From NCBI GenBank assembly GCA_037974665.1, contig CM075769.1, forward strand, positions 23,524,139 to 23,588,138: a stretch of DNA of 64,000 nt, given 5' to 3'. Below, piece after piece: positions 1 through 64,000 of this stretch. The notes under the pieces are model-generated. The model saw nothing but the letters and a program-made list of their open reading frames with translations, was not told the DNA's origin and did no database searches. Each line of letters starts with the position of its first letter. Within the stretch, counting starts at the first letter, position 1. This DNA comes from Ehretia macrophylla (taxonomy: Eukaryota; Streptophyta; Magnoliopsida; Boraginales; Ehretiaceae). The position numbers were made by a program, and so were the translations under genes.

Positions 1-1650
1 GCTAGTCAGGCACAGTTACTGGCAGGGCAGGCTGCCCAGACTCAGGCATTGCAAGCTCAAATACTGAATGTGCAGGGTGGAAACCACGGGCGTGGTACCC
101 TGAAATAGTTCTTAGGATATCATCCACCTAGATTTCAGGGGGAGCCGGATGATAGGAAAGCTGAGGCGTGGATAAGCAAGTTGGAGAAGATTTATGATCC
201 ACTTGATTATAATGATGAGCATAAGGTCTCTTTTGCCATGTACTTGTTAGATGACAAGGTAGAGGAGTGGTGGCGCACAGTGAGAACTAGCTGGGCAGCA
301 CAGGGTATTCCGTATATTTGGGGTACCTTCTTGAGAGCTTTCCGAGAGAAGTATGTCCCGAGGATCGCGAGGGAGCGAAGAGAGGCAGAGTTTCTAGCCT
401 TGGTTCAGGAAGATGCTACAGTGGCTCAATATGAGGCCACATTTACTCGATTGTCCCGGTATGCACCGAAGTATGTGGCAGACAAGGAGCGGAGGACTCG
501 TAGATTCATGCTGGGGTTGAGGCCCGAGATTCAGGATGTGATGGCTCTGAATCGGTATGATATTTTCACTGAGGCTTTTGAGGCAGCTTCTAGACTAGAG
601 AAGAGAAAGGGGGATTAGATTGTCTCCAGTCAGCCTAGTAAGAGGCCGTATCAGCCGCAGGGCCAGCAGGTTATTTATAGGCCTCCAGTACAGCAGGTTG
701 TGTACAGGCCGCCAGCACAGCAGGGTACTTATAGGCCACAGGGTCAGCAGAGTTACTATCGGCCTCAGTTTTAGCAGGGGCCATATCAGGTTCAGACTCA
801 GTACAGGCCAGCCCAATCACAGGGTCAGTACAGGCCTAGTATGGTGAGACCTCAGCAGCAGGCTGTTTCAGCTGCTTCTTCAGCTTCTGGTTCTTCCAGG
901 GGCAGTGTTAGTGCCACATCATCGCAATGTAATTACTGCAAGCGCCCAGGGCATGTGGAGTCCGACTGCAGGGTAAAAGCAGGAACATGTTTGGGTTGTG
1001 GTAGCAGCCAGCATAGGGTGAAGGATTGCCCTAGATATTCGAGGACTGAGGGTCAGGCAGCGACTCAGGGTTACCAGGGTAGACCTGCGGGCAGTGTACC
1101 TCAGCAGCAGCGGGTTCAGGCTCAGGCCTACGCAGTTAACTTAGAGGAGATGCCTGAGGAGACTGCAGTTATAGAAGGTAACTTCCTTATACTTGATCAA
1201 CTTGTTAAAGTGTTGATTGATTCTGGTGCTACGCATTCTTTCATTACTCCTGCTTGTGTGCAACGTGTTAATATGCAACCCGAAAGATTTCCTTATGTGG
1301 TTGAGATTAGTACCTCTTTGACTGATAAGTATGTGACTAGCCTAGTTTGTAAAGATTGTATAATACATGTTAAGGGGCATAATTTTCCTTCGGACCTTAT
1401 CCTATTTTCTATCCGGGGGTATGATGTTATCTTGGGTATGGGTTGGCTTTCTAAGTATGATGCCCAGTTAAACTGTCAAACCAAGGTAATACAGTTTCAT
1501 TTGCCAGACCAGCCAGTGGTTGAGGTAGTAGGGAATCGGGGTGCAAAGACGAGTTTTGTTATCTCAGCAACTAAAGCCGTTAAGTTGGTAAGTAAAGGGT
1601 GTTCGGGTTATCTGGCTTATCTGATCAACAAGCCATCTGATAAGCTATAG
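1..1650 (+). pseudogene. G1 chromovirus gag and protease (5' end outside window)
   Basis: Plus-strand Ty3-gypsy Gag plus aspartic protease, read in frame 1 from the window edge. A retrotransposon Gag (capsid) domain lies at about 130-618, with the family's EEWW and REKYVP-like patches. A Gln/Pro-rich linker of repeated YRPP-QQ follows at 640-840. Two CCHC zinc knuckles (CX2CX4HX4C) lie at 928-969 and 988-1029 and would bind RNA. The protease active site DSGATHSF starts at 1219. The frame is broken by TAG at 106, 616, 772 and 1648, each where a glutamine is expected; no TGA or TAA occurs in the frame. It continues in the same frame into pol, so gag-pol was one ORF. The start codon and 5' LTR lie left of position 1. 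Confidence 0.93.
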
Positions 1651-4529
1651 CTAGAGGAAGTCCCCATTATTCGGGAATATCCCAATGTATTTCCCGAGGA
1701 GTTGCCAGGGTTACCGCCAAAGAGAGATGTAGAGTTTGTGATCAATCTTATTCCCGGTACTCAACCTATTTCTAAATCAGCATACCGGATGGCACCAGCT
1801 GAGTTGAAGGAGTTGAAGACTCAGTTGCAGGAGTTATTGAAGAAGGGATTTATTCAGCAAAGTTCATCACCTTGGGGAGCTCCTGTTTTATTTGTGAAGA
1901 AGAAGGATGGTACTTTAAGATTGTGTATTGATTACCGTGGTTTGAATCAAGTGACCATCAAGAATAAGTATCATTTGCCACTGATTGACGAGTTGTTTGA
2001 TCAACTTCAGGGAGCCAAAGTCTACTCTAAATTTGATTTGAGGCAGGGGTATTATCAGCTTCAGATTCGCACGGAAGATGTTCCGAAGTCTGCCTTCAGG
2101 ACTCGGTACGGGCATTATGAGTTTGTTGTTATGCCCTTTGGATTAACTAATGCACCGGCAGCATTCATGGATCTTATGCACTGGGTTTTCCAGCCGTATT
2201 TAGACCAGTTCATGGTAATCTTTATTGATGATATCTTGGTCTATTCTAAATCTGAATCAGAGCACGAGCAACATCTACGACTTGTCTTACAGAAGTTGCA
2301 GGAGCATCAGTTGTTTGCCAAGTTCAGCAAATGTGAATTTTGGCTGCAACGCATATTTTTTGTTGGCCATGTGATTTCACAGAGTGGTATATCTGTCGAT
2401 CCCACTAAGATTGAGGCGGTGATGTCTTGGAAACGGCCAGAGAATATTTCTGAGGTCCGTACATTTCTTGGCTTGGCGGGTTATTACTGTAGGTTTGTCA
2501 AGGACTTCTCGAAGACTGCTGGGCCACTTTCTAAGTTGACTCAGAAACGGACTATCTTTAATTGGGATGAGAAGTGTGAGAGTGGGTTTCAGGAGTTGAA
2601 AAAGAGGTTGACTACTGCTCCAGTACTTGCTCTACCAGAGAGGACCGATAATATGGTTATTTACAGCGATGCATCCAAGGAAGGCTTGGGATGTGTTCTT
2701 ATGCAGGATGGCCGAGTTATTGCCTATGCTTCCAGGAAGTTGAAGCCTTATGAGGTGAATTATCCGACTCATGATCTTGAATTGGTAGCAGTTGTCTTCG
2801 CACTGAAGAAGTGGCGTCATTACCTGTGGGGTAGTAAGTTTGAGATTTTCACTGATCATAAGAGTCTGAAGCATTTATTCTCACAGAAGGAGTTGAATAT
2901 GCGCCAGCGGAGGTGGATGGAGCTTCTTGGAGATTATAATTGTTCTATCAATTATCTTCCTAGCAAGGCAAATGTTGTAGCAGATGCTCTTAGTCGGAAG
3001 GCGAGTATTTCTTGTTTAGCTGTCAAGAAGTGGGAGATTCTTGAGGAATTCACTTATTGGAGACCGGAGTTGACTCAGGTTGGGGTAATGTGTTCACATC
3101 TCCGTATTCAACCTTTGTTGTTATCTCAGATCAGGGAAGCTCAGCAACTTGATGTTAAACTTCAGAAGATCCAAGATCAGATGACGGATGATCAGTCTGA
3201 CTTTAAAGTGCATGAGGATGGTATACTTCGGTTTCGGAACAGGGTATGTGTTCCCGATGAACCGGGCTTGAGGCGAAATATTCTGGAGGAAGCTCATAAT
3301 TCTAAGTACACTATACACCCCGGTGGAAACAAGATGTATTGGGATTTGAAGCAACATTACTGGTGGAATAACATGAAAAGGGAGGTTGCTCAGTTTGTAT
3401 CTAGATGTTTGACTTGTCAGCGGGTGAAAGCCGAGCATCAACGAGCTGCAGGTTTGCTTCAGCCGTTGGCTATACCAGAGTGGAAATGGGAGCATATTAC
3501 GATGGATTTCGTCACTGGTTTGCCTAGAACTCCGAGGGGTAATGATGCAGTTTGGGTTGTCGTAGATCGTTTGACGAAGACAGCTTATTTTATTTCGATG
3601 AGGATGGGAGATGAGGTTACAAAGTTGACGGATCGTTATTTGGATCAGATTATTAGACTTCACGGGATTCCATCTAGTATTGTCTCAGATCGAGATCCTC
3701 GATTTACTTCTCGTTTGTGGGAGAAACTTCAGGAGACCTTGGGTACTCAGTTGAACTTCAGTACCGCGTATCATCCACAGACCGACGGTCAGTCTGAGCA
3801 AACTATACAGATTCTGGAAGATATGCTTAGGGCTTGTGTTCTGGACTTCGGGATGAACTGGGAGAAACATCTACCACTTGCCGAGTTTGCCTATAACAAT
3901 AGTTATCAAGCTACTATTGGGATGACACCTTTTACAGCTCTTTACGGTCGTAAGTGCCGTTCACCTTTATATTGGGATGAGGTAGGGAAGATGAAGACTG
4001 TTGATCCAACTATTATGCCAGAGCTTCTTGAGAAGATTGAGAATGTTCAATTGATCAGGCATAGAATGCTTACGGCGTAGAGTAGATTCAAGAGTTATGC
4101 TGATAAGCGCCATCGGGACTTGGAGTTTGTAGTCAGAGATCGGGTTTTCTTGAGATTGTCTCCTCGTAAGGGGTTTGCTCGTTATGGTAAAGGTGGTAAA
4201 CTGAGTCCGAGATTTGTTGGGCCTTTGAGATTACCGGCAAGGTTGGTAAATTGGCATATCGGTTGGCTTTACCGGAGAACTTCTCTAATGTCCATGATGT
4301 ATTTTACGTGTCTAATTTGTGGAAATATAATCCGGATCCTTCTCATATTCTTGAGCCAGAGCCATTACAGTTTCGTGAGAATTTGACTTATGACGAGCAT
4401 CCGATCCGTATTCTTGATCAGATGGAACGAGAGTTAAGGTCGAAGAAGATTCCGATGGTTAAGGTGTTGTGGAAGCAACACGGCATTGAGGAAGCTACCT
4501 GGGAGAGACGAGATCAGATGCAGCAGTAG
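1651..4529 (+). pseudogene. G1 chromovirus pol: RT, RNase H, integrase, chromodomain
   Basis: Continuation of the G1 polyprotein. The reverse transcriptase runs from about 1790, with [16 protein letters not shown] and the catalytic FIDD at 2221-2232. RNase H follows at about 2560-3000 (YSDAS, TDHKSL, ADALSR). The integrase has an H2C2 zinc region at 3294-3430 and a DDE core with MDF near 3503, SDRDPRF near 3687 and the Glu in DGQSEQ near 3796. About 790 codons (1702-4077) are stop-free, which suggests a fairly recent insertion. A TAG at 4078 again falls at an expected Gln. A one-base loss near 4224-4228 shifts the C-terminal part to frame 3, where the chromodomain-like end (VKVLWKQHG, ATWE) runs to the stop at 4527. 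The chromodomain and iMet-type family place it in the Tekay/Del lineage. It is non-functional as it stands. Confidence 0.95.
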
Positions 4530-4582
4530 TACCCAGATCTGTTCGGTACATCAAGTAAGAATTTCGAGGGCAAAATTTCTTT

Positions 4583-4595
4583 AAGGGAGGGAGAA
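4583..4595 (+). other. G1 polypurine tract
   Basis: A 13-base purine run (AAGGGAGGGAGAA) lies immediately before the TGTGAAACCC start of the 3' LTR. This is the expected primer site for plus-strand cDNA synthesis. Confidence 0.9.
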
Positions 4596-6966
4596 TGTGA
4601 AACCCTACTTTTTCATCTTATCTCGTTTTGTGTGAATTAACCTGTCTATGTGCTATGTGACTTAGAATGTGGTAATTTTAATATCAATACTCCTAGAACA
4701 TGCTAAATGTGCATTCATGAAATTTTCATAAAAAACGGAGTCAGAAATTTTATCGCCTACTTTTAGTGAATAGTATTTTCGAAACACGTCCGCTAAAATT
4801 TTGAAACTGGTCTTTTTAACCCTTCTAGACCTAGACCACGGACTTTAATAGACATGTGTTTGATTAAAACGGTTTTAAAATCGGCTTAGCAATTTATTAG
4901 GGTTTTTTACACCGACTTTTACAAAAATCGAGTTTTAAGCCGACTCAGGTGAAATTGTTTGATTGTAAAACTTCTTGTCATCTAAAAATAACCTACTTGA
5001 GCTATCTTAGAAATTTCAATTTTGTTTTGAGCAAGGAGATAGCTAAAATGCATTTAAAAGACAAGAAAATGAATTAAAGGACTAAAATACTACTTTGACT
5101 TTGCATTTTATTTATTTGACCAAGCTTTTAAATACATATTGTCATCAACACACACTAAACACAACACAAAACACACTCAAAAAATACATAGGAGGCCGAG
5201 AGGAAGAAGAGAGAAAAAGAAAGAAAAAAACTCAAGCTTTTCAACCAATTTTTCAAAGAAAAACCTAGTTTTTGTCCGTAGAACTTCGTGCCGACTTGGA
5301 TTCTGCTTGTTGGGCACGCATTGCACGCATTCCTAGGCTTATATCGCATCAAAGGTGAGAGAAAAATTCTAGATCTCAAAAGTTGTCTTTTGCATTTTTG
5401 CGTATAAATGAAAATCAAACCATTAGAATTCTAATCTGATGTTAGATTATTGCTCCTTGCATGCTAGGGATCATTTAGCTGTAATACTACGAGTTTTTAT
5501 CGGTTGTAGCATAATTTTTATTTTTCGGGTATTTAAATTTGATTAATTTGTTCAATGTTGATTAAATTGAGTTGTGTTGATCAAAATCGATTGCCGTCGA
5601 TTTCTAAAAACTTGATAATTACGTGGTAGCGCTGTTGTAATGCCGAATTTTCAATTGCGTTGTCCGTGTGAAAGTCCGGAAAATTCAGCCTTGTCACCTT
5701 AGAGTTTTAGGGTTATCGGGCATGATTTGGAGGTGTTATGGTGGTTTTCCGAGGGGGCTAATGTAGTTGGTTGAGTGGATGAGTGATAGAAACTGATTTG
5801 GCGGTGTTTGGATTAGTAGAATGTAGGTTATGAATTTTTGAAGTTTAAGCTGTCTTTCTTTAAAATTTTGAACTATGCCATAGATGATGGGGTGGTGTTG
5901 GAGTGATCGAATGGTGAGTTGTTGATGGGTAAACTAGGGTTTAATTATGTATATAATGGATGTCTGGTTGGATGGCCTACTTTGTCATCTAACTTAGTTA
6001 TTTGTTGTCTAATTGATTATTGATGCTATTATTGATGAAAAGATGATTATTAATTGATGATTGATTGATTATTGATGATTATTATGGAGTCTTGGTATGT
6101 GTGTACCACATCTCGGGCAGCGTTGGGCTGTCGGGTTGAAAACGGCATGACTGCCAGAGGCTACCCCCAGCTCGCATGACGGAGGTATCATGGAGGGAGG
6201 GGTTACTGAGGTACCTCGGGTGCGTGAGTAATGGGGAGTTATAAGAAGATTGGTTGAGATCGTGATGGTGTTTGGAGCTACACCAACTAGAGTATCCTTT
6301 ATTGAATGGTTGTATAGTTATGTGATGATAATATTATTGATGTTGTGTGTTTTCTTGCTCAAAGGATTAGTTCCAAGGAGCTTAGTAAACCTTGCTCGAG
6401 ATCTATCAGATCCTCACTGGGCTTATTTTATATAAGCTCACTCTCTATTATTGCATGCTTACAGGTGTTGCAGAGCAAGACTACGAGTACGTGCCTCCTG
6501 AGGATGAAAATGTGCCTTTTGTGGATGAGTCTTATGTCCCTGAGTCTTACCCGTGATGCCATGTTGTTTACTATCATGTATATTAGCTTAATAGACTTTT
6601 AATTGCTTTGTAATTCTTATTGTATAAGATGCTGAAAAGATCATGAGTTAGTTTATACTATCTTAGCAGTCTTACTTTTGCCTTTGTTTAGATTGCTAGG
6701 CTAGTATTAATATGGGTTGTAATGTATATCAAAGTTTAAATGTTATGTTGGAACGGAGGCGTATAACTATGAACGATTGGTGGAATGAATGATTATTGTT
6801 TAATATGGTTGTGTTGTATGTTGTTATTTGAATTAAGGAGTTGTTGGATGTATGATGTTCTAATGAGGTTGGTTTAGAACCTCAGTATCCTAATTACTGT
6901 CGTTATACTGCCGAAATTCTGTTGTGTCCTGACTGATTATAGGTGGGGTCGAGTTGGGGCGTGACA
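4596..6966 (+). mobile_element. G1 3' long terminal repeat
   Basis: The LTR begins TGTGAAACCC right after the PPT and ends GGGGCGTGACA, with TG...CA ends; it is 2371 bp. A homologous solo LTR of the same family lies at 49,520-52,293. The two share the start, the block around 5,033-5,110, the GGATCCTCACTGGGCTTATT block near 6,408 and the last 60 bp. A likely promoter is the TTTAAATAC box near 5127, with a transcript start shortly after. The flanking host sequence is G0 gag; the first five bases after the LTR (CTCTA) should recur before the 5' LTR outside the window. No convincing gene lies in it. Confidence 0.9.
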
Positions 6967-7720
6967 CTCTAAGTCTGATGTGGTCGTTTACTGGGTGGAC
7001 TCGGTTCCCCAAACAGATCTGCTTTGCGTTTGTCATATCTGGTAGCTATCCTGACTGCTGCTACATAAGTGGGGTAATCCTGGGTAGACAGATTCAACGA
7101 AATATCGGGCCTCAGCCCCATAATAAACTTCTGGATCCTCTTACTCTCCGGTTGTACTAAGGCCGGCACATAATGGGACAAGCAAGTGAAAGCAGTGTCA
7201 CACTGATCAACTGTCATGTTGCCCTATTTCAAATTAATGAACTCTTGCTCTCGTCTTTCAATAGCTGTGTCAGTAATGAATTTCTCTTGAAAGTCTCTAA
7301 CAAACTCATCCCATGTCTGTGGTACTGCCTCAGCCTCCCATTTGGACTTTATGGTATGCCAACACTGCTCCGCATCTCCCTCGAGTAGAAACTCAGCGCA
7401 AGCAACCCTCCTCGCGTCAGTATACTCAAGGCCAGTAAGAATTTTCTCCACTTTATTCAGCCATTGCTCAGCCAACATATCATCGGGCTCTCCGAAGAAG
7501 CTAGATGAACCCCGATGCAAGAATTTCTTAAGGTAGTTACCACTACCGCCCATGTTCTACCTTGACCCTGACCCGGATTACCTGCGGGCACAAAACCTTC
7601 CTGCCTCTGTAATACCTGTGCAATTTGACCTATGGCAGCGGTCAACTGAGCATTAATAGTCTGTTGGTCTACTTCTTCTTCCCTAACATTCTGATTTCTG
7701 ATCTGACAGCAGGGCCCCAT
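6967..7720 (-). pseudogene. G0 gag (5' part, broken)
   Basis: Minus-strand Gag of the G2 family. The likely start is ATG at 7720-7718, giving MGPCCQIRNQ and a QQTINAQL segment. A one-base deletion near 7560 relative to G2 shifts the frame into GGSGNYLKKFLHRG and the capsid domain (7553-7224, with EQCWHTIKSKWEAE). A TAG at 7226-7224 interrupts it; G2 has CAG at the matching codon (24,835-24,837). The capsid region continues to FGEPSPPSKRP and stops at the G1 LTR boundary. It is non-functional. Confidence 0.88.
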
Positions 7721-8350
7721 TCCGAATAACTAGAATGCAAAGTATTATGACAAGCATATATATATATATAATTCCCAAGTAAATCACATAAGGAAAAATT
7801 CAAATAAGTCCACGTAAAATTACATATAAGGTCACACAAACATTTTATACATAAAAGATACAAATAAAAGACTTAGTCATACTTTTCATTCTAAATCTTC
7901 ACTTTATTCAAAAACACTTAAAAGACCATTCACATGAATTTCTCAAGGTAGTTACCAGTACTGCCCATGTTCCACCTTGACCCTGACCCGGATTACCTGC
8001 GGGCACAAAACCTCCCTGCCTCTGTAATACCTATGCAATTTGACCTTTGGCAGTGGTCAACTGAGCATTAACAGTCTGTTGGTCTACTACTTCTTCCCCG
8101 GCATTCTGATTTCTGATCTGACGTCGGGGCCCCATTCCGAATAACTAGAATGCAAAGTATTATGACAGGCATATATATATATATATAATTCGCAAGTAAA
8201 TCACATAAGGAGAAATTCAAATAAGTCCACGTAAAATTACATATAAGGTCACACAAATATTTTATACATAAAAGATACAAATAAAAGGCTTAGTCATACT
8301 TTTCATTCTAAACCTTCACTTTATTCAATAACACTTAAAAGACCATCACA
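7521..8350. repeat. Direct duplication (~415 bp) of gag start and leader in G0
   Basis: 7521-7935 and 7936-8350 are near-identical direct repeats. Each holds the rc of the GGSGNYL-coding stretch, the gag start, and a TA-rich leader with a short (TA)n at about 7757-7771 or 8171-8188. G2 has this region once (25,130-25,545), so the duplication arose in G0. The junction is at CACAT/GAATTTCTC. Confidence 0.85.
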
Positions 8351-8498
8351 TTTCTATTTCCATGCTAGTATGTTCTTTATCAAGTGAATCTTTCATTTAG
8401 CCAATCAAGGAAATATTTATTTCACGCAATTACATATTCACATAATATACCTCTACCCCACAGACCGAGAAACCTATCCTGGCTAATGCATTATACAA

Positions 8499-8510
8499 GC
8501 TCTGATACCA
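8499..8510 (-). other. G0 primer binding site (tRNA-iMet)
   Basis: The reverse complement is TGGTATCAGAGC, the common plant initiator-tRNA-Met primer site. It starts 7 bases after the LTR end. G2 has the same site at 25,690-25,701 with its first base changed. Confidence 0.9.
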
Positions 8511-8516
8511 CCTAAA

Positions 8517-8706
8517 TATGACGCCTCGACCCAACCCCACACTAAAAGTTAGGTCTGGACCCGACAAACGGACAGAGTCTCCTCTGTACCGTGGACATTT
8601 TGGAAACCTGAAAACATTCAATAATACCACAAATACCAACTAGAACTCTAATTCTAATCAAACCCAGCTTCAAGGCCATCCGAGCCTTAAGCAATACAAG
8701 GCAGTA
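8517..8706 (-). mobile_element. G0 5' LTR remnant (last 190 bp)
   Basis: It matches the end of the G2 5' LTR (25,708-25,897) with about ten differences by eye, up to the shared GGCAGTA. Past that point G2 continues as LTR, while here the sequence becomes block A. The remaining ~2.3 kb of the LTR is missing. Confidence 0.88.
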
Positions 8707-8957
8707 GAGAGTGAATAGTACAATTTTATTTATCTTGTTTTTATTATTTGTTAGGTGGTCTTGGTCAAAGATCATTGACTAGAAAAATCTTCCACCAACA
8801 TACACATACATGTCATACATATATGTCTTGCCAATTCAAATTGCAAGATAAAAAGTCTTGTGCAATTCTAGCCAAGTATTCAAAACTTCGTGGTTAAGAT
8901 AATAATGTGGCCAATTATGGTCCAATCATTTAACATATTTTATTTGCAAGACTAATT

Positions 8958-9038
<81 letters not shown>

Positions 9039-10660
9039 CATAATTATTTAATCTTCCAATTGTGTAAATAAATAATTAAGCTAATCACCATTAGTTTCAA
9101 TTATGAAAATAACTTTTTTGTATTTGCACGTTGGCCCTAACATTTAATCAAAATTATACATTGTCCCCATAATTAACAATTAATTTCATATTAGCCCTCA
9201 CTAACTATAAATTGTCATTTACACTGTTGTTAACTCCTTAACAATACAAAAAAAATAAAATATAATTGTTAACACTTTAACAATTCAATAGACAACTTTC
9301 AAGCATAATAGGAAAACCATTCACAAGTGCTTTATTGTGTGTGACTTTCTAGATTCACTACCATATAGCAATGAGGAAACGTTGAACACTTTCAATGTTA
9401 ATCGAACTTTTCGATTTGTTTAGAGAGCATATCCCGTCATTCTCTAAACACCGTCAAAGTTCTTGAGTGACGCCTAACAACTAACGTATCAAGACAGTTT
9501 ATAAGGCAATGAAGTCTAATTCAAGTGAATCTATTTATAGTCATCGATTACCGTGCAATCCAATCCTTTCATTAAATGTTCTGTTGAGCAAGAACCATGA
9601 TACGATTAAGTTCGTAGACTCGATACTGTACATAGATCCAAATGGTGAAATGAGAAATGACATCCATGGAAAACCCCCTTTCCATCCTCATGCTTTGGCC
9701 AAATACTTCTTCATTCAACAACGATGCTTAGATCGCATAGGACATCACCTCTCGCTGGAGGTTAATGGATTCTATCTTGACAACTACATGTCAGTCACTA
9801 TACTGGACAAATATTACTACAAGAGGTCGTAACCTGTCTTGATTAACGTAGAAAAGTATTGTCTTATATATATATACATATATAGATAAGCAAGAGATAA
9901 GCAAATTATACCTCTTGAAGCAAACTAGTAGAGACGAAGGTAGATACAAGGTGATAGACCAAATCTCCCACAAATGCAAGAGGTCTAGGTTGTCCACACA
10001 AACATGCAAGAGATTCCTTCACTACTAAGTATTTGTGCTAGCAACTTAGATGATTATTTAAGCTAAAACAAAGTTAAAAGATGTAAGAAAAATTTTCTCT
10101 TCTCTTTCTATGAGATGGCCGAAAATGCCAAGAGAAAAGAGAGAAAATTGTTTCTTGATTTTTGTTTTTCTAACTCTACAAAGTGTTATGCATGCGTATC
10201 TATTTATAGAGCTTAGTTAGTGGGTATATATAACCTAGGCAAAGTCCACTAACTAACTTAGGGGAATTCCATGGCAATCTCCAATAACTAACTTCGTGGA
10301 ATTCCATGGCAATCTCCACTAACTAAGTTAGTAGAGTTTTATGACAAAAAACCACTAACTCAAGCCTTGCAAAAAAAATCTAGCCATGCAATATATGATA
10401 TTGGAGAAATTAGTGGAGAAAGATGAGTTGGGAAAAACCTAAACCACATTTAGTGCTTTTCATCTCTCTCATATAATTAATCCACTAATGCATTTGTTTA
10501 ATTAACCTAATCACTATTAGATTAATTTATGTAAACTTTTCTATATTTACACATTGGCCCCAATACTTTAAATATTTATACTTTTGCCCCATTAACTTTT
10601 AATGGTCAATCATAACATTGTTAACTCGTTAATGCCCTTGAATTTGTTTCAAGCTTATTA
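8707..10660. repeat. H repeat, copy A left of CACTA
   Basis: Part of a tandem repeat of about 1.35 kb whose class I cannot name. The tail of one unit (8707-9290, with CATTGTCCCCATAATTAAC) is followed by a unit beginning near TTTATTGTGTGTGAC (9332). That unit contains CATCCATGGAAAACCCC (9661), GCATAGGACATC (9735) and CACATTGGCCCC (10,546). After the CACTA it resumes at 19,431. It reads like retroelement leader/LTR DNA. An open frame at 9509-9832 is cut by a stop in copy B, so I do not call a gene. Confidence 0.6.
8958..9038. repeat. Palindromic microsatellite (AC)n(AT)n(GT)n
   Basis: About 11 AC units, 14 AT units and 13 GT units in a row form an ~80-bp near-perfect inverted repeat able to extrude as a hairpin. 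Block B has pure (AT)n at the matching place (32,202-32,271). Confidence 0.95.
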
Positions 10661-11199
10661 CAGTACAAGAAAACAGCGCTCGGGCGACGGAATTGGGTGA
10701 CAGAGTTTTTTCATAGTAAATTAGCTACTGCTAGGCTATGGATTTGCTACGGGCAACAAATTTCGTTGCCCATCCGTAGCCAACTTAGGCCCTATTGAAA
10801 TGGCGACAAAAATTTGTTACGGATTGGCTACGGACAATAATTTTAATTAATAAAAAATAATATTCTGTAGCCTAGTCGTGGCAAATTTTCTACGGATTAT
10901 TTAATTAATTCGGCAAAAAAATTCATAAAAACTTCTGTAGCTATGCAATGGCCAAATAGCTAAGGATTGGCTACGAACTATATATTATTCAAAAAATGTT
11001 TTAAAAAAATAAAGCGAAGTAGCCATGCCGTGACAAATTTGCTACGGCAAAAATACAAATATTTTAACTAAATAGTAAAAAATAAAATAACAAATACCGT
11101 AGCCAAACCATAGTCCCTAGCTACGGATGGCCTACGGACTTCTCTACATCTGTAGCCCATCCGTAGCAAATAGACTATTGCTAGGCTACGGCCTTCAAC

Positions 11200-14100
11200 A
11201 TAAAAATGAGGTTTATCATTTTTAATTTGAATTATGTAATTTTGATTGCACCTACAATGTAGTAAACTTCACTTGAATTGTAAGTTTTTCAAATAAAAAT
11301 AAACTTGGTCCGTATTTCATTAATGTACGTACTTTTATAAAGAAATCTCATTGGAAATTTATAGCCGTTTAAATCGAACTTATCATGTTCTCACTTAACA
11401 TTGCATTAATGTTAATAAACGTTCAATCTATGAGTCAAAAAACTCTCACATTATGTCTAAACTTCATAAACAAAAAAAATATAAAGATATTAACACGTTT
11501 TAATACGTTGTTCTACCTAATAACAAGTTAGAATATATATTATTAGTTGTCCGTAGCCCATCCCTAGTCCCTAGTTATGGATGGGCTACGGAATTCGACC
11601 CTTCCGTAGCCTTGGCTAGTGCTAGGCTATGGACTTCTTTCTTTCGTAGCCAATCTGTAGCCATTTGGCTACTGCTAGGCTACGGACTTTAACAAAAAAA
11701 CAAGGTTTATCACTTTTAATTTGAATTATGGAATTTTGATTGCACTTACAACGTAGTAAACTTCACTTGAGTTACAATTTTTTCAAATAAAAATAAACTT
11801 AGTCCGTATTTCAAACGTGCGTACTTTTATAGAAAAATCTCATAGGAAATCAATAGTTGTTTAAATTGAACTTATCATGTTTTCACTTAATATTGTGTTA
11901 ATGTTAATAAACATTCAATCTAGGAGTCGAAAAACTCCTACATTGTGTCTAAACTTCATAAATAAGAGAAATCTGAAGATATTAACACGTTTTTAATACG
12001 TTGTTCCTACCTATTAGTTGTTTGTAGCCCATTCGTAATCACAAGCTACAGATAGGCTACGGAATTCTTTTTTCCATAGCCCATCTGTAGCTATTTGGCT
12101 ATTGCTAGGCTAAAGACTTCAACAAAAAAACGTGGTTTATCACTTTTAAGTTGAATTATGGAATTTTAATTGCACCTACAATGTAGTAAACTTTACTTGA
12201 GTTGCAAGTTTTTCAAATAAAAATAAACTTGGTCCGTATTTTATTAACATGCGTATTTTTGTAGAGAAATCTCATAAGAAATCAATTGTCGTTTAAATTA
12301 AATTTATCATGTTTTCACTTAACATTGCATAAACGTTCAATCTAGGAGTCGAAAAACTCTCACATTGTGTCTAAACTTCATAAACAAGAGAAATATGATG
12401 ATATTAACATGTTTTAATACGTTGTTCCTACCTATTAACAAGTTAAAATACATATTATTAGTTGTTCGTAGCCCATTCGTAGTCCCTAGCTACGGATGAG
12501 CTACGGAATTCGACCTTTCCGTAATTGGCTACTACTAGGCTACGAAATTCAACAAAAAAATGAACTTTTTCACTTTTAATTTAAATTATGGAATTTTGAT
12601 TGCACCTACAGTGTAGTAAACTTCACTTGACTTGCAAGTTTTTCAAAGAAAAATAAACTTGGTCCGTATTTCATTAACGTGCGTACTTTTATAGAGAAAT
12701 CGGGTTAAAACCATTTTAATCCCTAAGGTTTGTCCTAAATACCTAATTGGTCCCTGAGGTGTGTAAAAAGCCCAATTTAGTCCCCATCGTTAGTTGTCTG
12801 TGGTTAGAATTAACCATTTAGAGGGTAGTAATGTCATTTTTCATTTAAAAAAAAAAAGCTGAAATGATTACCCATGGAATGGATAGGGGAGTGCCACGTC
12901 AGCACTCCTCTTTTTACCTAGAAAAGTGGGTAGGACTTGACTTTTTTTTTTTTGGGTCCTTATTCTAATATATATATATATATTCTAGGCAGACGTGAGT
13001 GCTTCTTCGCATTTATATCATTCCGACTAGTTTTTTTGCCTCTGAAATTGCTTAAAAAATTAAAAGGTTAGTAGGGTTTTTTCTTTAGTTTTTTTCCAAA
13101 CAATTTTAATAATAGTGTAGTATATTATGTTATGGTTTACAGTTTATTTTAGACATATTATGTTTGATTATGTTGTTTATAGCTTTGCATATATGATATT
13201 TTAGTGTTAGTTTTTTATAGTTGAAGGGAAAACGCTATCAGCTTAAAATATAAAATTGGGCCACCACAATCAGTTCTTGAACTTCTTCTAGAAAATTCAG
13301 ATTTTGGTATTAACTTGCGAAATAAATGAAAGCAAAGATTCTTTGTTCAAAGTATGTTTTATAATAGTGAATATGTTTATGAAGTGAAAGATATTAATAT
13401 TGGTAAGAACTTCCAATGTTACTGATCAAGAGATTTTGATTTTTGTTTTTTGTTTTTTTTGGCATGCATAATAGGTACCAGATGTGAAAATGAAAGAAGC
13501 AAAGGTTTGGGAGGCATATTATACAGCGTCCGTGGGAATTTTTTTTTTTTTTTTGGTTGGCCATGCATGGCAGACCAAAAGGTATGGCAGGTGAAATAGC
13601 CATTGGAAACCCAACAACTATTATTTTATTGTATTTTATTGTATTTTATTTTAACACATAAGCAAGAATTTAAAAGGCAGGGGCATGAGCTTCATTTTTC
13701 ACGGTCAATAGGTTGACCGTTAACATGGAACTAAAAGCAGGGACTAAATTGGGCTTTTTGCACACCTCAGGGACCAAGTTGGTCTTTAAGGCAAACCTCA
13801 GGGACTAAAATGGTTTTAACCCTAGAGAAATCTCATAAGAAATCAATAGTCATTTAAATCGAACTTATTATGTTTTCACTTAACATTGCGTTAATGTTAA
13901 TAAACGTTCAATCTAGGAGTCGAAAAACTCTCACATTCTGTCTAAACTTCATAAACAAGAAAATATGAAGATATTAACACGTTTTAATACGTTGTTCCTA
14001 CCTATTAACAAGTTAAAATACATATTATTAGTTGTCTGTAGCCCATCCGTAATCCCTAGCTACAGATGGGCTACGGAATTCAACAAAACAAAGAGGTTTA

Positions 14101-15410
14101 TCATTTTTAATTTAAAACATGGAATTTTGGTTGCACCTACAACGTAGTAAACTTCACTTGAGTTGCAAGTTTTTCAAAGAAAAATAAACTTGGTCCGTAT
14201 TTCATTAACGTACATACTTTTATAGAGAAATATCATAGGTATAAATAGTTGTTTACTTATCATGTTCTCACTTAACATTACGATAATGTTAATAAACGTT
14301 CAATCTAGGAGTCGAAAAATTCTCACATTTTGTCTAAACTTAATAAACATGAAAAATATGAAGATATTAATACATTTTAATATGTTGTTCCTACCTATTA
14401 ACAAGTTAAAATACATATTATTAGTTGTCCGTAGCCCATCCGTAGTCCTTAGCTACGAATGGGCGGCAGAATTCGACCCTTCCGTAGCCTATCCATAGCC
14501 ATTTGGCCACCGCTAGGCTACGGACTTTAAAAAAAATGAGGTTTATCAGTTTTAATTTGAATTATGGAATTTTGATTATACCTACAATGTAGTAAACTTT
14601 AATTGAGTTGCAAGTTTTTCAAATAAAAATAAACTTGGTCTGTATTTCATTAACGTGTGTACTTTTATAGAGAAATCTCATAGGAAATCAATAGTCGTTT
14701 AAATCGAACTTATCATGTTCTCACTTAACATTGCGTTAATGTTAATAAACGTTCAATCTAGGGGTCCAAAAACTCTCACATTGTGTCTAAACTTCATAAA
14801 CAAGAAAATTATAAAGATATTAACACGTTTTAATACGTTGTTTCTACCTATTAACAAGTTAGAATTCATACTATTAGTATTTCGCAGCCCATCCATAGCC
14901 AATTACTACGAATGGGCTATGAACTTCTTTTTTCCGTAGCCCATCCGTAGCCCATCCATAGCCAATTGCTACGGATAGGCTTCGGACTTTCACAAAAAAA
15001 ATGAGGATTATCAATTTTAAATTAAATTATGGAATTTTGACTGCACCTACAACGTAGTAAACTTCATTTGAGTTGCAAGTTTTTAAAATAAAAATAAATT
15101 TGGTCTGTATTTCATTAGCGTGCGTACTTTTATAGAGAAATCTCATAGGAAATCAATAGTCGTTTAAATCGAACTTATCATGTCCTCATTTAACATTGTA
15201 TTAATGTTAATAAACGCTCAATTTACGGGTCTAAAAACTCTTACATTGTGTCGAAACTTCATAAATAAGAAAAATATGAAGATATTAACACTTTTTAATA
15301 CGTTGTTTCTACCTATTAATAAGTTAGAATACATACTATTAATGGTCCATAGCCCATCCATAGCCAATGGCCACGGATGAACTACGGACGAGCTATAGGC
15401 TATGAATGGG
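11200..15410. repeat. Tandem 400-490 bp units inside CACTA copy A (7 units)
   Basis: Each unit contains the landmark TTGCACCTACAACGTAGTAAA; it or a close variant starts near 11,247, 11,741, 12,171, 12,601, 14,131, 14,576 and 15,042. A conserved AT-rich stretch with AACGTTCAATCTAGGAGTCG follows. Each unit ends in an inverted pair of GTAGCCCATCCGTAG motifs around a short TCCCTAG-like loop. The MULE-like element interrupts the fourth unit. Short open frames such as those starting MFSLNI recur because the units recur; I regard them as non-coding. Confidence 0.88.
12702..13822. mobile_element. MULE-like non-autonomous element, copy A
   Basis: The terminal inverted repeats are about 90 bp, with outer ends GGGTTAAAACC and GGTTTTAACCC. 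They include TCCCTGAGGT and CCCAATTTAG blocks seen inverted at 13,735-13,822. The target duplication TAGAGAAATC lies at 12,692-12,701 and 13,823-13,832, and the split flanks rejoin into a normal tandem unit. The long TIR and 10-bp duplication point to a Mutator-like class. There is no transposase ORF; the interior is AT-rich with homopolymer runs. Confidence 0.82.
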
Positions 15411-15684
15411 CTATGGACTTTTATGTATCTGCAACAGCCAATCTGTAGCCGAATAATAAAACAAGAAAAAAAATGAAATATGTTTGAAAGGTATATATAA
15501 CAAATTATATACAAACTTAAGTTAAATTAAACTAAACCCATCATGTATATAATAAAGTACATATAAATATTTTTTTAAAAAAATAACTAAATAAAATAAG
15601 CCTATAAATATTGCAAAAAAATAAATTTGGGATGTTTGAGAAAGGATAATTTTTTTAAAAAAAAAAAAAAAATCAATCTTCGCC

Positions 15685-15723
15685 CGCCGGAGGGCTTACC
15701 GGAAAGACCCCGGCCCTCCGGCG
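15685..15723. other. GC-rich hairpin in CACTA, copy A
   Basis: Arms CGCCGGAGGGC (15,685-15,695) and GCCCTCCGGCG (15,713-15,723) pair perfectly around a 17-base loop, in otherwise A/T-homopolymer DNA. Block B has the same hairpin with one pair changed on both arms. Confidence 0.75.
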
Positions 15724-15907
15724 AAATTTTTATTTTTTATTTTTTTTTAATTTTTTGTGGCTACGCAAACCTGTAGTCATTCCGTCGCCCTCGTTTATTT
15801 TTTCACCTACAACTAAGAAATGTTTTTTAAGTTTTTTCATTTCCCTCTACTTTTTTTTCCCTCTTTTCTCTTTCTTTAGGAAATTTTCTTTCTTTTCTCT
15901 CTCTCTA

Positions 15908-16060
15908 AGGCACTACCACCAACCACCACCACCACCATGGCCATCATCACCACTACAAAAGGCACCATTACTACCACCAACCACTACCAAGGGCACCACT
16001 AATACCACCAACACCACCAAGGGTACCACCACTACCACCAAGGGCACCATCACCATGACC
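15908..16060. repeat. ACC-rich tract 1 in CACTA copy A
   Basis: Degenerate repeats of CACCACCAAGGGCACC type follow a pyrimidine-rich leader and are followed by CTATAGGTAAATAG, which resembles an exon end and splice donor. The frame reading Pro/Thr here differs in block B because of indels, so protein coding is not supported. Similar tracts recur at 17,375-17,660, so this part looks internally duplicated. Confidence 0.6.
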
Positions 16061-16329
16061 ACCATCTCATTCTCTCTTTTCTATAGGTAAATAGTTTAGG
16101 GTTTATATTTTTCCTCTTTTTTGTCTACTATACACATATGTATATATATGTGTGTGTATATATATATGTATGTGTGTATGAATTTTAAATTTTTATTTGT
16201 TCAATCTATAGTTTTTGTACTTTATTTTATGTTTATTTCTAATTTTATTTAGTGATATTTGACATAAATATTTGGTATTATATTTGGCATAAATATTGTA
16301 TGAATTAAAAATGTTGTATTGTAGTCATA

Positions 16330-17374
16330 TTTGATTGTGCAATATGAACTGTTATTTGGTAGTGCAATATACTACTTAAATATTTTGGGTCTTTCGTGTT
16401 AAATTGGGCTATGAATTCACATGTTAGGTTGTTTATTATGAAGTAAATGTGAAATACATGTGTAGAATGTTGTTGAAAGTTAGAGACTTTATGTGGGTGT
16501 TATTGTTTGATATAGTTGTATAATATGTTGAATATATGTTTGATAAAATGCTTGAGTGAGTGTTTTTAGCCTACATACATTGCATACAACATATATACAT
16601 GATACATGCTTGCAAAATAAGGCCTAAAGTTGGAATCTTGTAAATTTCCTTGGATTTCAAAAGGAAATGTGACTTGTTTATGTTCTTAGTTATTTAGATT
16701 GCTAAAAATGATTACCAAGTGTACTTAATGGTGTTCTCGTGCAAGTTAATTGCTAACAGAAAATGGGTAAAATGTGTGTGAATGCTATAAGTGGTAGCCT
16801 ACTTTGCTATGACTAGATTTGTGAAACGATTGAATTATTGGTTGTGAATTCTTTATGAGTTATATTGAATTAAATGATTGGATTATGATGTTTTGCAAGT
16901 TTTATAGTTCATTTTGCAACAAAGTTCAATTATGCATATGTTAGATCATAGCTTTTGACTTATGGAAATCAAAGAGTTTAGTTGCAAGTTTATGAATCAC
17001 TTTGGAAATGTAACTAAAGCATACTTAGCTTGTCTTTTAACTTAGAAAGTCTTTGTTTTATGGATAGTAATTCATCTTGAGAACTTGTGACTAAAGACAG
17101 GTCTAGCTAATACTGTGAGACTTAGAAGCTTTCTACTACATGAACTTTAAATTACTTGGACTTGTAAATGTTGCTAGGCTTATATAGACCTATTATGAAA
17201 AAATGTTGTGTTTAGCATGCTATGCATAAGCAAAGCTTCAAGAAGGTGTTCTTGTTGTTGGCATTGAGTATAACTGTACAAGTGTTGAAATGCCCGTAAT
17301 TAAGGGGAGACTCTGTCCGATTATTGTCGCGTTCGGACTTGACTTCTAAGAAAGGGTTGGGTCGGGGCATGACA
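16330..17374 (+). mobile_element. LTR-like insertion inside CACTA copy A (5' edge unresolved)
   Basis: The right part resembles the ends of the other chromovirus LTRs here: GGGGAGACTCTGTCCG (17,303), then GGGTTGGGTCGGGGCATGACA ending at 17,374. It separates two similar ACC-rich and CTATAGG(T/C)AAATAG stretches. The 5' edge is not clear by eye; 16,330 is a guess. Block B carries it too (to 40,651), so the insertion predates the A/B duplication. Confidence 0.5.
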
Positions 17375-17660
17375 CCATCAACACCAAGGACACCACCAAG
17401 GGCATCACTAACACCATCAAAGGTAGTACAATATACTAGTTTATATTTGTGTGTGTGTATATATATATAATCTATATTTTATTTGTAATTTATTGGTTTT
17501 TTCATTTATTTATTTAATTTTTATTCGTCATCACTACCAAGGGCACCACCAAAGATATCACCAAGAGTACTACCCCTATCACCACTATCAAGGGCATCAT
17601 CAGCACTACCAATGGCATCATCACCACCACCAAGAGTACTACCATCATATTCATATCTCT
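17375..17660. repeat. ACC-rich tract 2 in CACTA copy A
   Basis: The continuation after the LTR-like insertion: further CACCACCAAGGGCATCAC repeats, with CTATCTATAGGCAAATAG at the end. It is read here as non-coding. In the frame at 17,451 it gives a His/Gln/Tyr-rich string with no recognisable domain. Confidence 0.55.
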
Positions 17661-18625
17661 ATCTATAGGCAAATAGTTTAGAGTTGAATATGTACCATGC
17701 TTATAGTTCAATATGTATATATGTTAATGTTGATAATATGTATATATTAATTTTGATGTAGCGAATATGAAATGTTATTTGATTAGTGGTGCTATTCTTT
17801 TGTTATATGTGAAAATAATGAAATCATGTGCTAATTTAGAGTTGAAATAATAGAGTTGTGCTAATTGAGAATTGAAATAACAGAGTCATGCTAATTTAGA
17901 ATTGAAATAATGGAATCACGTGCTTAAGTGGAATTCTTTTGTTAAGTGATTTAGGATTGGCTTTGTTGAGATTTAAAGAAAAATTGGAGAATGATTTATT
18001 CGGGTCTTTATCAAATTGGAAGGATGATGTTGGATAAGATAATCCTTATTCATATGGAGTTGAGTGTTGTGGTATTGCAAGTACTATGTCCCTGTGTTTT
18101 CAAGCTTTTCTAAATGCATACTCGGTGAAGGGAACGTGACTGGACATTTTTCTTATATGTTTGACGATAGAATTACCCCTGTTAAGGACTGTGGAGATCT
18201 GGCTTACAATGGTTCAAAATGTGGTATAATTTCTCTTTTCTATATGAATGCATCAATTTTCTCCAACTTGTATCCCCTTTTATGCAAATGGCATTGGTGA
18301 TACGAATAATTATATATTAGAAGGGTAGATAATAAGGTAATTTCATACAAATGACACTTCCATACGCAAAATATTACTTAGGAGTTCAATTACATTTCTT
18401 GCTAAAAACCTTGGACTGATTCCAAGTTTCTTATTAACTATTTTCTCTTCTAACTCATGAGCTTTTGGTGTCTTTTTAATACTATTTCACTGGTTAGATT
18501 CTGTCGGGAGAAGAAATTTGGCAAATATATATATATATATGAGGAATTTAATAAATTAAACTACTCTAAATATCTTCAAGCAATATTTGTGTGTTATTTA
18601 TGCATATTTATTTGTGGTGTAATAG

Positions 18626-18712
18626 GAGATGACTTTAGAAGAGCTTGACATAGTACAGAAAGAGAAAAGGAAAGCTTTGCAGGCATTAAAATCATATAAG
18701 CGAGATCATTAG
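18626..18712 (+). pseudogene. Captured HABP4/PAI-RBP1 (RGGA-like) exon fragment, copy A
   Basis: After a splice-acceptor-like GTGTAATAG, the frame GAG-ATG-ACT reads EMTLEELDIVQKEKRKALQA followed by LKS, then stops at TAG (18,710). The M-T-L-E-E ... E-K-R-K-A-L-Q-A-L-K pattern is a conserved stretch of the plant hyaluronan/mRNA-binding (HABP4_PAI-RBP1) family, typified by Arabidopsis RGGA. About 28 codons survive. It sits near the right end of the CACTA, upstream of the subterminal repeats, and is most simply a host-gene fragment picked up by the transposon. The copy in block B is closer to the family consensus. No function is expected. Confidence 0.7.
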
Positions 18713-19430
18713 AAGACAATAGTAGATCATTTTGGCTTTTTTGTAAATTAATATTATTTTTGTATTAGTTTTTTTTTTGTAAATATTATAAATCTATTGT
18801 AAATATTAAAATTTTTTTAAATAATAATTTGTAATTTTAATTTTTTGTGTTAATATAATTTTTTTTAAAATTAAATAATTAATTAGCAACAGAATAGCTA
18901 CGGCAATGTGCCGACAAAAGGCTACGGATATTTGGCAACAATTGGCTACCACACCAATCCGTAGCCATGGGCGATGATCGATTTATGATCGAAACGGCTT
19001 CGGCTTTGCTATGGACGTTAATAATTAATAAAAAAAATAAAAAATTTAGTTGGCTACAGATGGGCTACGGATTGGCTACCGAATGGGTGGCTACCGAAAT
19101 TCTACGGATATTAATCCGTAGCCATAGACGACGACCGATTTACAACCAAAACGACTACGGATTTGCTACGGACGTTAATAATTGATAAAAAAAATTCAAA
19201 ATTTTAGTTGGCTACGGATGGGTTACGACTATTTTGCTACGGAAGTTATAAAAAATAAATGCAAATTAATTTCCAAAATTGACTACGGATAGGCTACGGA
19301 ATATCAATTTGGCTATGAGTCTTTTTACTATAGACGGGATTTTGTAGCCTAGCGGTCGCCCGTCCCACTTTGGCTACTGCTAGGCTACGAATTTTGGTCG
19401 TCGCCTCAGCCTATTCTTCTTGTAGTGTTA

Positions 19431-19710
19431 AAAACTCCTCATTAATGCTTTATTGTGTGTAAGTCTCTAGATTCATCGTCGTATAGCAATGAGAGAAAAT
19501 TAAACACCTTTTAATTTATTTTGAGAATGTCTCCAGCATTCTCGAAATACCCTTACGTTCTAGGTTGACGTCTAGCAACATGCCCAAACAATTTATACGG
19601 TAATAAAGTCCAATTCTTGTGAATCTATTTATTGTCGCAAATTAACATGCAATCCAATCCTTCCATTAATATATCCCGATCGAATGAGGACGATGAAATG
19701 ATTAAGTCCA
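19431..19710. repeat. H repeat, copy A right of CACTA
   Basis: It resumes the H repeat after the CACTA target duplication (GCTTTATTGTGTGTAAG at 19,450; ATGCAATCCAATCCTTCCATT at 19,650). It runs to the solo-LTR insertion point at GTCCA (19,706-19,710). Confidence 0.7.
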
Positions 19711-20641
19711 TGATGTGATGATATTTGTACCACTGCATTTGCCTACAATTGCATCTTAACTTATAGAATAAATACAATACTTAATACACTTTTGATGCAA
19801 TGTAGGTTGATCCTTAAAACTGAAGAAATCGGTCTCAAAAGGACTAATTTGTAAGTCAAGAAGTGAAGAACGTGGAAACCCAAGCATCGGTGGAAGAATG
19901 AAGCTCACAAAGTTAGAATTTGGCCAAAACTAGCGCGTGATCAGACTTGGAACGTTGAAAATATCACAAAAACGCTTCAGTCAAAGTCAAAATTGGAAAA
20001 AGTCAAAATTGCAGAAAGGCGCTCGAGCGTGCCATCAACAGTGCTCGAGCGCCCCTCAGAAATTCTCGCACTCGAACGCGCTTGCTGGAGGCTTCCACAC
20101 GTACAGATTGGTCTACGTGGACCGCCAAATGCCTCTGATTGGTCCACATGGATGCCAAGTGGAATGATTTAATTGGACCGCACCAGACGCGCGCTCGAGC
20201 GCCCTGCACAGTATGTTCTACAATGTTCCGAAAAGGCCACGCAGCGTACTCCCATTCGATGAAAGGAGGCGAGCTCGAGCGCTCATGCTCGGCGTTCGAG
20301 CGTGCCTCTATTTTCTGGCCCTATAAATACCCCCTAACCCCAACCGAAAATGATATAGAAAATTAATTTAGGATTTTATTTTAATTGTTTTTAATTGCTT
20401 TTTTTAGTGTTAGTTTAGTTTAAATATGGTAGTATAAATAGTTAGTAGTTGGGGAAAAATACGGCAGAGGTAATACCCGAATTTCTGAGGCATAGGAAAA
20501 TGAGGAAATCTCGTAGCTGTGCTCGGGACTCCGACCTCGGACCTCGACTTTATTTATGGGAGAGCATCTCTTTAATTTGTTTTATATTTGAATGTCATTA
20601 TAATGCCTGTGTTTATTCGGGATTTTGATTATATATTAATG
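19711..20641 (+). mobile_element. Truncated copy of the S3 solo LTR (first ~930 bp)
   Basis: It starts TGATGTGATGATATTTG just after GTCCA and aligns with 43,048-43,992 of block B. It contains CGCTCGAGCG-type motifs near 20,019, 20,043, 20,191 and 20,273 and a TATA box at 20,322. It is cut at TTAATG, where the G2 LTR begins, so the last ~740 bp present in B are missing. Confidence 0.85.
20322..20329 (+). promoter_or_regulatory. TATA box of the S3 LTR, copy A
   Basis: TATAAATA in the context GGCCCTATAAATACCCCC lies downstream of the CTCGAGCG motif cluster. It is conserved in block B at 43,679-43,686. An LTR transcript would be expected to start about 30 bases further on. Confidence 0.65.
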
Positions 20642-20710
20642 CACAGTGAAAATGCGCAAATAGTGGATGCAACAGTTAAAAAGTGTACGGTGAAGTTCTT
20701 GGGCATCACA
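20637..20710 (-). mobile_element. G2 3' LTR remnant (first 74 bp)
   Basis: The reverse complement begins TGTGATGCCCAAGAAC right after the PPT. It matches the start of the G2 5' LTR (28,205 downward) as far as GCGCATTTTCACTGTGCATTA. It then switches to block A, with TAATG (20,637-20,641) common to both sides. Confidence 0.9.
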
Positions 20711-20723
20711 CCCTCTCCTTCTT
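20711..20723 (-). other. G2 polypurine tract
   Basis: The reverse complement AAGAAGGAGAGGG directly precedes the LTR start TGTGATGCCC, the expected position for a plus-strand primer. Confidence 0.88.
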
Positions 20724-20744
20724 AAACTAATTGCACCCACACAA

Positions 20745-21990
20745 TTCTTACATGATTCGGCGAACAACTCTGGATAGCGATCTCACATCTGATCATCTCT
20801 TTCCCATGTGGTATCCTGTAACCTGTGATGATCCCACAGAATCTTAACCATCATAATGCTTTTAGTTCTCAATTCTCGAACCTTTTGGTCTACAATCCGG
20901 AGATGTTTTTCTGCATAAGTCAAAGTCTCACTGGTCTCTAGAGGCTCTGGCTCAAGAATATGAAAAGGATCTGGCTAATACTTCCGAAGCATAGAAACAT
21001 GGAACACATCATGAATTCTGCCTAAACTAGGAGGTAAAGCTAATTTGTAAGCCAATGCACCAACTTTCTCTGTGATTTCAAACGGTCCCACAAATCTCGG
21101 ACTGAGTTTACCTACTTTATCATGCCGAATCAAACCTTTCTGAGGAGAGATTTTCATAAATACTCGATCACCCAAGGCAAACTCCAGATCTCGATGGCGT
21201 CTATCTACATAACTCTTTTACCGACTCTGTGCTGTAAACATTCTCTTTTTGATAAGCTATATATTATCAATCATTCTGTTCATCTCTGGCAATAGAGTAG
21301 GGTCAATATTCTTCATCTCACCAACCTCATTCCAATAAAGATGAGATCTGCACTTACGCCCATAAAGTGCCTCATACGACGCCATACCAATAGTAGCTTG
21401 ATAACTATTGTTATAGGTGAACTCTGCAAGCAGCAAATACCTTTCCCAACTCTTACCGAAGTCCATAATACAAGCCCGCAACATATCCTTGAGTATTAGG
21501 ATAGTTCTCTCAGATTGACCGTCCGTTTGAAGGTGATAAGAAGTACTGAAGCTCAACATTGTGCCCAAATCTTTTTGAATCTTCTGCCAGAACTGAGATG
21601 TGAATATGAGATCTCTGTTCGACACAATACTCTTTGGAATCCCATGAAGTTTGACAATATTCTCAACATATAATTCAGCTAGCTTGTTAAGAGAATCTAT
21701 TTTCTTTGTGGCAATAAAGTTAGAAGTTTTGGTCAGTCTATCAACAACAACCCAAACTAAATCATTACCCTTTGAAGATCTCGCCAAGTCTGACACGAAA
21801 TCCATAGTAATATGATCCTATTTCCAGTCGGGAATAGCCAAAGGCTGCAACAACCCTGCAAGTCTCTGATGCTCAGCTTTAACTTTTTGACATGTAAGAC
21901 ATTTGGAAACATAGTTAGCAATCTCTCTCTTCATGTTGTTCCACCAGAAGTTCTGTTTCAAATCTCTATACATTTTTGTACTACCTGGAT
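20745..21990 (-). pseudogene. G2 integrase and chromodomain (broken)
   Basis: The minus-strand integrase core reads MDFVSDLARSSKGND (21,805 downward), SNRDLIFTSQFW and TDGQSERTILILKDMLRAC, giving the D, D, E residues. The zinc-binding CQKVK-type region lies just upstream (about 21,990-21,830). A stop separates the core (end 21,257) from the [12 protein letters not shown] segment (21,175-20,975). A TAG at about 20,973 interrupts the run into the chromodomain-like end (MVKILWDHH, TTWERDDQM, near 20,850-20,780), which has a further TGA. It has the same domain order as G1, but is non-functional. Confidence 0.9.
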
Positions 21991-22057
21991 GAATAGTATA
22001 TCTAGAACTGTGTGCATCGGCAAGTATTTCTTTCTTTAAAGCTGGCTCATTCGAAAA

Positions 22058-24110
22058 TCAGATTCTACCTTTGAATTTGAGAATGCCATCATCATGCAGT
22101 TTGAAATCCGACTCTCCCGCTTTAGACTTTTCTAGGATTTTCAACAATTGAGGATCAGTCTGTTGAGCTTCTCTAATCCTGGATAATAATAGAGATTGAA
22201 TCTGCAAACTTGCAAATTGAATACCAGAATTTGAAGTTTTGGGCTTCCATAAAAATAGTTCTTCCATGAATTCCCAATTTTTGATAATCAGACTTACAAC
22301 GGTAGCCTTTTGGCTTAAAGCATCAGCAACAATATTAGCCTTAATAGTGCAGTTATAATCCTCAAGTAATTCCAGCCAACGCCTCTGCCTCATGTTCAAC
22401 TCTTTTTGTGAAAACAGATATTTCAGACTCTTATGATCTGTAAAGATTTCAAATTTGTTGCCCCAGAGATAATGACGTCATTTCTTTAGTGCAAAGATAA
22501 TAGCCGCAAGCTCAAGATCGTGCGTCGGATAGGTGAGTCATAAGGTTTCAGTTTCCTGGAGGCATATACAATAACTTTTCCATTCTGCATCAATACACAA
22601 CCCAAACCCTCCTTAGAAGCATCACTGTAAATCACTAGGTTATCAGTACCCTCAGGTAGAGCAAGAATAGGACCCATGGTTAACCTTTTCTTCAATTCTT
22701 AGAAGCTAGCCTCACACTTCTCATTCCAATCAAACATAGTTTTCTTCTGAGTAAATTGAGTCAAAGGTCCGACAATTTTAAGGAAATCCTTGACAAATCT
22801 TCTATAATAATCTGTTAAACCCAGAAAACTACGGATCTCTGCAACAGTCTCAGGCCGTTTCCAAGCTAATACAACCTCAATCTTCGCTGGATCAACAAAA
22901 TTACCATCCTGTGAGATAATATGACCGAGAAAAGCAACTTGCCTTAACCAGAACTCACATTTGTTGAATTTTGCAAACAATTTATGCTCTTGAAGAGTTT
23001 GTAATACAATCCTCAAATGTTGTTCATGTTTAGCCTCTGATTTTGAATATACAAGAATATCGTCAATAAAAATAACCACAAATTGATCCAGATACAGACG
23101 GAATACCCTCTGCATTAGGTCCATAAATACGGTAGGAGCATTAGTCAAGTGAAACAACAGAACAACAAACTCATAATGGCCATAACGAGTTCTGAAAGTA
23201 GTCTTAGGTACATCATCTTTCTTGATCTTCAACTGATAATAACCCTGCTTCAGATCAAATTTAGAAAATACCCTGGCACCTTGCAACTGATCAAGTAACT
23301 CTTCAATTAGAGACAATGGATATTTGTTTTTAACAGTTACTGATTGAGACCCCGATAATCAATATATAAATGAAGAGATCCATCCTTCTTTTTAACAAAT
23401 AAGACTGGTGCACCCCAGGGCGAAGAACTCGACTGAATGAATCCCTTCTCAAGTAAGCCCTGCAACTGAACTTTCAATTCCTGCAATTCAAGCGAAGCCA
23501 TTCAATATGGAGTCCTAGAGATAGGTGTAGTCCCTGGTAATAAGTAAATCACAAACTCTATCTCTCTATCAGGCAACAAACCTGGTAATTCCTCAGGAAA
23601 AACCCCCGAAAACTCACTCACAATTGGCACCTCATTTAGTTTTAGCTTATCCGTAGGTTGATTAATCAAATAGGCCAAATAAGTATCACAACCTTTACTC
23701 AGCATTTTAGTAGCCTTAATAGAAGAAATTATACGAGTACCCGTAGATTTATGACTACCGACAATCTCAATTATGGGTTGATTAGGCATTTCTAGATTCA
23801 CAATTTTTCTTCTACAATCTAGATAAGCATAATATTTACCCAACCAGTCCATACCCAAAATTATTTCAAAGTTCTTAAAAAGGCAAGATAATCGAATCAA
23901 CAGGAAGGACTCGACCCCCAATACACAATTCACAGGCTTTACACACATATTTAGTGAAAATTTTAGTGCCCATAGGTGAACCTATCTCAATCTTATTAGG
24001 CAATTTATCAATTTTCAATGCAGAAGATTGTGCGCACATAGGTGTAATAAATGAGTGTGTAGCCCCGGAATCAATTAAAACTGTAACTGATTTATTATTG
24101 AGAAGAAAAG
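22058..24110 (-). pseudogene. G2 protease, RT and RNase H (broken)
   Basis: On the minus strand, the protease active-site triplet Asp-Ser-Gly lies at 24,072-24,064. A frameshift follows before the ILGMDWLGKY segment (23,948-23,502). The RT shows [23 protein letters not shown] and the catalytic FIDD at 23,070-23,059. RNase H shows [11 protein letters not shown] (near 22,640) and ADALSQKA (near 22,320). Frame changes near 23,500-23,320, 22,697 and 22,490-22,400 plus stops disrupt it. The domain order matches G1 but sequence and LTRs place it in a separate subfamily. Confidence 0.9.
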
Positions 24111-24165
24111 TACCTTCAACAACTGCAGTCGTATCAGGAAGCTCTTCTACATCTAAGGCAAATAC

Positions 24166-25330
24166 TCAGGCCTGCCCCCATGGTGCTGATGCTGCAGCTG
24201 GTGCCTTGGTCTGAGTACCCTGTCCATATGTCTGACCTCTGGTGTTCTTGAATTTTAAGCAGTCCTTAACCCTGTGCTGGTCACTCCTGCAACCTGTACA
24301 CCTGTTCAATTTCCTCCAGCAATTCTCCTCAGTATGGCTCTGACGATAACAGAAGTCGCACTGCTGGTGACGTCTTGCAACAGTGCCTCCCATAGGAGCT
24401 CTGTAAGAAGAGGTAGCTGAACTACCCTATTGAGATCGTGCTATAGTTGGATGAAACTGCCCCTGATTCTGACTCTGAGCTAGTCGTGCCTGAGTCTAAG
24501 TAGGCCCGGTGTAACTCTTAGTCTGCGTCAGCTGTTGACTCTGAACAACTGAAACAGCCTGCCTCTAAAATCCCTGACTCTGAATCTGATGTGGTCGTTT
24601 AATAGGCTGACTCGGTTCCCCAAACAGGTCTGCTTTGCGTTTCTCATATCTGGCAGCTATCCTGACTGCTACTGCATAAGTGGGGTAATCCTAGGTAGAT
24701 AGATTCAACGAAATATCGAGCTTCAGCCCCATAATAAACTTCTGGATCCTCTTACTCTCCTGTTGTACTAAGGCTGGCACATAACGGGACAAGCGAGTGA
24801 AAGTAGTGTCATACTGATCAACTGTTATGTTGCCCTGTTTCAAATTAATAAACTCTTGCTCTCGTCTTTCAATAGCTGTCTCAGTAATGAATTTCTCTTG
24901 AAACTCTCTAACAAACTCATCACATGTCCGCGGTACTGCCTCAGCCTCCCATTTGGACTTTACGGTATGCCACCACTGCTCCGCATCTCTCTCGAGCAGA
25001 AACTCAACGCAAGTAACCCTCCTCGCGTCAGTATACTCAAGGCAGTAAGAATTTTCTCCACTTTATTCAACCATTACTCAGCCAACATATCATCGGGCTC
25101 TCCAAAGAAGCTAGACGGACCGCGATGCAAGAATTTCTCAAGGTAGTTACCACTACCGCCCTCCGTTCCACCTTGGCCCTGACTCGGATTACCTGTGGGC
25201 ACAAAACCTCCTTGCCTCTGCAATACCTATGCAATTTGACCTATGGCAACGGTCAATTGAGCATTAATAGTCTGTTGGTCTACTTCTTCCTCCCCGGCAT
25301 TCTGATTTTTGGTCTGATGGCGGGGCCCTA
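24166..25330 (-). pseudogene. G2 gag (broken)
   Basis: The minus-strand Gag counterpart of G0 gag has the capsid region at about 25,140-24,600 and two zinc knuckles at about 24,370-24,250 (CDFCYRQSHTEENC and CTGCRSDQHRVKDC). The start codon seen in G0 (ATGGGGCCC) is ATAGGGCCC here (near 25,330). There are TAA/TAG-type stops in the capsid part and a one-base loss at 25,040-25,050 relative to G0. It retains CAG at 24,837-24,835, where G0 has TAG. Confidence 0.88.
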
Positions 25331-25689
25331 TTCCGAATAACTAGAATGCAAAGTATTATGACAGGCATATATATATAATTTGCAAGTAAATCAGATAAGG
25401 ATAAATTCAAAAAAGTCCACATAAAATTACATATAAGGTCACACAAACATTTTATACATAAAAGATACAAATAAAACACTTAGTCATACTTTTCATTCTA
25501 AATCTTCACTTTATTCAATAATACTTAAAAGACCATTCACATTTCTATTTCCATGCCAGCATGTTCTTTATCAAGTCAATCTTTCATTTCGCCAATCAAG
25601 GAAACATTTATTTCACGCAATTACACATTCACATAATAGACCTCTGCCTCACAGACCGAGAAACCTATCCCAGCTCATGCATTATACAA

Positions 25690-25701
25690 GCTCTGATACC
25701 T
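25690..25701 (-). other. G2 primer binding site (tRNA-iMet)
   Basis: The reverse complement AGGTATCAGAGC differs by one base from the canonical TGGTATCAGAGC seen in G0. It starts 6 bases after the LTR end. Confidence 0.85.
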
Positions 25702-25707
25702 CCTAAA

Positions 25708-28205
25708 TGTCACGCCTCGACCTAACCCCACACTAAAGGTTAGGTCTGGACCCGACAAATGGACAGAGTCTCCTCTGTACCGTGGACATTTTGGAAACCT
25801 GAAAACATTCAATAATACCACAAACACCAACTAGAACTCCAATTTTAATCAAACCCTGCTTCAAGGCCATCCGAACCTTAAGCAATACAAGGCAGTATAA
25901 AAATATACAAGCATGCAAACAACAACCATAGAATCTTTATCTTATATACGCTTATCATACCACTCCATGTTAGCAATTAAACATTCTTGAGGATTAAGGC
26001 CAACCGTTTAACCATCTCATCACATCCAAGCATGCAACAAAACTAGAAGTAGGATTATAAGTTATTACAAGCCATAGATGCATATTTCATACTACACCCA
26101 TCTAACTCTCAAGCTACAACTGCACAAAATATATACATAAGCCCAAAGACTCCAAAATAGGACACAAAGTAGTACAACAAGTCTTCACATAAGGCCCAAC
26201 AAGAAGCACCTCCACCTCAAGCAAACAAACACAACAATTAAGGTAACTGCTCCTCCTGCACCTCCTGCTCCTCACCTACAACTAAATCAAGCTGGGGTTC
26301 AACCTCAGCACCTCCTGAAACATGTTAGCGAGGTATGAGCAACCACAATTGCCCAGTGAGGGATAAAGTCTACCCGGGGCATACAATGCAATAGTTAGAG
26401 CAAATAAGCATTAAAAGCAAGTAAATGACAATTGAAATAGAAAATAACCACACATTTGAAATGATATGATACATTTAACCCCAACACTCCATAATTATCT
26501 TTATTTTTGATCACGAACCACGAACCACGATCAATGTGCCGGCATAAGCCCCAATCACTCCAGTGGGTGTACTCCGGATGTACCCCGATAATCCTACGAC
26601 CCAACACCCCCTGGCAATCTCCGGACCAGGCGAGTGAGGGATTAGAGCGCGGAGATATATCCACTGGCAAGCCCGCTGCCGCCCAACCGATATCCAATAC
26701 AATCATCCCTAACACTATGGTTGTACAACTATTTTGCAATGCATTTTAACATATGACAATATAATAACATTGGAAGCAATAACACATGGGAGGAACAACA
26801 AAGTAGGTTGTCCTCAAAACAGTTAGAATAGAAGCATTAGCATATAAACAACTAAAAGATTACAAAGGGGCATTAACATATTTCACATAGAACTTTACCG
26901 AAAGCTCAAGAATGTTTTGAAAACACATTTAAACACCTAAGGAAGCTTTACAAGGTCATAGAAGTGTGAGACAACGGATTTCCTACTTTATCCCCTTTGT
27001 AACTCAAACCATTTTCCTTCCAAACACAAGCTATTGTTCTAGTTTAGCGAGCGGCCTATTCCATACTTCCAATTAACCCATAAGGCACCGCTAGGACGCT
27101 CGAAACTACCCAATTTCCCGTGATTACCAAAAAATCCCCGATTTTCCCTTTGTGAGTTTGTACTACAAGTACCCTAATCGGAACTCAACCGAGGTTTAGC
27201 AAAGCATATCTAGCACCTATATAGCCTAAGGACACTAAATGTGATGGCCAAATTAACCCAGATTTGTATTAACCCCGAAACCCCTTTTTAAAAGTCGTTT
27301 ATTTCATGTTTTAGCCAAGTTATAAGCAATTCAACCCCATGGAGCTATCAATCTAGCTACATTAACATCTAAGGCACCTATTAGGAGCAATGAATCAAGC
27401 CATAATGCACAATTCCACAAAACTCAAGAATTTCATCACTATTCACACCCTAAAATCAAACTATCGAATTCAACTGTTTAAAAAGCGAATCAATGGCATA
27501 AATGTGGTCTCTAGCACTTATATACAATGTATATTATTATATTTGAGCATATCATAAGCATTTAATAGCAATTCCACAAAATCAAGAAAAGTGTAACATT
27601 TTAGAAATACAAAATAACCATGCAAATCCCTCACCAATGCGCGTAGAAGCTCGTAGGATACTAGCAAACACTTTAAACCACTTGTTCCTACCTTGGTAGA
27701 GATTGAAATGGAGAATTGAAGAGCCAAAAATCTCTTTCTTGCTCATAAAAGGCTGTCCGGTTTGGCACTGTTCACCCTTTTTTTCTTTCTTTTTGTTATG
27801 TTATGAGCTATGTGTGTGGTGTTGAACACATATATATTATAAGTTGTTTTATTTTAGTGTGAGTATGTTGATCATAATATGAGTCAAGTTAGCTTAGATT
27901 AAGTCCAAAGGTGCAATCATATGTTAGTTAGCTAAAATATAAAGTTAGACTACATAACACTATTCACTAGGTTCAATAAAACATTTTCTAAATGGATGCT
28001 CTCAACACTAATCGCTCAAATGCACATTTTTCTCATTCCTAAAATAATTAATATGATTTAGGAAAAATGCTAATTTTAAGTAAATAAGTGGTTGAAAAAT
28101 GCAATGAATAGCAACCATATAAAGTAACAAGTAATGCACAGTGAAAATGCGCAAATAGTGGATGCAACAGTTAAAAGGTGTACAGTAAAGTTCTCAGGCA
28201 TCACA
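25708..28205 (-). mobile_element. G2 5' LTR (2498 bp)
   Basis: The minus-strand LTR begins TGTGATGCCTGAGAAC (28,205) and ends GGTCGAGGCGTGACA (25,708), followed by the PBS. It contains a conserved block at 26,540-26,700 (rc GGCAGCGGGCTTGCCAG and GGGTGTTGGGTCGTAGG). That block is shared with 28,230-28,370 and 53,240-53,380, so these LTRs are relatives. Open frames inside the block overlap on both strands and are not conserved; I call no gene. Confidence 0.9.
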
Positions 28206-29161
28206 CGAGGCACGGTAGCTTGTGCCTTCAATGGGCGGCATTGGGCTTGCCAGTTATTGGTTGCACGCCTCCGCATCATATTCCCTCACTCACTTGGTCA
28301 TTGAAGACCTTGGGGTGTTGGGTCGTAGGTTATCGGGGTACATTCGGAGTACCCTAGCGGGAGTGATAAGGGGATGGCGACAAGCGTTTAAGCATGAAAG
28401 TGTTCGTGGAAACAGAATGAAGAGCGGTTGCAACAAGTGAAATCGTATCCTTTTCTAAAATGTTTATATAATGATAGTATCCTATCTATAAGTGATTATA
28501 CAGTGATTTATCACTTGTTTGAAGGCCTCGAGTTTCTTGTTATTGTCTATTGCTTGCTTAGTGTATACTCGTTAATTGATTCATGTTTTAATGCTTCCGT
28601 GTCACTTGTAATGTTCAATGCCTCTTAATATTACTTATCACTAATACATGGTACTTGACCTATGTGCATTGCATCATGAAAGGACATTTCAAAACCTCTC
28701 TGTACTTGCTCCCCCCTCACTGAGCACGTGGTTGCTCACCTATTTTCTCTAACAATTTCAAGTTACGTGAGGTGAACTTTGAAGTGTTCTGCTAGTTGTT
28801 GGGCCTATTTTGCATCAAAGTTCCATTTTTAGCTCGTGATTGGACAATGGTTGTATGTTTTTAACATCAAGAGAATAATGTGAATTTATGGATTATTGTG
28901 GAAATATAATAAATGCATGCCTAGGTTAGTTTGGCTTGTAATGCTAATGGACTTGAGTTGTAAAATGTAAAGAGATGTTGAACCTACCATGCATATTTCA
29001 AATGTATTGTTGTGAAATGCTTGTGGTTGAGCTTGATTGAACAGGTTTTGGATTGCCCAAAATACAAAGGAAACTCCGTCCGTTTTTCCTCGTTTCTTGC
29101 CTTGGGGTTGGATCAGGTTGTTACTAACGGACTTGATTCTGAGAGGGATCGAGTCGTTTCA
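28206..29161 (+). mobile_element. 3' part of a plus-strand LTR related to G2 and the outer solo LTR
   Basis: It contains ATGGGCGGCATTGGGCTTGCC (28,231), GGGTGTTGGGTCGTAGG (28,314), GAAACTCCGTCCG (29,069) and ends GAGTCGTTTCA at 29,161. It aligns with 53,230-54,072. The 5' part is missing at the G2 boundary, consistent with G2 having inserted into this LTR; the other half would then lie left of the window. Confidence 0.75.
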
Positions 29162-30530
29162 GGAAGGATGGCAAACTCTTCTTATTAAGAATTTTTGAGT
29201 TCTTCTATAACCTTTTCTCTCTTCTAAAAATTAATCTAAACAAGGGAAGCAATACTTTAATCCCTCAGTTTTCTTTCATTTCTTTAAAAAAAAATGCATT
29301 TAAAATACTATGTTAATATATTCTTTTTGTAGGGTATAATAATTCTTCAAACAAAAAACTCTTATACATTTAAAATTTTTGTTTTTAAGATCAGTAGGAG
29401 TTGTAGACCTGTAACTAGGTCCATCAGTGGCCATTACAATATTTGATTTAAAACATCTTCACCTTGTTTAAGTTCCTCCGTCTTTGAATAAGTTTAGAAT
29501 ATTAAATGAGAAATCTTCTACCAAAATCTTACATTGAAAAAGAAAATATGATCTAAAGAGTGTGAAACTCGAGAATGAAAAAAATAATGAAAATTAGCCA
29601 TAAAATGGCTTTTGGAAGTTATGCATGAGATTGGAAGAGTATTTGAACGAGGAACAAGCAAACAAGAAAGGGGTCTACCTCAGTATAATTGTAAACATCC
29701 TCCTTGGAAGAAATAGAAAACGGTACTACTACGATCCAAGATGACCTAACTAGCCGAGAAAAACAAAATAAAAGTGATCTAGTGGCCTATATTAGACGCA
29801 GAAACTTGGGGAACTTTCAATATTTGATTGCTAAAATAAAATGAATCAATCAAATTAAGTTTTATTCTATTAGATAAACTCGTTAAAAGTTGAGACATTA
29901 AATCTTCCCTTTACATGTTGCTAATACAAAAAAGATTTGATAATGATGCACTTTACTCGATGTAAACCTAGGATTTAAACGGTAAATAGGGGATCAAACT
30001 TGTTTTTGCTTTTCTAATTATTGAATTGCTAAAATTATGGATTCGATTACTAGTATGCATGGGTTAAAAGAAAAAATAAAATTAAAAAATGAAAATGTTA
30101 GGGTATGTTACTAAAACTCTTCCGCAAGAAGCGCAAAAGAAATGAGAGGTAATTAATTGAAGAAGAATTATAAGTGTTTGTAACTTTAAACTAATTAAGT
30201 ATACACTTTCTATTAGCTTAACTTTTTAAAAAAGTCGTCACTTACTCTCTATAAAACTCAGTTATTCCAAAAAAGTCTTGGGCTCAAAATTTGAGATTAT
30301 CACCATTTATTACATGCATTGGTCAAATCTCACTTGCATGTGAAATTATGTATTTAAGATACCAAACTAATCCAGTTTACACTCATTATTAGCTAACTAG
30401 GAATACTTTACAAAGAGAAAAAAGAAAATAGGTGAAGTTTATTAACACTGATATGGGCAAACCACTGACCCAAGATACATGATCTGACCTATATATTCTT
30501 ATCACCAATATCTAAATTATAGATAGAGTA
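29162..30530. other. AT-rich stretch without recognised gene
   Basis: No ORF with a recognisable domain, no LTR termini and no clear repeat to the rest of the window. It could be old intergenic or decayed transposon DNA. Confidence 0.5.
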
Positions 30531-30893
30531 TGATGTAATATCCTGAGCTCAGGAATAATGTCCTTAGGGCAAGAACATGCCCGACCTATCCTAACTAATT
30601 TTCGATGACGTGTCCACGGAAAGATTCTCTTAGATTTTTTAGGATCATTGCATATCTCTAAAAATCCCCTACCAAGTAGTATAAATAGCACATGAACAGT
30701 AGTAATAAGGTAACTTATTTCTTTACTTAAAATAGTTATAGATTTATCTTTTCGTATTGTTCTTACTTTAGTGCTCGGTACCCATAACTGACTTGATCAT
30801 CAGAGGAAGTCCCTGGGAAATAACCCTCGTGGCTTCTTTGTTCTTTTGTAGATCACGAGCTTAGGTTGGACAATGCGGATTTACACCTTAACA
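30531..30893 (+). mobile_element. Probable Tat-type gypsy 5' LTR
   Basis: It begins TGATGTAATATCCTGAGCTC and ends CACCTTAACA. It contains a TATA-type box (GTATAAATAG near 30,680) and CTGACTTGATCATCAGAGG (30,789), a motif typical of Tat/Retand-like LTRs. GGCTCAATTTGTGGGAAAC follows, resembling the leader of that lineage. Boundaries are by eye; no second LTR is seen. Confidence 0.55.
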
Positions 30894-30945
30894 GGTTGGC
30901 TCAATTTGTGGGAAACATGTTTTAATCCCATTGAGAAAACCCACT

Positions 30946-31521
30946 ATGGTTAACACAAGAAGTCATAGTTAGCCCAGGGGTGATCTACTGCCATCTATGG
31001 TGGTAGATTCTACCATCCGAGGACCCACTACAATTGGAAACCATCCCTCGAGCATTAATTCTTATATTGTTCCACCAATCGAAGCCTATACACAACCGTA
31101 TACAAGTATCTACCCTACCTCTCTACCCATACTACCCCAGATTCTACTACCAGTGTTAGTGACTACTCCACCAGTATCATCTATTACTCTATTAGTTGAT
31201 ATCAGTATTCTATATTGCATGATGCTTGATATGCAAAATACCGTTGCTTGGCTCGCAGTAAACCAGCCCACACTACTAAACCAAACAGAGCCTCAAACTC
31301 ACCAAAACACACTCTCTGTGAACCCAACTATTCCAACATCATCAAATCATCCCCAAGCTCATATAGCCCAACAAGCTACACCAGCAAAAAGATTAGAACA
31401 AGTAAGATTCCAACCTCAGGAAGAGGATGACAGAGGATTGTTAGGGCCAATTAATCTCTCTGATATAGCTCGAGGAAAAAGGCTTGTCACAATTGTTGGG
31501 GCAAATGAACCAATCAAGTGA
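30946..31521 (+). pseudogene. Tat-type gag N-terminal fragment
   Basis: ATG at 30,946 gives MVNTRSHS, then TAG (30,970), then 183 further codons in the same frame to a TGA at 31,519. It is rich in Pro, Thr and Asn, like the linker before the capsid domain in this gypsy lineage, and follows the LTR and leader directly. The capsid domain itself is absent: the sequence changes to the H repeat after about 31,550. The TAG again stands where Gln would be likely. Confidence 0.5.
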
Positions 31522-32199
31522 AGGATCATTTAAGGTTATGAACAACATCTAGCTACTAATCTTAGCGGAAGCATGGGTGAATTTTAACAATTCTTGATAT
31601 TAAAGCTTTATGTTCAAAAAAACCCTGAAGTTGATTTCATGTAATTAACATAATGAACACATATATATATAACAAATATATGTATTCAAGAGATAGTATA
31701 AATGATTAACTCTTGAAGACAAGCCATGAAACCCAAAGAAAACCAAGTTTTTCTCACTTGAAGATGACATCATCTCTCACAAATGTAAAAGCTTTAGATT
31801 GTCTACACAAGAAAAGAATGGCCTCCATAATCTTCTAGGATTGATGTACTAGCTAAATCCATAAAGAAGTTTGAGCTTGGAAGTGTAAAAGAAGCAAAAA
31901 CTATTTTTCTTCTTTTTCTCTAGATTGGCCAATTTTCTCTCTTGAGAAAGAGAGTGAATAGTGCAATTTTATTTCTCTTGTTTTTATTATTTGTTAGATG
32001 GTCTTGGTCAAAGATCATTGACTAGAAAAATCTTCCACCAACATATACATACATGTCATACATATATGTCTTGTCAATTCAAATTGCAAGATAAAAAGTC
32101 TTGTGCAATTCTAGCCAAGTATTCAAAACTTCGTGGTTAAGATAATAATGTGTCGAATTATGGTCCAATCATTTAACATCTTTTATTTGGAAGACTAAT

Positions 32200-32201
<2 letters not shown>

Positions 32202-32266
<65 letters not shown>

Positions 32267-32271
32267 ACATA
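32202..32271. repeat. (AT)n microsatellite in block B
   Basis: About 30 AT units at the place where block A has the AC-AT-GT palindrome. Confidence 0.95.
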
Positions 32272-33092
32272 ATTAGTTAATCTTCCAATTGTGCAAATAC
32301 ATAATTAAGCTAATCTCCATTAGTTTCAATTATGAAAATAACTTTTTTATATTTGCACATTGGCCCCAACATTTAATCAAAATTATACATTGGCCCCATA
32401 ATTAACAACTAATTACATATTAGCCCCACTAACTATTAATGGTCATTTACACTGTTGTTAACTCCTTAACAATACAAAAAAATAAAATATAATTGTTAAC
32501 ACTTTAACAATTCAAGAGACAACTTTCAAGCATAATAGGAAAACCATTCACAAGTGCTTTATTGTGTGTGACTTTCTAGATTTACTGTCATATAGCAATG
32601 AGGAAATGTTGAACACTTTCAATGTTAATCGAACTTTTCGATTTGTTTAGAAAGCATATCCCGTCATTCTCTAAACACCGTCAAAGTTCTTGAGTGACGC
32701 CTAACAACTAACGTATCAAGACAGTTTATAAGGCAATGAAGTCTAATTCAAGTGAATCTATTTATAGTCATCGATTACCGTGCAATCCAATCCTTTCATT
32801 AAATGTTCTGTTGAGCAAGAACCATGATACGATTAAGTTCGTAGACTCGATACTGTACATAGATCCAAATGGTGAAATGAGAAATGACATCCATGGAAAA
32901 CCCCCTTTCCATCCTCATGCTTTGGCCAAATACTTCATCATTCAACAATGATGCTTAGATCGCATAGGACATCGTCTCATACTGGAGGTTAATGGATTCT
33001 ATCTTTACAACTACATGTCAGTCACTATACTGGACAAATAATACTACAAGAGGTCGTAACCTGTCTTGATTAACGTAGAAAAGTATTGTCTT

Positions 33093-33094
<2 letters not shown>

Positions 33095-33128
<34 letters not shown>
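33095..33128. repeat. (TA)n microsatellite in H repeat
   Basis: About 17 TA units; block A has a shorter interrupted version at 9,866-9,887. Confidence 0.9.
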
Positions 33129-33130
<2 letters not shown>

Positions 33131-34439
33131 CAAGAGATAAGCAAATTATACCTCTTGAAGCAAACTAGTAGAGATAAAGGTAGAGCCAAGGTGATGGACC
33201 AAATCTCCCACAAATGCAAGAGGTCTAGGTTGTCCACACAAGCATGCAAGAGCTTCTTTCACCACTAAGTATTTGTGCTAGCAACTTAGATGATTATTTA
33301 AGCTAAAACAAAGCTAAAAGATGTAAGAAAAAAATTATCTTCTCTTTCTATGAGATGGCCGAAAATGCCAAGAGAAAAGAGAGAACATTGTTTCTTGATT
33401 TTTGTTTTTATAACTTTACAAAGTGTTATGCATGTGTATCTATTTATAGAGCTTAGTCAGTGGGTAAATATAACCTACGCAAAGTCCACTAACTAACTTA
33501 GGGGAATTCCATGGCAATCTCCACTAACTAACTTCGTGGAATTCTATGGCAATCTCCAATAACTATGTTAGTAGAATTTTATGACAAGAAACCACTAACT
33601 CAAGCCTTGCAAAAAAAAATCTAGCCATGCAATATATGATAGTGGAGAAATTAGTGGAAAAAGATGAGTTGGGAAAACCTAAACCACATTTTGTGTTTTT
33701 CATCTCTCTCATATAATTAATCTACTAATGCATTTGCTTAATTATCCTAATCACTATTAGATTAATTTATGTAAACAACTTTTCTATATTTGCACATTGG
33801 CCCCAATACTTTAAATATTTATACTTTTGCCCCCATTAACTTTTAATGGTCAATCATAACATTGTTAACTCGTTAACGCCTTTGAATTTGTTTCAAGCTT
33901 ATTACACTACAAGAAAACAGTGCTCGGGCAACAAAATTGGGCGATGGAGTTTTTTCATAGTAAATTGGCTATTGCCAGGCTACGGATTTGCTACGGGCAA
34001 CAAATTCCATTGCCCATCCGTAGCCAAATTAGGCCCCATTGAAATGGCGACAAAAAATTGTTACGGATTGGCTATGGACAATAATTTTAATTAATAAAAA
34101 ATAATATTTTGTAGCCTAGTCGTGGTAAATTTTCTACGGATTATTTAATTAATTTGGCAAAAAAATTCATAAAAACTTATGCAGCTATGTAGTGGCCAAA
34201 TAGCTAAGGATTGGCTACAAACTATATATTATTCAAAAAATGTTTTTAAAAAATAAAGTGAAGTAGCCTAGCCGTGACAAATTTGTTACGACAAAAATGC
34301 AGATATTTTAACTAAATAGTAAAAAATAAAATAACAAATACAGTAGCCAAATCGTAGTCCCTAGCTACGGATGGGCTACGGAATTCTCTACATTTGTAGC
34401 CCATCCGTAGCAAATAGGCTATTGCTAAGCTACGGTCTT

Positions 34440-37400
34440 CAACAAAAAAATGAGGTTTATCATTTTTAATTTGAATTATGTAATTTTGATTGCACCTACA
34501 ACGTAGTAAACTTCACTTGAGTTGCAAGTTTTTCAAATAAAAATAAACTTGGTTCGTATTTCATTAACGTACATACTTTTATAGAGAAATCTCATTGGAA
34601 ATCAATAGCCGTTTAAATCGAACTTATCATGTTCTCACTTAACATTGCGTTAATGTTAATAAACGTTCAATCTAGGAGTCGAAAAACTCTCACATTATGT
34701 CTAAACTTCATAAACAAGAAAAATATGAAGAAATTAACACGTTTTAATACGTTGTTCTACCTAATAACAAGTTAGAATATATATTATTAGTTATCTGTAG
34801 CCCATCTGTAGTCCCTAGTTACGGATGGGCTATGAAATTTGACGCTTCCGTAGCCTTGGCTATTGCTAGCTACAGACTTCTTTTTTCCGTAGCTCATTCG
34901 TAGCCATTTGGCTACTGTTAGGCTATGAACTTTAACAAAAAAATGAGGTTTATCACTTTTAATTTGAATTATGGAATTTTGATTGCACCTACAACGTAGT
35001 AAACTTCACTTGAGTTGTAAGTTTTTCAAATAAAAATAAACTTAGTCCATATTTCAAACGTGCATAATTTTATAGAAAAATCTCATAGAAAATCAATAGT
35101 TGTTTAAATCGAACTTATCATGTTTTCACTTAACATTGTGTTAATGTTAATAAATGTTCAATCTAGGAGTCGAAAAACTCTTACATTGTGTCTAAACTTC
35201 ATAAATAAGAGAAATATGAAGATATTAACACGTTTTTAATACGTTGTTCCTACCTATTAGTTGTTCCTAGCCCATCTGTAGTCCCTAGCTACGGATGGGC
35301 TACGAAATTCTTTTTTTTGTAGCCCATCTGTAGCTATTTGGCTATTTCTAGGCTGCAGATTTCAACAAAAAAACGTGGTTTATCACTTTTAATTTGAATT
35401 ATGAAATTTTGATTGCACCTACAACGTAGTAAACTTTACTTGAGTTGCAAGTTTTTCACATAAAAATAAACTTGGTTTGTATTTTATTAACGTGCGTACT
35501 TTTATAGAGAAACCTCATAGGAAATCAATTGTCCTTTAAATCGAATTTATCATGTTTTCACTTAACATTGCGTTAATATTAATAAACGTTCAATCTAGGA
35601 GTCGAAAAACTCTCACATTATGTCTAAACTTCATAAACAAGAGAAATATGACAATATTAACACGTTTTAATATGTTGTTCCTACCTATTAACAAGTTAAA
35701 ATACATATTATTAGTTATTCGTAGCCCATTCGTAGTCCCTAGCTACGAATGGGCTACGAAATTTGACCTTTCCGTAATTGGCTACTGTTAGGCTACGAAA
35801 TTCAACAAAAAAATGAAGTTTATCACTTTTAATTTAAATTATGGAATTTTGATTGCACCTACAGCGTAGTAAACTTCACTTGACTTGCAAGTTTTTCAAA
35901 GAAAAATAAACTTGGTCCGTATTTCATTAACGTGCGTACTTTTATAGAGAAATTGGGTTAAAACCATTTTAGTCCCTGAGGTTTGTCCTAAAGACCAAAT
36001 TGGTCCCTGAGGTGTGTAAAAAGCTCAATTTAGCCCCTGACGTTAGTTGTCTGCCATTAGAATTAATCATTTAGAGGGTAGTAATATCATTTTGCATTTT
36101 TTTTTTAAAGCTGAAATGATTACTCATGGAATGGATAGGGGAGTGCCACGTTGACACTCCTCTTTTTTTTTGGTCCTTATTCTAACACCTACCACCCCCT
36201 GTTATTATTCTCTCTCTTCGACACACACATATACACAGAGATGACAATGGATGATCAGACATAAAAAAAAAGTATATGTATATATATATACATAAGAAAT
36301 ATTATAGGCTGAGTGCTTCTTAGCATTTATATCATTCCGATTGCTTTTTTGACCTCCGAAATTGCTTAAAAAATTAAAAGGTTAGTGGGGTTTTTTCTTT
36401 AGTTTTTTTCCAAACAATTTTAATAATAATGTAGTATATTATGTTATGGTTTACAGTTTATTTTAGACATATTATGTTTGATTATGTTGTTTATAGCTTT
36501 GCATATATGATATTTTAGTGTTAGTTTTTTATAGTTGAAGGGAAAAAGCTATCAGCTTAAAAAATAAAATTGGGCCACCACAATCAGTTCTTGAACTTCT
36601 TCTAGAAAATTTAGATTTTGGTATTAACTTGCGAAATAAATGAAAGCAAAGATTCTTTGTTCAGAGTATGTTTTATTATAGTGAATATGTTTATGAAGTG
36701 AAAGATATTAATATTGTTAAGAACTTCCAATGTTACTGATCAAGAGATTTTGTTTTTTGTTTTTTTTTCTTTTGTTTTTGGCATGCATAATAGGTACCAG
36801 ATGTGAGAATGAAAGAAGCAAAGGTTTGAGAGGCATATTATACAGTGTCCATGGGATTTTTTTTTTTTTTTGGTTGGCCATGCATGGCAAACCAAAAGGT
36901 ATAGCTGGTGAAATAGGCGTTGGAAGCCCAACGACTATTATTTTGTTTTATTTATTTTTAACACATAAGCAAGAATTTAAAAGGCAGGGGCATGAGCGTT
37001 ATTTTACACGGTCAATAGGTTGACCGTTAACATAGAACTAACGGCAGGGACTAAATTGGGCTTTTTGCACACCTCAGGGACCAAGTTGGTCTTTAAGGCA
37101 AACCTCAGGGACTAAAATAGTTTTAACCCTAGAGAAATCTCATAGGAAATCAATAGTCGTTTAAATCGAACTTATCCTGTTTTCACTTAATATTGCGTTA
37201 ATGTTAATAAACGTTCAATCTAGGAGTCGAAAAACTCTCACATTCTGTCTAAACTTCATAAACAAGAAAATATGAAGATATTAACACGTTTTAATACGTT
37301 GTTCCTACCTATTAACAAGTTAAAATACATATTATTAGTCGTTTGTTGCCCATCTGTAGTCCCTAGCTATGGATAGACTATGCAATTCAACAAAAAAATG

Positions 37401-38720
37401 AGGTTTATCACTTTTAATTTAAAATATGGAATTTTGATTGCACCTACAATATAGTAAACTTCACTTGAGTTGCAAGTTTTTCAAAGAAAAATAAACTTGG
37501 TCCGTATTTCATTAATGTGCATACTTTTATAGAGAAATCTCATAGGTATAAATAGTCGTTTACTTATCATGTTCTCACTTAACATTGCGATAATGTTAAT
37601 AAACGTTCAATCTAGAAGTCGAAAAACTCTCACATTTTATCTAAACTTAATAAACATAAAAAATATGAAGATATTAATACGTTTTAATACGTTGTTCCTA
37701 CCTATTAACAAGTTAAAATACATATTATTAGTTGTTTGTAGCCCATCCGTAGTCCTTAGCTACAAATGGGCTACAGAATTCGACCCTTCGGTAGCCCATC
37801 CATAGCCATTTGGCTACTGCTAGGCTACGGACTTTAACAAAAAAATGAGATTTATTAGTTTTAATTTGAATTATAGAATTTTGATTGCACCTACAACGTA
37901 GTAAACTTTAATTGAGTTGCAAGTTTTTGAAATAAAAATAAACTTGTTCCGTATTTCATTAACATGCGTACTTTTATAGAGAAATCTCATAGGAAATCAA
38001 TAGTCGTTTAAATCGAACTTATCATGTTCTCACTTAACATTGCGTTAATGTTAATAAACGTTCAATCTATAGGTCCAAAAACTCTCACATTGTGTCTAAA
38101 CTTCATAAACAAGAAAGTGATAAAGATATTAACACTTTTTAATAAGTTGTTTCTACCTATTAACAAGTTAGAATTCATACTATTAGTATTTTGTAGCCCA
38201 TCCATCGTCAATTACTACGGATGGGCTATGAACTTCTTTTTTCTGTAGCCAATTGCTACGGTTGGGCTACGGACTTTCACAAAAAAATGAGGATTATCGA
38301 TTTTAATTTAAATTATAGAATTTTGATTGTACCTCCAACGTAGTAAACTTCATTTGAGTTATGAGCTTTTCAAATAAAAATAAATTTGGTCTGTATTTCA
38401 TTAACGTGCGTACTTTTATAGAGAAATCTCATAGGAAATCAATAGCCGTTTAAATCGAACTTATCATGTACTCACTAAACATTGTGTTAATGTTAATAAA
38501 CGTTCAATCTATGGGTCCAAAAACTCTCACATTGTGTCAAAACTTCATAAATAAGAAAAATATGAAGATATGAACACTTTTTAATACGTTGTTTCTACCT
38601 ATTAAAAAGTTGGAATACATACTATTAGTGGTATGTAGCCCATCCATAGCCAATAGCCACGGATGGACTACGGACGAGCTATAGGCTACGAATGGGCTAC
38701 GGACTTTTATGTATCTGCAG
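34440..38720. repeat. Tandem units inside CACTA copy B (7 units)
   Basis: The landmark TTGCACCTACAACGTAGTAAA or a close variant starts near 34,491, 34,984, 35,414, 35,854, 37,438, 37,887 and 38,328. Units end in inverted GTAGCCCATCCGTAG-type pairs (best at 34,345-34,382 and 35,271-35,312). Unit number and spacing match copy A, so the array was formed before the A/B duplication. Confidence 0.85.
35955..37129. mobile_element. MULE-like non-autonomous element, copy B
   Basis: Same ends and long TIRs as copy A. Target duplications are TAGAGAAATT (35,945-35,954) and TAGAGAAATC (37,130-37,139). It is about 54 bp longer than copy A, mainly around 36,180-36,300 (CACACACATATACACAGAG). It has no transposase ORF. 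Confidence 0.82.
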
Positions 38721-38978
38721 CAGCCAATCCGTAGCCCAATAATAAAACAAGAAAAAAAAATGAAATATGTTTGAAAGGTATATATAACAAATTATATACA
38801 AACTTAAGTTAAATTAAACTAAACCTATCTTGTATATAATAAAGTACATATAAATTTTTTTTAAAAAAATAACTAAATTAAATAAGCATATAAATATTGC
38901 AAAAACATAAATTTGGGATGTTTGAGAAAGGAGAAATTTTTTTAAAAAAAATTAAAAAATTAAAGAAAAATCTTGGCT

Positions 38979-39017
38979 CGCTGGAGGGCTTACCGGAAAG
39001 CCCCCAGCCCTCCAGCG
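38979..39017. other. GC-rich hairpin in CACTA, copy B
   Basis: Arms CGCTGGAGGGCT (38,979-38,990) and AGCCCTCCAGCG (39,006-39,017) pair perfectly over 12 bp. Relative to copy A one C-G pair has become T-A on both arms, so pairing is kept. Confidence 0.75.
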
Positions 39018-39189
39018 AAACAATTTTTTTTATTTTTTGTGGCTACGCAAACCCGTAGCCATTCTGTCGCCCGCATTTATTTTTTCACCTACAACTACGA
39101 AATGTTTTTCAAGTTTTTTCATTTCCTTCTACTTTTTTTCCCTTTTTTCTCTCTTTAGGAAATTTTCTTTCTTTTCTCTCTCTCTAAGG

Positions 39190-39340
39190 CACTACCACCA
39201 ACCACCACCACCACCATGGCCATCATCACCACTACGAAAGGCACCATCACCACCACCAAGGGCACCACTAATACCACCAACACCACCAAGGGTACTACCA
39301 CTACCACCAAGGGCACCATCATCGTGACCACAATTTCATT
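39190..39340. repeat. ACC-rich tract 1 in CACTA copy B
   Basis: Counterpart of 15,908-16,060, with indels that change the reading frame. This argues against a conserved protein. Confidence 0.55.
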
Positions 39341-39609
39341 CTCTCTTTTCTATAGGTAAATAGTTTAGGGTTTATATTTTCCCTCTTTTTTGTCTACTAT
39401 ACACATATGTATATATATGTGTGTGTATATATATATGTATGTGTGTATGAATTTTAGATTTTTATTTGTTCAATCTATAGTTTTTGTACTTAATTTTATG
39501 TTTATTTCTAATTTTATTTAGTGATATTTGACATAAATATTTGGTATTATATTTGGCATAAATATTGTGTGAATTAAAAATGTTGTATTGTAGTCATATT
39601 TGGTTGTGC

Positions 39610-40651
39610 AATATGAAATGTTATTTGGTAGTGCAATATACTAATTAAATATTTTGGGCCTTTAGTGTTAAATTGGGCTATGAATTCACATGCTAGGTTG
39701 TTTATTATGAAGTAAATGTGAAGTACATGTGTAGAATATTGTTGAAAGCTAGAGACTTTATGTGGGTATTATTGTTTGATTTAGTTGTATAATATGTTGA
39801 ATATATGTTTGATAAAATGCTTGAATGAGTGTTTTTAGCCTACATACATTGCATACAACATATATACATGATACACGCTTGCAAAATAAGGCCTAAAGTT
39901 GGAATCTTGTAAATTTCCTTGGATTTCAAATGGAAATATGACTTGTTTATGTTCTTAGTTAGTTAGATTGCTAAAAATGATTACCAAGTGAACTTAATGG
40001 TGTTCTCGTGCAAGTTAATTGCTAACAGAAAATGGGTAAAATGTGTGTGAATGCTATAAGTGGTAGCCTACTTTGCTACGACTAGATTTGTGAAACGATT
40101 GAATTATTGGTTATAAATTCTTTATGAGTTATATTGAATTAAATGATTGGATTATGATGTTTTGCAAGTTTTATAGTTCATTTTGCAACAAAGTTCAATT
40201 ATGCATATGTTAGATCATAGCTTTTGACTTATAGAAATCAAAGAGTTTAGTTGCAAGTTTATGAATCACTTTGGAAATGTAACTAAAGCATACTTAGCTT
40301 ATTTTTGAACTTAGAAAGTCTTTGCTTTATGGATTGTAATTCATCTTGAGAACTTGTGACTAAAGACATGTCTAGCTAATACTGTGAGACTTAGAAGCTT
40401 TCTACTACATGAACTTTAAATTACTTGGACTTATAATTGTTGCTAGGCTTATATAGACCTATTATGAAGAAATGTTTTGTTTAACATGTTATGCATAAGC
40501 AAAGCTTCAAGAAGGTGTTCTTGTGTATTTGTTGTTGGCATTGAGTATAACTGTACAAGTATTGGAATGCCCGTAATTAAGGGGAGACTCTGTCTGATTA
40601 TTGACACGTTCGGACTTGACTTCTAAGAAAGGGTTGGGTCGGGGCATGACA
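39610..40651 (+). mobile_element. LTR-like insertion inside CACTA copy B
   Basis: Counterpart of the insertion in copy A. It ends GGGTTGGGTCGGGGCATGACA at 40,651 and is preceded by GGGGAGACTCTGTCTG. The 5' edge is not resolved by eye. Confidence 0.5.
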
Positions 40652-40945
40652 CCATCAACACTAAGGACACCACTATCAACAACCACCACCAAGGGCATCA
40701 CTAACACCATCAAAGGTAGTACAATATACTAGTTTATATTTGTCTGTGTGTATATATATAATCTATATTTTATTTGTAATTTATTGGTTTTTTCATTTAT
40801 TTATTTAATTTTTATTCGTCATCACTACCAAGGGCACCACCAAAGACATCACCAAGAGTACCACCCCCATCACCACTATCAAGGGCATCATCAACACTAC
40901 CAATGGCACCATTACCACCACCAAGAGCACCACCATCATATTCCT
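40652..40945. repeat. ACC-rich tract 2 in CACTA copy B
   Basis: CACCACCAAGGGCATCAC-type repeats interrupted by an AT-rich stretch, ending CTATCTATAGGTAAATAG. It matches 17,375-17,660. Confidence 0.55.
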
Positions 40946-41808
40946 ATCTCTATCTATAGGTAAATAGTTTAGAGTTGAATATGTACCATGCATATAGTTC
41001 AATATGTATATATGTTAATGCTGATAATATGTATATATTAATGCCGATGTAGCGAATATGAAAGTTATTTGATTTGTGGTGCTATTCTTTTGTTATATGT
41101 GAAAATAATGAAATCATGTGCTAATTTAGAGTTGAAATAAAAGAGTTGTGCTAATTTAGAATTAAATAATAGAGTCATGCTAATTTAGAATTGAAATAAT
41201 GGAATCACGTGCTTAAATGGAATTCTTTTGTTAAGTGATTTAGGATTGGCTTTGTTGAGATTTAAAGAAAAATGGAGCATGATTTATTCGGGTCTTTATC
41301 GAATTGGAAGAATGATGTTGGAAAAGATAATCCTTATTCATATGGAGTTGAGTGTTGTGGTATTGCAAGTACTATAAACCTGTGTTTTCAAGCTTTTCTA
41401 AATGCATACTCGGTGAAGGGAACGTGACTAAATAGTTTTCTTATATGTTTGACGATAGAATTACCACTGTTAAGGACTGTGGAGATCTGGCTTACAATGG
41501 TTCAAAATGTGGTAGAATTTTTCTTTTCTATATGAATGCATCAATTTTCTCCAACTTGTATCCCCTTTCATGCAAACGACATTGGTGATACGAATAACTA
41601 TATATTAGAAGGGTAGATAATAAGGTAATTTCATACAAACGACACTTCCATACGCAAAACATTACTTAGGAGATTCAATTACATTTCTTGCTAAAAACCT
41701 TGGACTGATTCCAAGTTTCTTATTAACTATTTTCTCTTCTAACTCATAAGCTTTTGTTGTCTTTTTAATACTATTTCACTGGTTAGATTGTGTCGGGAGA
41801 ATAAATTT

Positions 41809-41810
<2 letters not shown>

Positions 41811-41890
<80 letters not shown>
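41811..41890. repeat. (TA)n microsatellite in CACTA copy B
   Basis: About 38 TA units with one interruption, just upstream of the captured exon. Copy A has only about 8 units here (18,524-18,540), so it expanded or shrank after duplication. Confidence 0.95.
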
Positions 41891-41956
41891 ACTGCTATAA
41901 ATATCTTCAAGCAATATTTGTGTGTTATTTATGCATATTTATTTGTGGTGTAATAG

Positions 41957-42043
41957 GAGATGACTTTGGAAGAGCATGAGAAAGTACAGAAAGAGAAAAG
42001 GAAAGCTTTGCAGGCATTAAAATCATATGAGCGAGATGATTAG
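41957..42043 (+). pseudogene. Captured HABP4/PAI-RBP1 (RGGA-like) exon fragment, copy B
   Basis: The frame after GTGTAATAG reads EMTLEEHEKVQKEKRKALQA then LKSYERDD, ending at TAG (42,041). It is closer to the RGGA-type consensus (TLEE-EKV-EKRKAL-ALK) than copy A, which has HEK changed to LDI. The following codons (KTIVDHF) lie beyond the stop. The acceptor-like AG before it suggests a genomic capture with flanking intron. Confidence 0.72.
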
Positions 42044-42744
42044 AAGACAATAGTAGATCATTTTATCTTTTTTATAAATTAATATTTTTTTGTATTAGTT
42101 TTTTTTGTAAATATTATAAATCTATCGTAAATATTAAAATTTTTGTAATTTTAATTTTTTTCGTTAATAAATTTTTTTTTATTTTTTTAAAATTAAATAA
42201 TTAATTAACAACGAAATAGCTACGAAAATGTGTCGACAAAAGGCTACAGATATTTGCCTACAATTGGCTATCACACCAATCTGTAGCCATGGGCGACGAC
42301 CGATTTATGATCGAAACGGTTACGGCTTTGCTACGGATGTTAATAATTAATAAAAAAAAATTAGTTGGCTACAGATGGGATAGGATTGGCTACCAAATAG
42401 GTGGCTACCGAAATTCTACGAATATTAATCCGTAGCGGTGGACGACGACCAATTTACAACCAAAACGGCTACGAATTTGCTACGGACGTTAATAATTAAT
42501 TAAAAAAAAAGTCAAAATTTTAGTTGGCTACGGATGGGTTACGACTATTTTGCTACGGAAGTTATAAAATAAATGCAAATTAATTTCCGGAATTGACTAC
42601 GGATGGGCTACGGAATATCAATTTGACTACGGGGCTTTTTACTACGGACGGGATTTCGTAGCCTAGTGGTCGCCCGTCCCACTTTGGCTACTGCTAGGCT
42701 ACGAATTTTGGTCATGGCCTCAGCTTGTTCTTCTTGTAGGGTTA

Positions 42745-43047
42745 AAAACTCCTCATTAATGCTTTATTGTGTGTAACTCTTTAGATTCATCGTCGTATAG
42801 CAATGAGGGAAAATTAAACACCTTTTAATTTATTTTGAGAATGTCTCCAGCATTCTCGAAATACCCTTACGTTATAGGTTGACGTCTAGCAACATGCCTA
42901 AATAATTTATACGGTAATAAAGTCCAATTCTTGTGAATCTATTTATGGTCACAAATTAACATGCAATCCAATCCTTCCATTAATATATCCCGATCGAATG
43001 AGGACCATGAAATGATTAAGTCCATGACCATGAAATGATTAAGTCCA
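42745..43047. repeat. H repeat, copy B right of CACTA
   Basis: Equivalent to 19,431-19,710. It contains a 23-bp local duplication around CCATGAAATGATTAAGTCC (43,004-43,047) not present in block A. Confidence 0.7.
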
Positions 43048-44732
43048 TGATATGATGATATTTGTACTACTCAAACCACTGTATTTGCCTACAATTGCAA
43101 CTTAACTTACGGAATAAATGCAATACTTAATACACTTTTGATGCAATGTAGGTTGATCCTTAAAACTAAAGAAATCAGTTTCAAAATGACTAATTTGCAA
43201 GTCAAGAAGTGAAGAACGTGGAAACCCAAGCACCGGTGGAAGAATGAAGCTTACAGTGTTGGAATTTGGCCGAAACTAGCGCGTAATCAAACTCGGAATG
43301 CTAAAAATAGCCCAAAAACGCTTCGGTCAATGCTCGGTCAAAGTCAAAATTAGAAAAAGTCAAAATTGCAGAAGGGCGCTCGAGCGTGCCATCAACAGCG
43401 CTCGAGTGCTCCTCAAAATTTCTCGCGCTCGAGCGCGCTTGTCGGACGCTTCCACGCGTGCAGATTGGTCTATGTGGACCGCCAAATGCCTCTGATTGGT
43501 CCACGTTGACGCCAAGTGGCATGATTTAATTGGACCGCACCAGACGCGCGCTCCAGCGCCCTGCACAGTATGTTCCACAACGTTCTAGAAAGGCCATGCA
43601 ACGAGTTCCTATTCGACGAATGGAGGCGAGCTCGAGTGCGTCTACTGGGCGCTCGAGTGCACCTCTATTTTTTGGCCCTATAAATACCCCCTAACCCCAA
43701 CCGGAAATGATATAGAAAATTAATTTAGGATTTTATTTAATTGTTTTTTTTAGTATTAGTTTAAGGTAGTTTAAATATGGTAGTATAAATAGTTAGTAGT
43801 TGGGGGAAAATACAACAGAGGTAATGCCCGAATTTCTGAGGCATGGGAAAAATAGGAAATCTCGTAGCTGTGCTCGGGACTCCGACCTTGGACCTCAACT
43901 TCATTTATGGGAGAACATCTCTTTAATCTATTTTATATTTGAATGTCGTTATAATGCCCGTGTTAATTCTGGATTTTGATTATATATTAATGGTCTTTTT
44001 GTTTACCGGTCTCTCTGATTTGGACTGATTTAATTCATATGCAATATATGACTTGTATTAATTAAGTATTGTCTTTCATACATAATGCTTTTAAGTAGAT
44101 GTTATGATTGCTTTATTTTCGTATCATATATCCATGCTTTGATAGTGAATCAATAGCTTGACAACCTTAAAGATTCCAAGAGACTATAGGTAATGCTTTT
44201 AAGTAGACCATAGTTTCCAGATTAGTAAGGAGATGTTGATTACTTAGTTGAAACAGACCTTTTACACAAAGTTGCAAGGACAGATCCATACGAAGGATAG
44301 AACGGCACCTACATCAGAGTAGTAACCGGAATTTTAATAGACTAAGATAATTGTCTAGGTTAATACTTGTAGCTTAACCTCTTGCATAGAATTAGATAAT
44401 CATATTTCCGAGCGTAGATTAATTGCCTTAATATTAATCCGAGCTTAATTTCTGTCTCCCCATATTTATACTCCCAACTTTAACTCTAGAATTAGTTTAG
44501 TTAACTTAGTTTAGCTTAGCTTTTAAACCACCCAACCAATCTATCTGTTACTTTCCAACACTCACTTAGAACACTTTTATATGCACTTATTCAACTGAAC
44601 TAACTTAGAAGCCTCCTTATGGAGTACGACCCCGCACTCTAAGCACACTATACTACGCTGATCTGTGCACTTTCGGGTTATTTAAACTTGGTTGTTTTGC
44701 ACCCATTTATAACGTACAACCTAATCGCATTA
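43048..44732 (+). mobile_element. S3 solo LTR (1685 bp) with TSD GTCCA
   Basis: It starts TGATATGATGATATTTG and ends CCTAATCGCATTA, a probable C-to-T change in the last CA. GTCCA flanks it at 43,043-43,047 and 44,733-44,737, and the H repeat continues on both sides. The right end contains GGAGTACGACCCCGCACTC and TGTGCACTTTCGGG, wording common near the end of gypsy (Athila-like) LTRs. It holds a CTCGAGCG-rich promoter region and a TATA box at 43,679. No internal retroelement sequence accompanies it. Confidence 0.75.
43679..43686 (+). promoter_or_regulatory. TATA box of the S3 LTR, copy B
   Basis: TATAAATA in GGCCCTATAAATACCCCC, preceded within 310 bp by six CGCTCGAGCG-like motifs. It matches 20,322-20,329. 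Confidence 0.65.
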
Positions 44733-44737
44733 GTCCA

Positions 44738-45200
44738 CAAATTCGATTCTATGCTTAGACCTAATCGATGGAATAAAGGATGACAACCATGGAAAAACAT
44801 CTTTCCATCATTCATGCCTTGGCCAAGGACTTCCTCATTCTACGACTGAAATTAGATCGCATAGGAAATTGTCTCACGCCGGAGGTTAATAGATCCTCTA
44901 TTGACAATTAACTGATAGTCCCTATATTAGAAGAATAATCCGCACAAGGTCGTAACCCATCTTTGTTTCCAAAGACAGGTATTGTCCAAGTGCAAGAATT
45001 AAACCCTAATATATATGACAACCATAATTTCTCAAGTCAAATGATTACATGCACAATCGTAACGAATAATAAATTATTAATCCAAAGTCATGTAATTTAT
45101 TATTCATGTCACAATCAATGATTTATTCTACTAATAGTCATTTACACATTTGTTAATCGCATCCTATACTGTTATGGCACGTGGCTCGTTATCCTTTATC
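44738..45200. repeat. H repeat after the S3 solo LTR
   Basis: It continues the unit interrupted at 43,047: CCATGGAAAAACATCTTTCC (44,789), TAGATCGCATAGG and GAGGTTAATAG match 9,640-9,830. The match fades after about 45,200. Confidence 0.65.
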
Positions 45201-46000
45201 GTTAATATCAAATATTAATCAAAGGTAATAACACATGTGTTAGTCCATAATTGATTATCTTAGTCTTGGTATAATAATCTAAGGACTATGAATATATTTG
45301 AATGTTTATCATATTAAAGAAATATGTCAAGATATTCTTAAAATATTTTAGAATATATTTCTTCTATGAAAAAGATTAGGGACACACTCATATAATAAAA
45401 GATGGAGAATACGAATGTCAATCAAAATGGCATTAGATAAAATACAAATTTACATTAAAACGCCCTATATAGGTTACCTAACTACATAGTATTAGGGCAT
45501 ATCACTAACATAAGGAAGTCCGATTAGGGACATACAAACTCGTTGATACAAATAGAAAAGAGCTGAAGAATACATGGAGTGCCAAGCACCCAAGCTAGTA
45601 TCATGTGTAATAGAGTAGCCTATGTGTACTTTCCCAAACATCAACAAAAAAATCAACCATTTTCTCCAACTCGTACTTTGATCAATGCAAATATTTTGAG
45701 CAACAACTCAAACTCTGTAATTAAACCCAAAATGAGCTTACTACAGCTAAGGCTAGTAAAGTTGACCATTAAATGGCCAACAATGTCGATCATAAAGAGG
45801 CACCGTAAGTCCTGAAAAAGTAGTAGTCCTACTAAAAGGCCAGTAAAACTAACCATAATTAGGTCTAGGCTTGTATGGAAAGGCCCCTAAATGCAGACCA
45901 CCAACATTAATCGGGAAAAATTAAAAGAAAAATAGTAAAGGCTAAGGTCGAGAATAGACAAAATTTGAAAAAAAATGCCAAATTGAGGTGACCCTTTGAA
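45201..46000. other. AT-rich stretch without recognised gene
   Basis: Only short open frames with no domain. It may be the interior or flank of the copia-like element to the right. Confidence 0.4.
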
Positions 46001-46069
46001 TAAATTTGTGAATGAAGGACAAAGTAAGAAAAGAAATTGAAATCATGTCCTAAGTCCTTTTAGAAAGTA

Positions 46070-47886
46070 TCGAGCCTAGAGTTTGATTAATTCCACAAAA
46101 GGTAAATCTCACCTAACGTTCGAGCGAGAGCTCACACGAAAAAACTAGAGTACTATCGTTGTTTGGGTCAAGTAGGATTCTCACTAAACTCTCGTGAATG
46201 AGCTCACACTTGGCATGTATTTGAAGGGAAGCGTTATATCGTATGAATCAAATTCTATAATTAACAAGAATAAGACGAAAACATTTATGCATAGATCTTT
46301 AAAATGAATAAAGAATGAAATAGCTACTTGAACATCTAAACAGCTCATAGTTTAATTCTAAAAACAAATAGAGTTTTCCGGAATACCTTATTGTGAAGAA
46401 CGAACAAAGAAAACTTCACCTTACTGAATGAGAAGCTCCACACGCTTAGCACAGCTTATGCTCCTCAACTTTGATCTTCCCTCTATCTCAAATCCTAGTT
46501 TAAGTGTTGATCAAGTTTGACTTAGCCTATGGCTCATGTGGTATGGCTATGGTTCAACCTTTGAGCTCTATACAATTAATTAAACTAATTCCAAGTCCAA
46601 ATCTAGTCTACTATTTAAGAATAGAACTTTTCTCCAAGCTTGGAAAAACTGTCTTAAATACTTAGTAGCCTTTAAGACTTTATTTATTTATTTAATCCAA
46701 AATTCAGCCAACTATCAAAATAAAAATTACTTCCACAAATGGAAAGTTTATTTATGACTTCTAGTTGTCAATGGATTATATCATCTCTTCAATTTAGTAA
46801 TTCTTAATTTAGTAAAGACACTTATAAGGTAAATGGCTAGAAGGGGGGACCAAAGACATAATTATCCTTCTATTAAAAATGACCAAAATACCCTTGCTAG
46901 TCTCCTAGCAATATTTTTCCATTTTAACCTTAGTCTATTCCACTAAAAGACTATTGTCGCACTCCAAGATAATTATTGTATGAACATGAGTTAGTGAATA
47001 ATAAATGACGCTTAGTATTTAGACCAACTAAGTGATAATGACTACGCTGCCCCTCAATATTCACTCATAGCCAATACAGGTTTACCAATTCGTACTATCA
47101 CATCTTAGACTACATCTTTTCTCCTTAGAACCTCTAACCCATAATCTAACCATCCTCCGAAAGTTATCCACTCGACCAAGGGAGCGACCCACAAGTGTAA
47201 CAACCAATACATCATGTATTACTATGCACAGATTCAGGATGATCAACCTGGATCATTCTAAAGGAGTGATTAACGTATAGATTCCTTATTGCATATGCAT
47301 GTCCCTTCTAACCAAGTCCAGACACCCAAATCACAAAGCTATTGACCCATATATAAGATCTCACCTATAGTGACTCAAAGTGCAAGAACTCGATTTCATC
47401 AATTTATCCACATATGCTCAAGATTAAGAGCACTGGCCCACTTAGAAGCTTGTAGGTATAAGTGACCTATTTCTTTGATAGTATGTATTTAGAGTATCAC
47501 ACCTATGGTAACCCGTCCAATGCATACACATGCATAAGTGAAGGAAGTTTGAAACCCTATCCATGATCAAGACAGATCACCCTACTGTAAAGGGAACTTA
47601 TTCATAATAAATTCTACCATAGTAGAGTGCCCAGCTCTACTACTTAGTTATGGATTAAAGAGTTTTACTTGATAAGTAACCATGACTTAGACCTTCTGTA
47701 CGTAACCACCACGTAGCTAAGTCAACATTAGAAGTAAAGACCTTACATACATATATATGGAAGTCAAGCACATAAGAGAGAAACATGCTCATAAAAGTAA
47801 GATGACGGTAATTATGCATTGCAAATGTCTAGATATATCAATGACAATGTGCTAGTAGTCTTTTAGGCATACCTATTCCCAACAAT
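46070..47886 (-). mobile_element. Probable minus-strand copia-like LTR
   Basis: The reverse complement begins TGTTGGGAATAGGTATGCC (47,886 downward), a start I associate with plant Ty1-copia LTRs. It runs through non-coding text to a GTGAGATTTACCTTTTGTGG-type end near 46,090. No TSD or PBS was found, so the limits and the class are tentative. Confidence 0.4.
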
Positions 47887-48099
47887 ATTATCTTTTTTAA
47901 ACAATGTGAAGACAAAAATAAAAGGATGGACAAAAGTTCATTTCAATAAAAGAAGAAAGAAGATTACCCCAAGATCAAGGATTGCAACCTTAAGGTTATA
48001 GAAAAGGAAAAAAATCCTAAATAGTAGGGTCTTGAGCATTTGTAGAAAGAAGGTCAAAATATGGCTGGATGACACCATTGCGTTCTTATAATCACATTC

Positions 48100-48942
48100 C
48101 TCGATAGGGACCTCACTTGACCACCATCAAGAGCAATGGTTGAGGGGATGGAGTCCACCAACATGGAGAAGTCTTTGTCATGATACTCTGCTAGAGCTTG
48201 CTTTTAAGCCTCCTGCATGCTCTTGTAGTAATCACAGTAGACCAAGCCAGTAGTGTTAGAGATAAAATCACTAAGCTTTTGACTCACCTTGAAGGCTTCC
48301 AACTATTTCCCTTGCCCGACTTTTTCCATGAAATCTTGCTGACTTGCCTCAGTTGCATCCCGAGCAACCCTCTCCTCAAGTCATTTCTTCTCGAACCTCT
48401 AACTGAAGCGTCAATTTGGCCACTTCAACTTCTAATGACCTGACACAACCCTCTAAGACTTGGACTTTATTATTGGTTTCGGTAAGAGCCTTCATGCTCC
48501 TCTTTGTGGTACAGCTAGCCTTAGTCTTTGAAGTATCAAAAGACTTCTTCAAACTTATGTACTAGAAATAGAGCTTGCCAAAGATGCCTCCGACCCAACC
48601 CATCTCTTGCTTGGTTAACAAGGTAATGAAAGTTATTTGCAACACAAAATAGAATATAGAGGATAACCTAGAAGTCATGAAAATAAAAGTAAAAATTATG
48701 TGACCTCAGAGGTGGCCTTCATCATTTCATCTATGAGAATGGTCGAGGAAAACCCCTTGATGCAAACCTTGTCCTAAGTCCCATCCCAAGTGATCCTTAG
48801 CATCTCAAGAGCAGCAGTAATAATAGTGACAACAAGAGCCTGAAAGACCTCGAGCTCATCAACATTGATGGGCTAGGTCTTGGTGTTACCGACCCCTTGA
48901 AAACTTGTCCTTGAAGTAAGAGGAGGCATGTCAGTCCTTGGG
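48100..48942 (-). pseudogene. Decayed gag-like CDS, downstream half
   Basis: One minus-strand frame in 48,560-48,400 reads SLKKSFDTSKTKA, then MKALTETNNKVQVLEGCVRS and LEVEVAKLTLQ. This is a heptad-like coiled coil typical of the gag-like ORF in some plant gypsy elements. Stops interrupt it, including a TAG at an expected Gln just upstream. The outer solo LTR splits it from its upstream half at 54,078. Confidence 0.5.
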
Positions 48943-49519
48943 TGACGTGTGACACCCCGGCCCGAGCATATAGTTATTTTATTAATTTGCATATATTTAT
49001 TGTATTAATTGGCATATTTCTTGAAAAATGTGCATCGATAATTATTTGCATCGCATTTAGAGAGCGTAAAATTAATGTTAACAGGAGTCGAATACATGAT
49101 AAATAATATGTAAGAACTTAAGTGGGCTTTCTTGGACTATAGAATGATTTAATTTATAATTGGGCCTAGTTAAATAAGTGGAAGAATAATTAAAGCCCAA
49201 CTTGAGCCCATTTAGTTAATTAGCTTATATTATAACATAAAACAAGCAAAAAAAAAAAACAAGAGAGGGTCGGCCAAGAGAGGGAAAGAAGAGAGAGACA
49301 GAGATAGAGAGAAAGAGAGAGAGCTTAGGGTTTGAGAAATTTGGGGAAAAAGAGAAGAAAATGGGGAAAAATAAGGAAGAAGAAATGGAATTTGAACCTT
49401 GCAAAGCTATTTTTCATGCTATTCTTCATGTTTTAGGTGAGAATTTCATGTTATTGTGCATTTCTATTTGATATGTTGTTGTTATAAAGCTTGTTGTAGT
49501 ATAGTTGGTTGATGGTTGA

Positions 49520-52293
49520 TATGAAACTCCACTTTTCTATCTTATCTCGATTTGCGTGTTTTACCTCGTTTTGCGTGAATTGACATGTTTATGTGCTATA
49601 TGACTTAGAATGTGTTAAATATGTGATTAATACTCCTAATACATGCTATGTGTGCATTCATGAAATTTTCATCAAAAACGGCATTGAAAATTTTATCGTC
49701 GATTTTTATGAATAGTATTTTGAACACATGTCTGCTAAAATTTTTACAAGGGTGTTTTAAACGTCTTAAAACCTAGTCCTCTATTATTAATAGACCCATG
49801 TTTGATAAAAATTAATTCTGAAACGGAATAGTAATTTAAATAGACTTTTCGGGCGAAAAGTAGTATTTTTGAGCCAAATAGTAATTTCTTCTAAACCCGA
49901 TTCTTGCATTGACTTTCATTGACCTAGTATATATTAATATAAATGTATTTATATGTGGTATTAAATGATTTTAGATTAATTGTGCATTCAAAAGACATTT
50001 GAAAACAAATAATATGACTTTTCACATTCTTTTGCAGAAATCGAGTTTTAAGCCGACTCGAGTGAAATTGTTTAAATGTAAAACTTCTTGTCATCTAAAA
50101 ATAAAATACTTGAGATAGTTTAGGTGTTGCATAATTAATTTGAGCAAGAGTAGTCATGAAAATGAATTAAAAGACAAGAAAACACTAAAAATAATTAGTT
50201 TCCACCTTTGACTTTCTTTTATTTGTTTGAGCTTTGCTTAATATATCATCAACACACATCAAAAGCTCACAAAACACACTCATTTTACACACACATTACC
50301 GAAATTCTAAGGGGAGGCAAAACAAAGGCATTTTCAAGGTTTTTCAAAGCATTTTTTACATAGATTTTGTAATTCAAGTCCAAATCACTTCATTCAAAGC
50401 TTGATTTCACTTGTTGGGCATCCATTCTGCACATTTCTTGCATCAAAACACATCAAAGGTGAGAGAAAAATTCTAGATCTCAAAAGTCATATTTTATATT
50501 TTTGCTTATAATTGCACTTTGAACCGTTAGAATGTTAATTTGAAGTTATATTATTGCTCAGTGCATGCTAAGGATTGTTTATGTGTATTACTACGAGATT
50601 TGAACCATTGTAGCGAAATTATTTACTTTTGGGTATTTAAAGTTAATAGATTAGCCATTTGATGAATAACTTGAGTTGTTATGGTTGAAATCGATTGCCG
50701 TTGATTTTTAAAAGTTTATTAATTATGTGGTAACGCCGTTATAAGGTCGAATTTTCGATTACGATGTTTGTGTGAAAATCCAGAAATTTCAGCCTAGGTG
50801 CATTGAGGTTTTAGGGTTTTTGGGCTTGATTTTGATGTGTCTTGGTTGGTTTCCGAGAGGGCTAATGTAGTTGACTAAATGGGTGAGTGTTAGAAACTGA
50901 TTTGGGCTTGTTTGGATTAGTAGAATGTAAGATATGATTATTTGAAGTTTAGGTTGTCTTTCTTTAAATTGTTGAATTGATCCTTTAGATGATTGGGTGG
51001 TGTTTGAGTGATTGAATTGTGAGTTGTTAATGGTTAGATTAGGGTTTGATTGTGTGTTTAATGCATGTTGAGTTGGATGGCCTACTTTGTCATTTAACTT
51101 AATTGTTTCCTGATTATATAGTTGTTGATTGTTAAATGTTGTTTAATTGATTGGTAAAATATGGATTAATTGATTATTGATTGTTGTTACAAAACTATGG
51201 GTAGCGCGCTCGGAGTTAATCCGGGGTGTTACATTGTTAATTGAATGATGATTATTGAGTACGAGAATCAGGCACTTTTGTTGCTGATCTCTCGGAATAT
51301 TGATGATTATTGAGTACGGGAATCGGGCACTTTTGTTGCTGATCTCTCAAAATATTGATTGATTATTGATTACGGGAATCAGGCACTTTCGTTGCTGATC
51401 TCTCGGTTTATTTATGTTGAGTCTCATTGTTGTGAGCTTTGATAATGTTGTGTCACCTCGGGAAGCATCTCGGGCTGCGGGCACAGTTATCATGGCTACT
51501 CCCTATCTTGCCTGGGCGGAGAGGCCATGGGGTGTGGGTCTAGGTCAAGGTACCTTAGGATTGTGTCATTGAGTTTGGAGGAGTTGCTGACATCGAATTG
51601 GTGTATGGAGCTTCATCAGCAAATGTATCGTATCCTTATTGTATGTTTACAGTTATTACTATTGTTGCATTTATAATGATTATTGATGTTCATTGTGTGT
51701 TTACTGCTCAAATGATGATTTTCAAGGAGTATAGTAAATACTGTTAGAGATCTATTGGATCCTCACTGGGCTTATTTTATATAAGCTCACTCTCAATTAT
51801 TGCATGCATGCAGGTGTTACTGAACTTGACTACGGGTACGTGCCTCTTGATGAGGAAAATGTGCCTATCGTGGATGAGTCTTATGTGCAGGAGTCTTTGC
51901 CATGAGATTGTTTGTAGTTGATGTATTATGATGTATTATAAACTTACTTTAACTTAAAGACTTATGTATGATGGTTTACTAGTTTTTCTTTTGATCATGT
52001 TTAGATTACTAAATTGGTTTATAATCTATTTGGAAATGTATGTATAGCCTATGTATTATGTTGGAACGAAGGCGCGTAACTATGAAAGAGTTGATGAAAG
52101 AATGTTTAATGTATGAAGTGGTTGTGTTGTATGTTGTTAATTTGATTGTGGAATTGGTTGGTAATTTATGGAGACATGCATGTTGTTCTTAAGGGTTGGT
52201 TTAGAGCCCTGATGTTCATGTTGTTGTCGTTATGCTGCCGAAATTCCGTTGCGTCCTGACTGATCGTAGGAGGGGTCGAGTTGTGGCATGACA
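49520..52293 (+). mobile_element. Inner solo LTR of the G1 family (2774 bp)
   Basis: It starts TATGAAACTCC (G1: TGTGAAACCC) and ends GGGGTCGAGTTGTGGCATGACA. The perfect 5-bp duplication GTTGA lies at 49,515-49,519 and 52,294-52,298. It is about 400 bp longer than the G1 LTR because of extra sequence near 49,900-50,030 and a minisatellite at 51,247-51,408. It arose by insertion into the outer LTR followed by LTR-LTR recombination. Confidence 0.9.
51247..51408. repeat. Minisatellite of three ~56-bp units in the inner solo LTR
   Basis: Units contain GATTATTGAGTACGGGAATC, GGGCACTTTTGTTGCTGAT and CTCTC. The three copies are adjacent with a few changes and are absent from the G1 LTR. Confidence 0.88.
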
Positions 52294-53416
52294 GTTGAAG
52301 CTATAAGAGCATGTGATGTTAGCTATTGAATGTAAAGATTAAAGTATTAACTATTTAATACTTGTGTAGTTGTTTCTTGAGTGTTGTTGTAGTTGTAGCT
52401 ATTGTTTTGCTATCATGATCAAATGTGAAGATAAAGTGTTTGATTAATGGTCTAAGTGAAGTCTTGAACTAGATACATAGCAAGAAATGGTCATAGCTAG
52501 CTAAACATGTAAATAATGGCTTGAAAGTGAATTAGTGCAAATATGAGTAATTTGGACAGATTGCGCAACTGAATTGTAAAGCTCGTTTGGCATAGCAACA
52601 TTGTTAGAATTGGCTGAATTTTTAGTATGTTGTACCCAAGACCTTGAGGAACAAACTTTCTTTTAAGTGCAAGTTATGAATTGATCGTTAAGATGCATTT
52701 TTAGAGCCAAAACAGTAAGCTTCTGATTCTCGCGTAGGTGCAGGGCTGATTGTGCAGTAAACTTCTAGGGGACATAACTTGATGAATATAGCTTTGAATT
52801 AGGATTCATTTGATGCTAACCCATATACACTTAATGAACTACACGTCTGTGCAATTTCAGAGCTTTTAGAGAACATTAAGAATGGTAACCAAATCAGTAA
52901 CCTCATGCATGTGCAGTCTAGAATTTCAGCTTATATCACCAAGTACTTATGTTGTGTTAATGGAATTATTGATTGAATATGTTGCTATCGTGTTGAATGT
53001 GAGAAGCTATTAGCTATCAATGTGAATTATTGTTATCTATGTGCAAGCGGTTGAGTGATAAAGAATGGTTCCAGTGCAAGAATACTAGAACTATAACTTC
53101 AATTAGAGCATGTTTTATCGCTTATATCAATTGCTAACTATTTATGTGCTCATCGAATTACTGTTAAGTGTTATCTCGTGTATCTCATATCGTTGGTTGC
53201 GCAACCATGTCGTTCGGGACAGATGTGTTGGGCCTTTACTGGGCGGCAGCGGGCTTGCCAGAGGTTGGTTGGCCAACCTCCGTGCCCTATTCCCTCACCC
53301 GCTTGTTCAGGAGATTGTCTTAGGGTGTTGGGTCGTAGGATTATTGGAGTACAACCGAAGTATACCCATTGGAGTGAATGGGCTTTACCAGCATTATTAT
53401 CGTGTTCGTGCTTATA

Positions 53417-53450
53417 ATCGTGATCGTGATCGTGATCGTGATCGTGATCG
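53417..53450. repeat. (GATCGT)n repeat in the outer solo LTR
   Basis: Five to six tandem copies of the hexamer GATCGT, giving an Asp/Arg or His/Asp alternation if translated. The related LTRs lack it. Confidence 0.9.
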
Positions 53451-54077
53451 AATTGGAATGATAAAGGTTGAGTCGAAATCGTATCCTTTTTATATGTGTT
53501 ATCTAGCTTCATGAACTGGAGTGATTGTCTCGTATTGATATTAGACCCTTGTACTTATATTTATGTACTTATTATTTGCTTATATGCAATGCACGAAAAG
53601 GTTTTCGAAATCCTCCCCCCCCCCTGCATTTTTATTTTCTCCCTCACTGAGTGTAGTGTATGCTCACTCCTCTTCTTTAACATTTTCAGGTGTAGCAAGG
53701 TGAAATTGAAGTACTTTGCAAGTTGTTTGGGCCTACTATGCTTGGAGTGTCATTTTGCTCATAATAGTTTATAAGTTTGCCTTGTAAATGTCAATAGAAT
53801 GTGAGGAGTTTGTGAAACATCATGAAGTTGTAACAAATGTATACTTGTCTAGTTTGGGATTTGTGATGTTAATGAACTTGGGTTGTAAAAGATAAAAGTT
53901 TAAGTGGTGTTGAATGCTTGTTGTGGTGAGATTGCTTGATTGTATAGGTTTTGATTTTGGATTGACCTAAGTACAAGGAAAACTCTATCTGTTTTCCCTC
54001 ATTTTCTTGCCTTGGGGATTGGATCGGGTTGTTACTATTGGTCCCGGTTACGCGAGGAATCGGGGCATTACATGACT

Positions 54078-54560
54078 CGTACTTGTACCACTTATAGGAG
54101 GTGCCAAAAGTTGTTATCTCCTTAGGTTGACCCTACCAGGTGTCGTCCTTGGTTGCTTGTTGGGTTGGAAAGAAGAGCTTTGGACATTTTTTTGCTTATT
54201 GGCCACAACCTCTTGCCTCTAGAAGTTTTATTCTTCGAGCTGCTTGGCTATCCTCTCAACAATAGGAAGAACTGATCTCATGTCCATCCCTACAAATCTA
54301 GTAATATTAAAATTAAAGAGAGAAAGAATTTCATTTCTACGTAGCTAAAAGTTGATGAATTCAAAAGAAGTTATATCGACATTGGCAAGAAGATCTACTA
54401 ATACTAAGTTTGAAGTCCCAGCCTCACCCAGGGTAGGATCAACAGTTTGGGAAGGACTGAAAAGACCCTACCTATTAATGGCATCGTACTCGAGAAAAGG
54501 AAGAGTCCTAGTAATCTCTAATTCCCGAAGAACCTTGAAGGCAATGTGCTAGTTGGCATT
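54078..54560 (-). pseudogene. Decayed gag-like CDS, upstream half
   Basis: The minus-strand continuation of 48,100-48,942 across the outer solo LTR. One frame near 54,285-54,240 reads MDMRSVLPIVERIAKQLEE before a stop. It has no clear catalytic or zinc-knuckle motif. It is called only because it is collinear with the coiled-coil half once the LTR is set aside. Confidence 0.35.
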
Positions 54561-56760
54561 TAAGATTAGGGTTTAGTTGTCCTCCTCCCTTAGGTGACCC
54601 CATACTGTAGGGATTTCCCATCCCAAGGAAGACACAATGAAACCCTTGTTTGAAAATGGCCAAGTGGTCAAGGGGAATAATAAAGCATAGAGTTGACCCA
54701 CGTGTATAAAGAAAAGTACCGACTAGTATAAAGATACAAGAGGAGCGCCCGACCAAGATAAATGCACAAAGGAATCATGTGGTAACAAAAAAAGTGCCTA
54801 AGCTAGCAAATTGCGAAAGATAAGGCAAGCAAATGAAGTAAGTGAAAAATGAATACGAAAGGCCTCAATGTTAGAGGATGAATCAGCAGTAAGAAAATTT
54901 GAAAAGGGGTAGGAAGATGAAGAGACACCATCTTAAAAGACGAAAAGGCGTAGCATGTCATTGGTCCAAACGAGGAGACGTAAGAGCATGAAAAACAAAG
55001 AGATGTAATAGTTAGCATGATGTGACCTTCAGTACGAGAAGCCTGACCTAATGTAAGAAATCAATTTCTCAAACCTTTAGTAAAGCTCTAAAAAATCGAT
55101 AGGTCAAGCGATACAGGTATAATTCCTAATTTCAAGGTCTAACATAGCCGAGCATATAGTTCGTATGGTTAGCCAAAGTTCTCGATGTGTACATCATAGA
55201 GCTGATTAGAAGCCGTAATCGACAAACCACTCAAGGCCACAAAAGAAGTCCTTTGGAACCTTAGCAAAATACATGAGAGATTTCATGAGTAAGGACTGCA
55301 ATATCTAGGAATCATCTCGAGGAACGCTTCACTTTCTCATATGTAAAGCAAATCTCTTGGAGAGGGCCCATGCGCTCGTAAATTCCTAGAGACCCTGTCT
55401 AAAGTATAAATATCCCCTTGCACAACAAGCAATGATAATGAATTCTATCCATTCTCATTCTCTTTAAATTATGACACATTGAATTTTTATATAACGATTA
55501 CTGATTTAATTGTCCGAACCTATCTCAGAGAATTAAATCCCATTATTTGCTCTTTGGACCCCATTTCATCCTTAAAGCTACAATCTTCAAAACTCTATGG
55601 TGTAATAATTTTCAACGGTTAATTAATCGTTAATTTATGAAAACTTGAAGGGCCCCATATTCCACTTTATTGGACCATGAAATTTCACCTAATTGGTACA
55701 ACTTATTGTCAAAGTATATACAAAAACTATATAGTTGGCTCATTTGGGATCACGTCCACCATGTCATCAATGGCCTCCAACGAAACATAAGAGCCACAAG
55801 ATTCTCTTGTCCGATGCTGACATGTCGACGTGGCATATTCCCTTTTGCCTAGAGTCAGGCCACGGTAAATACACACATCATTGTGGCTCCATTTTAGGTG
55901 GGGTCCTAGCCACCGCCCAACCTTAGATCAACTTTATATCTTTACAGAGAATACATACATACATACGTAACCAAACGAGGATCACCTCGCAAACTTTGTG
56001 ATTGAGATTTGATGTTTATAAATTGTAAAGATTATCGTACTATAATTATATTTAAATTTGTAAATACTAAATTTTGTTCATAACATGATAATATGAACAG
56101 ATCAAACTTGAAAAGTATCACGTTAAATGAGTTGTTAATATTTTTCAAGTTTAGTTTCTTATCTTGAATAATCTAATTGATAATGTAGTTTACTTTAAGT
56201 AGTCACTTATTTTAATATAAGAAGAATATGATATTGTTATATACAACGTAAATAAATTTAGTAACTCATCGGAGATTGGGGGTATGCATTTTTGGGTAGT
56301 AAGAGTTGTAGTTGCAATTAATTCCAAATTTTTTTTAAATATATGTGTAGTTCTAGGATATTTGAGAATATTTTTGTCTAAAAGATGTATTAGCTTTCAA
56401 TTAAAAAATTATATATAAATATTAAATTATATTTTATGATTTTTATTAAAACAAAATTTTATCGGAGGCAATGCAGTAACTAAGCTCACATTTTTTATAC
56501 TTTTCTTGAACGTGCCATTGGAGAGTTGGAGGAAAACGTACGATGCTTGCTAATGCTATACGAATACCTAGACGCATGTTTTACGTATCTCGTGTTTATA
56601 CACAAACTTTGTTATTTCTCCCTTAGGTAAGAAAAACATAAGCTTCCAAAATTTCATGTTATGTGTATCGAGATCTGCATAAACCATATCGTCTTTGGAT
56701 CTCTAATTAAGATATTAATATTTTTATGATCTTTGGTCTATTGCTCTTAATCCTAAAAAG
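54561..56760. other. Intergenic, no gene recognised
   Basis: A mix of possibly retroelement-derived DNA (to about 55,640, with a TATAAATA-like box near 55,407) and AT-rich unique-looking sequence. No ORF with a recognisable domain. Confidence 0.4.
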
Positions 56761-56764
56761 CAAA

Positions 56765-56875
56765 CAAAATGGCCGTTAGGACTTTGATCTAATGGTAAGG
56801 TTATTTGCGGTATATAAGAGGTTAGGAACCCTAATCTTACTAATTATGTTATTTCCTCAATAAAAAAAAAAGCAG
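56765..56875 (+). repeat. Possible tRNA-derived SINE fragment
   Basis: TTTGATCTAATGGTAAGG (56,783) resembles a pol III A box region. GAGGTTAGGAACCCTAA (56,819) resembles a decayed B box (GGTTCGAANCC). An A-run follows at 56,862. This layout fits a plant SINE remnant, but the boxes are degenerate and no target duplication is clear. Confidence 0.3.
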
Positions 56876-59150
56876 CAAAAATGTTGTTCTTGACCTATAA
56901 TCAGATAGATTAGATGCAAATAAGAGGCTGTAACAAGTATAATTCCCACTAATCTACAAAATCTTATAAAAAGTTTATTCATACAATTATATTTTTAATT
57001 TAAAAAATTAATTTAATCTCTACTTGCTCTTATTTATAGGTCCTATTAAAAAAATATTTAAATCTATCACTGTCTAAAATTAGGTTTAAACTACTATGAT
57101 TATTACTAGTGATCTACTGAGGCGGACAGGATGAGAAATTCAGTGCTCATGACAAAGATCCAGCGTGGCATATCTGACTGCAAGCAGGTGGTCCCAAGTC
57201 ACGAGTGTACGACTGGGAAAGCATCTACAAATGGGACCCACAAATTGCACAATTTTAGAAAGGGCGGTTTTCTTTTGTTTTTTTGTTTTTTTTGGTCAAA
57301 GAAGGGGCGGTTTTCAATCAAATTGAGATTGAATGGAAAAGGTCGCCACGTCAGCGTCTAATTGAATATCCTTGGAGTGTAATAAGAATCGTTTTTTGTT
57401 TTGTCAAAATGTAATAAGAATCGCTGTTTGCAAACATTGGTCCCATTTCGAACACCGGCCTACCACTCAACTAGTTTAGCTTTTGAGTCTTGTCAATACA
57501 TCAAAACGGATAGTTTTCAATGGTTTCATATTTTTTATTTTGACTACAAGAGCAAAATGAACTAACTTTAGTTGAAACACTATTCGGCAGCCGTTAAAAA
57601 AATGGGAGCCGTTCAAAAAAGTGTAAATATTATTTCGTTAATGAGTTATTGTTATTTTCATTGTGATTTTGAACACCTTTTTTTTTTTTTTTTTTTGGGT
57701 CGGAGATTTTGAAAACTTATTCACCTAATTACCCATATGATATGTAGTAGCTACAACAGTTAAATGAGATTCAATAATTGAAATACCAACATACACTTCG
57801 GCTGTAAAAAAAAAAAAAAAAACTAAATAAAAAGGAAACATAAGCTTTGGCAAATTCCTGTTAAAAGAGAAAACCTAATGGTACAATGGATTGTTCCCGA
57901 CGATTTAAAGAGAAGTAATTAATTAACACCTTATGGAAAAGAAGGGGTATACTGCTTTGCCCAATTACTAATGATTCATTTGGAGTTTTACAAAATGAAA
58001 CGAATATTAAATAACAAATAGATTTTAGACCTGTCTCCGATTCTTAATAATATATAATTACCTGATTTAACGCCTCGAGCGTGAGTTTTTGGATTTAACA
58101 GTTCCATTAATTAATTTGACTAATTTGAACTAAAAGATATAGCAACTTATCAATAAAGAGCAAAGAGTTGTCGTACTACTCCACTTATAGACCAATTTAA
58201 TATAAGAGTTTAATTTTACATTGCTAGGGATGAACTAAGGCTTGATGACAATTTTATTCGTGTTTCAGTAAAGGGTTTTCTTATTTTCATTTTGTAGTAA
58301 TATTATACTACTTTTAGTTGCTTATATGTTAAGGTGAGATATTATGCTACATGACAACCTAATCTGCATTGCATCGCATGATTATATCAAACAAGTCCCA
58401 TGGTCACACATGATCTTGTTCATTTGGATGATTTATTTATTAGTTTATCATCTCATCTAAAAGTTTAAATTATTAGATAAACGTTTATTAAATTTATTAA
58501 TTATACTTGTTTTGCTTCTTACACGCGAATAGATTTATTTTCCTTATAAATGGATGGTAGTGAAACTTGAACCTAATACCGTCCGATAATCTGAGTTCTG
58601 ATACCATATCAAATAACTAACGCATCATCTAAAAACTTAAACTGTTAAAAAGAGATTTTGCCATAGTCGAATTAAAATGTCTAGCTCGATAACATGTTTT
58701 CCTTAAACAAAACATATTGATGTTAATTATACTCACTTTTTAAAGTGGTAGATTTTGCCAGGGTCGAATTAATCATACCTAATCGTTATAGCAAGTCGAA
58801 TAGAAATCATGGAACATGAAAGCATGATAGCCCCAGTCGCTTACAAGCCCTACTGCACAAAACACAGAACAGGCCATTCAAGAAAAAGCTTCGATATCAA
58901 TGTGAAAAAATGGCCTCCACCATGTGGCATTGCCATCCACAAAGCTATATATAACATTTAATAATAGTGAAACCTCATCAAAGAAAATACTTTAATTTTT
59001 CCTAAAGTAAAAAACATTCACAACTAGACACGCTAATAATGTCCTTCCTGTCACTGATCATATGCATGGATGAGATGTCAATTTGCTAAGATTCTTTTAG
59101 TGCTCCCATTCCTCACATCAATTATTAAATTAATTAGCTGTTGATTTTAT
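56876..59150. other. Upstream intergenic region
   Basis: AT-rich DNA with several poly-A/poly-T runs (57,678-57,697; 57,807-57,821). A TCTGATACCAT near 58,594 resembles a minus-strand iMet PBS without an adjacent LTR I can define. No gene was recognised. It includes the promoter-distal region of the gene at 59,286. Confidence 0.45.
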
Positions 59151-59155
59151 ACGTC

Positions 59156-59163
59156 TATATATA
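59156..59163 (+). promoter_or_regulatory. TATA box of the acidic-protein gene
   Basis: TATATATA lies in CGTCTATATATAGCC, 123 bp before the ATG, followed by a CT/CA-rich leader typical of plant 5' UTRs. Transcription would begin near 59,190. Confidence 0.7.
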
Positions 59164-59285
59164 GCCTTCACATTGATCGTTTCTCTTCACCACATTCACA
59201 AATCACAAGCACTACCTTCTCTATTAAGCCATTTCAATCTATTCTTCAATCTTTTTCCAACTCACTCTTACTATCTTCAATTGCA

Positions 59286-59300
59286 ATGGCCACTGTTGAG
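59286..59300 (+). CDS. Acidic Ala/Glu/Pro/Val-rich protein, exon 1 (5 codons)
   Basis: ATGGCCACTGTTGAG encodes MATVE. The context CTTCAATTGCAATGGCC has a good plant start (AATGGC). A GT splice donor follows at 59,301 (GAG/GTATTAG), and exon 2 opens in phase 0 at 60,122. I chose this start over a Met within the intron because it lies at the right distance behind a TATA box and leader, gives a clean acidic protein, and MATVEV-type starts occur in this kind of plant protein. The exon is far too short for standard ORF finding. Confidence 0.75.
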
Positions 59301-59834
59301 GTATTAGAATTTCTGTTTTGATATTCCTAGCTAGTTAATATTTTAAAGCCAATTTATTTAGGATTTATACAAGTTCGTTATTGTGTTTTTTGTGCAAAAT
59401 TAAACCCGCTCAAGATCAAATATTTTACATATAGCATTTAGATTTATTTATTCTTGTCCCATAGGAGCTGCAGTCCTATATATGATCTCCTCTCACATAT
59501 GGAATCAATTCAAATAATGAAATTAGTTCCTGATTCGTTATTGTGTCATTGATCATCCGTCCCATTTCTATATGTAATGTTTACGACTTTTTTTTAAATT
59601 CCGCATATAACAAGAACTTGGTTCGTGAGGCTAATCTTTACATAAACTACCTAGAAAGTATTAGGAAACATGTATATTTATATTACACATATAATCACTT
59701 TTTAGGCGGTTGATGAGTTCAATCTGCCTGGCGGCTGGACTGACCATCAAACAAAAAAGAAAAGATATCATAAATGGCCAAACATCAGTGGCCATCTGAA
59801 CATACGTACATTAGCTAGCGCCTCGCTGATAGAT

Positions 59835-59871
<37 letters not shown>

Positions 59872-60121
59872 TTTTCAAATGCGTATGTCATAGTACTTGT
59901 TAGTTGTATAGAGTTCTTTACAGATGGATCTTTGCTTTCCACTCACAATTCTTCAGAAATGTTAATGCTAGTTTAGTATTCAAGACAAAGCTTAGTGATC
60001 GTAAATGAATTTTCCCATTATATCACCTTATATATTTTTGCTTTTTCAAGAACAAAAGAACGAAGAGTTCTCTTTGTTCATTAATCTAATTGTGTATAAT
60101 CGCAAAAACCTGTTCTCACAG
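59301..60121 (+). other. Intron of the acidic-protein gene (821 bp)
   Basis: GT (59,301) to AG (60,121), acceptor CTGTTCTCACAG/GTTC. AT-rich, with a (TA)n run at 59,838-59,869. A GC-richer island at 59,706-59,750 reads AVDEFNLPGGWTDHQ after a TTTTAG, like a stray or alternative exon. Confidence 0.7.
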
Positions 60122-60646
60122 GTTCAAACAGTCCCAGTCCCAGTCCAGGCTGAGGAAACCACCACTAACGTGAACACAACCCCAGAGGCACCAAAGGAAG
60201 AGGAAGTTGCTGCACCTGCACCAGTAGTGGCTGAAGAAGCACCAAAGCATGAGGAAGTTGCTGCGCCAGTGGCTGAAGAAGCACCAAAGCACGAGGAAGT
60301 TGCTGCGCCAGTGGCTGATGAAGCACCAAAGCACGAGGAAACAACTGATGCTCCAGCAGTGGAATCAGCTGAAGTTGAGACTAAGGACGTTGTCGAAGAA
60401 GCTAAACCTGCAGCTGAGAACCCTGTGGAAGAGCCAGCAACTGAAGAACCTGCAGCAGAAAAAGCAGAAGAGGTTAAGCAAGAGGTTGTTGTTGAGGAGA
60501 CCAAAGAAGAAGTCCCTGAAGCCACAACCGATGCAGCAGCAGCTCCAGCTCCGGCCGAGGAAGCCGCCCCTGACAAGGAAGAGAAGCCAGCTGAAGTCAT
60601 TGAGGAAGCCCGCAAAGAAACCCCAGTTGAGAAGACTGAGGAATAG
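60122..60646 (+). CDS. Acidic Ala/Glu/Pro/Val-rich protein, exon 2
   Basis: 174 codons plus TAG (60,644-60,646). With exon 1 the protein has 179 residues and begins MATVEVQTVPVPVQAEE. It is dominated by Glu, Ala, Pro, Val and Lys. It contains tandem 14-residue units VAEEAPKHEEVAAP, encoded by 42-bp DNA repeats at 60,227-60,268 and 60,269-60,310 and a third partial unit. There is no signal peptide, membrane segment or catalytic motif, so it is probably a soluble, disordered protein. I do not recognise a named family; similar MATVEV-starting Glu/Ala-rich proteins are common in plants but their role is not one I can state. The antisense frame is also open because of codon bias; it is a shadow. 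Confidence 0.8.
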   Translation, partial: VQTVPVPVQAEETTTNVNTTPEAPKEEEVAAPAPVVAEEAPKHEEVAAPVAEEAPKHEEVAAPVADEAPKHEETTDAPAVESAEVETKDVVEEAKPAAENPVEEPATEEPAAEKAEEVKQEVVVEETKEEVPEATTDAAAAPAPAEEAAPDKEEKPAEVIEEARKETPVEKTEE

Positions 60647-60960
60647 ACGTGTTTGAAGCGAGTGAGAGTACTTAGAGGTGGAGCTGCAGTGGTGAATGGT
60701 TCGGGCTTACATGTCAAGGCAGTTTATTTAAGCTTGTATTTTTATTTAGTTTATTATGATCATGCGGTATAAAAGCTAGATATATTGTAATAGTCCCTTG
60801 GGACCTGGGAAGTATCAGTACTACTTGCCTAGCAACAAATTAAATTAAAGAGTTGATGCATTAGAGTTGGTGAGTGTGCTAATGGTGGTTATGTTTTTCT
60901 GGTCCTACACTATGGTCTGATGAAATATATTATCTAGCTTTGAATAATAATATTACTTTT
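60647..60960 (+). other. Likely 3' UTR of the acidic-protein gene
   Basis: Non-coding sequence after the stop, T-rich toward 60,950, with GAATAATAATATT near 60,941 as the best polyadenylation-like signal. The end is inferred. Confidence 0.4.
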
Positions 60961-61312
60961 TTTTTTTATTTTGTCTTCACTGTTTCACAAACTTAAAGTG
61001 TTATTGTAATTCATCACTCTCCTGCTAATTAGTTGCTTATTTTCCTTTTGATATTTGTTCTCCAAGCTCATGCTTGAGGATGCCCGTTTTATTTAGCCTT
61101 TTTAGTTACTACCGATCTAAGATATTTTTATTGACAGTGATTAAATAGTTTTAGAAATTAAAATTAGTGGGATTGTGAGGGATAAATTAATTTTCAAACA
61201 CAAAAATGTTAAGGTATTTTAATATTATTTTATAAAGTCAAAAAAAGTTCCAACTTTTACACTTGGATACACCTGGCAAAGACTCCATCATATGAAATGT
61301 AGTAGAATTCAT
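60961..61312. other. Intergenic, nothing recognised
   Basis: T-rich start, then AT-rich unique-looking DNA. No ORF or repeat was identified. Confidence 0.4.
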
Positions 61313-61800
61313 GAAAGGGAAAAAATTTAGTTCTTATTGTTTGTAAAAAAAAATTAATTTAGTCTTTATTATTTAAATTGTTTCAATTTAATCTTTGTTG
61401 TTTCTCTAAAAATTTAATTTCATCTTTATTGTTTAGAGTTTCTCAATTTCGTCTTTATTATTTTTCAAAAAATTTCAATTTCGTCCCTATTATATTAAAA
61501 AAATTTCAAATTCATTTATATTATTTTTCAAAAAATTTCAATCTAGTCCTTGAATAATAGGGACGAATTTGTTACTTTAAGAAAATAATATGAAAGAAAT
61601 TAAAAAATTTTAAAAATAATAAAGACAAAATGAAATTTTTTTAAAAAATAATAAGGACTAAATTGAGATATTTTAAACAATAAAAACAAAATTAAAACTT
61701 TTGATGAAACAATAAAGATTAAATTGAGATATTTTAAATAATAAAAATTAAATTGAAACATATTACAAATAATAAAGACTAAATGTGAAATTTTCCGTTC
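61313..61800. repeat. Foldback repeat with tandem TTTAGTCTTTATTGTTT arms
   Basis: The left half repeats TTTAGTCTTTATTATTTAAA-like words (61,325-61,560). The right half repeats their reverse complement (AATAATAAAGACTAAAT, 61,600-61,790). The outer ends GGGAAAAAATTTAGTTC and ATGTGAAATTTTCCG are roughly inverted. This fits a MITE-like or foldback element. No coding capacity. Confidence 0.65.
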
Positions 61801-62850
61801 AAGAAATTTGTTGCTCAGCGTGGTAGCAGGAATCGTTGTTAGTAGTGTAAAAGTTTCCTGTCACACTAGCAGTTTTTAGAGTAGATCCTCCGTCGAATCT
61901 TCATATGGCCTAGTGTTCCCTAGAGAACTGGGAGACAGAAAAAAGGAAAGCAAGGCATGCGTAACGTTTTAATAACTTTGGAAGCTTTTAACTTTATTTG
62001 AAAACCAAAGGTCACCACGAATGGGAGTTCAAATAACTTTATAATTTTTAGTTCTGATTTTTGATTGTGAAGAAAGACACTTTTATAATGTTATAATATT
62101 AGGCAGAGATTAAAGTATGTAATCGTAATAGTATTACTCATCGTATTAAATCTTTTCTTAGTAAATTTTTGATGATGAAATAGTTTATCTATTAAATATC
62201 TTTTATAACCTTATGCGACAATTTAAATCAAACTTTTCTTTAGTGAATGCTAATCATTGATTCCGAATGGTGACTGAATACTTTGATTCAAAACTCAGAA
62301 GGCACATTAGTGGGGCGCCTTTGACAAAATCAACTAAAATTTTATGTTGCTGACTCACTTGAAAACATGGCAATCACGGTTGATCATGTGTCATAGTGAA
62401 AAATATGTATTATATAAAATCACGGTACCAAAATCAATTTGAAGTGATACTCTTGTGCATGGAATTTATTTTGTGATTAAATTATTGGATAATTGTATAA
62501 TTTAATCATTTTTATATTTATATTTTATTGATCACACTCTTAATACTCTAGATTCAACATTCTTAAAAAATTGACGCTCTAACGTTCTAGCTCATTGTTG
62601 AGCTAAGTAGATCTTTTATCATTCCAAATGAAACCCAGATAGTAAAGCTTGTCATTGGTTGAGGAAAGAAGACGACAAGCTAGTAAGTCTCAAGCAATGC
62701 AACGCTTTAGACGTTCGAAATTTAGATCAACCCAACCAATCAATTATATATATTTTCCAACTATAACGAGGAATGAAGGGTTACCAAACTATTTATGGTC
62801 TTCTGTGAGATTCAGATCAAGGTAGTTCAATTTCTTGAGATTAATTCAAT
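61801..62850. other. Intergenic, nothing recognised
   Basis: AT-rich DNA with short open frames only. Confidence 0.4.
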
Positions 62851-63147
62851 TCAATCTGGGTTGTAGTGACAGGGGGATGACTGACATGTGATCTTTGACC
62901 ATAAAAGTGACCCTCTTTCTCTTGTGGGTAAAGACTGAGACAAATGAGAAAATATTTCAATTAAAGAAATGCCTCTGTGAGCTATAATAGCGTAAAGAGA
63001 AGGATAGATCCTTTCCGGGCGATATTCCCCCTTTTCTATTCCCCTTTTCTTTATAGTTAGGCCAGGAAGATCAAAGCTTAATGCTACCTTTTTGTTTCGT
63101 TTTGGTGTGAGCCAATTTTGACTTTCTAAAGAATTAAAACCGTTCAA
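62851..63147 (-). CDS. Unidentified 98-codon ORF, possibly organelle-derived
   Basis: A minus-strand ORF from ATG (63,147) to TGA gives 98 residues starting MNGFNSLESQNWLTPKRNKK and ending SSPCHYNPD. It is basic, with no repeat or membrane segment. Local GC is higher than its surroundings, with words such as TTTCCGGGCGATATTCCCCC. The mixed composition resembles plant mitochondrial ORFs, so a nuclear insertion of organelle DNA is my first guess. A decayed transposon piece is the alternative. I do not recognise a family. Confidence 0.35.
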   Translation of the reverse strand: MNGFNSLESQNWLTPKRNKKVALSFDLPGLTIKKRGIEKGEYRPERIYPSLYAIIAHRGISLIEIFSHLSQSLPTRERGSLLWSKITCQSSPCHYNPD

Positions 63148-63635
63148 TGAAACTTATACTCACACATGCATAGGACGCAAACACGGACAATGATAATAGA
63201 ATGAACAACAAATCATACAAAACAAACCAACCCTTTTTCTAATAAGTGAGATTAAATATATGAATCTGATGTTGGAACCAAAAAAAATTGGCCTAAGAAC
63301 ATAACACAGAAAGATGAAACAAATCAACAAAAGAAATTAGAAAGACCATGCCCAATATATTAACCTCTATAGACAATGGATGCTCAAAAACAATACAGGT
63401 CAAAGAGCAGGGGAATATTCATCTTTCTTGCCTTCTTTATTTATATATACTATACCTATATAAACAGTTACAAAAGAGGCAACAAGAAAATTACAATCTT
63501 CTATGAAAGAGAACACAAAAAGAAGAGCGGCTTCTTAAATAGTCTCGTTCCAACAAAAGTAACTATTCCTCTATTATGTACAGAACACAAATATTTTATG
63601 TGCAGTCCAAAGGATTCAATCAGAACATCATAGCA
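63148..63635 (-). other. Downstream region and probable 3' UTR of the HECT ligase gene
   Basis: On the minus strand, following the TGA at 63,636, there is AT-rich non-coding DNA with AATAAA-like signals (rc of CTTTATTT near 63,436). An open frame at 63,376-63,633 on the plus strand has no recognisable domain. Confidence 0.4.
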
Positions 63636-63899
63636 TCACCAAGTACCAAAGCTGCAGCCGACATGCTCTTGAGTGATAACACTAAGACGATCTTGCATAA
63701 CAGCCATTGACGGGTAAGGAGGAAAACACAACCTGTAGAAGCATGTGTGAGATGAAGGCAGGCGATCAAAGGACTCCGGAGTCTTGTAGATGTAAAGCCG
63801 AGAAGCCAAACCACCAAAACCCTCCACTGGTAGATACTTTATTGATGTCCAAAAGAAGAGGAGAACCTTTCTCTGCTCCGCTGACATTTGCCCAACAAC
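63636..63899 (-). CDS. UPL5-like: HECT-type E3 ubiquitin ligase, last exon (UPL5-like)
   Basis: The C-terminal 87 residues of a HECT C-lobe, which transfers ubiquitin from E2 to substrate through a thioester. The exon opens after the acceptor TTCTTGCAG (rc of 63,900-63,908) in phase 0. It contains KYLPVEGFGGLASRLYIYK, then RLPSSHTCFYRLCFPPYPS with the catalytic Cys in HTCF, and ends EHVGCSFGTW. UPL1/2, UPL3/4 and UPL6/7 have different C-terminal wording, so UPL5 is the best fit. Upstream exons lie right of the window; 63,900-64,000 looks intronic. Confidence 0.85.
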   Translation of the reverse strand, partial: VVGQMSAEQRKVLLFFWTSIKYLPVEGFGGLASRLYIYKTPESFDRLPSSHTCFYRLCFPPYPSMAVMQDRLSVITQEHVGCSFGTW

Positions 63900-64000
63900 C
63901 TGCAAGAATTGAGATGTGGTGATTATTGTAAACAGATGAGGCTCATGAGATTTAACAAGAATGCTTTTAGAATGGGTCAGAGCTGCTATAATTCAAATCA

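Follow-up and report, generated by a model that had tools for sequence, protein, structure and literature searches.

The locus analysed here lies on contig CM075769.1 of the Ehretia macrophylla assembly GCA_037974665.1 (positions 23,524,139-23,588,138 of the forward strand); this stretch of 64,000 nt is referred to as the window, and all coordinates are given relative to it. From left to right, the locus comprises an outer LTR (LTR1), the rest of a retrotransposon copy (G0) in which another element (G1) is nested, an LTR tail, a block of foreign DNA (A), an LTR head, a second internal region (G2), a complete LTR (LTR3), a spacer and a second block (B) (Table 1). Examination of the flanking sequence showed that the remainder of G0, with its complete outer LTR, continues beyond the left edge of the window. 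The succession gag, LTR tail and block A in the left copy is collinear with gag, LTR, spacer and block B in the right copy, and the strand is identical. Copy 1 is, however, without the 6052 bp corresponding to 25898-31949.

Table 1. Features of the locus in window coordinates (negative values lie to the left of the window)
Feature	Position	Strand	Remarks
Rest of G0 and complete LTR1	-9150..-2790		left of the window
G1, younger LTR retrotransposon nested in G0	1..6966; begins 2789 bases before the window	+	target duplication CTCTA at 6967-6971
G0 internal region, gag/PBS side (copy 1 of G2)	6967..8516	-	
Copy-1 LTR, last 190 bp	8517..8706	-	
Proposed deletion joint, from the LTR 190 bp before its end to the point of repeat Y equal to 31949	8706	.	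1-bp overlap
Block A, the copy-1 counterpart of B, made up of part of repeat Y, the CACTA-type element, a further stretch of Y and part of repeat X	8706..20641	+	
CACTA-type element in A	10661..19427	.	TTA on each side, same site as in B; left end reads CAGTA
Proposed head-to-tail joint of the tandem duplication (43992 to 20641)	20637..20641	.	5-bp microhomology TAATG
Copy-2 3' LTR, first 74 bp	20637..20710	-	same position as -6745..-6672 in LTR1
G2 internal region	20711..25707	-	Pfam order protease, reverse transcriptase, integrase
LTR3, complete 5' LTR, 2498 bp	25708..28205	-	CGAGG target duplication adjoins it at 28206-28210
Spacer, copy 2 only	28206..31948	.	
Block B, original copy	31949..43992	+	both edges inside dispersed repeats that extend past them
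CACTA-type element in B	33905..42741	.	TTA on each side; right end reads TAGGG; internal tandem repeats of ~440 bp

The order of the Pfam matches in G2, of which the integrase match scores below the curated cut-off, is the Ty3/gypsy order, and the LTR tail and head border on PBS-like and PPT-like sequence, respectively. The LTR pieces, the PBS-like stretch, the second gag and block A lie at the places assigned to them by an initial annotation of this DNA, which had also put the loss from the middle LTR at about 2.2 kb (2234 of 2498 bp are missing). A single 5-bp target duplication, CGAGG, brackets the whole structure on both sides, meaning that G0 and G2 derive from one insertion, as the same annotation had proposed; the alternative of two unrelated insertions was rejected on this ground. 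A related repeat at 52618-54075 is matched by the left flank and then the right flank in the same order, so that the retrotransposon probably sits within an older repeat. G1 is absent at the matching site of G2 and, like a 415-bp duplication in G0, is private to the left copy.

Blocks A and B share about 92% identity overall, in two alignment pieces (A 8706-12915 with B 31949-36167, 92.8%; A 12968-20641 with B 36282-43992, 91.2%) separated by unaligned sequence measuring 52 bp in A and 114 bp in B; in total, 695 of 11543 sites differ and there are 43 gap events. That A is a copy of B, as initially read, is also supported by the copies compared (10 of repeat Y, 11 of repeat X and 2 other places for repeat M), among which B comes closest to A. 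For Y, A and B are 94% identical over 1155 bp, other copies reaching at most 84% over at least 300 bp; the corresponding values are 92% over 3.7 kb against 87-88% over at least 2 kb for M, and 88% over 929 bp against at most 82% over at least 900 bp for X. Against this, partial copies of M and X elsewhere are as similar to A as B is (92.3% over 1613 bp and 87.7% over 375 bp, respectively). At the left edge of B, 31 of the 64 listed rows are other genomic matches that run through the edge in one alignment, and at its right edge 39 of 41 listed rows do so. The edges of B thus lie within dispersed repeats that are continuous elsewhere, indicating that B is the original, or donor, side and that A is the copy cut at both ends.

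Both blocks carry, at the identical insertion site, an element of 8.8 kb. CACTA transposons have CACTA termini and create a 3-bp target duplication, and the element displays both features, with one end mutated in each copy. No transposase match was obtained in the few open frames scanned, and the element is probably non-autonomous. Open frames of B and of the spacer likewise gave no protein-family match above a curated cut-off.

The two joints that delimit block A differ in their overlaps. The 5-bp microhomology at 20637-20641 is reached by 0.7% of random breakpoint pairs, and the 1-bp overlap at 8706 is at chance level (47% of random pairs). The sequences on either side of the head-to-tail joint showed no similarity to each other; for the 8706 joint, the comparison gave a single 11-bp match at chance level, which does not lie at the joint itself. 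Homologous recombination at the joints was therefore rejected, there being no similarity beyond the short overlaps. When the 200 bp around each joint were used as query, none of 39 other matches among those listed crossed the 20641 joint, and none of 39 crossed the joint at 8706, each search scoring about 40 candidates.

The simplest reading of this arrangement, and probably the correct one, is a head-to-tail duplication of 23.35 kb together with the loss of 6.05 kb from copy 1, an ordinary plant rearrangement. In this model, one gypsy-type LTR retrotransposon would have inserted at the locus, generating the outer CGAGG duplication. Subsequently, some 23.35 kb (20641-43992), running from 74 bp inside the 3' LTR to a point in repeat X at the end of B, would have been duplicated head to tail. 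The 5-bp microhomology where 43992 meets 20641 suggests that end joining or template switching, rather than homologous recombination, formed this joint. Either at the same time or subsequently, the left copy would have lost 6.05 kb comprising most of its 5' LTR, the spacer and the beginning of repeat Y, so that only 190 bp of the LTR remained, joined to A. The insertion of G1 into the left copy would have come afterwards.

The duplication is consistent with the copies lying in the same order and on the same strand, and with outer edges that run on, LTR1 to the left of position 74 and B rightward within repeat X. A full second copy is what the locus does not display, and we infer the deletion from the 6052 bp absent in copy 1, no intermediate having been found. 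The LTR tail (8517-8706) shows 10 differences from LTR3 and 14 from LTR1 in 189 aligned sites, being only slightly nearer LTR3, as the duplication model predicts. For the head (20642-20710) the model predicts greater similarity to LTR1; against this, it shows equal numbers of differences (5 of 69 sites with LTR3, 5 of 68 with LTR1), and its indels and one further site side with LTR3.

If a single unit was duplicated, its parts should be of the same age. The divergences of A-B and G0-G2, whose comparison the initial annotation had proposed, were counted so that no stretch was used twice (a 411-bp stretch of G2 matches both copies of the 415-bp duplication of G0). They agree on transversions, which amount to 92 of 4986 sites (1.85%) for G0-G2 and 220 of 11543 (1.91%) for A-B, giving an A-B/G0-G2 ratio of 1.03 (95% 0.81-1.36), and on the distance at non-CG/CHG sites, with a ratio of 0.89 (0.73-1.10). 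They disagree when all sites are taken, A-B falling below G0-G2 (ratio 0.81, 0.68-0.95); the compared regions also differ in CG content, CG/CHG sites making up 15% in G0/G2 and 9% in A-B. The LTR1-LTR3 pair, with a CG content resembling that of A-B, gave 1.06 (0.80-1.38) against A-B. Divergence between A and B is itself uneven, the non-CG distance varying from 0.029 to 0.069 across 750-site windows. The lower all-sites value could mean that A is younger than the split of G0 and G2.

It is this last value that leaves room for the model favoured by the initial annotation, in which an LTR-internal-LTR-internal-LTR array formed first, by LTR recombination or as tandem cDNA, after which a break removed 2.2 kb of its middle LTR and a 12-kb copy of B took their place. 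The single CGAGG outside the structure fits such an array, and such tandem arrays, bounded by target duplications on the outside, are reportedly common in plants (PMC11899658). The polarised sites of the LTR tail, based on 3 of the 6 outgroup copies tried (3 minus-strand copies were left out), are also compatible with it, since they are nearly star-like, and the one possible change common to the middle and right LTRs is all that they offer for ordering insertion and duplication. A donor nearby, short overlaps at both ends (the second at chance level only) and loss of target sequence are likewise as expected of a templated filler. However, the transversion age of A-B equals that of G0-G2, the strand and order matching the donor side would be a matter of luck, and the formation of the array requires a third, unseen joint, whereas tandem duplication of 20641-43992 plus a deletion uses only the two existing ones. 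As the simplest reading, filler lacks support, and array formation followed by filling is considered unlikely. Equally improbable is its central step, a single break-repair event in which template switching would have brought nearly 12 kb from close by into an LTR of the array, far more than in the templated fillers reported in the papers compared.

A special form of the duplication-deletion reading, counted within its probability, would have both joints arise at once, when replication or repair switched template twice in a single complex event, or through an excised circle carrying 20641-43992 that recombined back. It predicts the same joints, overlaps and end product, and the ages are alike on two of three measures, but nothing links the two joints to one moment, and plant repeats commonly lose pieces of a few kb, making this form possible, if doubtful. 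An assembly error or false (haplotype) duplication might be suspected because both breakpoints fall in many-copy repeats and the joints are known here from the assembly alone; it is very unlikely given that the difference between A and B was judged too high for two alleles in most plants and that only the left copy carries G1 and the 415-bp duplication. Finally, B consists largely of dispersed repeats, so that A and B could be viewed as independent insertions of one 12-kb mobile element. This is hardly credible: neither edge is an element end, target LTR sequence is missing, no target repeat flanks A, and both blocks share the same composite of Y, CACTA-type element and X, the element occupying the same site, so that A was not delivered by transposition. 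The initial annotation had rightly set aside an ordinary transposon insertion.

The duplication-deletion structure can be compared with known systems. In a study of rice copy-number variants, non-homologous recombination accounted for 53%, mobile elements for 44% and homologous recombination for 0.5% (PMC4812662); segmental tandem duplications made by end joining with microhomology resemble the present one in having copies joined without long homology, but differ from it in that no LTR breakpoint and no 6-kb loss from the left copy are involved. Tandem LTR-retrotransposon structures (PMC11899658) are alike in the outer target duplication common to two gypsy-type internal regions of one family; here, in contrast, there is no intact middle LTR and the unit extends 15.8 kb past the LTR of the element. 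Complex elements produced by template switching during reverse transcription (PMC1950507) also link one internal region to another at an LTR position that both share, but the present unit holds non-element DNA (the CACTA-type element and repeats), unexpected in a retrotransposition product. With captured inserts the likeness is a donor close by on the same chromosome. Those reported reach 619 bp in human (PMC2671141), and in Arabidopsis two inserts of 328 and 534 bp and fillers of 1-36 bp were described (PMC3289645), studies that used PCR or a pipeline by which long inserts may be missed; block A measures 11.9 kb.

With a breakpoint in an LTR and a 6-kb loss in the left copy, the locus comes to resemble a broken LTR array. 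A tandem duplication with such a breakpoint, combined with a deletion, can thus mimic an array of LTRs in which filler has taken the place of the central part, and in counts of LTR arrays or of long fillers the possibility of a larger duplicated unit should be tested first.

The LTR between G0 and G2, two internal regions of one gypsy-type LTR retrotransposon, has indeed a 12-kb block (A, 8706-20641) in place of its centre, as the initial annotation had proposed. A 190-bp LTR tail and a 74-bp LTR head flank this block, and mapping against the complete copy LTR3 showed that 2234 of 2498 LTR bases are gone between them. Block A aligns with a nearby block, B (31949-43992), in two pieces of 92.8% and 91.2% identity, separated by an unaligned stretch of 52 bp in A and 114 bp in B.

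Features of the locus and of its surroundings
Feature	Position	Remarks
G1, nested element	1-6966 of the window and 7211-10000 of left-flank piece L009	target duplication CTCTA
LTR tail, last 190 bp	8517-8706	left of A; then PBS and gag side of G0
CACTA-type element in A	10661-19427	same site as in B, TTA both sides
LTR head, first 74 bp	20637-20710	right of A; then G2
Complete LTR (LTR3)	25708-28205	beyond G2
Repeat Y	from ~31520	first part of B composite; more Y after CACTA-type element
CACTA-type element in B	33905-42741	TTA both sides, ~440-bp tandem repeats inside
Repeat X	43048-44733	right end of B composite
Open frame, 213 aa	60005-60646	internal 42-bp tandem repeat; Pfam scan, no match at E up to 0.1
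Inverted repeat	61357-61790	tandem sub-repeats, hairpin-like

In the flanking DNA (60 kb to the left and 40 kb to the right of the window, negative coordinates lying left), the 3' internal part of G0 was found at -6671..-2793, matching G2 at 20711-24577, together with a complete outer LTR (LTR1, -9150..-6672) that matches LTR3. G0 and G2 are not unrelated insertions, an eventuality raised in the initial annotation: a single pair of the five bases CGAGG encloses the whole structure, one copy at the left side of LTR1 and the other at the right side of LTR3, so that the structure goes back to one insertion whose interior has been duplicated. A related repeat at 52618-54075 contains stretches that match both outer flanks of the element and follow each other in the same order. 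G0 is interrupted by a younger LTR retrotransposon, G1, whose LTRs differ at 73 of 2371 sites (3.1%) and are 70-78% like 49519-52322; a G1-like insertion is absent from the equivalent place in G2. A 415-bp tandem duplication (7518-8351) is also private to G0, and since its copies differ from each other at 25/417 sites, against 33 of 413-414 between each and G2, it represents a second, younger local duplication. Another local cluster lies left of the locus, from -42946 to -13202 (pieces L010-L012 and the end of L013); its copies, some direct and some inverted, measure 0.2-5 kb each and are 92-97% alike.

Searches across the edges of B, with about 40 candidates scored each, show that B is the original and that A is cut at both ends. 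At the left edge (query 31500-32500), 31 of the 64 rows listed were other matches aligned unbroken through the edge at 66-90% identity, and at the right edge (43500-44500) other matches ran through in 39 of 41. Since neither edge of A/B is the end of an element, A arose by copying of local DNA, which agrees with the earlier view that it is no ordinary transposon insertion. The nearest relative of A is B in the dispersed repeat Y (94% over 1155 bp; the ten other copies reach at most 84% in alignments of at least 300 bp), in the CACTA-type element (92% over 3.7 kb; the two other places, 87-88% in alignments of at least 2 kb) and in the dispersed repeat X (88% over 929 bp; the 11 other copies, at most 82% in alignments of at least 900 bp), although single shorter pieces from other copies tie with B, one of 1613 bp for the CACTA-type element (92.3%) and one of 375 bp for X (87.7%). 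Queried with B 39700-40700, A tops the 39 other matches listed (96% versus at most 94%). The 8.8-kb CACTA-type family occurs at 38 places besides A and B among the 40 scored matches to this query, at 91-94%, and two copies fetched from elsewhere also carry ~440-bp inner tandem repeats.

The arrangement is likely the product of a duplication and a deletion, in one event or two, the single-event form included in this reading being rather unlikely. With the ancestral order taken from the right copy (LTR1, internal region, LTR3, the spacer 28206-31948, B), head-to-tail duplication of 20641-43992 would have given a left copy consisting of LTR head, internal region, LTR, spacer and A, directly adjoined by the LTR head and G2; loss of 6052 bp from that left copy (most of the LTR, the spacer and the start of Y) would then give the observed sequence. 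Two joints and two ordinary events suffice, and the strand and order of all pieces follow. The head-to-tail joint (20637-20641) carries TAATG, in which the LTR overlaps the end of B by 5 bp, a length reached by 0.7% of random breakpoint pairs; the 1-bp overlap at 8706 is reached by 47-48%. With 200-bp queries, none of the 39 other matches listed for either joint crosses it: at 20641, 30 end at base 101 (X) and nine begin at base 97 (LTR), and at 8706, 37 fall on the LTR side and two on the B side. In a rice survey of copy-number variants (PMC4812662), non-homologous recombination was considered responsible for 53%, mobile elements for 44% and homologous recombination for 0.5%.

The initial annotation had regarded templated filler as the simplest reading, whereby a ready-made tandem array was broken in its middle LTR, lost 2.2 kb and had 11.9 kb copied in from B. 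This now appears improbable, for it requires an earlier array whose joint has become invisible, and strand and order would match the donor side only by luck. The length copied in also contrasts with the captured inserts of at most 619 bp described in a human study (PMC2671141); an Arabidopsis study describes two inserts of 328 and 534 bp and filler of 1-36 bp (PMC3289645), the methods of both being such that long inserts may be missed. In its favour is the divergence over all sites, lower for A-B than for G0-G2 (ratio 0.81, 0.68-0.95), which favours a younger A; the CG/CHG sites, 15% in G0-G2 versus 9% in A-B, can, though not certainly, explain that figure. The two pairs are alike in transversions (220/11543 in A-B, 92/4986 in G0-G2; 1.03, 0.81-1.36) and in Kimura distance without CG/CHG sites (0.044 and 0.050; non-CG ratio 0.89, 0.73-1.10). 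LTR1-LTR3 (36/2470 transversions, distance 0.045), of CG content like that of A-B, stands to it at 1.06 (0.80-1.38) over all sites and 0.77 (0.51-1.05) in transversions. Of the 415-bp duplication in G0 only the first copy enters these counts, and the stretch around the A-B gap (267 bp of A, 328 bp of B) is excluded.

Head-to-tail duplication predicts that the LTR head (20642-20710) was copied from that of LTR1, and gains no support here, with five differences to LTR1 (68 sites, plus two indels) and five to LTR3 (69 sites). It also predicts an LTR tail (8517-8705) closer to LTR3, to which the 10 differences against 14 to LTR1, over 189 sites, lend weak support. Neither piece decides between the readings, because a pre-existing array makes the same predictions. 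Polarised with three outgroup copies, the tail sites are almost star-like, with one possible change common to the middle and right LTRs, and for this reason the insertion of the element and the duplication of its interior were probably near each other in time.
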